From Candidatus Gallacutalibacter pullistercoris (GTDB taxonomy: Bacteria; Bacillota; Clostridia; Oscillospirales; Acutalibacteraceae), in contig DVIY01000189.1 in assembly GCA_018710915.1 (NCBI GenBank), positions 1-37,882 of the forward strand: 37,882 nt of DNA, given 5' to 3'. Both the position numbers and the translations under genes were made by a program. Of this stretch, positions 1-37,882 are shown piece by piece (positions within the stretch are counted from its first letter, which is position 1; every line of letters starts with the position of its first letter). Under the pieces are notes generated by a model that saw only the letters and a program-made list of their open reading frames with translations, had not been told where the DNA came from and searched no databases.

Positions 1-126
1 CAATTCAGGTTACATAAAAAATATAAAAACAGAATTATGGACACGATTTTTTGAAATATTATTCTTATTTAGAATTTTAAAAATACAAGATACAGCATAA
101 TGCATAAATCGAGCGGTTTTGAAAAT

Positions 127-155
127 TTGACATTCGGCCAATCAATGCATATAAT
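127..155 (+). promoter_or_regulatory. Sigma-A-type promoter of the 3D-domain protein gene
   Basis: TTGACA at 127-132 and TATAAT at 150-155 are both perfect consensus hexamers with a 17-bp spacer. The promoter lies in an AT-rich stretch about 90 bp upstream of the start codon at 247. Bases 1-126 are AT-rich and I see no gene in them. Confidence 0.85.
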
Positions 156-246
156 ACCACTCGAGCGTTGCAAATCCAAAATCTTAACACGTCGTCGCCG
201 CAGAAATCGTTCTGCGGACGCATGGCAAGACTAAAGGAGAAGCATT

Positions 247-1467
247 ATGCCTTTGAAACAGAAGACCAGAGAAAAACTGAATAAGCTCAGCCGCAACACC
301 GTGGCTCTGGTACTGATGGTTGCCATTTGCTTGACTTCGGTCATCACTGTTATGGCAAAAACGGTAGCCGTTACCATTGTAGATAACGGCGAAACAACTT
401 CCATCAGTCTGATGGACCCCACTGAGGAAAACATTCTGGAGACTGCGGTACAATATGAACGCATTGAGTCTGTCGATGCAGACGACGAAGTGACGTTTGA
501 TGCGGATGCAAACCGGCTGACCATTCGCCGCGCACTGGATGTTGTAGTGACCGCCGATGGCGAGAGCTGCACCGTACAGATGCACTATGGCGATACGGTA
601 GGGCAGGCTGTAGCAGAAGCAGGCGTTGTTTGCGCAGAGAACGATGTCCTTTCACTGGACAGCGATACTATCCTGAAAAAGGATACCGAAGTTTCTGTTA
701 CCCGTTATTATCATATTACCGTTACGGCTGACGGCAAAGAGCAGAGTTTCCTGCTCAGGGAAGGCGATGTACAATCTGCACTGGATGCCGCTTCCATCCA
801 GCTGGGCGAGGAAGATATGGCAAACTTCCCGCTGGATGAAGCATTGACAGAGAATATGCAGATTAAGGTCGCCCGCGTTGCCTACGAGGAAGAGACCAAG
901 ACCGAAACAGTTGATTATACCGTAAAAGAGGTTGAAAGCGATTCCCTGTATGTCGGCGAAACCAAGGTGCAGACCAAGGGCGTCGAAGGCGAACGCACCA
1001 TTGTTTACCGCAACAAGCTGGTAGACGGCAAGGTTGTGGAAAGCGAGGAGATCTCAAACGAGGTCACCAAAGAGCCTGTGGAAAAAGTCGTGCTGGTAGG
1101 CACCAAAAAGCGCCCTTCCGGCTACGCCAGCATTTCTTCTGATGGAACGCTGATTGACCACAACGGCAATGTGATTTCTTACAAAAGAGCCCTGACCGGG
1201 CGCTGCACCGCCTACACCGGCGGTGGCTGGACGGCTACCGGCCGCCCGGCACAGTACGGCAATATTGCCGTAAACCCTGATGTGATTCCCTATGGCTCCA
1301 AGCTGTATATCTGCTCCCCCGACGGTTCCGTTGTATACGGATACGCTGTAGCCGCAGATACCGGCGGGTTTGCCAGCCAGGGATACATTATGGCAGACCT
1401 GTATTTCGACACCTATGAGGAATGTGCAAACTTTGGTGTGCGGAATATGACCATTTATATCCTGTAA
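247..1467 (+). CDS. YabE-like G5 and 3D-domain cell-wall protein
   Basis: This 406-residue exported protein probably binds or remodels peptidoglycan. An uncleaved signal or anchor helix lies at about residues 19-38. It is followed by two or three ubiquitin-like DUF348 repeats (each with a TxDG-type turn, up to about residue 205), a G5 domain (about 210-290) and a C-terminal 3D domain (about 315-406). The 3D domain keeps the AADTGG motif and the following D of the MltA-like double-psi barrel. This is the order seen in Bacillus YabE and clostridial resuscitation-factor analogues, where the 3D domain is a putative lytic transglycosylase. One oddity is that the first conserved Asp of the 3D signature (usually VDP) is Asn here (VNP), and GT is GS. 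AAAGGAG at 233-239 sets the start. The gene is monocistronic between its own promoter and a terminator. Confidence 0.9.
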   Translation: MPLKQKTREKLNKLSRNTVALVLMVAICLTSVITVMAKTVAVTIVDNGETTSISLMDPTEENILETAVQYERIESVDADDEVTFDADANRLTIRRALDVVVTADGESCTVQMHYGDTVGQAVAEAGVVCAENDVLSLDSDTILKKDTEVSVTRYYHITVTADGKEQSFLLREGDVQSALDAASIQLGEEDMANFPLDEALTENMQIKVARVAYEEETKTETVDYTVKEVESDSLYVGETKVQTKGVEGERTIVYRNKLVDGKVVESEEISNEVTKEPVEKVVLVGTKKRPSGYASISSDGTLIDHNGNVISYKRALTGRCTAYTGGGWTATGRPAQYGNIAVNPDVIPYGSKLYICSPDGSVVYGYAVAADTGGFASQGYIMADLYFDTYEECANFGVRNMTIYIL

Positions 1468-1481
1468 TGGATGCAAGGCTT

Positions 1482-1521
1482 AAAAGCCCTCGCAGGAACA
1501 ATTTTCTGCGGGGGCTTTTTT
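1482..1521 (+). terminator. Intrinsic terminator after the 3D-domain gene
   Basis: A 14-bp stem (arms 1482-1495 and 1506-1519, one G-U pair) with a 10-base loop ends in a T run. It begins 15 bp after the stop codon. Confidence 0.9.
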
Positions 1522-1610
1522 ATATTCCAGGGGCTTTCCTACTTGCAAAGGGAGAAAGCGTGGGGTAAAATAATCATATTGTTGATGAAAGGCAGCCTTC
1601 ATGAAAAAAC

Positions 1611-1624
1611 CGAACATTTTTTCG
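1611..1624. promoter_or_regulatory. Possible upstream LexA-like box
   Basis: CGAACATTTTTTCG matches the Gram-positive LexA consensus CGAAC-N4-GTTCG except for one base. It lies 20 bp upstream of the -35 hexamer at 1644. A partly overlapping inverted repeat extends to about 1637 and ends in GTTCG. The region is AT-rich, so a chance match is possible. Confidence 0.4.
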
Positions 1625-1643
1625 AAAAATTTGTTCGATTCCC

Positions 1644-1672
1644 TTGCATTCCCTCGAAAATCGTGATATGAT
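1644..1672 (+). promoter_or_regulatory. Promoter of the 1721-3398 operon
   Basis: TTGCAT at 1644-1649 and TATGAT at 1667-1672 are separated by 17 bp. A TGA extension (1664-1666) gives an extended -10. Expected transcription start is about 1679, immediately before the LexA-like box at 1684. Confidence 0.75.
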
Positions 1673-1683
1673 ACTCTTGAAAT

Positions 1684-1697
1684 CGAACATATGAGCG
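1684..1697. promoter_or_regulatory. LexA-like (SOS) box overlapping the transcription start
   Basis: CGAACATATGAGCG agrees with the Gram-positive SOS palindrome CGAACATATGTTCG at 12 of 14 positions. It sits directly downstream of the -10, where a bound repressor would block initiation. The right half-site (AGCG) is weak. Confidence 0.5.
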
Positions 1698-1720
1698 AAT
1701 TTTAAGAGGGGGTCAATATC

Positions 1721-2032
1721 GTGAACCTGATAAGTGGGATAGGGATGCTTTGTGTAGTGTGTGGGCTGGCATTGAAATACCGCCCGCGCGAAAAAGACAG
1801 CCTGATGATTTGCGGGGTAGGCTTGTTTATGGGCCTCCTCTCACTGCTGATGAGTGACGGTCTGCCATTGCTGCAGGGGGTGGAGCATGGAATGCAGGCG
1901 GCAGTACTGGGGTGCTGCTTCTTCCAGCTTCGCAGAGAGAGCCGCGTACGCCGTGCAAGGGCTGAGGCACGCCTGCGTATGCGCCGGATGCATGCATCGA
2001 AGAAGAAGGCAGAAAAGAAGGCCTGCGCATAA
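1721..2032 (+). CDS. Small membrane protein with basic C-terminus
   Basis: This is a 103-residue protein of no recognised family. The first two-thirds are hydrophobic and can form two or three membrane helices (about residues 2-18, 27-45 and 55-70). The last 35 residues are strongly basic, rich in Arg, Lys and Ala, and should face the cytoplasm. The start is GTG at 1721, chosen because AAGAGGGGG lies at 1703-1711. It is first in an operon with the 2092 gene and the AEC transporter. The LexA-like boxes at its promoter make an SOS-inducible small membrane protein conceivable (compare YneA-type division inhibitors), but it has no LysM domain and does not resemble YneA in sequence. Confidence 0.7.
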   Translation: MNLISGIGMLCVVCGLALKYRPREKDSLMICGVGLFMGLLSLLMSDGLPLLQGVEHGMQAAVLGCCFFQLRRESRVRRARAEARLRMRRMHASKKKAEKKACA

Positions 2033-2091
2033 ATGCCTTCCCTTTCATCAGCGCGAAGAATAAAAACAGCGTAGTGAAAGGGAGGAACAAA

Positions 2092-2472
2092 ATGGAATAC
2101 GTTTATGCAGGGATGTGGCTGCTGGTAGGATTGATCCTGATTTTCCGTATGGGAAAGGAAAACAAGGTCTTTTATCTTGCCGGCGCCTTTTTTCTGGTTT
2201 TAGGCGGCTGGTGGGGCGCCAACATTTTTACCCAGGAAGATCTGTTTTCCGGAATTTGGGGAACGGTGCTGCGCATCATCACAGCAATCGCGCTGGTGCT
2301 GCTTTGCCTGGTGTTTTGGAAGTATTACAAAACTGACCGTGAACGGTTTCAAAAAGAACAGGAAGCAGCCAGAGCGGGCAGCATGACCAATCCCGCGCCG
2401 TCTGCCGAAGAACGCTCCCGCACGCCGGAAGAAGACGATGCAGGGCATGGGGGAGATTCTGAGGGATGGTAA
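2092..2472 (+). CDS. Small membrane protein, unknown function
   Basis: A 126-residue protein with three predicted membrane helices (about residues 3-18, 27-44 and 58-80) and a charged, disordered tail rich in Glu, Ser and Pro. I do not recognise the family. I place the start at ATG 2092 because AAAGGGAGG at 2077-2085 is correctly spaced from it. An upstream in-frame GTG at 2074 would put the ribosome site inside the gene. The stop codon overlaps the next start by 7 bases, so translation of the AEC transporter is probably coupled to it. Confidence 0.7.
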   Translation: MEYVYAGMWLLVGLILIFRMGKENKVFYLAGAFFLVLGGWWGANIFTQEDLFSGIWGTVLRIITAIALVLLCLVFWKYYKTDRERFQKEQEAARAGSMTNPAPSAEERSRTPEEDDAGHGGDSEGW

Positions 2473-3398
2473 CTTCAATACTGACGGTTGTACTCAAAGT
2501 AGCCGAATTGTTTTTGATGATCGGTGTCGGTGTAATCTGTGTGAAAGCCGGCATGATTACACGGCGCGGCGTCAGCCAGCTGACCTCGCTTCTCTTGTAC
2601 ATTGTAGCGCCCAGCCTGATAGTTTCATCGTTGGCCACGGATGAAAGTGCGATCAGCCTGGATAAACTGGCGCTGTCATTTGGGCTGGCGGTTTTGGCCC
2701 ATGTACTGGGGATTGTTTTAAGCTGGCTGTTTTTCCGGCGCGAGCCGGAAAGCCGTCGGTGCGTTTTCCGGTTTGCCATGGTATATTCCAATACCGGGTT
2801 TATGGGGATGCCGCTGGTACAGGCAGTGGTTGGCGAAGAAGGCGTGGTGTATGCATCCATTTTTATGGCGGTCTTCAATGTATTTGCCTGGACACACGGC
2901 TACGGGCTGATGAGCGGCGGCCAGCGTTCCAACTGGAAAAAAATCCTGCTGAACCCGGGGATTATCGGGCTTGTCATCGGGCTGCCGCTGTTCTTTTTGC
3001 GCTGCCCCCTGCCCGAACTGCTGGCCGTTCCGGTAGACAGCTTTGCGGCACTGAATACCCCGCTGGCCATGGTGGTGATCGGGTGCAATATTGCCCGCGT
3101 ACCATTGCGGGAGTTTGTTTCGGACAGGAAAATTTTCTGGCTGAGCGCGCTTCGCCTGCTTCTGGTGCCGGCGGTATTTTTTGCGGTTTCTACCCTCTTC
3201 CAGCCGGAAGCGGTGCTGCTTACCACCTGTGTGATTCAGGCCAGCGCCCCGGTTGCGGCGAATACAGTCCTGTTTGCCACACAGTTTGGCGCAGATGACC
3301 GTCTGGCAGCGCGTATTGTAGCGGTCACTACTTTGCTCTCGATTGTTACCATGCCGCTGTTTGTACTGGTCGCACAGGCCTTTACCGGCACGCTGTAA
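2466..3398 (+). CDS. AEC-family transporter (auxin efflux carrier type)
   Basis: The 310-residue integral membrane protein has about ten helices in the two-bundle pattern of the AEC family. Conserved features are an N-terminal KxGxI-type turn, a central SNTGFMGxPL motif near residue 110 with the broken-helix signature, and a C-terminal bundle ending in the ASAP...N...A pattern near residues 260-270. Bacterial members export or exchange organic acids such as malate. The substrate here cannot be read from sequence. It overlaps the preceding small membrane-protein gene by 7 bases and ends the operon, with hairpins at 3437-3477 and 3488-3517 following. Confidence 0.88.
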   Translation: MVTSILTVVLKVAELFLMIGVGVICVKAGMITRRGVSQLTSLLLYIVAPSLIVSSLATDESAISLDKLALSFGLAVLAHVLGIVLSWLFFRREPESRRCVFRFAMVYSNTGFMGMPLVQAVVGEEGVVYASIFMAVFNVFAWTHGYGLMSGGQRSNWKKILLNPGIIGLVIGLPLFFLRCPLPELLAVPVDSFAALNTPLAMVVIGCNIARVPLREFVSDRKIFWLSALRLLLVPAVFFAVSTLFQPEAVLLTTCVIQASAPVAANTVLFATQFGADDRLAARIVAVTTLLSIVTMPLFVLVAQAFTGTL

Positions 3399-3436
3399 TG
3401 TGGGGAACCGTTTGTACCGATGATTCATAGTATAAA

Positions 3437-3527
3437 AAGCGGGAAGATTTCGCCTGTGCGCACGGCGAATCCCGCTTGATATAGATGAAGGGCCTTCCGG
3501 GGAACCGGAGGGCCCTTTGGATTTTGC
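3437..3527 (+). terminator. Tandem hairpins downstream of the AEC gene
   Basis: The first hairpin pairs 3437-3444 and 3449-3454 with 3464-3477 around a GC-rich loop and lacks a U-tract. The second pairs 3488-3500 with 3505-3517 around GGAA and is followed by a T-rich stretch (TTTGGATTTT). The second is the more likely terminator of the 1721-3398 operon. Confidence 0.6.
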
Positions 3528-3566
3528 AGCGGTCTTTCCGGCAGAAAGGATATACCGCAGGTTTAG

Positions 3567-3595
3567 TAGACATAGCTGCAGAACGGGTGTATAAT
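3567..3595 (+). promoter_or_regulatory. Strong promoter of the leader/XRE/tRNA unit
   Basis: TAGACA at 3567-3572 and a perfect TATAAT at 3590-3595 are separated by 17 bp. Transcription should start near 3602. I see no other promoter before the tRNA genes. Confidence 0.8.
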
Positions 3596-3649
3596 GACAT
3601 CAGAACAAAAGCGGTGCGCCGAATAGGCGCCTGGGAAAGGATTATCACA

Positions 3650-3751
3650 ATGGCTATCAACTCTCGTCGTTATGAAGAACGCTGCGAATACTACGCCGGA
3701 TATGAGCGTGGTTTTGTTGTTGCGCCTTCATACAGACAGGGCTGTCCATAG
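3650..3751 (+). CDS. 33-residue putative leader peptide, Tyr/Glu/Arg-rich
   Basis: This short frame starts at ATG 3650 with GGAAAGGA at 3633-3640, about 48 nt into the predicted transcript. The peptide has five Tyr, four Glu and five Arg in 33 residues, most of them clustered in residues 6-20 (RRYEERCEYYAGYER). A terminator-like hairpin follows at 3785-3818, and downstream are a regulator gene and tRNA genes for Glu, Tyr and Glu. That arrangement is typical of a leader peptide controlling attenuation by ribosome stalling. It could instead be an independent small protein, because the CGxxYA-like composition resembles no family I know. Confidence 0.55.
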   Translation: MAINSRRYEERCEYYAGYERGFVVAPSYRQGCP

Positions 3752-3784
3752 TTGAGAGTTTTATTCCTGATATCTCCAACGAGT

Positions 3785-3818
3785 GCCGCTTGCCTTATGA
3801 GGGTAAGCGGTATTTTTT
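3785..3818 (+). terminator. Terminator/attenuator just before the XRE gene
   Basis: An 11-bp stem (3785-3795 with 3801-3811, three G-U pairs) closes a 5-base loop and is followed by six T residues (3813-3818). The run ends only 8 bases before the GGAGG of the next gene. Transcripts from 3602 must therefore read through it to reach the XRE and tRNA genes. Confidence 0.7.
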
Positions 3819-3839
3819 ATGGGCTTGGAGGTGAAAGGA

Positions 3840-4085
3840 ATGTGCATCCCAACAGTAGATATGGTTTTAACCGGTCAGAATATCCGCCGCCTGCGTGTGC
3901 AGGCAGGGCTTACAGTGGCCTCATTGCAGAAAATACTGGGCTTCTCTTCCCCGCAGGCCATCTTTAAATGGCAGCGCGGCGACACATTGCCCACCGTTGA
4001 TAATCTTGTGATTTTGGCAGCGGTTTTCAAAGTGCGGGTCGATGATATTCTGGTGGTGACTGTGGACCCTGCTTTGAAAATCTAA
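3840..4085 (+). CDS. XRE-family helix-turn-helix regulator
   Basis: This 81-residue, single-domain DNA-binding protein carries an HTH of the Cro/C1 type at about residues 12-66. The visible pattern is GQNIRRLRxxAG, then LQxxLGFSSPQAIxKWQ as the recognition region, then LPTVDNLVxLAAVF. Short XRE proteins with this TVDMVxTGxNIxxLR opening are common in Clostridia. I chose ATG 3840 because GGAGGTGA at 3827-3834 is properly spaced; an in-frame start at 3819 has no such site. The stop codon is three bases before the first base of tRNA-Glu. The regulator and the tRNAs are therefore probably on one transcript, whose upstream attenuator at 3785-3818 would control both. Confidence 0.85.
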   Translation: MCIPTVDMVLTGQNIRRLRVQAGLTVASLQKILGFSSPQAIFKWQRGDTLPTVDNLVILAAVFKVRVDDILVVTVDPALKI

Positions 4086-4088
4086 TAC

Positions 4089-4165
4089 GGCCCCTTGGTC
4101 AAACCGGTCAAGACGCCGGCCTCTCAAGCCGGAAATGTTGAGTTCAAATCTCACAGGGGTCACCA
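4089..4165 (+). tRNA. tRNA-Glu (anticodon CTC)
   Basis: The acceptor stem GGCCCCT/AGGGGTC and the anticodon stem CCGGC/GCCGG close a loop CTCTCAA with anticodon CTC. The TTCAAAT T-loop and an encoded CCA are present. The outermost T-stem pair is a T-C mismatch by my fold. Confidence 0.85.
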
Positions 4166-4168
4166 TAT

Positions 4169-4255
4169 GGGGAGGCGGCGAAGATGGAGAGTCGCGGCGG
4201 ACTGTAAATCCGTTGCCTGCAGGCTCAGAGAGTTCGAATCTCTCCCTCCCCACCA
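4169..4255 (+). tRNA. tRNA-Tyr (anticodon GTA)
   Basis: The acceptor stem GGGGAGG/CCTCCCC and the anticodon loop CTGTAAA (anticodon GTA) are visible, with the long variable arm typical of bacterial tRNA-Tyr. The T-loop TTCGAAT and an encoded CCA end are present. It begins four bases after the preceding tRNA. Confidence 0.92.
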
Positions 4256-4260
4256 CCTGC

Positions 4261-4336
4261 GGCCTCTTAGTCAAGCAGGATAAGACACCGGGCTTTCAAT
4301 CCGGAGGCGAGGGTTCAAGCCCCTCAGAGGTCACCA
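4261..4336 (+). tRNA. tRNA-Glu (anticodon TTC)
   Basis: The acceptor stem GGCCTCT/AGAGGTC, the anticodon loop CTTTCAA (anticodon TTC), the T-loop TTCAAGC and an encoded CCA are present. It is the last member of the Glu-Tyr-Glu cluster and is followed by a terminator. Confidence 0.93.
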
Positions 4337-4340
4337 ATAA

Positions 4341-4383
4341 AAAACAGGCACTCCGTCATCGGGCGGAATGCCTGTTTTGTTTT
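4341..4383. terminator. Bidirectional terminator between tRNAs and the Rnf-like operon
   Basis: A hairpin with ACAGGCA...TGCCTGT and an inner CTCCG/CGGAA stem is flanked by A4 on the left and TTTTGTTTT on the right. It can end both the tRNA transcript (+) and the Rnf-like operon (-), whose last stop is at 4400. Confidence 0.85.
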
Positions 4384-4399
4384 ATCCAGCGTCAGAAAA

Positions 4400-4963
4400 T
4401 CAGCGTGCAAAACCGAGAAATGCCAACGCCAGAATCGCCATATACAGAAAAACTGCCGGCATCCCGCGGAACGCCGCAGGCATACTGATATGGCGCAGCC
4501 GCGGAATCATCTCGGTGAGCAGCCATGCAGCCAGCCAGAATGCCACACCGGTTCCCAGTGAAAACCCGATTGCCTGCCACGGGTTCCATTCCTGAAGACG
4601 TACCAGAAACGGAATGGAAAAGACAACGGTATTGATTGCAGCCGGTGCAAGGCACCAGCTGATTTTGCGGTACCATTCGGGTGCGCCCATGACCAGCACG
4701 ATGCATACCAGCAAATACACACCGCCGGTCACTCCCGCCGATACCAGCGGAAGCCAGAGGACGGGCACCATTCCAGAAAGCCAGAACAGCAGCAAACCGG
4801 AAACCAACGAAAACAGCGTCACCAGCAGCGCGTAAATGCCCAGCATCGTGCCCCGGCGCGCGGCCTGCAAAACGCGGTCAAACCCCATGCCCTGCGAGAA
4901 AAACAGGTTTTCTGCTGTCAGGGCTGCCAATACGGCCAGCATCAGTTCTCCCAGTTCTCTCAC
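4400..4963 (-). CDS. RnfA-like membrane subunit lacking the cluster cysteines
   Basis: The 187-residue protein has six membrane helices and the length and spacing of RnfA/NqrE. In the Rnf/Nqr family, RnfA and RnfE face each other and each gives two cysteines to an intramembrane [2Fe-2S] cluster. Here the GxCP region reads GMGFDR (Asp29 at the Cys position by eye). The TNC motif after PL reads AGV (Val78). No cysteine sits at either position. The frame is intact and its start overlaps the RnfE-like stop (ATGA), so it appears to be expressed as part of the operon. It is either a divergent RnfA whose electron path has changed or a decaying copy. Confidence 0.75.
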   Translation of the reverse strand: MRELGELMLAVLAALTAENLFFSQGMGFDRVLQAARRGTMLGIYALLVTLFSLVSGLLLFWLSGMVPVLWLPLVSAGVTGGVYLLVCIVLVMGAPEWYRKISWCLAPAAINTVVFSIPFLVRLQEWNPWQAIGFSLGTGVAFWLAAWLLTEMIPRLRHISMPAAFRGMPAVFLYMAILALAFLGFAR

Positions 4964-5592
4964 AGCGTCCTCCCCCTTTCACGCTTTTCACGGCGATTCT
5001 GTATGTACTGCACCGCCGCAGCCAGACACGCCAGCACCAGCAGACCCACCATAACGGGCGCGCGGCTGAAAGAAGTCTGGCCGGGAAGTTCCATCCCGTA
5101 CAGTACAGACCACACCGCTGCCAGAATGAACAGAAGCAGCGAGAAGCCCGCTGCACAGCCCAGTGCATCCGCAATGGCAGCACCAAAGCTTTTTTCCGGC
5201 GCATAACGCGAAGCCCGAACCAGCAGTACCGCATTGGAGATGGACAGCAGTCCTAAAAATCCCCATTCAACAGTGGTTTGCGGAAAGGCCCATTGCACCA
5301 GCATCTGTGCGGGGACAGCCGCCAGCGCAGAAACCAGCAGCGCCAGCGGAAGGCGCAGCCAGTAGGCAATCCGTCTGCCCAGCAAATTGCCCACCGCACA
5401 GGCCGGAAGCATCAGGCAGACGGTCAGCAGAGAAAGCGCCGTTGCCCGGCTCATGGTCTGGCTGCCGGCGAGCACAAAATACAGCCCCGCACCAGTGGTC
5501 AGCACCGGGTTTCGGAAGAAAATACCATCCCGAAAAGCGCGCAGCCAGCTTTTATGGATGCGGCGGCGCTGGTTCCTGCTGTTGTTTTTCAT
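4960..5592 (-). CDS. RnfE-like membrane subunit lacking the cluster cysteines
   Basis: This 210-residue membrane protein has the RnfE/NqrD layout: a basic N-terminus, then FRNPVL (residues 26-31) corresponding to the family ENPVxV motif, then six helices. The family GLCP motif reads GLYF, putting Tyr38 in place of Cys. The second family motif NCxxLGRA reads NAVLLVRA, putting Ala121 in place of Cys. Both ligands of the membrane [2Fe-2S] cluster are thus missing. The start at 5592 is supported by GGGAGGT about 9 bases upstream and lies 41 bases inside the RnfD-like gene. Its end overlaps the RnfA-like start by 4 bases. These overlaps point to coupled translation. Confidence 0.75.
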   Translation of the reverse strand: MKNNSRNQRRRIHKSWLRAFRDGIFFRNPVLTTGAGLYFVLAGSQTMSRATALSLLTVCLMLPACAVGNLLGRRIAYWLRLPLALLVSALAAVPAQMLVQWAFPQTTVEWGFLGLLSISNAVLLVRASRYAPEKSFGAAIADALGCAAGFSLLLFILAAVWSVLYGMELPGQTSFSRAPVMVGLLVLACLAAAVQYIQNRREKRERGRTL

Positions 5593-6553
5593 GTGCGGCT
5601 ACCTCCCTTCTGATGTAAAGCACCAGGCGGTCCAGCAGCGGGCTGAACGCACCGGCGAGCAGGATGGCAAAACACCCGCCCTGTTCATATGCGCCATAGT
5701 ACCGGATCAGCATCAGCAGCAGGCCGGCCAATACACCATAAAGGCATTTTCCCACAGATGTGCGGGGCGTCGTACACGGGTCTGCGGCCATATAACACCC
5801 GCAAAACAGCAGGGAACCGGAGAGCAGTTCATATTTGACCGAGATATCCCACCCCATCGACAGACGCGGGAATAACGCGGCGAACAGTGCCGCTGTCAGG
5901 ACAAAACATACCGGCGCCCGCCAGTCTGCGCTGTGCCGGATAACCAGATACAGGAACCCCGCCGCAATAACAGCCGCAGCAGTTGCGCCCATCGGGCCTT
6001 CAAAACGTCCCCACAGCATCTCAAAGGGCATGATACCCGGCTGGATACCGTCGCGCAGCAGCGCAGCCGGTGAAGAAGCCGTCTCCATTTCCTGCCAAAG
6101 CAGGGGCAGGGACACGCCGGTTGTCATATGATAATAGGAGAACACCTGCTGTGGCCATAGCACCGTGACAAATGCCACACCAGCGGCTGCGGGATTAAAA
6201 GGGTTGCGCCCGGTCCCGCCGAACGGCTCTTTGGCGGCCCAGATGGCAAACAGGTCTGCTGACAGCACCACCCAGAACGGTACATTGGCCGGAAGCAGCA
6301 GTGCAATCATCGCGCCGGTAATCAGCGGGGAGCAGTCGGTAATCCAGATTCGGCGCAGAGTGACCAGCTGAAACAAAATATAAGCCAGCAGGCAGGCCAG
6401 CATGGAAAACCCTATGAGGGCAGCCGCCCGCATGCCATGATAGATGACCGGAAGCACAGAGGTCACCAGCAGTACCAGCAGCATATCCCACATCATTCCG
6501 GCAGAAGAACGGCCCGAATGGATGAGACGCATATTCCCTTCCAGAAGTTTCAC
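5552..6553 (-). CDS. RnfD-like membrane subunit
   Basis: A 333-residue membrane protein of the RnfD/NqrB family. The diagnostic GGTGRNPFNPAA motif (residues 112-123, family GGxGxNxFNPAA) is clear. So are the early helices and the C-terminal AADPCTTPR motif (family ATDPxTTP). RnfD normally carries covalent FMN on the Thr of an SGATP-type motif. The matching segment here reads TASSP (158-162), with Ser161 at the flavin-attachment position. No FMN-linked RnfG and no RnfB are present nearby. The start is GTG at 6553, forming a GTGA overlap with the RnfC-like stop. A second start at the following Met8 is possible. Confidence 0.82.
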   Translation of the reverse strand: MKLLEGNMRLIHSGRSSAGMMWDMLLVLLVTSVLPVIYHGMRAAALIGFSMLACLLAYILFQLVTLRRIWITDCSPLITGAMIALLLPANVPFWVVLSADLFAIWAAKEPFGGTGRNPFNPAAAGVAFVTVLWPQQVFSYYHMTTGVSLPLLWQEMETASSPAALLRDGIQPGIMPFEMLWGRFEGPMGATAAAVIAAGFLYLVIRHSADWRAPVCFVLTAALFAALFPRLSMGWDISVKYELLSGSLLFCGCYMAADPCTTPRTSVGKCLYGVLAGLLLMLIRYYGAYEQGGCFAILLAGAFSPLLDRLVLYIRREVAAHEKQQQEPAPPHP

Positions 6554-7761
6554 GCAAGACCACCCCGCTTCCGAAGTTCCCGTGCCTGTTTCATACAGGC
6601 TGTCAAATCAATTCCCGACGGGCATACCGCCCGGCACGCACTGCAATCCACACATTCTTCTACACGCCACAGCATATTTTGCGGAATAGGGTCCTGCCCA
6701 AGTGCTTCCTGCACAACCCAGGGTGCCAGCCCCATCGGGCAGGTGCGCTGGCACTTTCCACATCCGATGCACGGGAATACACGGTCATCCAGCTGTACCT
6801 CTGCCGGGTTCCAAGCGGTGAGGCTCTGGCAGGAAGCGGTAACCGGTGTTTCAGGCTCCAGTACAGAAACAGCAGAAACAATATTTCCCATGGCAACGTG
6901 GCACGGCCTTGCGCCAATACCACAAAACTGCAATATATCCTCCACCGTGGTGCCGATGGGAACACGCAGCAGCTGTGTTTTGGGCAAAGCGTCCCCTCCC
7001 ACTGCGATGACGGTGTGCGTCTGTACGCGGCCCTTTTCGACCGCGTCGGCCAGCGCCGCCAATGCCTGTACGCCCAGCAGCATGGATTTTCCGCCATGAC
7101 GGTTCTGGTACAGCCGCCACGCGGGATATCTTTCATCCAGCGATAGCGAAAGATAGTCAGGCAGCCCGTTGATGGCATCCCCTACCCGGCGGGAGTTCCA
7201 CGCGACACGGTACCCAGTACCGGCGGCATCCGCCAGATACTCCAGCCCCCGCAGAACTTTTTCCTGTTCCTGCAAAAAGAACGCTGCGCCCGGCAAAAAA
7301 GGCAGGTCTTCCAGTGCATTGGCGGCAATAAACTCCGGCGGGTCTTCCCACATCTGCCGCAGCCGTTTCCAAAGCAGCTCACCGCTGCATTCATCGATAA
7401 TCCCCGCCTGCATGGCGGTTTTCTGAATTTCTTCCGGAGTACAGCTGCCCTTTTGCGGCTTTGAACTGCGGTGGCCGCGCGGCGGCTGCCTGGAACCCAG
7501 CTCCAGTACTGCGCACAGCATGCGCCCCAGTACCGGGTGCACGACTTCGCGGTATTCCTGTATGGTGCCTGCATCCGGTGCAAAACCACCCTCTTCACCC
7601 AGCAGCGCACCCCGTTTCACCTGGGTGTTTGCCGGAACCATACCCACCCCCCGTGGATACAGGGGAACCAGCACCTTTTCCGGCGTATAGGACGCGATAA
7701 TCTGACCATCCGGGTCCTCCTGCCGGGACAGGAAAACCCCTTTGGGGAAGAACCGTTTCAT
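6550..7761 (-). CDS. RnfC-like iron-sulfur subunit with altered NADH/FMN region
   Basis: The 403-residue soluble protein begins like RnfC, with an N-terminal lipoyl-like barrel at about residues 25-90. It ends with two intact 4Fe-4S motifs, CxxCxxCxxxCP at 331-342 and 370-381. Between them should be the Nqo1-like NADH/FMN domain. The glycine-rich GxGGAGFPT loop reads DECSGELLW (123-131), and the family NGVECEP segment near 145-152 has no Cys-Glu-Pro. By eye it should not bind NADH in the usual way. AAGGGG ends about 8 bases before the ATG at 7761. It is the first gene of a four-gene operon C-D-E-A in which G and B are absent. Confidence 0.8.
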   Translation of the reverse strand: MKRFFPKGVFLSRQEDPDGQIIASYTPEKVLVPLYPRGVGMVPANTQVKRGALLGEEGGFAPDAGTIQEYREVVHPVLGRMLCAVLELGSRQPPRGHRSSKPQKGSCTPEEIQKTAMQAGIIDECSGELLWKRLRQMWEDPPEFIAANALEDLPFLPGAAFFLQEQEKVLRGLEYLADAAGTGYRVAWNSRRVGDAINGLPDYLSLSLDERYPAWRLYQNRHGGKSMLLGVQALAALADAVEKGRVQTHTVIAVGGDALPKTQLLRVPIGTTVEDILQFCGIGARPCHVAMGNIVSAVSVLEPETPVTASCQSLTAWNPAEVQLDDRVFPCIGCGKCQRTCPMGLAPWVVQEALGQDPIPQNMLWRVEECVDCSACRAVCPSGIDLTACMKQARELRKRGGLA

Positions 7762-7806
7762 AAGATACCCCTTTTCTGGAATGTACTTGTTATGGAGGTG
7801 TCCGCA

Positions 7807-8376
7807 ATGAAAGTACAGCTGCTAAACCCTTCCCGGTTCCTGGTGGTCCTTTCCCGTGAAGAATCACAGGTATTGGGGCTGAGCCGGGAGGGCGCCTCTC
7901 AATGGCAGAGCCTTCACTGCCGTCTGGCAGCCGCACGTATTTTTTCTCAAATCAGCCGAAAGTATCGGGTCCCGGTGGCTGGCCGGACCATTTTGCTGCG
8001 CGCATATCCTGCGGGAAGCGGAGAAACCATTTTGCTGTTCACCGTCTGCCCCAAAAAACGTCTTCGGCTGCGCACTGTCTCACAGCACCATGCGCTGTTA
8101 TATGAATTCAGCCGGGCAGAGGATCTGTTTCGGGCCGCGTCAGCACTGCGCGGACGCTTTCCCGGACTCTCTTCCCGGCTGTACCGATGGCCATCGCCGC
8201 CGCAGGCAGACCGGTGGCGGCTTTGTGTTTCCGCGCGCCTGCATGAAATCCCGGCGCTGCGGTGTATTTTGGGAGAATATGCCCGTTTTACAGGCGGCGG
8301 CCGGCTGGCGGCCTGTTCGGCCTGTGAGTACGGGATCCTTCTGAGCGACTGTGCGCTGGAAACACTGGCTCAGTAG
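7807..8376 (+). CDS. MecA-like adaptor protein
   Basis: This is a 189-residue protein resembling MecA, the adaptor that delivers substrates such as ComK to the ClpC/ClpP protease. The N-terminal half (residues 1-80) follows the MecA substrate-binding pattern: a short strand, a charged helix, then a hydrophobic helix and strand. The C-terminal half contains LLYEFSRAEDL, a following helix ending in SRLY, and a final LGEY...CEYGILL segment. These align with the family positions YxFxxLEDL, SSLY and EYG of the ClpC-binding domain. It is shorter and more basic than B. subtilis MecA (about 218 residues). The start at 7807 follows GGAGG at 7794-7798. It is divergent from the Rnf-like operon and overlaps the 3' end of rpe by 7 bases. 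Confidence 0.65.
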   Translation: MKVQLLNPSRFLVVLSREESQVLGLSREGASQWQSLHCRLAAARIFSQISRKYRVPVAGRTILLRAYPAGSGETILLFTVCPKKRLRLRTVSQHHALLYEFSRAEDLFRAASALRGRFPGLSSRLYRWPSPPQADRWRLCVSARLHEIPALRCILGEYARFTGGGRLAACSACEYGILLSDCALETLAQ

Positions 8377-8996
8377 CTTTGCAGCATGCGGATCGCTTCG
8401 CCGGGGTTTTCGGCACGGAAAACGGCAGTGCCTGCCACACAGATATCGACACCGGCTGCGGCACAGGCCGCAATGGTTTCACGGTTTACGCCGCCGTCCA
8501 CCTGGATGAGAAGCCCAGGGGCATGCTCCCGGATGCGGCGCACCTTTTCCATCATGCCGGCCATAAATTTCTGTCCGCCAAAGCCAGGTTCTACGGTCAT
8601 CACCAGCACCATATCGATCTGGTCCAGCCAGGGCCACAGCGTTTCAACCGGGGTATCCGGTTTAAGCACCAGGCCGGCCTTTACGCCGCCCTGATGGATG
8701 GCGTCCAATGTTTCCTGAATGGAATCGCTGCATTCCACATGGAAAGTGATATCATCCGCACCAGCCTGTAAAAACTGCGGGATATAGGAGAGCGGGTGTT
8801 CCAGCATCAGATGTACGTCAAACGACAGCTCCGTCAGGGGACGGAGCGCCGCTACCAGTTCATGCCCAAAACTGATATTGGGGACGAAATGGCCGTCCAT
8901 AATATCCAGATGGAGATAGTCCGCCTCGGCCACACGCCGGACTTCTTCTCCCAGACGGGTAAAGTCCGCGGCCAGAAGGGAAGGAGCAATCTGCAT
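8370..8996 (-). CDS. rpe: Ribulose-phosphate 3-epimerase
   Basis: Rpe interconverts ribulose 5-phosphate and xylulose 5-phosphate in the pentose phosphate pathway. The 208-residue protein is a complete TIM barrel with the family signatures LHLDIMDGHFVPN (about 27-39, metal and substrate residues), VHLMLEHP, MTVEPGFGGQKF (about 136-147) and the phosphate-binding VDGGVN near 174-179. A GAGGTA site lies about 8-13 bases before the ATG at 8996. It is transcribed towards the MecA-like gene and their ends overlap, so the two mRNAs are complementary at their 3' ends. Confidence 0.95.
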   Translation of the reverse strand: MQIAPSLLAADFTRLGEEVRRVAEADYLHLDIMDGHFVPNISFGHELVAALRPLTELSFDVHLMLEHPLSYIPQFLQAGADDITFHVECSDSIQETLDAIHQGGVKAGLVLKPDTPVETLWPWLDQIDMVLVMTVEPGFGGQKFMAGMMEKVRRIREHAPGLLIQVDGGVNRETIAACAAAGVDICVAGTAVFRAENPGEAIRMLQSY

Positions 8997-9029
8997 AATT
9001 TAGTACCTCGTTATGATATAGATAAAGGG

Positions 9030-9060
9030 AAGCGCCTGTGCGCAGGCCTTTTCTTTTTTA
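9030..9060 (+). terminator. Plus-strand intrinsic terminator upstream of rpe
   Basis: The hairpin pairs GCCTG (9034-9038) with CAGGC (9043-9047) and extends by AAG/CTT around a bulged C. A TTTTCTTTTTTATT run follows on the plus strand only. The nearest plus-strand gene upstream is the MecA-like gene, whose transcript would have to cross all of rpe in antisense to use it. Confidence 0.6.
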
Positions 9061-9099
9061 TTCTACCGTATTTCCCCACCTATTGCAAGTATTGCAAGG

Positions 9100-10509
9100 T
9101 CAGGGTATACCGGCGTTATCCTCTACAATGCCGTCGTGCGTAACCTGGATGCGCTTATCGGGGATTCCGTGCAGCAGGTGATGAAGCCGGATGTAATAAA
9201 AAGCAGCCAGAATAACCGCCGCACCCGTCCAGGCGGCGATTTCTGCAAAATAGATGCCGAATTGCCCCAGCCAGATCGGCAGCAGCAGTGCGCAGGAGAT
9301 GCGCATGGTGAGCTCTGCAATACCCGAAACCATGGGGATAACCGTGTCCCCCATTCCCTGCAATGCCGAACGGTACAGGTGCAGAAGGTACAGGATAAAC
9401 AGTACGGAACACATAATCGAAAGATAGGTATAGGCCACTTCCAATACTGCTGCAACTTCTTCCGGTTCTCCGGAAATAAATAGAAGCAGTACATATTTTC
9501 CAAACAGGATCATCAGCACAGAAATGACCAGTGCGGTGGCAATGGCTATTTTCAGGGCAGAGCGCATTCCCAGCCGGATGCGCTCGTATTTTTTTGCCCC
9601 CAGATTCTGGCCGGCAAAGGTGGCCATGGAAAAGCCAAAGGAGGTAGCTGCCAGCTCCAACAAGCCGTACAGCTTGTTGGTAGCGGTAAATCCTGCCACA
9701 AAGATCATGCCAAACTGGTTGATGACGTACTGTACCACCAGCCCGCCAACCGCAATCACGGCGTTTTGAAATGCCATGGGCAGTCCCAGCTGGAACAAAC
9801 GGCGGATCAGTACGCTGTCGGGTTTCCAGTCGGATTTCTGCATTTTGAGAACTGTCAGGCGGCGCAATACCCACAGGCAGAATAGGCAGGAACACCCCTG
9901 TGCAATGACCGTGGCAGCTGCTGCACCGGGAATTCCCCAGTGAAAGACCATGACGAACAGAAGATCAAGCCCGATATTGACGACGGAAGCCACCAGCATG
10001 GCGTACAAAGGGGTACGGCTGTCGCCTAAAGCCCGCAGAATGGAAGCCATCATATTATATGCAGTGACAATCACCACACCCGAAAAGATAATCTGTAAAT
10101 AAGAAAGCGAACCGGGCAGAATTTCTTCCGGCGTGTTCAGAAGCCGCAGCAGCGGTTCTGCTGCCAGCAAGCTGGCGGCTGTCGTCACCAGAGCAATCAT
10201 TGCCGATAAAATCGTGCTCATCGCCGTGACCCGGCGCAGGCCATCCCCATCGTTTGCGCCAAAGCGCTGCGAAATCAGGATGGAAAAGCCCTGTGTAAAT
10301 CCCATCACAATGCCCAGCACCATCCAGTTGAGCCAGTCTGCGGCGCCCAGTGCTGCCAGTGCTTCTACGCCCAGCACCTGCCCTACCACCATCGTATCCA
10401 CCATGGTATACAGCTGCTGGCAGATATTGCCCGCCATCAGCGGCAATGCAAACGAAAGCAGCAGTCCTGCCGGTTTGCCGGTTGTCATATCTTTGGTTCT
10501 CTCTGCCAT
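9100..10509 (-). CDS. MATE-family efflux transporter
   Basis: The 469-residue membrane protein has twelve predicted helices in two six-helix MatE repeats. Family features include the opening GKPAGLLLSFALPLMAGNI, the first-repeat VDTMVVGQVLG, and the second-repeat LPMAFQNAV. MATE proteins export drugs or metabolites using a sodium or proton gradient. I place the start at ATG 10509 with AAGGGGA just upstream; a TTG at 10527 is in frame but contains the ribosome site. It is divergent from the MarR-MATE operon starting at 10696. A 12-bp perfect palindrome (10532-10543) lies in its 5' region. Confidence 0.93.
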   Translation of the reverse strand: MAERTKDMTTGKPAGLLLSFALPLMAGNICQQLYTMVDTMVVGQVLGVEALAALGAADWLNWMVLGIVMGFTQGFSILISQRFGANDGDGLRRVTAMSTILSAMIALVTTAASLLAAEPLLRLLNTPEEILPGSLSYLQIIFSGVVIVTAYNMMASILRALGDSRTPLYAMLVASVVNIGLDLLFVMVFHWGIPGAAAATVIAQGCSCLFCLWVLRRLTVLKMQKSDWKPDSVLIRRLFQLGLPMAFQNAVIAVGGLVVQYVINQFGMIFVAGFTATNKLYGLLELAATSFGFSMATFAGQNLGAKKYERIRLGMRSALKIAIATALVISVLMILFGKYVLLLFISGEPEEVAAVLEVAYTYLSIMCSVLFILYLLHLYRSALQGMGDTVIPMVSGIAELTMRISCALLLPIWLGQFGIYFAEIAAWTGAAVILAAFYYIRLHHLLHGIPDKRIQVTHDGIVEDNAGIP

Positions 10510-10531
10510 ATTTCCATTCCCCTTCAAATGT

Positions 10532-10543
10532 TGTTTGCAAACA
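10532..10543. promoter_or_regulatory. Palindromic operator candidate of the reverse MATE gene
   Basis: TGTTTGCAAACA is a perfect 12-bp palindrome. It lies just downstream of a possible reverse-strand -10 (TATAGT, complement of 10546-10551) and 23 bp before the start codon. A regulator bound here would block the MATE promoter. Confidence 0.45.
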
Positions 10544-10615
10544 TACTATACAATAACAATACATTCCCCCTGCTGTAAAAGTCAAGAGAAATCTTTTGTG
10601 CGATTGTCCGGATGC

Positions 10616-10643
10616 TTGACAAGTCAACTAATAACGTTATACT
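10616..10643 (+). promoter_or_regulatory. Promoter with overlapping palindromes for marR-MATE
   Basis: A perfect TTGACA (10616-10621) and TATACT (10638-10643) are separated by 16 bp. The -35 lies within the inverted repeat TTGAC-AA-GTCAA (10616-10627). The spacer and -10 contain the perfect palindrome ATAACGTTAT (10631-10640). MarR proteins commonly autoregulate through such sites. Confidence 0.7.
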
Positions 10644-10695
10644 GAAAGAAAGGGTGTGTGCAGCACATATTCACAAAAGAAAGAGAAGAGATTGT

Positions 10696-11151
10696 ATGCA
10701 GGAACGACTTGGACGATGGATTGCGGCGATTCATCGGCAGGAACAGAGGTTTATTTGCCGTGCCATGGAGCCGTGTGGGCTGGGGTTTCCGGAATATATC
10801 TTTTTATATGGAATTTCACGCCACGAAGGGTGTATCCAAAAGGAATTGAGCCGTGCGCAGCATATGGACAGCGCCATGGTGACAAGATCGATTCGAAAAC
10901 TGGAAGAGCAGGGATACTTATGCCGGGAAAAGCCGGAACCCGACCGGCGCGCATGGCAGCTGTATTTGACAGAAAAGGGACGAGCCCTGATTCCGCAGTT
11001 GGAAAAAGCCATGGACTGCTGGCAGGAGACTATTACCCGGGAAATGGATGACTCACAAAAAGAGCTGCTGCTGTCGCTGCTGCGCCGGGCTGCCGAGCTG
11101 GGTGAAGAAGCCAACCAGCTCGTATCTGAAACAAAGAAAGGACGGGAATAA
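10696..11151 (+). CDS. MarR-family transcriptional regulator
   Basis: The 151-residue protein has the MarR winged-helix layout: N-terminal dimer helices, a winged HTH with the recognition segment QKELSRAQHMDSAMVTRSI (about 48-66), a wing with the RxxPDRRAWQL pattern (family DRRxxxL) near 80-90, and a C-terminal dimer helix. MarR proteins repress efflux and stress genes and are released by small ligands. The start at ATG 10696 follows AGAGAAGAG. Longer in-frame readings would begin inside the promoter. It is separated by a single base from the MATE gene at 11153, so it most likely controls that exporter and possibly the divergent one. Confidence 0.92.
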   Translation: MQERLGRWIAAIHRQEQRFICRAMEPCGLGFPEYIFLYGISRHEGCIQKELSRAQHMDSAMVTRSIRKLEEQGYLCREKPEPDRRAWQLYLTEKGRALIPQLEKAMDCWQETITREMDDSQKELLLSLLRRAAELGEEANQLVSETKKGRE

Positions 11152-11152
11152 G

Positions 11153-12523
11153 ATGGAGAGAAATCAATTAGGGGAAGAAAAAATCGGAAGACTGCTGGTC
11201 CGGTTTGCTGTACCCAGCGTAATTTCGATGCTGGTGAGCGCACTGTATAACATTGTAGACCAGATTTTTATCGGGAACGGCATCGGCATCAACGGCAATG
11301 CCGCCACCAATGTGGCATTCCCGCTCAGTACGCTGTGCACTTCGCTGGCACTGCTGTTCGGTATCGGCGGCGCGGCGAATTTTAACCTGTGTATGGGTGC
11401 CGGAGAACACAAAAGAGCCGGAAAATATGTGGGCAATTCGATTTTTCTGCTGTTGTCTTCCGGTATTTTGCTTTGTGTGCTGGTGAGAATTTTCCTTCAG
11501 CCGCTGATGCTGCTGTTCGGCGCAACCGAAGACACGCTGGCGTATTCATTGGAGTATACCGGAATCACCTCGTTTGGATTCCCGTTCCTGATTCTTTCCA
11601 CAGGTGGAAGCGCACTGATTCGCGCAGACGGCAGCCCCAAATTTTCAATGGTATGCATGCTTTCGGGTGCTGTCATCAATACGATTTTTGACCCGCTGTT
11701 TATCTTCGGTTTTCAGATGGGTATGGCCGGCGCGGCCTGGGCCACGGTACTGGGGCAGATCATTTCGGGCTGTATGGTGCTTTGGTATCTGCTGCATTTT
11801 CGCTCTGTCCGGCTGGAAAAGCAATATTTCCTTCCAAAGCTGCGCTGCTGCCTGCGGGTTGCAGCACTGGGCACCTCCAATTGCTTCAACCAGATTGCCA
11901 TGATGGTGGTACAGGTTGTAATGAACAACACGATGACCTTTTATGGCGCGCTGTCAGTGTATGGGCAGGAGATTCCGCTCGCCTGCTCGGGAATCATCAA
12001 TAAAGTCAATATGATCTTCTTCTCGCTGGTGATTGGAATTTCGCAGGGGCTCCAGCCCATTACCAGCTTTAATTACGGTGCCAAAAAGTATGGGCGCGTC
12101 TGGAACTCTTACCGCCTGGCAGTGACCGCCGGCACAGCCATTTCACTGGTTTCATTTTTGTGCTTCCAGCTTTTCCCGCGTCAGATTATCTCCCTGTTCG
12201 GCTCGGGCAGCGAGGAGTATTTTGTATTTGCCGAGCGGTATTTCCGCATTTTCCTGTTCTGTACCTTTATCAACGGGATTCAGCCCATCACTTCCAATTT
12301 CTTTACCTCTATGGGAAAAGCCCCGCGCGGTGTTTTGATGGCGCTTACCCGGCAGGTGATTTTCCTGCTGCCGCTGCTGGTGATTCTGCCCATGTTCTGG
12401 GGAATTGACGGCGTGATGTATGCGGGCCCCATTGCGGATACTGCCGCAGCGCTGCTGGCAATTGTACTGGTAGTGATTGAACGCAAAAAGCTGCTGGCCA
12501 TGGAAAAGACACAGGCTGCATAA
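11153..12523 (+). CDS. MATE-family efflux transporter
   Basis: A 456-residue membrane protein with twelve predicted helices and two MatE repeats. It opens with KIGRLLVRFAVPSVISMLV, then VDQIFIGNGIGINGNAATNV, typical of the NorM/DinF-like clostridial branch. The second repeat carries FNYGAKKY near residue 305. The start at 11153 is one base after the marR stop and uses AAGGACGGGA as the ribosome site. The pairing with marR suggests ligand-induced export. It is only distantly similar to the reverse-strand MATE at 9100-10509, so this is not a recent duplication. Confidence 0.93.
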   Translation: MERNQLGEEKIGRLLVRFAVPSVISMLVSALYNIVDQIFIGNGIGINGNAATNVAFPLSTLCTSLALLFGIGGAANFNLCMGAGEHKRAGKYVGNSIFLLLSSGILLCVLVRIFLQPLMLLFGATEDTLAYSLEYTGITSFGFPFLILSTGGSALIRADGSPKFSMVCMLSGAVINTIFDPLFIFGFQMGMAGAAWATVLGQIISGCMVLWYLLHFRSVRLEKQYFLPKLRCCLRVAALGTSNCFNQIAMMVVQVVMNNTMTFYGALSVYGQEIPLACSGIINKVNMIFFSLVIGISQGLQPITSFNYGAKKYGRVWNSYRLAVTAGTAISLVSFLCFQLFPRQIISLFGSGSEEYFVFAERYFRIFLFCTFINGIQPITSNFFTSMGKAPRGVLMALTRQVIFLLPLLVILPMFWGIDGVMYAGPIADTAAALLAIVLVVIERKKLLAMEKTQAA

Positions 12524-12544
12524 TTTCACAACAACTCAAAACTC

Positions 12545-12584
12545 GAGGGGAATCCTATATGTGTGGGTTCCCCTCAATTTTTTT
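12545..12584 (+). terminator. Intrinsic terminator after the marR-MATE operon
   Basis: GAGGGGAATCC pairs with GGGTTCCCCTC (one mismatch) around a 9-10-base loop. An eight-base T-rich run follows, beginning 21 bp after the MATE stop. Confidence 0.88.
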
Positions 12585-12633
12585 GAAAATATAAATAAAA
12601 TTAGTTTTTTAATAGACTTTTTTAACGTTGTTG

Positions 12634-12662
12634 TTGTAATGCGCTTTTCGATATGGTATGAT
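12634..12662 (+). promoter_or_regulatory. Promoter of the GH140-like gene
   Basis: TTGTAA (12634-12639) and TATGAT (12657-12662) are 17 bp apart, with a TGG extension before the -10. Expected start of transcription is near 12669. Confidence 0.7.
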
Positions 12663-12724
12663 AAACCCGCCTGATAAAAAACACATACAGGCGGCTGTGT
12701 AAATGTATGGAAAAGGAGAAAAAA

Positions 12725-14011
12725 ATGGACAAGTTAAAAGTACAGGGACGATATCTTGCCTGGGAGGATGGTTCCCCGTTTTTTTACCTGGGCGATACCG
12801 CATGGGAGCTGTTTCATAAGCTGAGCCGTGAAGAAATTGACCAGTATCTGTATACGCGTGCCCGCCAGGGCTTTACTGCCATTCAGGCGGTAGCACTGGC
12901 AGAACTGGAGGGAATTACTACGCCCAACTATTATGGACGGCTTCCGATTCAGTTTACCAACGGAACCCCTGACCCCGAAAAGCCCGACACTGCCGACGGC
13001 TATTCCTATTGGGATCATGTCGATTATGCTGTGGAGACAGCCGAAAAATACGGTATGTTTATCACGCTGCTGCCCACCTGGGGCGATAAATTCAACCTTT
13101 GCTGGGGCAAAGGCCCGGTTATTTTTCATGAAGAAAATGCCCGTGTATATGGCCGCTGGATTGCTGCACGGTATGCAAAATATTCCAATATCATCTGGAT
13201 GCTGGGCGGCGACCGGCAGCTGGAGCCGCAGCACCGCGCGATTGTGGATGCCATGGCAGAGGGAATTCGCATGGAAGACAAAGACCATCTCATCACCTTC
13301 CATCCGCCTGGATGCTGGGATTCCACCGACTTTGTGGCAGATGCAGAGTATATTGATTTTCATACAGCACAGACCGGCCACGGTATTGAAAAGTGTTATT
13401 GCAGCGACGAAGTGATGGCCAAAATGGCGGCCGCTTCTTCCAAACCCTATATGGACTCTGAGCCGCGCTATGAAGACCACCCCGCCTGCTTTAACGACCG
13501 GCTGGGGTATTGGTGGGATGCAGACGATGTGCGCCAGAACGCTTATTGGAACCTGCTTGCGGGCGCTTGCGGCCACACCTACGGCAACCACTGTGTTTGG
13601 AGCATGAACCGTATCCCCTGTTCCTATTTCCCCTTTGCGTGGAATGAAGTGCTGACCCATCCCGGTGCCGAGCAGATGGGCTTCCTGAAAAAACTGCGCC
13701 TTTCCCGCGACTATTTCTCGCTGCATGCAGAACCTGCCCTTTTGTGTGAAAATATCGAGGGTATGGGCCATATGACCGCAGCTGTCGGCGATGGCTACGG
13801 CTATGTGTATTCTCCGCTTGGACTGCCGTTTACGGTGAATCTGTCGATGATTCAGCCGGCAAAGTGTATCCGCGCGTTCTGGTTCAATCCCCGCACCGGA
13901 GAAGAAACGATGTTTGCCGTATTGCCGCCGGAAGGCAAAACAGCCGTTGTGCCGCCCACACAGGGCAAGGGCTGCGACTGGGTTCTGATTTTGGAGGGAT
14001 ATCATGATTGA
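12725..14011 (+). CDS. DUF4038/GH140-like glycoside hydrolase
   Basis: The 428-residue cytoplasmic protein (no signal peptide) matches the DUF4038 TIM-barrel family that includes GH140 apiosidases. Visible features are FFYLGDTAWELFHKLSREE at about 19-37, an AIQAVALAELEG strand, and the putative catalytic pair Asp163 (in WMLGGDR) and Glu246 (in YMDSEPRYE). The last 90 residues form the small beta domain usually annotated as collagen-binding (WFNPRTG motif). The substrate is not readable, so a plant-derived apioside is only a family-based guess. AAAGGAG at 12712-12717 selects ATG 12725 over upstream ATGs. It overlaps the broken nucleoside hydrolase gene by 8 bases, so the two formed one operon. 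Confidence 0.85.
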   Translation: MDKLKVQGRYLAWEDGSPFFYLGDTAWELFHKLSREEIDQYLYTRARQGFTAIQAVALAELEGITTPNYYGRLPIQFTNGTPDPEKPDTADGYSYWDHVDYAVETAEKYGMFITLLPTWGDKFNLCWGKGPVIFHEENARVYGRWIAARYAKYSNIIWMLGGDRQLEPQHRAIVDAMAEGIRMEDKDHLITFHPPGCWDSTDFVADAEYIDFHTAQTGHGIEKCYCSDEVMAKMAAASSKPYMDSEPRYEDHPACFNDRLGYWWDADDVRQNAYWNLLAGACGHTYGNHCVWSMNRIPCSYFPFAWNEVLTHPGAEQMGFLKKLRLSRDYFSLHAEPALLCENIEGMGHMTAAVGDGYGYVYSPLGLPFTVNLSMIQPAKCIRAFWFNPRTGEETMFAVLPPEGKTAVVPPTQGKGCDWVLILEGYHD

Positions 14012-14954
14012 GAAGGTAACTGACTGGTATTCTTTTTTCTCGCTGAGCCCCGAAGAGCGGGCGGAAAATGCCCGCCATATGGAGAACCCGCCCAAAGGGA
14101 CAGTAGATGCCGTACTGGATACCGACACTTAGACGACCAGTTTGCGCTGGCTTACCTGCTGAAATCCTCTGACCGGGTGCGTACTCGGGCGATTTATGCC
14201 GCACCATTTTATAATCAGAAGTCGGAAAGACGGTATGGAAAAGAGCTTCTGTGAAATCGGCCGGGTACTCGATGTCATGGGGCTTTCTCAGGAGTACGGA
14301 GCAAAAGTGTTCAAAGGCTCCGATCGCTTCCTTGAAAATGAGTCTGAACCGGTTGACTCCCCCGCTGCCCGTCATCTGGCAGAGCTGGCGATGCAGTATA
14401 CGCCGGAATCCCCGCTGTATGTCATTGCAATCGGCGCGATTAGCAATGTGGCTTCCGCAATTTTGATGCAGCCCGAAATTGCCCGGCGCATCGTGATTGT
14501 ATGGTTGGGCGGAAACGCGCACCACTGGCCGCATAACCGCGAGTTTAACGCGTATCAGGATGTAGCCGCCATGCGGATTGTCTTCGGCTGCGGCGCACGT
14601 TTTGTGCAGCTGCCCGCTATGGGTGTGGTTTCGGCCTTTACCATCAGCGGTGTAGAGCTGGAAAAATACCTGAAGGGTCACAACCGCCTGTGCGACTATC
14701 TTCTTGAAACCGTTTTTCATGAAATGGAAGATCCGGAACATATAGGCCTGTGGACGCGCATCATTTGGGATGTCACGGCAGTGGCCTGGCTGCTGGATGA
14801 GGGCTTTATGCTGGCACGTCCCGTTTCGGCGCCGATTCCGCAGTATGACAATACCTACGCTTTTGACAGAAGCCGTCATACCATGACCTGTGTTTTTCAG
14901 GTAAATCGCGACAGCATTTACCGCGACCTGTTTCGAAAACTGACACAGGATTGA
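14004..14954 (+). pseudogene. Frameshifted nucleoside hydrolase
   Basis: The ancestral product resembles inosine-uridine-preferring nucleoside hydrolases, which cleave the N-glycosidic bond of ribonucleosides. Translation from ATG 14004 gives 42 codons ending in DTDT, then TAG at 14130. The family motif continues DTDxxNExDDQ, and DDQFALAYLL resumes at 14132 in another frame, implying loss of about 10 bases that also removes Ca-site residues. That frame runs to a stop near 14250. The remainder (from DGMEKSF at about 14229, ending at 14954) is back in the original frame, so a second shift lies near 14215-14230. The rest of the protein is well conserved. Recent inactivation or sequence error both fit. 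Confidence 0.82.
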
Positions 14955-14966
14955 GTTTGAACAGCC

Positions 14967-15011
14967 AAAGAGGCGCCTCAAAATCATTTTGGGGCATCTC
15001 TTTTTCTTTTT
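14967..15011 (+). terminator. Terminator after the nucleoside hydrolase remnant
   Basis: An imperfect stem pairs AAAGAGGCGCCTCAAAAT with TTTTGGGGCATCTCTTT and runs into TTTTTCTTTTTC. It begins 13 bp after the stop. The next 85 bp are AT-rich and hold nothing I can identify before the promoter at 15097. Confidence 0.75.
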
Positions 15012-15096
15012 CAAAGTTTCGTTTTCATGAGTATAGCAAAATACATAAATTTTACATGGAATTTTATTCTATTTAAAAATTATTTTAGGACCCGCA

Positions 15097-15125
15097 TGGA
15101 CATTTTGAGAACGGAAGAGTATAAT
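15097..15125 (+). promoter_or_regulatory. Promoter of the large VWA/GTPase operon
   Basis: TGGACA (15097-15102) and a perfect TATAAT (15120-15125) are spaced by 17 bp. The predicted 5' leader runs from about 15132 to the TTG start at 15269, some 137 nt. I see no strong hairpin or riboswitch in it. It is the only good promoter I find upstream of the 15269-36111 genes. Confidence 0.75.
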
Positions 15126-15268
15126 AAAAAAGACTATCATCAAACAAAGTGCTCAAAAGTTCCATGGATGTTTGGCTAGACTAACCGGATTGTTTGATAT
15201 AGTACAGCGGCAATATGGAATCATTTGCTTGAGGGGAATTTTATCTGGAAAATTTGGAGGGAAAAGAA

Positions 15269-18061
15269 TTGAAAAACCACAGGGTTCATTTGCGGAAACA
15301 TCGCAAACGGTGCAGATATCTGTTGGTGGGTGTCTGGGTATGTCTGATCGCGCTTTTTTTCACAATGAACAGTTTCCCGCAGGCTTCTTCGGCAAACCTG
15401 CCGGTACAGAAAGAAATGACGAATATCGTGGCAGTAGTGGATTGTTCCATCTCCATGGAAAAGTCCGACAGTAAATGGCAGGTACCCGAAGCGCTGAACC
15501 TGCTGATTGACATGTGCCCCGATGACCAGGATATCCGGTTTTCGCTGGTGGTGTACGGCACCGAGAGTTATATTGCGGTGCGCGATATGCCGCTGACGCA
15601 AAAGGGAAAAGAAACCATCCGCTCGGATATTTATGACTACATATACGGCGTGGGATATAAACGCGGCAATACCGATACCGGCGCCGCGCTGATGCAGGCC
15701 TATGACCTGCTGAAGGGCCGGGAAGAACAGAATAACCGCGTGCTGCTGTTTACAGACGGAATGATTCAGGCCCAGTATAACGGGCGCACCACGGAGATTT
15801 CACGCAGCGAAGTGGAGGATTTTGTCGCATTCGCGCAGGAAAACCACGTGGTCGTGGATGTGTTCGGCCTGTTCAACCATGTTTCCAAGGAAGAGGCCGC
15901 CACAGCGGAAAACGAGCTCAAGCGGCTGAGCATCCAGTCTTCCGGGCAGTATGAACAGATTACCGATATGTCGGTGCTGCCCGACCGGATGCAGACCATC
16001 CTTTCGCAGGCGCTGGATGTGCGCACCAACGCCCTCTCAGAAGGCAAAGCGGTGACATATAATACGGGTAAAGAAAAATATCCGGGATGGTCGTATGAAT
16101 TTGAGATTACCAGCAGCCTGCAAAAGGACGTCACCTTTGTAGCGCCCAATCCGGGCAGCGAGGTGACGGCGGTTTTGCTGCAATCGCCTTCGGGAGAGCT
16201 GTATGAAGCGCCATCTTCTATCCATACGGCTACCAGCGAAAAGACCCTGCCCGGTTCCAGCCGCGTATCATTTACCCGGTTTACAGACGAACCCGGCTAT
16301 TGCGTGGTACATATGGACCGCTCCGGGGCGTTGGAATGGGAGGGAAAGTGGAACCTGGTCCTGATTACCGATGCCAAATCCGTCCCGGTGGTCAACTCGT
16401 ACTATTTGTATGATGTGGAAATCCACGTAGAGGTCAGCACTATCAATGCCAGCGTGATGGCGCCCATCACTGTGGAGGCATATCTCACCACCAGCGACGG
16501 CCTGCGTGTGGATGACCTGGAGTTTATCCGCAGCCTGAACGCGACGGTTTCCGTCATCAACGGCACCAGCCAGAAGGCACAGGAGCTGGAAACCACAGAA
16601 GAAGCAGCGGAAGAGGGTACAGAAAAGACCGAAACGCCCGAACTGGTCAACGACAGCTTTGTATATCAGTTTACCCCACAGTTTGTCTCTTCCTATTATT
16701 TTTCCGTCACCTTGGAAAACGACACCCTGACACGCACCGCCATAACAAGCTCGGTGCAGGTGCAGGATGACCTCGTGACGGTCTGCAATGTGCGCCCATC
16801 CACTATCCATAAGCGCGAGCCGTTTACTATCAGCGGCTATCTGATTCAGCGCAGCGATGGTTCACGCGTGCCGGGCGACGGGGACTATTACAGCTATTGC
16901 GACGCCTATGCGCTGATTACGAAAACGGATGAAGAACCGCCTGTTACGCAGCAGGTTCGGCTCAAGGCGCTGGAGGACGGCAGCGGATTTTCGTCTTCCT
17001 GCCAGCTGGACGAAGCGGGTGAGTATGAAGTGGTTGTTTATACCGACAGCAGCCAGGAATCCCTGACACAGGAACAGCTGGAAGCCCGTGTAGAGGAAGG
17101 CGTCAGCACGGCTTCCTTTACGATTGAAGACCGCCCCCTGCAGCTGTTACAGGGCGGCTTTGGTAAGTTTTTCAGCATTGCCGGGCAGGCCAAGCATATC
17201 GACCTGTCACAGTATTTTTACGATCCGGATGACGACCTTTTCTTCCTGAGCTGTACCGACGGCAGCGGCGAGACACTGGATGTGGATATGAACGGCGTAC
17301 TGGAATATGTAGGCAGGCAGTCCGGGAATCAGACGCTGCGGGTAACGGCGACCAGCTATTCCAGCGGCGAAACGGTCGAAGCGGAAGTGGAGGTTATGGT
17401 ATTGGAAATCTGGCAAGTCATTTTGCTCCTGCTGGGAATTCTGCTGGCAGCCCTGGCGCTTCTGGCAGTGATTATTTTCAGCCTGTTGTATTTGTATCAG
17501 CGCGGAACTGCGCTGCGCGGGCTGGTAAAGGTAGGCGTTACCCTAAACGAGTGGTCTTCTGCACACGATGCACAGCGGCCGCAGGAACAGCCGCGGATGC
17601 GGTTGGGAGAGTTCTACATCTCCATGAAAGACCCCGACGGCATCACCGAAGAACGTCTGGATCAGCGTCCGAAGATGCTGGAGATGATTCAGGCGCGCCG
17701 CTACAGTGTCAGCCGACTGCTGCTGCGTTTCCAGCAGGCATACAGCGGAGCGGGGCTTCAGTTTGACCCCTCCAATGATCTGCTCAAGCAGCTGCTGGAA
17801 AGCGAAGATATGTGTGAAAAAATGGGACAGATGATAGGCCTGCGGGGTGGAAAAGGCTTTAAGCTGCAAAAGCCCCGCCATACTTCCGGCGTTGCAGTCG
17901 ACGGGAACAGACAAAAACAGAGTGTTTATATGGAACTGGACAGCCGTTTTACCGGCGGCTTTGTCAAAAATATTTCCCGGGACATCACCTACGAAATCAA
18001 AAACCTGTGCATCACCATTGAATATCTGCCGGAGAATGATAAAAAAGGAGGGCGCGGATGA
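15269..18061 (+). CDS. Membrane-anchored extracellular VWA protein
   Basis: A 930-residue protein with a signal-anchor helix at 17-33. It then has a von Willebrand A domain with an intact MIDAS (Asp58-x-Ser60-x-Ser62, later FTDG near 162). A long beta-rich extracellular region follows, ending in a cadherin-like module (YFYDPDDDLFF, just before the membrane). A second transmembrane helix lies at about 715-742, and the last 190 residues are cytosolic. VWA domains bind protein ligands through the MIDAS metal. The start is TTG at 15269, because GGAGGG at 15256-15261 fits it; an upstream TTG at 15254 would overlap that site. The stop overlaps the GTPase start. It probably links an outside signal to the cytosolic GTPase through its tail (inference). 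Confidence 0.85.
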   Translation: MKNHRVHLRKHRKRCRYLLVGVWVCLIALFFTMNSFPQASSANLPVQKEMTNIVAVVDCSISMEKSDSKWQVPEALNLLIDMCPDDQDIRFSLVVYGTESYIAVRDMPLTQKGKETIRSDIYDYIYGVGYKRGNTDTGAALMQAYDLLKGREEQNNRVLLFTDGMIQAQYNGRTTEISRSEVEDFVAFAQENHVVVDVFGLFNHVSKEEAATAENELKRLSIQSSGQYEQITDMSVLPDRMQTILSQALDVRTNALSEGKAVTYNTGKEKYPGWSYEFEITSSLQKDVTFVAPNPGSEVTAVLLQSPSGELYEAPSSIHTATSEKTLPGSSRVSFTRFTDEPGYCVVHMDRSGALEWEGKWNLVLITDAKSVPVVNSYYLYDVEIHVEVSTINASVMAPITVEAYLTTSDGLRVDDLEFIRSLNATVSVINGTSQKAQELETTEEAAEEGTEKTETPELVNDSFVYQFTPQFVSSYYFSVTLENDTLTRTAITSSVQVQDDLVTVCNVRPSTIHKREPFTISGYLIQRSDGSRVPGDGDYYSYCDAYALITKTDEEPPVTQQVRLKALEDGSGFSSSCQLDEAGEYEVVVYTDSSQESLTQEQLEARVEEGVSTASFTIEDRPLQLLQGGFGKFFSIAGQAKHIDLSQYFYDPDDDLFFLSCTDGSGETLDVDMNGVLEYVGRQSGNQTLRVTATSYSSGETVEAEVEVMVLEIWQVILLLLGILLAALALLAVIIFSLLYLYQRGTALRGLVKVGVTLNEWSSAHDAQRPQEQPRMRLGEFYISMKDPDGITEERLDQRPKMLEMIQARRYSVSRLLLRFQQAYSGAGLQFDPSNDLLKQLLESEDMCEKMGQMIGLRGGKGFKLQKPRHTSGVAVDGNRQKQSVYMELDSRFTGGFVKNISRDITYEIKNLCITIEYLPENDKKGGRG

Positions 18062-20112
18062 TGGAAAGAATGCAGAAACCGAAAACCGAACAGCTCCGCT
18101 CCCCTTATACGGTGCTGTGTACGGAATGCGGAGATAAAATGGAGCAGAAGCTGTTCCGTCTTGACCCGCTGATTAAACAGTATTTCCTTACCGCCCAATC
18201 GGCCAAAATTGCTGACAACCTGTTCAAAAAACTGACGGTCAACGCATTTTACGGACAAAAGGTCTTCTTCCCCGTTCGGCCTCTGCTCAACGATGAAAAC
18301 GAAATTGCACCCAATGCGTTGGAAGATATCACCTATGAACAGCTTCCGGAGAGGTTCAGCTGCGAAAATAATGCGATCCCCACCGAAAAGCTGAGCCCGA
18401 TTTCGCTGAATATCAGCAATATCGTCGCGCAGTTCTGCCATGGCAGCGGATTTGATGTGCGCGATATGCGCGAGATGCTCTCTCTGTATCAGAAAAAAGA
18501 AGTGATGTCCGCTCTGGAAGAGGAAGAAGCTGTTCGCTATGACCAGCTGTGCGCAAAGTTTTCCAGCCTGCCGGATGTCAGCCTGGCAGCCATGAGTGTG
18601 GCGGAGAAGCGGCAGGCGGACATCGAGACCATTTTCAGCAATATTCTGGCGCTGGCCATACAGGAAATTCCACTGATACGCGAAGGCTCTGCCAATATGT
18701 CATTTAAACAGTATTCGGTGGGCTGGCGCTATCGAGTCGAAAATTCCTGCGAGATGCCGTATTCACTGGTCGCGTGCAGCGAAGACGGCGTAGACCTTGC
18801 CTGTGACCAGTGCTGCTGCCCGCACTGCCACCATATCGTTGACTACCGGTGCGGCGCATACCGGCAGCGTGTGGTGGGAATCCTCGGCACACAGTCTACC
18901 GGAAAGACTACCTATTTGACTGCTTTGACGGATATGATCGACGGCGGGTATCTTACCTCCCTTCGTTACTCCGATTTTGCAGGCAGTTTAAAAATCATGC
19001 ATGCTTTGCCCGATGATTTGCAGTGGAAGCGCTTTATGCGGGCCGGAAGAGAAGTCACGGAGCCTGCGGAGCAGAGGGAGTCACAGGATACAGCGGCAAT
19101 TTTGCTGGAATCTTCCGGCGAACCCACACAAAGCCAGCTCATCCTCCCCAATGGCAGCGCACCGGCGGGAAGAAAGACCGCTGGAAAGAAAACAACAGCC
19201 GGCAGAAAAACCGTTGAGGCCGAAGCGAGGAACGCGCAGGATAAAGTGGGCTCCCTCTGGCTGTACCAGCACGGGTACCCGCCCATCAAGACCCACGCGG
19301 TCAAGCTGGAAGCGCCGGTACTGAATTTTCTGGTTTCCAATGAGAAAATGGGTACAGAGCCGGTAATGTATACGCTGGCAGACGTACCGGGCGAAGCGTT
19401 CGACAACGAGGAAAAAGAAGGCCTGGACAAAGAATTTGTCAATACCCAGCACCGCATTTTGCGCCAGTGCGACGCACTGTTTATGGTCATCAGCCAGCGC
19501 CAGTTCGATAAGACCACGAACCTCGAATTGCAAAAGAACCCCAACCAGGTGCTGGCATCGTATCAGGATTTCCTGCCCGAGCATCCCGTGCCCACGGTCA
19601 TCGTGATGACAGGTGCGGACGAGATTTGCGGCGGAGACCTGCGCGGCGCATTACAGGTAGCGTATGATGTGCGGGAACTGCCTGCACTGGTACAAAGCGA
19701 ATTTGAAAATGACCTGGTGCTGAACACGGAGGCCATGTACAGCCTGTCAGAGGCAGTCAAACGGTATATCAACTGGAATTTCGGTAACTTTGTCAAGAAT
19801 ATTGAAGACAGCCTTTCCAAAAAATCGTCAGACAGCAAGCCCTGTGTGGCGGCGTTCTCCGTTTCCAGCGGTACGCAGTATGCGCCGCAAAACTATACCG
19901 GTACAGATCCCGAATATGATACGCCTGTCAAGATGCAGCAGCGGTACCAGAAAGTATGCAAAGCCCGCTTCGGTGTGGAAAAGCCCATGCTGTGGCTGCT
20001 GGGCGCAGACGGGATGCTGCAATCCGGACGGGCTGCCAACGAGTACAACCGCTATGATGCGTCAGTACAAAAGGCGATTCGCAAAAAGCTGCAAGAACTG
20101 TTTTACCGTTGA
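18058..20112 (+). CDS. Zinc-binding P-loop GTPase (DO-GTPase-like)
   Basis: The 684-residue cytosolic protein has zinc-binding cysteines near the N-terminus (CTECG) and again directly before the NTPase domain (a CDQCCCPHCHH cluster). The P-loop is GTQSTGKT at 277-284. Then come DVPGE as the G3/Walker B (DxxG) motif and TVIVMTGADE, resembling a G4 loop. A basic, Ala/Thr/Lys-rich insert (near 365-395) separates P-loop and G3. Together these suggest a TRAFAC-type GTPase of the kind Aravind and colleagues called double-GTPases in prokaryotic conflict systems. That assignment is from memory of the family, not a search. ATG 18058 or 18061 may be used; both follow GGAGGG. It is flanked by its likely partner, the GAP1-like protein. 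Confidence 0.72.
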   Translation: MMERMQKPKTEQLRSPYTVLCTECGDKMEQKLFRLDPLIKQYFLTAQSAKIADNLFKKLTVNAFYGQKVFFPVRPLLNDENEIAPNALEDITYEQLPERFSCENNAIPTEKLSPISLNISNIVAQFCHGSGFDVRDMREMLSLYQKKEVMSALEEEEAVRYDQLCAKFSSLPDVSLAAMSVAEKRQADIETIFSNILALAIQEIPLIREGSANMSFKQYSVGWRYRVENSCEMPYSLVACSEDGVDLACDQCCCPHCHHIVDYRCGAYRQRVVGILGTQSTGKTTYLTALTDMIDGGYLTSLRYSDFAGSLKIMHALPDDLQWKRFMRAGREVTEPAEQRESQDTAAILLESSGEPTQSQLILPNGSAPAGRKTAGKKTTAGRKTVEAEARNAQDKVGSLWLYQHGYPPIKTHAVKLEAPVLNFLVSNEKMGTEPVMYTLADVPGEAFDNEEKEGLDKEFVNTQHRILRQCDALFMVISQRQFDKTTNLELQKNPNQVLASYQDFLPEHPVPTVIVMTGADEICGGDLRGALQVAYDVRELPALVQSEFENDLVLNTEAMYSLSEAVKRYINWNFGNFVKNIEDSLSKKSSDSKPCVAAFSVSSGTQYAPQNYTGTDPEYDTPVKMQQRYQKVCKARFGVEKPMLWLLGADGMLQSGRAANEYNRYDASVQKAIRKKLQELFYR

Positions 20113-20151
20113 TGCAGGGGCGTTTTTCCAGGCAGGAAGGAGCGGAACATC

Positions 20152-23040
20152 ATGCAACAATATATTTACGGCAATATTGGACACCGTCAGTATACGTACC
20201 TTTCCACCGCGCCGGATTTCTTTTCGGACAGCCGGCGTGTGGAAGAGCTGCGCCATCTGGTGACCTATGATATATATGGGAAACATGGGGACTTACAGCC
20301 CGGCGAGCACCAGTGCTACTGGGGGCTTACCACCGATTTGAATATCCCCGGAGAGCCGGAGCGGCTGTATTTGCAGTGCTCGGGCGGCGATACCTACCGC
20401 AGTGCATTTTACGCGCAGGGGTTTATGAGCGACAGCAAAGACGGCTTTTTGTATGGGAAGGGGTTTTTGCAGCTGCTGCGGCTGCACTTTCCCGCCGGGG
20501 AAGATACCCTGAAACGGGCAGACAGCGGGTCGCTGGCAGAAGCATTCCCCCGTCCGGAGCTGGATGCTTCCCTCTCCCCCGCCGAGCTTGAGCCGGAGCT
20601 GCTGCGGAGCATCCTGCTTTTGCTGCTGCAGGGGCGCAGGGTGCTGCTGCGCATCGATGCTTCCGGCAGGGAGGCCATGCATCGTTCGCGTGAGATTCTG
20701 CTGGCGGTATACAGCCGCCTGCCGTATGGACAAAGAAGGCTAAACGGCTTTTTGACAGGCTGCACGCCTGCTCAACTGCAAAATGAAGAAAACACGCTGC
20801 CCGGCGCGGTGTCGCTGATTTTGGCGGATGCGGATACCCCGGCTTCGGAGCTGTACCTGGACGGCGCACAGCTGCTGGATATGAACGAGCCGGTAAAACC
20901 GGTGCCGCGCAGCTTTCAGGGCAAGCCTTTGCCGCATACCGCGCTGCTGGATTACCTGATGCAGAGCGATATGGAAACGCTGGATTCGTTTTTTGAGACA
21001 GCTTCTCAGAATATTGAACAGGACCGCTCCCCCACAGTGGCGGATTATTCCCTGATGCTCGAATTGTTTAAACAAGTTTCGCGCCCCATTACCGATGAGG
21101 TGCTGGCAGAATGGGCCATTCAGCTGCAAAGCGGGTCGCTGCAGGGCGATTTGCGGCAGATGCTGCTGGATAACGTCTGCCAGCGTGTCACAGAAGAGCA
21201 GATGGAGGAATACCTGCTGCATTCCCCGGCAGTGCAGTCTTTTTCACAGCTGGCACAGCTGGGCAATATCCCCCAGGAGCAGCGGACCGCCGCACTGTCA
21301 CAGTTCCGCAAAAGCGGCGAGGTGCAGGACCCCAATGCGGGGTTCAGCATGCTGATGTTTGATAGGATATTCCAGGCGCGCGGAGAAGCCGGGGCGGAAG
21401 AACAGCTTCGGCTGGTACAGGCAGGCGGATACCACTTCTTTAAGCTGCTGTTGACGGACTGCCCGGAACAGCAATCGCTGCGCTCGGGACAGTATACGAA
21501 AAAAGCCATTCGCGGGCTTGAAAAAATGGAGCTGCCGCAGGCGTTGGGGCAGACAACTGCTGACCGTATCCGGCAGGATGTGGCACAGCGGCGCGAAAAA
21601 TGCGTACAGGAGATGCGCGCGCGCCACGCAGAGGAGCTTACCCGGCAGAGAAATGCAGGCCTGAAAGCCATCGACCACGCCTTGCGGCTGTTCATAGAAA
21701 ACGGATATTGGGAAGGGCTGTGCAAAAAGCTGGAAGAGCTGTTTGCGCAGCTGCGCGAGAACTATCTGGCAGAGGAGCTGCTGCACGAAGAGGGTGACGG
21801 CAGCTGGCCTGTCGTCATTCGGGATAGTTTGGTGGTCATCTTTACCCGGGCAATTATTTCCACACAAAGCCAGTGCCTTGCAGCCGAAGAAGCCGTACAG
21901 CAGGTATCGGAGCTGCTCGGACAGCTGGGCTGCCCGCTTTCACAGCAGGATTTGGAAGACCTGGACGCCTGGCTGAAAAACTGCCGCACATATGCGGAGC
22001 TGTTCACGCCTTGCCGGACGCTGCGCGATTTTGTACATCGGATTCAGCAGCTGGATGTCCTCGAACTGCCGAAAGAGCTGGCGCGCAATGTATATGCCAG
22101 CAGCCTTTCTGTGATTTGCGAACGCACCTTTGTACCGCAGGAGCTTTTTGCAGAAAAGGAATCCCTTCGGTTTTTATCAAAGCGGCCGGATGGAGGGAAC
22201 TTCGTACAGAAAATCCTGCGGCATTGCCCCGGCCTGGGGACGATTCCGGAGGAAGCGCCGCAAAAGGCAAGGGAATATGTGTGCCAGGTGGATTCACTCA
22301 TGGAAGCAGCCGGGCTGGACAGCCATTCGATTTACCTGCACTTCCGCCCGCTTACAGAGAAATATACCGTGTATGAAATCTCCACATTTATGGACTGGGC
22401 AGAGCGCTTCCCGCAGGAAGAACGCTGCCCGATCCCCCTTTCTGACGGCGCGCTGCTGTGGCTGGCAAGATGGTATACGCACAACCTCAAGCTGATGGCA
22501 TTTGTATCCAAACGGCTGTCTGAAAAAAACCAGGCGGAATTTGTGCGTTTGCTGGCTGCCAACGTCAGCGCACAAAAGCACGTAGTGCAGGAATTTATCC
22601 GTGCGCTGTATATGAATGGTTTTTCAGATAAAGTGCTGCTGCAGGGGGCCGGAGAAAATACCCGTGAGACATGGAAGGCCGCCGTAAAAGAGTGCCTGGC
22701 TCCGGTCGAGCCGCTGGAGTTCCAGTGGAATCAAACACCGGAAACCAAGCTGCCGGCTTATGTATGGTGGAAAAAGAAAAGCCAGCTTCTGGCAGCTGTC
22801 AGCGCAGGGCTGCTGCTGCTGGCGGGGCTGATTATCCCACTGGTACTGCTGATTTTCGGCAATGGCTCGGTCATCCTGGCGGCAGCGGCGCTGGGCGTAA
22901 CTTTGCTGGGTGCGGCAGCTGCTTTTGCGGCCGGCCTGTGGGCAGATGAAAAAATACGGCGTTGGGTGCTGGCACAGGGCCTGGCTCTGGTTCCGGGACT
23001 GCTGCTTGACATCATTGCGTTGGTCTTGAGCCTGCTCTGA
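20152..23040 (+). CDS. GAP1-like GTPase-associated protein with C-terminal membrane helices
   Basis: The 962-residue protein opens with QQYIYGNIGHRQYTYLSTAPDF, resembling the N-terminal domain named GTPase-associated protein 1 (GAP1-N), which is usually found next to DO-type GTPases. The middle (about 170-880) is a long helical, Leu/Gln-rich solenoid with charged coiled stretches near 480-560. Two or three hydrophobic helices at about 880-962 anchor the C-terminus to the membrane. The immediate upstream neighbour is the P-loop GTPase, 39 bp away, supporting a functional pair. No catalytic motif is visible, so a scaffold or GTPase regulator is more likely than an enzyme. GGAAGGAG precedes the ATG at 20152. 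Confidence 0.65.
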   Translation: MQQYIYGNIGHRQYTYLSTAPDFFSDSRRVEELRHLVTYDIYGKHGDLQPGEHQCYWGLTTDLNIPGEPERLYLQCSGGDTYRSAFYAQGFMSDSKDGFLYGKGFLQLLRLHFPAGEDTLKRADSGSLAEAFPRPELDASLSPAELEPELLRSILLLLLQGRRVLLRIDASGREAMHRSREILLAVYSRLPYGQRRLNGFLTGCTPAQLQNEENTLPGAVSLILADADTPASELYLDGAQLLDMNEPVKPVPRSFQGKPLPHTALLDYLMQSDMETLDSFFETASQNIEQDRSPTVADYSLMLELFKQVSRPITDEVLAEWAIQLQSGSLQGDLRQMLLDNVCQRVTEEQMEEYLLHSPAVQSFSQLAQLGNIPQEQRTAALSQFRKSGEVQDPNAGFSMLMFDRIFQARGEAGAEEQLRLVQAGGYHFFKLLLTDCPEQQSLRSGQYTKKAIRGLEKMELPQALGQTTADRIRQDVAQRREKCVQEMRARHAEELTRQRNAGLKAIDHALRLFIENGYWEGLCKKLEELFAQLRENYLAEELLHEEGDGSWPVVIRDSLVVIFTRAIISTQSQCLAAEEAVQQVSELLGQLGCPLSQQDLEDLDAWLKNCRTYAELFTPCRTLRDFVHRIQQLDVLELPKELARNVYASSLSVICERTFVPQELFAEKESLRFLSKRPDGGNFVQKILRHCPGLGTIPEEAPQKAREYVCQVDSLMEAAGLDSHSIYLHFRPLTEKYTVYEISTFMDWAERFPQEERCPIPLSDGALLWLARWYTHNLKLMAFVSKRLSEKNQAEFVRLLAANVSAQKHVVQEFIRALYMNGFSDKVLLQGAGENTRETWKAAVKECLAPVEPLEFQWNQTPETKLPAYVWWKKKSQLLAAVSAGLLLLAGLIIPLVLLIFGNGSVILAAAALGVTLLGAAAAFAAGLWADEKIRRWVLAQGLALVPGLLLDIIALVLSLL

Positions 23041-23052
23041 GGAGGAAAAGAC

Positions 23053-24810
23053 ATGAAATTCAAAAAAACAGCTGCGCTGTTTATGGCGGTATCGATGGTG
23101 TTTACCATGGTACTGTCCGGGTGCGGCACACAGGAACAGAGCCCTTCTAAACACTTACAGGATTCAGTGATTTCCGAGCATCAGGAGATCTTTGACCAGC
23201 TGACAAAGGATTCACAGAAAGAAGAACCTGACCAATCCGGCACGATTTTCCGTATGTATTATGACAATACCGAATCCATGATGGGCTTTGTAAACCCCAT
23301 GATTCAGGAGCGGGAAAAAACATCGTTTGTGTACAGCATCGATGCTGCAATCGACGTGGCTTCAGGCATGATCAGCGCACCGGCAAACGGCATTGCCGAT
23401 GCAGTAGGATATGCGCTGGAGGCGGATTCTTCCAACATCCTGCGATGGAACAAAGTAGAAATCAACGACGAATTGCAGGGGCAGTTCTGCGCCAAGAGTT
23501 TCTATACCGGAAGCGGCGGCGGGCGGCTGGGCACCCTGACCGAAAACGGGAAGGTAATCGGCCCGCTGGGCAGGCTGTTCCAGAACGATGCGAACCCCTT
23601 TGCGGCGGACGGGCTGACCGTGATTGTCAGCGATTTGATGGAGCAGGGATTTAATCTGGATACCCTGCGCGACGGGATTCAGCAGTATTTTTCTGAAAAT
23701 GAATATGCTGCGGCAATCATTCTGGGCTGCACCAGTGAATATGTGGGGAATATGTCGGTGCCGTGCTTCAGCGGTTCTTCCGGTACGGATATCGTCACCA
23801 TCAACAACTACGACGGCCCGGCGGCATACTATTTCCTGATTGTTGGCCCGCGGAACCTGGCAGAAAGCTATGCACAGCAGCTGGAAGAGCGGCTCGATGA
23901 CAGCGATGTCGAGTTTGAGCGCGCCAGCTATTACAACAGCGCGGACATCAACAGCACCGCGGCTCCCCTGTCGTTTGAGCTGATTGACGATACCATGAAG
24001 GATGTAAAGTCGCTGGAAGGCGACGCCGCGCCCAAGCGCCGTGAGGAAGGCAGAAGAGGCGGCGATGATGACGAAGAAGATGAAGATGATAAATCCGAAG
24101 ACGGAGAACGCACCCTGGAGGATGTATGGGGCAGCGCGAACACCAATGGCGTAAGCGCAGAGGGAAATGCGTTTGCCGCCCGTGTGGGACGAAATTCCAG
24201 CCCCGTGTTCGGCAACCTCATCCAGCTCTCTGCCTTTGCTGACCAGCCCGATGATGTAGAGAGCGAAATCGTCTCCTCCACTTTGTATGTATATGACGAA
24301 GAGGCCGGCGACTGGAAAGAAGGCTCGAAAAACGAGCAGTCCGGGTATACGCTGCGCATGGATTCGCTGGAAGAGCCGGTTACAGAGATAAATGACAGCA
24401 GCAAAATGATTGTTGCCGAAGGCCGCGAGGGCGTTCTCCTGAGGTGTACGCTGGACTTTTCAGAAGGAAGCGCACTTGACCGCAGCAATACATACCGCGT
24501 AGAAGTGCAGCTGAACAATCACCGTGAAAAAGACGGCGGCGAAGGCAGCGATGACGATTTGCTGGAGATGAGCATTACGACCAGCGACTTTGATACCTCG
24601 CTGAGCGCGCTGGCCATGGACAAGCAGGATGAATATAACTGGAAGAAGAGCTCAAAAGAAGCCCGTGAAGCAGCAGCTTCGGCGCTGGTGCGTACACCCA
24701 AGCTGAACAATCTGCTCAATGCGCTTTCAAACCTTTCCTATCAGCCGGAAAAACAGCAATCACAGTATGTTGACTTTATTTTTGACGCTTCTTCTTCCGG
24801 CAGAAGATAA
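23053..24810 (+). CDS. VWA-like surface lipoprotein
   Basis: A 585-residue protein with a lipoprotein signal peptide (lipobox LSGC, Cys24). It should be lipidated and displayed outside the membrane. Near the N-terminus, MYYDNTESMMGF has the DxTxS form of a MIDAS (Asp71, Thr73, Ser75). The later LTVIVSDLMEQG strand resembles the VWA beta-strand carrying the second metal residue. I therefore read residues about 63-290 as a divergent VWA fold. An acidic low-complexity segment (GDDDEEDEDDKSEDGE, about 336-351) separates it from a beta-rich C-terminal half. It lies 12 bp after the GAP1-like gene. It may be the second extracellular recognition module of the system, but its partner is unknown. Confidence 0.7.
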   Translation: MKFKKTAALFMAVSMVFTMVLSGCGTQEQSPSKHLQDSVISEHQEIFDQLTKDSQKEEPDQSGTIFRMYYDNTESMMGFVNPMIQEREKTSFVYSIDAAIDVASGMISAPANGIADAVGYALEADSSNILRWNKVEINDELQGQFCAKSFYTGSGGGRLGTLTENGKVIGPLGRLFQNDANPFAADGLTVIVSDLMEQGFNLDTLRDGIQQYFSENEYAAAIILGCTSEYVGNMSVPCFSGSSGTDIVTINNYDGPAAYYFLIVGPRNLAESYAQQLEERLDDSDVEFERASYYNSADINSTAAPLSFELIDDTMKDVKSLEGDAAPKRREEGRRGGDDDEEDEDDKSEDGERTLEDVWGSANTNGVSAEGNAFAARVGRNSSPVFGNLIQLSAFADQPDDVESEIVSSTLYVYDEEAGDWKEGSKNEQSGYTLRMDSLEEPVTEINDSSKMIVAEGREGVLLRCTLDFSEGSALDRSNTYRVEVQLNNHREKDGGEGSDDDLLEMSITTSDFDTSLSALAMDKQDEYNWKKSSKEAREAAASALVRTPKLNNLLNALSNLSYQPEKQQSQYVDFIFDASSSGRR

Positions 24811-24857
24811 AAAAAACAAAAACAAATTGAGACGTATCATGACGGAGGGATCTCATT

Positions 24858-25337
24858 ATGGCAAACAAAGATGCAAACCTGAAGGCCGGTTGGAAAAACC
24901 TGGCGATCTGGATGCCTGCTACCATTTTGGTGGCGCTGATTATCCGCGTTGTAACGTGGAAATTCCTGGTGTATGACAATATGGATATTTCGGAAGAACA
25001 GTTCAGCATGGTTCTGGCCCTGCTGCTGGTAAGCGTCCTGTTCCCCATTATCGGATATTTCAGCATCTATATGCTTTACAGCCGGGCAGCGGCGGTCAGC
25101 TCTACCAGTTTGCGCGAAGTGGCCCGCAGCAAAAAATGGATTGCACCATTTTTGGTGTTTTGTGCACTCGAAGTGCTGTGGTGCCTGATTTCCATTTTGT
25201 TCATGCTGATTACCGGCAATGGCGGCATTTCAGTCAGCGCATATCTTACCTGCCTGCTGATTTCCATGGTAATAGATATCGTGATGGTGATCTGCGGAAG
25301 AATGTATTTCAAACCGGATCGCGTTCAGCAGGGATAA
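24858..25337 (+). CDS. Four-helix membrane protein, unknown
   Basis: A 159-residue integral membrane protein with four predicted helices (about residues 15-35, 54-79, 93-118 and 125-148) and short loops. I do not recognise a family. GGAGGG upstream supports ATG 24858. It lies between the VWA-like lipoprotein and the tubulin-like gene, all in the same direction, so it may be a membrane anchor or channel part of the same assembly. That role is inferred from position only. Confidence 0.7.
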   Translation: MANKDANLKAGWKNLAIWMPATILVALIIRVVTWKFLVYDNMDISEEQFSMVLALLLVSVLFPIIGYFSIYMLYSRAAAVSSTSLREVARSKKWIAPFLVFCALEVLWCLISILFMLITGNGGISVSAYLTCLLISMVIDIVMVICGRMYFKPDRVQQG

Positions 25338-25366
25338 ACTTACTTTGAGAAGGGAGCGGAATTTTC

Positions 25367-27211
25367 ATGGCGGATCGTTATATTATCGCAACGGGCGGCA
25401 CCGGCGCCATGTGTGCACGGGCATTCCTGTATCTTCTGGCCGCCGGATGCGGCGACACGATGGATACCTACCATATTCTGCTGGTAGATAAGGATAAGCA
25501 CAGCGATGCCGGCACAGCCTGTGAAAACCTGTTGGAAGAATACAATTCACTGCGCGCACAATTGACAGACGCTCAGTCCTTTCATATGCCGAAAGTCGAG
25601 TTGGAAAAGTGGAATTTTACCGATGCGGTCATTGATGAGTATGTTTGCCGCACCGGAAGACAGGCACAGGACTTGAGCAGCCTGAACCTGAAAAATCTGC
25701 TGAACCCCGAAAACGACAGCATGAAAGCCCTTTTGATGGATACTTTATACACCCGCGACGAGATGCAGGTGGATTTGGAAAACGGATTTTACGGCCATCC
25801 CAATGTGGGCGCAGCGGTGTTCGACTATATTCGCGATCGCTTTTTGAGCCAAAGAACCATCGACCGGGAAGGCAGCGAAAAGATCAACCAGTTTATGACA
25901 GACCTGCACAACAGCCTGCGCAGCCAGCCGACATTTGTCTATCTGTTTGGCTCACTGTTTGGCGGTACGGGCGCAAGCGTGTTCCCCAATGTGGTATCGG
26001 CGCTGCGCTCCATTCGCGGCGAGACTCCCGGCGATAACTGGGGCGAGACCCGTCTGGTGCTGGGCGGTACCATGGTGATGCCGTATTTCAGGCTCCCGGA
26101 TTGCCCCGCAGACAGCATCGAGCGTTTGGAGAGCGTGGTTCCCAATGACTCTAAATTTGCCGAGCAGACCCGTGAGGCGCTGCGTTATTACGCCGAGAGC
26201 CATCTGCTGCAGCAGATGATGAACCTGATGCTGGTGGGTACCAAGCAGCTGGATGTTACCAGCGAACTGTATGCCCGCGGCGGCGACCAGTGCCAGCACT
26301 TCCATATGGTGCTGCAAATCGCGGCGGCGACAGCTCTCCGGTTCTTCCGTGGGGAGCTGGGCGGCATGCAGAATCAGTATCCTGCCGGCCAGTCCGTAAC
26401 GCCCGCAGGAAAGCTGCTTTTGTGGAAGGTACAGCCTGATAAGGGAGGCTCGAAAAATGGGTGGAGTACCCTTACCGTCAGCGAGCTTGGGCTGGAAAAG
26501 GAGTACCGCAAGATGGACCAGTTCCTGCGCTTCTCGATGATTGTCGTGTATTATCTGCAAAATAAATTTTCGAAAGAGACCGCCAGCCTGCGGGATGAGA
26601 TCGAAGTGCTGGGCACCATGAAGCAGATGAGAGACCAGAATGGCAGCCCGCTTCAGCTGTATAAGGGGCGTATTTCCACGCAGGATATCAACACATATTA
26701 TAAAGAGCCTATCGGAAAAGCCAGCGCCTTCTGCAAGAAATTCCTCCAGTATTATTTTGATGTTGCCATGAGCGGTTATGACTGGTCGAAATATCATGAC
26801 AAACAGAGCGTTCCGGTACAAAGGGGCGGCAGCCAGACAGTTTCCTGTAAAAAATACAGTGTGCTGCCGGCTGTGAGCAGCCAGGCGATGGAAGAAACAT
26901 TCCTCAGCCGCCGCTGGGTGGATATTGTCAATCTGGCGCAACTGCACCGTATATTGGAAGTCATGCATCCCAATGAGGTGGAAAAGACCACCACGCTGAA
27001 CCAGATTATGACCTTTATGCCGCTGGATACCGAGCGCCATCTGGTACAGGAAGTCAACTTCCCGCACAATATCGGACAGATTTATGTGGACCATGTGCTC
27101 GACTCACTTGACCTTGTGCGCAAGAGATTCGGCGGGGTCAAGAATGACGGCGTGCATTTCTCGCAGATCTATGACAAGATCTATCATTACTGCGATATTG
27201 CCAACCGCTGA
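25367..27211 (+). CDS. Tubulin-like GTPase
   Basis: The 614-residue cytosolic protein begins with a nucleotide-binding strand and loop (RYIIATGGTGAMCARAF) and an HILLVDKDKHSD segment that fits the second strand of the tubulin/FtsZ fold. The tubulin signature loop GGGTGSG is matched by FGGTGAS (198-204). This combination fits the bacterial Tubulin_2-like families rather than FtsZ, because no FtsZ C-terminal tail is present. Such proteins are predicted to bind GTP and may polymerise or act as switches. AAGGGAG precedes the ATG. The next gene encodes an actin/Hsp70-like ATPase 50 bp downstream. The pair is unusual and may form one machine. Confidence 0.68.
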   Translation: MADRYIIATGGTGAMCARAFLYLLAAGCGDTMDTYHILLVDKDKHSDAGTACENLLEEYNSLRAQLTDAQSFHMPKVELEKWNFTDAVIDEYVCRTGRQAQDLSSLNLKNLLNPENDSMKALLMDTLYTRDEMQVDLENGFYGHPNVGAAVFDYIRDRFLSQRTIDREGSEKINQFMTDLHNSLRSQPTFVYLFGSLFGGTGASVFPNVVSALRSIRGETPGDNWGETRLVLGGTMVMPYFRLPDCPADSIERLESVVPNDSKFAEQTREALRYYAESHLLQQMMNLMLVGTKQLDVTSELYARGGDQCQHFHMVLQIAAATALRFFRGELGGMQNQYPAGQSVTPAGKLLLWKVQPDKGGSKNGWSTLTVSELGLEKEYRKMDQFLRFSMIVVYYLQNKFSKETASLRDEIEVLGTMKQMRDQNGSPLQLYKGRISTQDINTYYKEPIGKASAFCKKFLQYYFDVAMSGYDWSKYHDKQSVPVQRGGSQTVSCKKYSVLPAVSSQAMEETFLSRRWVDIVNLAQLHRILEVMHPNEVEKTTTLNQIMTFMPLDTERHLVQEVNFPHNIGQIYVDHVLDSLDLVRKRFGGVKNDGVHFSQIYDKIYHYCDIANR

Positions 27212-27261
27212 TGCCCCCGGGAGGGAAGAATTTTTGGGATTTCAGAAGGAGATGAAACCTG

Positions 27262-30200
27262 ATGCAAATCAGAGATCTTTTTACAGATAACCTGGTTGCC
27301 AGTACCAGACTGTCCCCCACCTTGGTGCCGGGTCTGGATACTTCGGAAAGCAAGGGCCCCATTACGGCAGCCGACGGGATTGGGCCAGCTCAGATTGCAG
27401 AAAATTTCTATCTGACAACAGAGAGTGATTCGGCCAACTCTGCCTATGCACGCCCCTCTATGCTGGCGCATGTTTCCAGCTTTGCCAGCGGCGTGCGCAC
27501 CATTGCTGAAAAATGGAATGCCGGTAAGCTGACTGGTGCGGATATGGATTCCTCCGCTTACCGTGATTTTATTGAATGGCAGGGTCTGGTCGCCATCGTG
27601 GCGCTGCATGATATCTATTCCTATAAAGGGCTGGATATCTCGGTGAAGAGCATACAGCTGAACAGCAAAGACAAGCTGCATGAGTGCATCCTGCTCTCGA
27701 TGAGCAAGGATATGGACTATAAAACCACCATTACGGTTGATGAATCGGGCATACCGCAGGGAAAACTGTTTTATGTCTGCCAGAAGGACGAACCGTTTGC
27801 CATTTTTCATCCGGTAATCGGCATCTGCCCGCTGCAAACCTACTCCAAAACCCTGTTTGACGGTGTGGTGGACTGGTTCAGCAGCCAGCAGGGTACGGTG
27901 AAAACCTGCCATGAAGCCTGGCTTCCGGTATGCAGCGGAGAGGGCCGCCTGGACGATTTCTTCCTGGCGCGCATTGCCTGGTGGGCAGAAAAGAACCGCA
28001 TGAAAGACCTGCATGAGCTTATGCAGAAAGGGATGCGCGATCCCCAAAAATACAACCCTGATTTGTATAAACGTCTGGAGGCCAGCACCCAGTGGCCGGC
28101 GGTTTCCAATATCGATGAGATTTGGCAGGATCGCGGCGCTGAATTCAGTACCGCAGTACAGGCATGGCAGAACGCCGGCTCACTTTCCAGCCTGTTTACA
28201 GACACGCTGTTTCTGGCATATGTACAGGAAAAATCGGACAGCCGTTTGACCTATAATACGCCTGACGGCGCGAAACAGCTGGATTTCAGCAATGCCGGTA
28301 CGCTGCCGGAGCTGGCCCATTTTGTTCCGGTGCTTCCCTTTACCCAGTCCGGCGCAAAGCTGCTGGAAAAGGGATGCATGCTGAAAGAAGTCAGGATTAC
28401 AGCCGTTGCAGTGCCTGGCGGCCTTTCTGGGGTGCGCGTAGAGGTGAGCATCCAGACGCCGGAAGATGAAGTCCTGCCGCTGAACCGTTTTTACAGTGCA
28501 GAAGCGCTTATCCAGGGCCCCCTGCCGTATATGATGGTGTGGCCGTGGGTATCCCTGCCTGCCAAGATGTGGAAAAAATACTATGCTACCTGGCAGAAGG
28601 GCAGCGGAGATGTCTATGACGTGCTGCAGGACGGCAGCGGCAGCGACCTGCCGCGTATGGCAGAGGTTTCGCTGGAGATGGATGGCGGTGAGCATCACCG
28701 GATCCGCCGGGCAGCCTCAAAGGATGCATGGGATGTCTATTACCGCACCGATCCGTTCCGCTATGCGGTGATGAAAAACAGCGAGGGTGCCGAGCTGGGA
28801 ACTATATTTGTCCCGCAGTGCGCGCCGCTGCAGGGAGAGCCTCTCAGCGGTACAGCTATCCCGCTTTCGGTGGACTTTGGTACGACCAGTACCGTGTGCG
28901 GCCTGAAGCTTTCAGACGGGAAAAATGTGGTTCTGCCCTATCGCGATTACAGCCGCACCATTACGGTGGAAGACCCCGACACCCGCAGGAACGTATCGCA
29001 TCATCACTGGCTGGGCACCGACCCCGGTGTGGAGCATGCGCGCAAGATTTTTAGTGTGGCGCAGCTGTTTGAGCGCGCAGATGGAAGTGCAGCCCCCAAC
29101 CTGGCGGTCATGAATGGAATCGGCAACCAGACTTACTATGTAGACGGCCGCCTGTTCCTGGTTTCCGGCGCTTTGCTGAATGTGTATGCAGGCGCACATC
29201 CCGGTGTGCTGGACCCGTTCAGCACACAGAAGATTATGAACGATATGAAGTTCACCAATAAGCTCGACCTGAAGAATGCAGCTGCCGCCGCTATCTTTTT
29301 GGCGGGTGTATACCAGTATGCGCTGCTGTATCTGCTCAGCGCCAACTACCGCCCTTCTGCGGGGAGTGAGTTTATCAAGCTGCGCGTGTCATACCCCAAT
29401 GATGTGACGCTGAACGCCTTGAAGAACACCTGGAGCAATGTGAAAGAAATTCTGGCGGGTACAGTAGACCCGGTTCTGCTGCAGCCGCTGGAAAATATTC
29501 ATTATTATACCGAGGCCCGTGCTACTACACAGTATCAGCTGCGCCCCGGCGGAGGCTATGATACGCTTTCCAACCTGATTTCGCTGGATATCGGCGGAGG
29601 TACCACTGATATTTCCATCACCAACCGTACATATCCGGGCGAAGTGCGTTCGCTCTCCGTGCGGTATGCCGGTAAGGAAATCATGATTGACAGTATTATC
29701 GAGACCTTCCGGCAGTATTCTCCGCACGCAACCTTTGAGCGTGTGAAAACCTTCCGCGATTTGTGGCAGGCGTCTGAGAAGGAATCCTCTTTGATGATTA
29801 CGGATTTCGATGAAATCTGCAAGGAATTCCAAAAGAGTTCCAGTGATGATGCGGGCCGGTATGACCTGGTCGACAGCAACTCCCTGCGTATGATTGTGGA
29901 AATGCTGCTGGCCGGCGGGATGGATCTGGGCGATCCGCACCAGCCCAACGGCACCAACTTCCTGCGCCGCCTGATTATGGCGAAATTCCTGATGCTGATG
30001 CGTCTGGTAGCCGAAACGATTCGCAATAACCTGGATATGTGGTGTATTGCCGGCCATAAAGGGCCGCTGCAGCTCAACGGAAACACGCTGTCGCTGCATC
30101 TTTCTGTGACAGGTACCGGCGCCCAGCTGCTGCAATATGTGTTCAACTGCTCCCTGGGCGATCTGGACAGCAGGGACGCCAACGCACTGCGTTACGCCCT

Positions 30201-30918
30201 TCCCCACTCCAGCGCGTGCATCGATATTTTGAACGAGCTGTTCAAGAATGTCATTGGCCCTGAAAATCTGGGCGAAAATGTCAGTGTCAATATCACCTTC
30301 CATGTCAACCATGATGTAGCCGAAAAGCTGGAGGTCTGCTATGGTATGCTGCAGCCCGGAATTGAAACGGCAGCAGCCCCCGCAGCTGCGACAGCCAAAG
30401 CAGCCGCACCGGCCAGCCCGGCAGCTCCTGCCATGGGTGCATTTTCGATTGCCACAATGATTCAGCAGGAAACCGCCAAACAGCAGCAGCCTGCACTCAC
30501 CACAACCGAACAGGAGCAGGTGGAACGTCAGAAACACAGCGACGAAGTCAAGCAGATGTTCAACCAGTATCGATTCTCGCCCAAGATGGATGAAGTGGTG
30601 GAGTATATCAAAGCGCTGTCGGTGTATATCAATGTATGGGACCGTGTGATCTTTGGCGATTCATCCGAGCTGGTAGGCACCCACTACGGCCTGGAAAAAC
30701 CGGATATGACGCTGATCTGCAAGGTGTACGACCTTCTTTCTGACCATGTGGAAGAGCTGATTCCTGCCAGCTGCCTGCGGGCAAGCGAGCGCCGCGCAGC
30801 CTATATGGCAGAGGCAGAACAGGAAGAATACCGTGACCTGCTGATTAAAACCTATGTGACCGATGACCTGTTCAACCAGAAGATGGCCAGATATCAGGCA
30901 GACCGGTCGATTCACTGA
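27262..30918 (+). CDS. Large Hsp70/actin-like ATPase
   Basis: A 1218-residue cytosolic protein. Residues 1-520 form a mixed alpha/beta region of no recognised family. An actin/Hsp70-type ATPase domain follows: phosphate-1 loop SVDFGTTST (Asp538), phosphate-2 loop LDIGGGTTDISI (Asp776) and an adenosine-like motif SVTGTGAQLL near 950. An Ala/Pro-rich linker at about 1037-1060 leads to a helical C-terminal domain. The order recalls SrfB-type virulence-associated Hsp70-like proteins, but the size and N-terminal half differ. It lacks a substrate-binding domain like DnaK's. It probably works with the tubulin-like protein encoded just upstream. The start has GGAGATGAAACCTG directly before ATG 27262. 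Confidence 0.75.
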   Translation: MQIRDLFTDNLVASTRLSPTLVPGLDTSESKGPITAADGIGPAQIAENFYLTTESDSANSAYARPSMLAHVSSFASGVRTIAEKWNAGKLTGADMDSSAYRDFIEWQGLVAIVALHDIYSYKGLDISVKSIQLNSKDKLHECILLSMSKDMDYKTTITVDESGIPQGKLFYVCQKDEPFAIFHPVIGICPLQTYSKTLFDGVVDWFSSQQGTVKTCHEAWLPVCSGEGRLDDFFLARIAWWAEKNRMKDLHELMQKGMRDPQKYNPDLYKRLEASTQWPAVSNIDEIWQDRGAEFSTAVQAWQNAGSLSSLFTDTLFLAYVQEKSDSRLTYNTPDGAKQLDFSNAGTLPELAHFVPVLPFTQSGAKLLEKGCMLKEVRITAVAVPGGLSGVRVEVSIQTPEDEVLPLNRFYSAEALIQGPLPYMMVWPWVSLPAKMWKKYYATWQKGSGDVYDVLQDGSGSDLPRMAEVSLEMDGGEHHRIRRAASKDAWDVYYRTDPFRYAVMKNSEGAELGTIFVPQCAPLQGEPLSGTAIPLSVDFGTTSTVCGLKLSDGKNVVLPYRDYSRTITVEDPDTRRNVSHHHWLGTDPGVEHARKIFSVAQLFERADGSAAPNLAVMNGIGNQTYYVDGRLFLVSGALLNVYAGAHPGVLDPFSTQKIMNDMKFTNKLDLKNAAAAAIFLAGVYQYALLYLLSANYRPSAGSEFIKLRVSYPNDVTLNALKNTWSNVKEILAGTVDPVLLQPLENIHYYTEARATTQYQLRPGGGYDTLSNLISLDIGGGTTDISITNRTYPGEVRSLSVRYAGKEIMIDSIIETFRQYSPHATFERVKTFRDLWQASEKESSLMITDFDEICKEFQKSSSDDAGRYDLVDSNSLRMIVEMLLAGGMDLGDPHQPNGTNFLRRLIMAKFLMLMRLVAETIRNNLDMWCIAGHKGPLQLNGNTLSLHLSVTGTGAQLLQYVFNCSLGDLDSRDANALRYALPHSSACIDILNELFKNVIGPENLGENVSVNITFHVNHDVAEKLEVCYGMLQPGIETAAAPAAATAKAAAPASPAAPAMGAFSIATMIQQETAKQQQPALTTTEQEQVERQKHSDEVKQMFNQYRFSPKMDEVVEYIKALSVYINVWDRVIFGDSSELVGTHYGLEKPDMTLICKVYDLLSDHVEELIPASCLRASERRAAYMAEAEQEEYRDLLIKTYVTDDLFNQKMARYQADRSIH

Positions 30919-30950
30919 TGATTTCAGAAAATCATGATGAAAAAGTTCTG

Positions 30951-30970
30951 GGCGCAGCCGCGGCTGCGCC
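30951..30970. repeat. Perfect 20-bp GC palindrome in the operon
   Basis: GGCGCAGCC-GC-GGCTGCGCC is a perfect palindrome 33 bp after the actin-like gene's stop. In RNA it would form a very stable hairpin. No T-run follows, so it is more likely an RNA-processing or stability element, or a protein site, than a terminator. Confidence 0.75.
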
Positions 30971-31017
30971 GCAGAGCCCGATGCAGCGGTAGCTGCGCGA
31001 TAAAGGAGGATCAGACC

Positions 31018-31971
31018 ATGAATCGTTGTGTTGTCTGGGCAACAAAAAAAATTGCGGTATGCCTGAGTGTCATGCTGCTGCTGGCAGCTGGCGGATGGAG
31101 CCTGCCGGTTATGGCCAAAACCAGCACAGAAGAGCAAACGCCGATGGTGCAGAAGCTTTCGGCCGAAACCGAAGGCCAGGCGGAGGCTTTGGAAAAAGAG
31201 ATTGCGCAGCTGAACGCGGATCTTTCCACAGCCAAAACCGCACTGGTTTTGGGCATTATAGGGGCATCCCTGGCTGTTCTGGCCATAGCAGGCGCGAGCG
31301 TTGCTATTTTTATGGGGATGAAGCGCCCCACAGAAAAAGAGCTGTTTGACCCCGAAAAGTTTGCAACCAGGGACGACCTGAACGCCCTGTCTCAAAATGT
31401 GGCGCAGCAGATTGACCGGGTGAAGAACGAAGAAATGCGAAATGCCCGTATAAAGGCAGAAAAGCAGACCACTCCCCCGGAAGAAAAGAGAAAATTCGTT
31501 ATACCCGACTTGCCCGAAACAGAACCCGTGAAAAAAACGGCCTGGGCAGCTTCCCCTGTTGCTGTTGAGCCGAAAGTACAGCCGGATGTTGCGGTAAAGG
31601 CTGAAGAGCCCGAAATCAAAGCGGATGCTGTGGTGGTTGGAAAGCTGAAAGCAAATTTTGAGCCGCAGATTCGCGACCGCATCTGGCTGACAGAAGGGCG
31701 CGGCTATCTGCTCTATGAAGATAATACGCTGGAGCCGGAGCAGGGCCGCGGTTCCAATACGCTCGAAAATTTCGCGCAAAACGGCCTTTTGCGTTTATTT
31801 GATGCACAGGTAAATGGGCAGACCTATACCTACCAGCAGATTATCAACGGCGAGTATCCCCGCAACCAGTACTATCAGCCTGGCGATGTGCTGAAAAAAG
31901 CAGTTGTCAAGCAGGAGAGCGGCGGAGAATACAGCCTGGTGCACCCGGGACGGATTGAAATGCGGCCGTAA
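31018..31971 (+). CDS. Membrane coiled-coil protein with cytosolic C-terminal domain
   Basis: A 317-residue protein with a signal peptide (about 1-33, ending near VMAKT). It has a short extracellular coiled coil (about 40-70), one transmembrane helix (about 75-100), a charged linker with Pro-rich stretches, and a C-terminal domain (about 220-317) of predicted beta structure beginning IRDRIWLTEGRGYLLYED. I do not recognise the family. The start at 31018 follows AAAGGAGG. In-frame upstream ATGs (from 30934) would be read across the palindrome and give no signal peptide. Its place suggests a trans-membrane connector between the outer VWA proteins and the cytosolic parts (inference). Confidence 0.7.
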   Translation: MNRCVVWATKKIAVCLSVMLLLAAGGWSLPVMAKTSTEEQTPMVQKLSAETEGQAEALEKEIAQLNADLSTAKTALVLGIIGASLAVLAIAGASVAIFMGMKRPTEKELFDPEKFATRDDLNALSQNVAQQIDRVKNEEMRNARIKAEKQTTPPEEKRKFVIPDLPETEPVKKTAWAASPVAVEPKVQPDVAVKAEEPEIKADAVVVGKLKANFEPQIRDRIWLTEGRGYLLYEDNTLEPEQGRGSNTLENFAQNGLLRLFDAQVNGQTYTYQQIINGEYPRNQYYQPGDVLKKAVVKQESGGEYSLVHPGRIEMRP

Positions 31972-31984
31972 ATTTACAGAAAGG

Positions 31985-32025
31985 AATCCCCCCTTGGGCT
32001 TTACAGTCTGAAAAAAGGGGGGATT
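31985..32025 (+). terminator. Possible internal attenuator hairpin
   Basis: The arms AATCCCCCCTT (31985-31995) and AAGGGGGGATT (32015-32025) pair perfectly over 11 bp with a 19-base loop. Only a short TTTT tail follows. It lies between the membrane-protein half of the locus and the TerY-like VWA gene, so it may lower expression of the downstream genes. Confidence 0.6.
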
Positions 32026-32048
32026 TTCATATACAGGGAGGAATGACT

Positions 32049-32771
32049 ATGCCAGCAGTCAATCAAAACCGACAGTTTCAGATTATCAATGTGACAGAAC
32101 CGCATCTTCCGTGCGTGCTGATTCTCGATGTTTCCGCTTCCATGGATGGAGACCCCATCGCGTTTGTAAACCGCGCGTTGACGCGGGCTGTTGAAGTGAT
32201 TGCAGATGACTCCATTGCAAGCAGGCGGGTAGAAATATGTTTGATTACCTTTGGCAGCTCGGTAAAGGTAGAAGTACCGTTTCAGACCAGCAGCCAGTAT
32301 TCACCAAAAAAGCTGTTTGCCGGCGGGCTGAGCAGCCTGAACACAGCGCTGATTATGGCAATGGATGAAATTGAAAAGCGGATGGAAGCATACAGCAGCC
32401 TGGATGTAGCCAGCTGTACCCCGTGGATTTTCCTGCTGTCTGATGGGTATCCGAGCGATATGGAGCGCTTTGAAGAGGCCAGCGGCAGGCTTCATCAGAA
32501 AATCCGCGATAAAAAGCTGAATTTTTTCCCCATGGCAGTGGGTGGAGCAGATGTGGATTTTCTGCGCCGGTATTTTCCAGAGCAGGAAGAAGGCGCCGTG
32601 CTGAGCGGCACAATGGAGGAACTGGAAGACGTATTAGCATGGTTTGCCGGGCAGGTGTCGGAATCTTCCCACAGCGGCGTGCGCAAAAACGCAGAAATTC
32701 CGCTGTATGTACGGCGCGCACAGCGCCAGGAGGGGAAAACGGCGCAGCGGATGATTACCATCAACCTGTAG
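32049..32771 (+). CDS. TerY-like cytosolic VWA protein
   Basis: The 240-residue soluble protein is a single VWA domain. The MIDAS is intact (DVSASM near 26-31), with a later LSDGYPSD carrying the usual DG pair (about 137-144), and a hydrophobic core typical of TerY. There is no signal peptide, so it is cytosolic, unlike the other two VWA proteins of the locus. TerY proteins act with PP2C phosphatases and protein kinases in the TerY-P triads of tellurite-resistance and related systems. Here the next genes encode a pseudokinase, a NACHT-like protein and a kinase, but no PP2C is in the window. I use ATG 32049, with GGGAGG at 32036-32041; ATG 32043 is too close to that site. Confidence 0.8.
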   Translation: MPAVNQNRQFQIINVTEPHLPCVLILDVSASMDGDPIAFVNRALTRAVEVIADDSIASRRVEICLITFGSSVKVEVPFQTSSQYSPKKLFAGGLSSLNTALIMAMDEIEKRMEAYSSLDVASCTPWIFLLSDGYPSDMERFEEASGRLHQKIRDKKLNFFPMAVGGADVDFLRRYFPEQEEGAVLSGTMEELEDVLAWFAGQVSESSHSGVRKNAEIPLYVRRAQRQEGKTAQRMITINL

Positions 32772-32787
32772 AGAGGGGGAAAAACAG

Positions 32788-33663
32788 ATGCATTCCTGTG
32801 AAAAGGTGTTTGACAGGATTGGCAAGGAATACAGGATTGGGCAGCGGGTGCACTGTCGTCCGGACGGCGGGGAGTTGTTTTCCGTACAGGAAAATCCGCA
32901 GCAGCTTGTGCTGCAAACAGCATGCAGTATTCCCGAACAGAACCGCCTTTCGTGCGATTCTTCCAGCCTGATGCAGGTACAGGTTCCGGTGTATGACCAG
33001 GACGGGCAGGCTTTCGGTTTTCTGATGCGGCTGAAACGCGAGCTGCCGAACCCGGTTTCACTGGAAGCGCGTTTGACGCAGCTGGGAGAGGAGGTTTCCA
33101 GCTCGGTTCCTGTGCGCAAACTGCTTGCGGTACAGATGTGCCGTATTTTTTCGCTGGTACATCAGGAGGGCTTTGTGTTTGGGTTTGCAGAGCCGGGCGA
33201 TTTTCTGGTATCAGGGCGCAACCGGCTGGTGTGTGCCAGCACTGACCGCTGCCTGACAAATCCCGTGGAATGGGAGAGCATGTGGTATTATTGTGCGCCC
33301 GAGGTGCTGGCTGCGGACGCAAACTGTGAATATGATTTTGCAGGCGACTGCTATACGCTGGGAATTTTGCTGTTTCAGATTCTTACCGGCAGTTATCCGT
33401 TTGGCAGAGGTCTTTTGCCAAAGGAGGAACGGATTCTGGAGGAGATTCTGGACGGGAAAAGCGTGTTTTTTTATTCTGACCGCCCCGAAAACCAATCGAT
33501 TCTTGCGCGGCTGCGGGAATACGATGCAGACGGGGAAATGGTTTCACAGACGCTGCTGAGCCTGTTTCAGAGGACATTCGACTATTCGGGAAGCAGCTCG
33601 TATCAGGAGGGACGCCCTTCACTGGCGGAATGGGCCCGCTTTATGCAGGCGGCCAAATGGTAA
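32788..33663 (+). CDS. Pseudokinase
   Basis: A 291-residue protein with the overall pattern of the protein kinase encoded at 36243-37373 but no catalytic residues. The glycine loop reads DGGELFSV, and the ATP-binding Lys position is Gln43 (LVLQ). The catalytic Asp position (family GD in YVxGDxNxxN) is Phe133 in GFVFGFAEPGDF, and the metal Asp of the DVDSF motif is Ser151. The C-lobe is retained: APEVLA, then AGDCYTLGILLFQILTG with its structural Asp, and YPFGRG. It therefore probably keeps the fold but cannot phosphorylate, and may act as an allosteric partner of the TerY-like protein or the kinase. The start at 32788 follows GAGAGGGGG. Confidence 0.75.
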   Translation: MHSCEKVFDRIGKEYRIGQRVHCRPDGGELFSVQENPQQLVLQTACSIPEQNRLSCDSSSLMQVQVPVYDQDGQAFGFLMRLKRELPNPVSLEARLTQLGEEVSSSVPVRKLLAVQMCRIFSLVHQEGFVFGFAEPGDFLVSGRNRLVCASTDRCLTNPVEWESMWYYCAPEVLAADANCEYDFAGDCYTLGILLFQILTGSYPFGRGLLPKEERILEEILDGKSVFFYSDRPENQSILARLREYDADGEMVSQTLLSLFQRTFDYSGSSSYQEGRPSLAEWARFMQAAKW

Positions 33664-33675
33664 GGAGGGAATCAT

Positions 33676-36111
33676 ATGGGGGTATCTAAAGAGCTGGTGC
33701 AGGAATCTTCCAAAGACCGGGGGTTCCAGCTTTTGTGCCGTATTTTTTCCATTTTATCTGTGCGGCAGAGCTGGAAAAACCAGTTCGCAGAAAGGGCGGT
33801 ACAGCTGAAGGGGTTTTCTACCCGCAAAAATGGCTCTACCGAAGAAAAGGCACAGGACAGCATTACCTGTGTCAATGATATTATGGACGAATGGCTGCGG
33901 TTTTCATTTCCATGCGTCCGGCAGAAAAAAGAAGTGTTTGAAAAAACACAGGAAGCGTTTTTGGAGAAGCTGCAAAGCGTAAAAATAGAAAGCAACGCCA
34001 TTCAGGAATATCAAAATGATTTGCAGGGGATTGTCGATAACTATACTTCCGACCCGCGTTATGTTACCTGGAGCGGGGATGCGTATAATCGGTGGAAGCG
34101 CAATTTCAACAGTACGCTCGGCGAAAGCCGCACCGGTTTTTCATTAAAAATGCTGGCAGGCATTTCGCTGACAGTCAGCGTGCTGGCAGGCGAAGACACC
34201 ACCTGCGGCCTGTATGCGGGCCCGCAGCAGGTATGCGAGCTGCTGTCTTTATGCATGAAAGAATTTGGGTACCGGTATACAGAGTTCCTGATGCCGTTAA
34301 AGGCAGAAAAAGCCTGTACGGACGATCAGAAAGAGCTGCTGTTGTATGCGATGTTTTTTCTGCTGAATTCATATTATGCCAATGGCGTCCAAAAGCAGCA
34401 GAATGCATGGGAGCGCGGCAAAGCATTTCTGGAAGCCCTGATTCTGGAGCGGCAGAATGGCCAGACCGAACCGGGCTCAATCTATCAGGTGCTCCAAAGG
34501 ATAGAGGAATTTAATGGCTGCTTTGAAAGGTACGAAACATCCCTGATTACATATGCGCAAACCTTTGAAGTCGGCGCGCACAGCTGCGAAGTAGAGAGCT
34601 GCTATGTGCCCCCGGTGCTGGAATATCTGGGTACCAATTCGAATGGCTTGGAAAAGCTGTTTGACGCAGAATTGCTCTCGGAGAAAAAAGGCCTTTTTCT
34701 GATTGATGACAGCGGTGATGAAACATCGCGCCAGCAAAAAGCGGTGCTGCTTTCGTGCCTGCACAGCAATGAGGCATTCTGCGCCTCCTTTCCGAACATG
34801 GCAGAATTTGCCGCCGGGCTGGGGCTTGAAAACAGCCGCCTGTATCCGGTTGTGGCCGACTGCCGCCATCTCGTTGGCATCCAGGGGATTACCCTGGAAA
34901 TACTGCTGGAAGAAGCGCTGGGGAATTCCTTCCAGTTTACAGGCAGCTACCGGGGGGAAGAAGCCTATATCTGCCAAATGAAAGAATTTTTAGAGCATGC
35001 GGCCGCACAGGGAAAGCTGCTTTTGTTCCTTGACCACTTTACGCGGAATGATTTTTCCATACTCAGTGAGCTGCTGTGGAACCTGAAACAGGAACATCGC
35101 GGCTGGAAGGTGCTTTTGTATATCACTTCACAAAAACCAGCGCCGTCACAGCTGCGAACGCTGCAAAGAGACCTGGCAATCTGGCAGATGTCAAAGCCGG
35201 AATCATACGAAGAAAAGCTGATTGAGCGATTGCGCAGATTTCTGGCAGTCGGGGTCGGCGGGGAGCTGCGGTTTGAAAAGCGGCTTCAACAGCGAAGCGG
35301 GCGCTTTGAAAGCCTGTGTACCAATACACCCGAAAGCCTGATCCGGTATTTTATCGATCCGCACCAGACAGATGCGTATTCGCTTTTGATAGAAGATATG
35401 GAAGCCCAGCTGGAGATTGACTGTTCGCGCGAACCGGGCAACCGGGACGGGGCAGTCACGCGCGATGAGTGCCGAAGCCTGCTGCGGAAAATTGCCGTGC
35501 ATGTGGTGGAGCACCGTTTTACAGATGCAGCAGGGCGTTTTACAGATGTTTTTTCGGAATCGACTTTGCGCCGCAGCGGGATTCTGCTGGATGATATACA
35601 CCGGAGGGCGTGGGAAATTATCTGCCGGCGTATGCTGCTGATTTCCCCGCAAAATATCAATGCATTTTCTTTTCAGCATCCGCTGTTCTGTTACCATCTG
35701 GCAGCCGAAGAATACTTCGAGCTGTTCCGGTATGACCAGAGCCGGTTTTTCCATCGGCTTGGCCATATCAGCGCAGAAGATTTTTCGTATCTGCTGGTAA
35801 TTCTGGTGCGTTTTCTGAGCCGGGCATACCGGCCGGAATATGTGGAAGAAAAAAATGCATTGACTCCCGCAGATATCCTGGTTTTTGCACAGTTTGTATC
35901 GGGATATGTCTTCAGCCATCTGAGTGAAACCCGGTTTCAGGATGCCCAGTGTTATGCAGAGGGGCTTTCTGATGTGATTCATGAAACGCTGGGCAAAAAC
36001 CTCTTCAGTTCTGATAACCCCATGATACAGATGGGCAGGTATGCGCTGTATGTGGCGTGTGAATATGCGAGCCGGTATTATTCCTACTATGCGTCTGAAA
36101 GTGGTGTATAA
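33676..36111 (+). CDS. Large cytosolic protein with degenerate NACHT-like core
   Basis: An 811-residue protein of unknown family. Residues about 1-330 are helical. At 339-351, GLFLIDDSGDETS occupies the place of a STAND/NACHT P-loop (a strand, then a glycine-containing loop before a helix), but the GK(S/T) is replaced by ETS. A NACHT-like middle follows (VADCRHLVGIQGITLEILLEEAL). KLLLFLDHF (447-455) looks like a Walker B strand with Asp453. The final 350 residues are helical and may form a sensor solenoid. If right, it is a STAND-like scaffold that cannot hydrolyse ATP in the usual way. AAGGAGGG precedes the ATG, 12 bp after the pseudokinase stop. Confidence 0.5.
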   Translation: MGVSKELVQESSKDRGFQLLCRIFSILSVRQSWKNQFAERAVQLKGFSTRKNGSTEEKAQDSITCVNDIMDEWLRFSFPCVRQKKEVFEKTQEAFLEKLQSVKIESNAIQEYQNDLQGIVDNYTSDPRYVTWSGDAYNRWKRNFNSTLGESRTGFSLKMLAGISLTVSVLAGEDTTCGLYAGPQQVCELLSLCMKEFGYRYTEFLMPLKAEKACTDDQKELLLYAMFFLLNSYYANGVQKQQNAWERGKAFLEALILERQNGQTEPGSIYQVLQRIEEFNGCFERYETSLITYAQTFEVGAHSCEVESCYVPPVLEYLGTNSNGLEKLFDAELLSEKKGLFLIDDSGDETSRQQKAVLLSCLHSNEAFCASFPNMAEFAAGLGLENSRLYPVVADCRHLVGIQGITLEILLEEALGNSFQFTGSYRGEEAYICQMKEFLEHAAAQGKLLLFLDHFTRNDFSILSELLWNLKQEHRGWKVLLYITSQKPAPSQLRTLQRDLAIWQMSKPESYEEKLIERLRRFLAVGVGGELRFEKRLQQRSGRFESLCTNTPESLIRYFIDPHQTDAYSLLIEDMEAQLEIDCSREPGNRDGAVTRDECRSLLRKIAVHVVEHRFTDAAGRFTDVFSESTLRRSGILLDDIHRRAWEIICRRMLLISPQNINAFSFQHPLFCYHLAAEEYFELFRYDQSRFFHRLGHISAEDFSYLLVILVRFLSRAYRPEYVEEKNALTPADILVFAQFVSGYVFSHLSETRFQDAQCYAEGLSDVIHETLGKNLFSSDNPMIQMGRYALYVACEYASRYYSYYASESGV

Positions 36112-36117
36112 ACAGTT

Positions 36118-36175
36118 TGTTTGCCATTTTTTATTGAAATTCCGTATTTCCTTTGTATTTGCCAGGGTTTATGAT
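36118..36175 (+). promoter_or_regulatory. Kinase promoter with paired TTTG sites 32 bp apart
   Basis: The -10 is TATGAT (36170-36175). The -35 region (TTTCCT) is far from consensus. CCTTTG at 36150-36155 lies 20 bp before the -10, and a second TTTGC-containing site lies at 36118-36123, exactly 32 bp upstream. The same spacing recurs at the two promoters near 37.4 and 37.8 kb, suggesting a shared activator or sigma factor. A small hairpin (TCCTGT/ACAGGA) lies in the leader at about 36204-36222. Confidence 0.55.
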
Positions 36176-36242
36176 AGAGGCATAAAAACGAGAGGAATTC
36201 AGGTCCTGTAAAAGTACAGGAAAATAAAAAGGAGGAATTTCA

Positions 36243-37373
36243 ATGACATGTATGGGTATCAGCGGAAAAACCTATCAGCTGGGAGAAAAAATCCAGGATG
36301 GCGGCGAAGGGACCGTATATCATATTCAGAAGGACCAGAATCTGGTGGCGAAAATCTATCACAATACGACCTCGCCCGACAAAATGCAGCGTCTCGAAAA
36401 GAAGCTGCGGGTGATGGTAAAGGATACATCCTTTGAGGCCTGGCAGGACGGCGCCATGCGTTTTGCCTGGCCGCAGGATGTCCTGTATGAAAACGGCAAA
36501 TTCTGTGGGTTTGTCATGCCGTTTGCAAAAGATACTTTTGCGTTTCACGAAATCTTGTGGGACAGCGGCCGCGACAAATTCAAGCATTATGATTACAACC
36601 GGTCAATCGCCATTGCCTATAACCTGACACAGGCGGTGGATTATGTGCACACGCATGGCTATGTAATCGGCGATATGAATATCAAAAACTTCCGGTTCAG
36701 CCGTGACTGCCGTGTGATTGTACTGGATGTGGATTCGTTTGACATCACCGACCCCGCTACCGGCGAGCATTATAAATGCAGCGTAGGGCACCCCGAAATG
36801 CTGGCGCCCGAATTGCAGGGCATGCGGCTGGATACCGAGCGGGCCAAGTTTACCAAAGAAACGGATTATTTCTCGCTGGCAATCCTGATTTTCCGAATCC
36901 TGATGAACGGCGCGCACCCGTTTAACGCGCCCAAAATCGAAAGCGCCGATGATTACGATTCCTCTTCCAGCGACAACGGCACCATGACCGATATCGCCAA
37001 AGGCAAGTGCCCGTATGTGAGTGTGGACACGGGACGCAAAATCCCCATTTATGCGCCCGATTTTGCCATGCTTCCGGCATCGCTGCAAACGCTTTTCTGC
37101 CGTACCTTCCGCTATACCGAAGCGACGGCGCGAAAAGCTGCCGCTGGCCGCGCAAGCACGATGGAGTTTGCCGTGGCATTGTACCGCTTTTACCAGCGCG
37201 ACAAAGTGACCTGCAGCGCAGACCCAAGGCACAAGTACCTTTCCCGTGTGGGCAAGTGCCCGTTCTGCGAAGTGAAGGCAAAACAGAACTCCGTTGCACA
37301 GGCGTCTATCAGCCGCGCTGCGGCGCCGCATCGTTCATCCCTGTTTGACCAGCTCAAATTTAAATTTCTGTAA
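36243..37373 (+). CDS. YegI/COG4248-like protein kinase with zinc-knuckle tail
   Basis: The 376-residue cytosolic kinase has a glycine loop GGEGTVY (20-26), ATP-binding Lys37 (VAKIY), the catalytic Asp144 in VIGDMNIKNF and the metal-binding Asp162 in LDVDSF. It also has the C-lobe segments HPEMLAPEL and TDYFSLAILIFRILMNG. The atypical GDxNxxN and DxDSF motifs place it with the COG4248 kinases (E. coli YegI type) that accompany TerY-like VWA proteins. A short tail with CSADPRHKY...CPFC is a probable zinc knuckle. Unlike the pseudokinase at 32788, all catalytic residues are present. It has its own promoter upstream and a strong terminator, so it can be expressed separately from the long operon. 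GGAGGAATTTCA precedes ATG 36243. Confidence 0.85.
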   Translation: MTCMGISGKTYQLGEKIQDGGEGTVYHIQKDQNLVAKIYHNTTSPDKMQRLEKKLRVMVKDTSFEAWQDGAMRFAWPQDVLYENGKFCGFVMPFAKDTFAFHEILWDSGRDKFKHYDYNRSIAIAYNLTQAVDYVHTHGYVIGDMNIKNFRFSRDCRVIVLDVDSFDITDPATGEHYKCSVGHPEMLAPELQGMRLDTERAKFTKETDYFSLAILIFRILMNGAHPFNAPKIESADDYDSSSSDNGTMTDIAKGKCPYVSVDTGRKIPIYAPDFAMLPASLQTLFCRTFRYTEATARKAAAGRASTMEFAVALYRFYQRDKVTCSADPRHKYLSRVGKCPFCEVKAKQNSVAQASISRAAAPHRSSLFDQLKFKFL

Positions 37374-37380
37374 AGCCATG

Positions 37381-37418
37381 CCGGCTGTGGGAGTTTTCCC
37401 ACAGCCGGTCAGTTTTTA
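37381..37418 (+). terminator. Strong terminator after the kinase gene
   Basis: A perfect 12-bp stem (37381-37392 with 37397-37408) closed by GTTT is followed by TCAGTTTTT. It starts 7 bp after the kinase stop. Confidence 0.92.
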
Positions 37419-37430
37419 TCAGGAACAAAC

Positions 37431-37508
37431 AGGAACTTTGCAGAAAAGGGGCTTTTTGCGGCGTGTACTTTGTCAATACAAAAAGATATGATATAGACAA
37501 GCAAAACG
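37431..37508 (+). promoter_or_regulatory. Duplicated promoter module, copy 1
   Basis: The 78-bp module contains ACTTTG at 37435-37440 and again at 37467-37472, 32 bp apart. A -10 TATGAT lies at 37487-37492 and a block TATAGACAAGC follows. The -35 (TGTACT) is poor. Conserved blocks shared with copy 2 (37752-37829) fall on these elements while the spacers differ. It reads into the small gene at 37558. Confidence 0.6.
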
Positions 37509-37557
37509 CCAGACAGAAAGCCTGGTGAAGCAATCCTCAAGTAAGGGAAGTGAGAGA

Positions 37558-37749
37558 ATGAACACGGAAAATCCCCAGCGCCGTCCCTGTTCTGCCAGCC
37601 AGCCAAAACGCATCACGATTTATTTTCCCAGGGAAGATACATCCGATTCCATGGTGCCAGAACAGATTGAAAAGATGAAACAGTCTTTGAAAAGGATTCA
37701 GCATGACGCTTTGTTCCCCGCGGATGCGAAAGAGAACCCGCAAAAATAA
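37558..37749 (+). CDS. Small hypothetical protein
   Basis: A 63-residue, hydrophilic protein of no recognised family. It has a Pro/Arg-rich N-terminus, a PKRITIYFPRED core, and a basic helix (EQIEKMKQSLKRIQHDAL). The start at 37558 follows AAGGGAAGTGAGAGA. An upstream in-frame ATG at 37525 is possible but has no clear ribosome site. It sits between the two copies of the promoter module, and the second copy begins three bases after its stop. I read it as one of a series of small genes with the same control, continuing beyond the window. Confidence 0.55.
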   Translation: MNTENPQRRPCSASQPKRITIYFPREDTSDSMVPEQIEKMKQSLKRIQHDALFPADAKENPQK

Positions 37750-37751
37750 AA

Positions 37752-37829
37752 AGGAACTTTGCAGAAAAAGGAAGAATACGGCAATGTACTTTGCACAGCC
37801 GCAGGAATACAATATAGACAAGCCAAACG
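37752..37829 (+). promoter_or_regulatory. Duplicated promoter module, copy 2
   Basis: ACTTTG at 37756-37761 and 37788-37793 are again exactly 32 bp apart. A -10 TACAAT (37808-37813) and TATAGACAAGC occupy the same offsets as in copy 1. Any gene it drives starts outside the window. The final 53 bases hold no start codon I would accept. Confidence 0.6.
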
Positions 37830-37882
37830 GAAAGCCGCCGATTCAAAAACGGCCCCGATAAACGAAAAACAACCATCTGTTA

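Follow-up and report, generated by a model that had tools for sequence, protein, structure and literature searches.

A predicted pseudokinase of the YegI/COG4248 group in a VWA-kinase operon of Candidatus Gallacutalibacter pullistercoris

The window, i.e. the whole stretch of 37,882 nucleotides that was analyzed, constitutes one entire contig of the 2.35-Mb assembly of Candidatus Gallacutalibacter pullistercoris, which comprises 269 contigs. From position 15254 onward it carries an operon with the order VWA, DO-GTPase2, a 962-aa protein, lipoprotein-like, TM, tubulin-like, actin-like, TM, VWA, predicted pseudokinase, an 811-aa protein and kinase. Its principal features are:

15254..18061, + strand: large VWA protein, 935 aa (Pfam VWA, 3.6e-12), whose gene shares 4 bp with the GTPase gene
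18058..20112, + strand: DO-GTPase2, 684 aa (Pfam PF19993, 5.9e-12)
23053..24810, + strand: probable lipoprotein, 585 aa (from gene order; no family match above cut-off)
25367..27211, + strand: tubulin/FtsZ-like protein, 614 aa (Pfam Tubulin_2, weak match, 0.011)
27262..30918, + strand: actin-like protein, 1218 aa (actin/Hsp70-type nucleotide-binding motifs VDFGTTST and DIGGGTTDIS)
30934..31971, + strand: membrane protein following the actin-like gene, 345 aa (no family match above cut-off)
32043..32771, + strand: stand-alone VWA protein (VWA242), 242 aa (Pfam VWA, 5.7e-9)
32788..33663, + strand: predicted pseudokinase (P0001), 291 aa (sub-cut-off Pfam match, YegI-like profile, AlphaFold2/Foldseek)
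33676..36111, + strand: P0003, 811 aa (STAND-like P-loop NTPase pattern, by eye only)
36243..37373, + strand: YegI/COG4248-like kinase (P0002), 376 aa (Pfam PF00069, 2.2e-8, above cut-off)

The central portion of this operon has counterparts elsewhere, which were found by baiting with the tubulin-like and actin-like proteins. Homologs of the former occur in the loci L020/L025, L026, L040 and L042, with the motif FGGTGAS invariant in the first three, and homologs of the latter in L018, L020/L025, L026 and L042; the 1218-aa protein additionally matches the NCBIfam BeeR model over residues 718-825 (2.3e-6), far below the cut-off. The order lipoprotein-TM-tubulin-actin-TM recurs in L020/L025 (an Oscillospiraceae MAG), where the stretch ends soon after the actin-like gene, and, within the stretches covered, in L040/L041 and L042/L043, while L026 (a Gemmiger MAG) shows the related order tubulin-actin-TM-GTPase. 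L020 and L040 encode, upstream of their tubulin genes, a protein of 550-620 aa to which the 585-aa product is equivalent in position, and the 345-aa membrane protein has its positional equivalents in TM proteins of L020 and L042. No kinase-like gene was seen near the tubulin and actin genes in the stretches of L026, L040/L041 and L042/L043 covered, and for this reason the VWA-pseudokinase-P0003-kinase stretch of the window looks like an added cassette. Tubulin-like matches were recovered in 3 of the 391 class genomes, the window's own included; the gene set 23053-31971 recurs across different families of the class yet is rare.

The P0001 gene opens with ATG and continues for 291 codons in a single frame with no internal stop. 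It is preceded by a purine-rich sequence resembling a ribosome site (GAGAGGGGG) and is separated by 16 bp from its upstream and by 12 bp from its downstream neighbor. Its synonymous codon score of 0.199 in frame, as against -0.144 and -0.282 in the shifted frames, falls within the range of the scores of its operon neighbors. P0001 is a real, intact and normally coded gene inside the operon, and its product is a stand-alone domain in which no membrane segment was seen.

The Pfam protein kinase profile (PF00069) matches P0001 only in the C-lobe, at residues 167-219, with an E-value of 3.8e-6 and a score of 26.9 bits that falls below the curated cut-off of 31.7 bits. A profile built in the present analysis from nine YegI-like kinases matches residues 65-286 with 66.8 bits, which places P0001 by sequence kinship in the YegI/COG4248 group. 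At an E-value of at most 1, a phmmer search of the PDB recovered 419 different sequences, the best 60 of which are protein kinases or kinase-like proteins, headed by the MLKL pseudokinase (1.9e-6). The AlphaFold2 model (pLDDT 71, pTM 0.78, from a six-sequence alignment) displays the bilobal kinase fold, as a prediction rather than a solved structure, and a Foldseek comparison of this model with the PDB has protein kinases throughout its best 50 matches (best E 3e-8, TM about 0.55). Because its alignment contained kinases, the model is supportive yet falls short of fully independent proof. P0001 is accordingly described here as a protein with a predicted protein-kinase fold.

Comparison with P0002 reveals the extent to which the active site has been altered. 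P0002 has the catalytic residues K37, D144, N149 and D162 and a zinc-ribbon-like C-terminal tail with a CPFC motif. BLASTP aligns the two proteins over nearly their full length (E 1e-11, 24%), and both this pairwise alignment and a MAFFT alignment with other kinases set Q43 of P0001 against K37, F133 against D144, D138 against the catalytic-loop N149 and S151 against D162. The nine-kinase profile puts the Asp-to-Phe and Asp-to-Ser changes at the same sites, P0001 and P0002 share an HRD-DFG spacing of 18, and the catalytic and metal loops of P0001 can be aligned gap-free with those of P0004, a kinase encoded on contig C92 of the same genome, pairing HQSGIVLGDVNPRNFLV with HQEGFVFGFAEPGDFLV and DVDSC with STDRC. 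The Lys-to-Gln change rests on the pairwise and MAFFT alignments and on the predicted strand 40-44, the N-lobe lying outside the profile match; residues 14-82 contain no Lys in whatever register, so that no realignment of the N-lobe can restore the catalytic Lys. The glycine loop GGEGTVY is represented by a broken GGELFS, and helix C is essentially missing from the model, in which the strand at 40-44 is followed by that at 64-69, with only a 3-residue helical turn within the 20 residues separating strands 3 and 4. Between the DFG position and APE the activation segment falls 7 residues short of that of P0002, and the CPFC tail common to P0002 and P0004 is missing. The APE motif (170-172), the F-helix Asp187 and the Arg of the final helix (RPSLAEW), which are residues that hold the kinase C-lobe together, are all retained.

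The catalytic stretch of P0001 contains only two Asp residues, D138 and D153. The former was rejected as the catalytic Asp as it occupies the Asn position, anchored by VHxxG. The latter is aligned with the DFG Asp in one PKG alignment; this register needs a 2-residue insertion and breaks a hydrophobic strand, making it possible but less likely, and even then the Lys and the HRD Asp remain lost. Where active YegI/COG4248 kinases have the catalytic Lys, the catalytic Asp and the metal-binding Asp, P0001 has Q43, F133 and S151, and all three motifs whose loss marks bacterial pseudokinases (VAIK, HRD and DFG) are affected. Judged from its sequence, P0001 is a true pseudokinase with an apparently dismantled ATP/Mg site, and the loss exceeds the three replacements (Lys37 to Gln, Asp144 to Phe, Asp162 to Ser) of the preliminary description, which were borne out by BLASTP and MAFFT and, for the two Asp positions, by the profile. 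The survival of the APE and F-helix motifs and the intactness of the frame, likewise claimed there, hold as well. The same description took the open frame to indicate that the loss is probably functional rather than decay; the frame, codon usage and close spacing do argue against decay at the sequence level, but the claim is weaker than stated because no orthologue for a test of selection was found.

P0002, two genes downstream, is an intact kinase and a paralogue of P0001 in the broad sense, as had been proposed, but a nearer relative is encoded elsewhere in the genome: P0001 is closer to the PP2C-linked P0004 (65.1 bits; 30% and 3e-13 in a search of its own genome) than to P0002 (50.4 bits). 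P0002 and P0004 share 33% identity over 349 aa, the CPFC tail included. In a 14-row tree P0001 groups with P0002, P0004 and two kinases from viral contigs (support 83/87), a placement made unsure by its very long branch of 2.16 changes per column. Given this branch and the greater closeness of P0004, an origin of P0001 as a duplicate of P0002 is not established. No orthologue of P0001 was recovered from its own genome, all 5 genomes of the genus, partly overlapping samples of 300 family, 391 class and 115 phylum genomes, genome and viral contigs (with exact peptide seeds), or the plasmids and phages searched; these searches returned distant kinases or kinase-like domains only, and the arrangement is so far confined to one genome. 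Two phylum matches (L052 and L053) were rejected as orthologues, being very long proteins in which LGN replaces HRD; these very long open frames represent further kinase-like domains with an altered catalytic loop.

The YegI/COG4248 kinases that occur with VWA and PP2C proteins in the TerY-P triad belong to the same sequence group as P0001 and P0002, and VWA242, which retains the MIDAS DxSxS motif (LDVSAS), has relatives among the VWA proteins of such triads, including those adjoining YegI-like kinases in L023, L008, L031 and L032. These sets would correspond to the E. coli kinase, VWA and PP2C proteins named YegI, YegL and PphC. One such set, in a genome of the family (L023), comprises a YegI-like kinase at 15420, a VWA protein at 16857 and a PP2C protein at 17638, and a kinase accompanies PP2C also in the C92 copy of the own genome and in L034; the kinases of all three sets are intact, unlike P0001. 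The latter further departs from the YegI-type triads in lacking the CPFC tail, and its contig set of VWA, pseudokinase, P0003 and kinase is free of PP2C up to the contig end, 509 bp past P0002. Two PP2C genes were found in the genome, on contigs C92 and C269, and a PP2C gene could also lie past the contig end at 37882.

The remaining member of the set, P0003, displays by eye a degraded Walker A (FLIDDSGDETS), a Walker-B-like LLLFLDHF and a sensor-1-like LLYITSQ. No convincing family match was obtained in Pfam, NCBIfam or PADLOC, and no homolog in 394 genomes of the order; the antibody matches returned by its search were taken as chance, and the model of a fragment (pLDDT 41) was too poor to use. 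With its Walker A reduced to SGDETS and without homologs, P0003 is a possible pseudo-NTPase adjoining the pseudokinase.

Parallels to these features have been reported. O'Boyle et al. 2025 (PMC12599244) review the bacterial pseudokinase families, several of which have lost all three motifs, and consider pseudokinases "relatively common" among prokaryotes. In ActPs1-3, GLW, CP1 and EssB/YukC of that review, the VAIK Lys, HRD Asp and DFG Asp are replaced and the fold is predicted to be kept, as in P0001, which differs from them in its stand-alone, apparently membrane-free form and in that no conserved family of its own was found. According to Kaur et al. 2020 (PMC7159879), most kinase domains of their vWA-MoxR (VMAP) systems have disrupted catalytic residues; these inactive kinase domains resemble P0001 in belonging to a multi-gene vWA system, but are described there as mostly actinobacterial and PASTA/propeller-related, whereas P0001 is YegI-like and lies beside a DO-GTPase/tubulin system. 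The earlier view that bacterial VWA systems offer few descriptions of kinase/pseudokinase pairs is, in the light of this study and the families in PMC12599244, not quite right. Kaur et al. also describe DO-GTPase systems with tubulin, HSP70 and vWA, to which actinobacteria add kinase-PP2C-vWA sets, and Makarova and Koonin 2010 (PMC2875224) report vWA, kinases and GTPases from tubulin-like operons. These GAP1-N2 DO-GTPase systems and FtsZl1 operons, as there presented, combine DO-GTPase2, tubulin-like, vWA and membrane proteins and a kinase in one operon, as does the window, in which the DO-GTPase is present by its PF19993 match and no GAP1 domain was matched among the operon proteins. The very large actin-like protein sets the window apart from them, and the pseudokinase and the 811-aa protein are absent from the descriptions in the passages covered.

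A second pseudokinase is encoded in the same genome at G000:C68:6665-7180 (L046, frame from 1141). It combines zinc-ribbon, kinase-like and PASTA-like regions, the last a tail recognized by eye, with HRD changed to HLG (HLGI), the VAIK Lys to Arg, and DFY at the DFG position; a similar protein with HLGI and TEW occurs in another genome of the family (P0007, L005), where PASTA is matched by Pfam. Given this second protein and the three studies, P0001 is real but of a known kind, while its arrangement in a VWA operon is unusual. Bacterial pseudokinases are common in genomes and few have a known role; because the operon of P0001 also encodes a VWA protein and a kinase that is plausible as its active partner, a simple biochemical test is possible, although the gain would be modest given that inactive kinases are already on record from vWA systems and that a single genome is involved so far.

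We lean, at slightly better than even odds, toward a role for P0001 as a scaffold or allosteric partner, with no catalysis of its own, within a VWA-kinase module lacking the usual PP2C. The kinase fold would have been retained as a binding surface after the ATP/Mg site was dismantled, and P0001 would join the VWA protein, P0003 and/or the active P0002 in a signaling module attached to the membrane-near DO-GTPase/tubulin/actin-like system, where it may modulate P0002 and may occupy the position that the PP2C phosphatase has in the usual triad. We infer such partner binding, as a guess, from gene order. The retention of C-lobe structural residues alongside loss of the ATP site and the MLKL match count in favor, and EssB/YukC offers a precedent for a bacterial pseudokinase scaffold (PMC12599244); the lack of an orthologue in the samples searched and the related tubulin/actin operons without P0001 count against. 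It is unlikely that P0001 is instead a structural component of the tubulin/actin-like apparatus with no regulation of P0002: it does belong to the operon, and kinases are often present in FtsZl1 operons (PMC2875224), but the related operons of L026, L040/L041 and L042 have no kinase-like gene in the stretches covered. A decaying gene, drifting and stop-free by chance, would be consistent with the very long branch, the strongly eroded N-lobe and the lack of orthologues in the genomes sampled; the 291 open codons, normal synonymous choice, tight spacing and ribosome-site-like sequences, and the loss of catalytic but not C-lobe structural residues, render this quite unlikely.

The STAND-like pattern of P0003 with its degraded Walker A, as seen by eye, raises the further alternative that P0001 is a decoy or pseudo-substrate mimicking a kinase that an invader modifies or binds, with P0003 or P0002 as the sensor. 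DO-GTPase systems are predicted conflict systems (PMC7159879), and a plant pseudokinase-NLR pair, ZED1/ZAR1, exists (PMC6634424), but P0003 is assigned by motif and its model was unusable, so that we hold this to be very unlikely. Least probable by a good measure is another catalytic activity on the kinase fold, like the AMPylation of SelO or the glutamylation of SidJ: such precedents exist among proteins with altered kinase motifs, but according to PMC12599244 SidJ turns the Lys and Asp that bind ATP and metal to a new use, and SelO has an entry with a Lys and DYG, whereas P0001 lacks this Lys, helix C and, in the better register, the DFG Asp, and has a broken glycine loop. A broader and very improbable reading would make the stretch a guard-and-decoy or allosteric signaling cassette, with P0001 as a dead kinase of the YegI type that replaces PP2C and works with P0002, the VWA protein and the STAND-like P0003 in controlling the tubulin/actin/DO-GTPase apparatus.

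Beyond the P0002 gene, the segments 37420-37530 and 37750-37850 share the phrases ggaactttgcagaaaa, gtactttg and atatagacaagc, and resemble a diverged direct repeat or a repeated promoter region.
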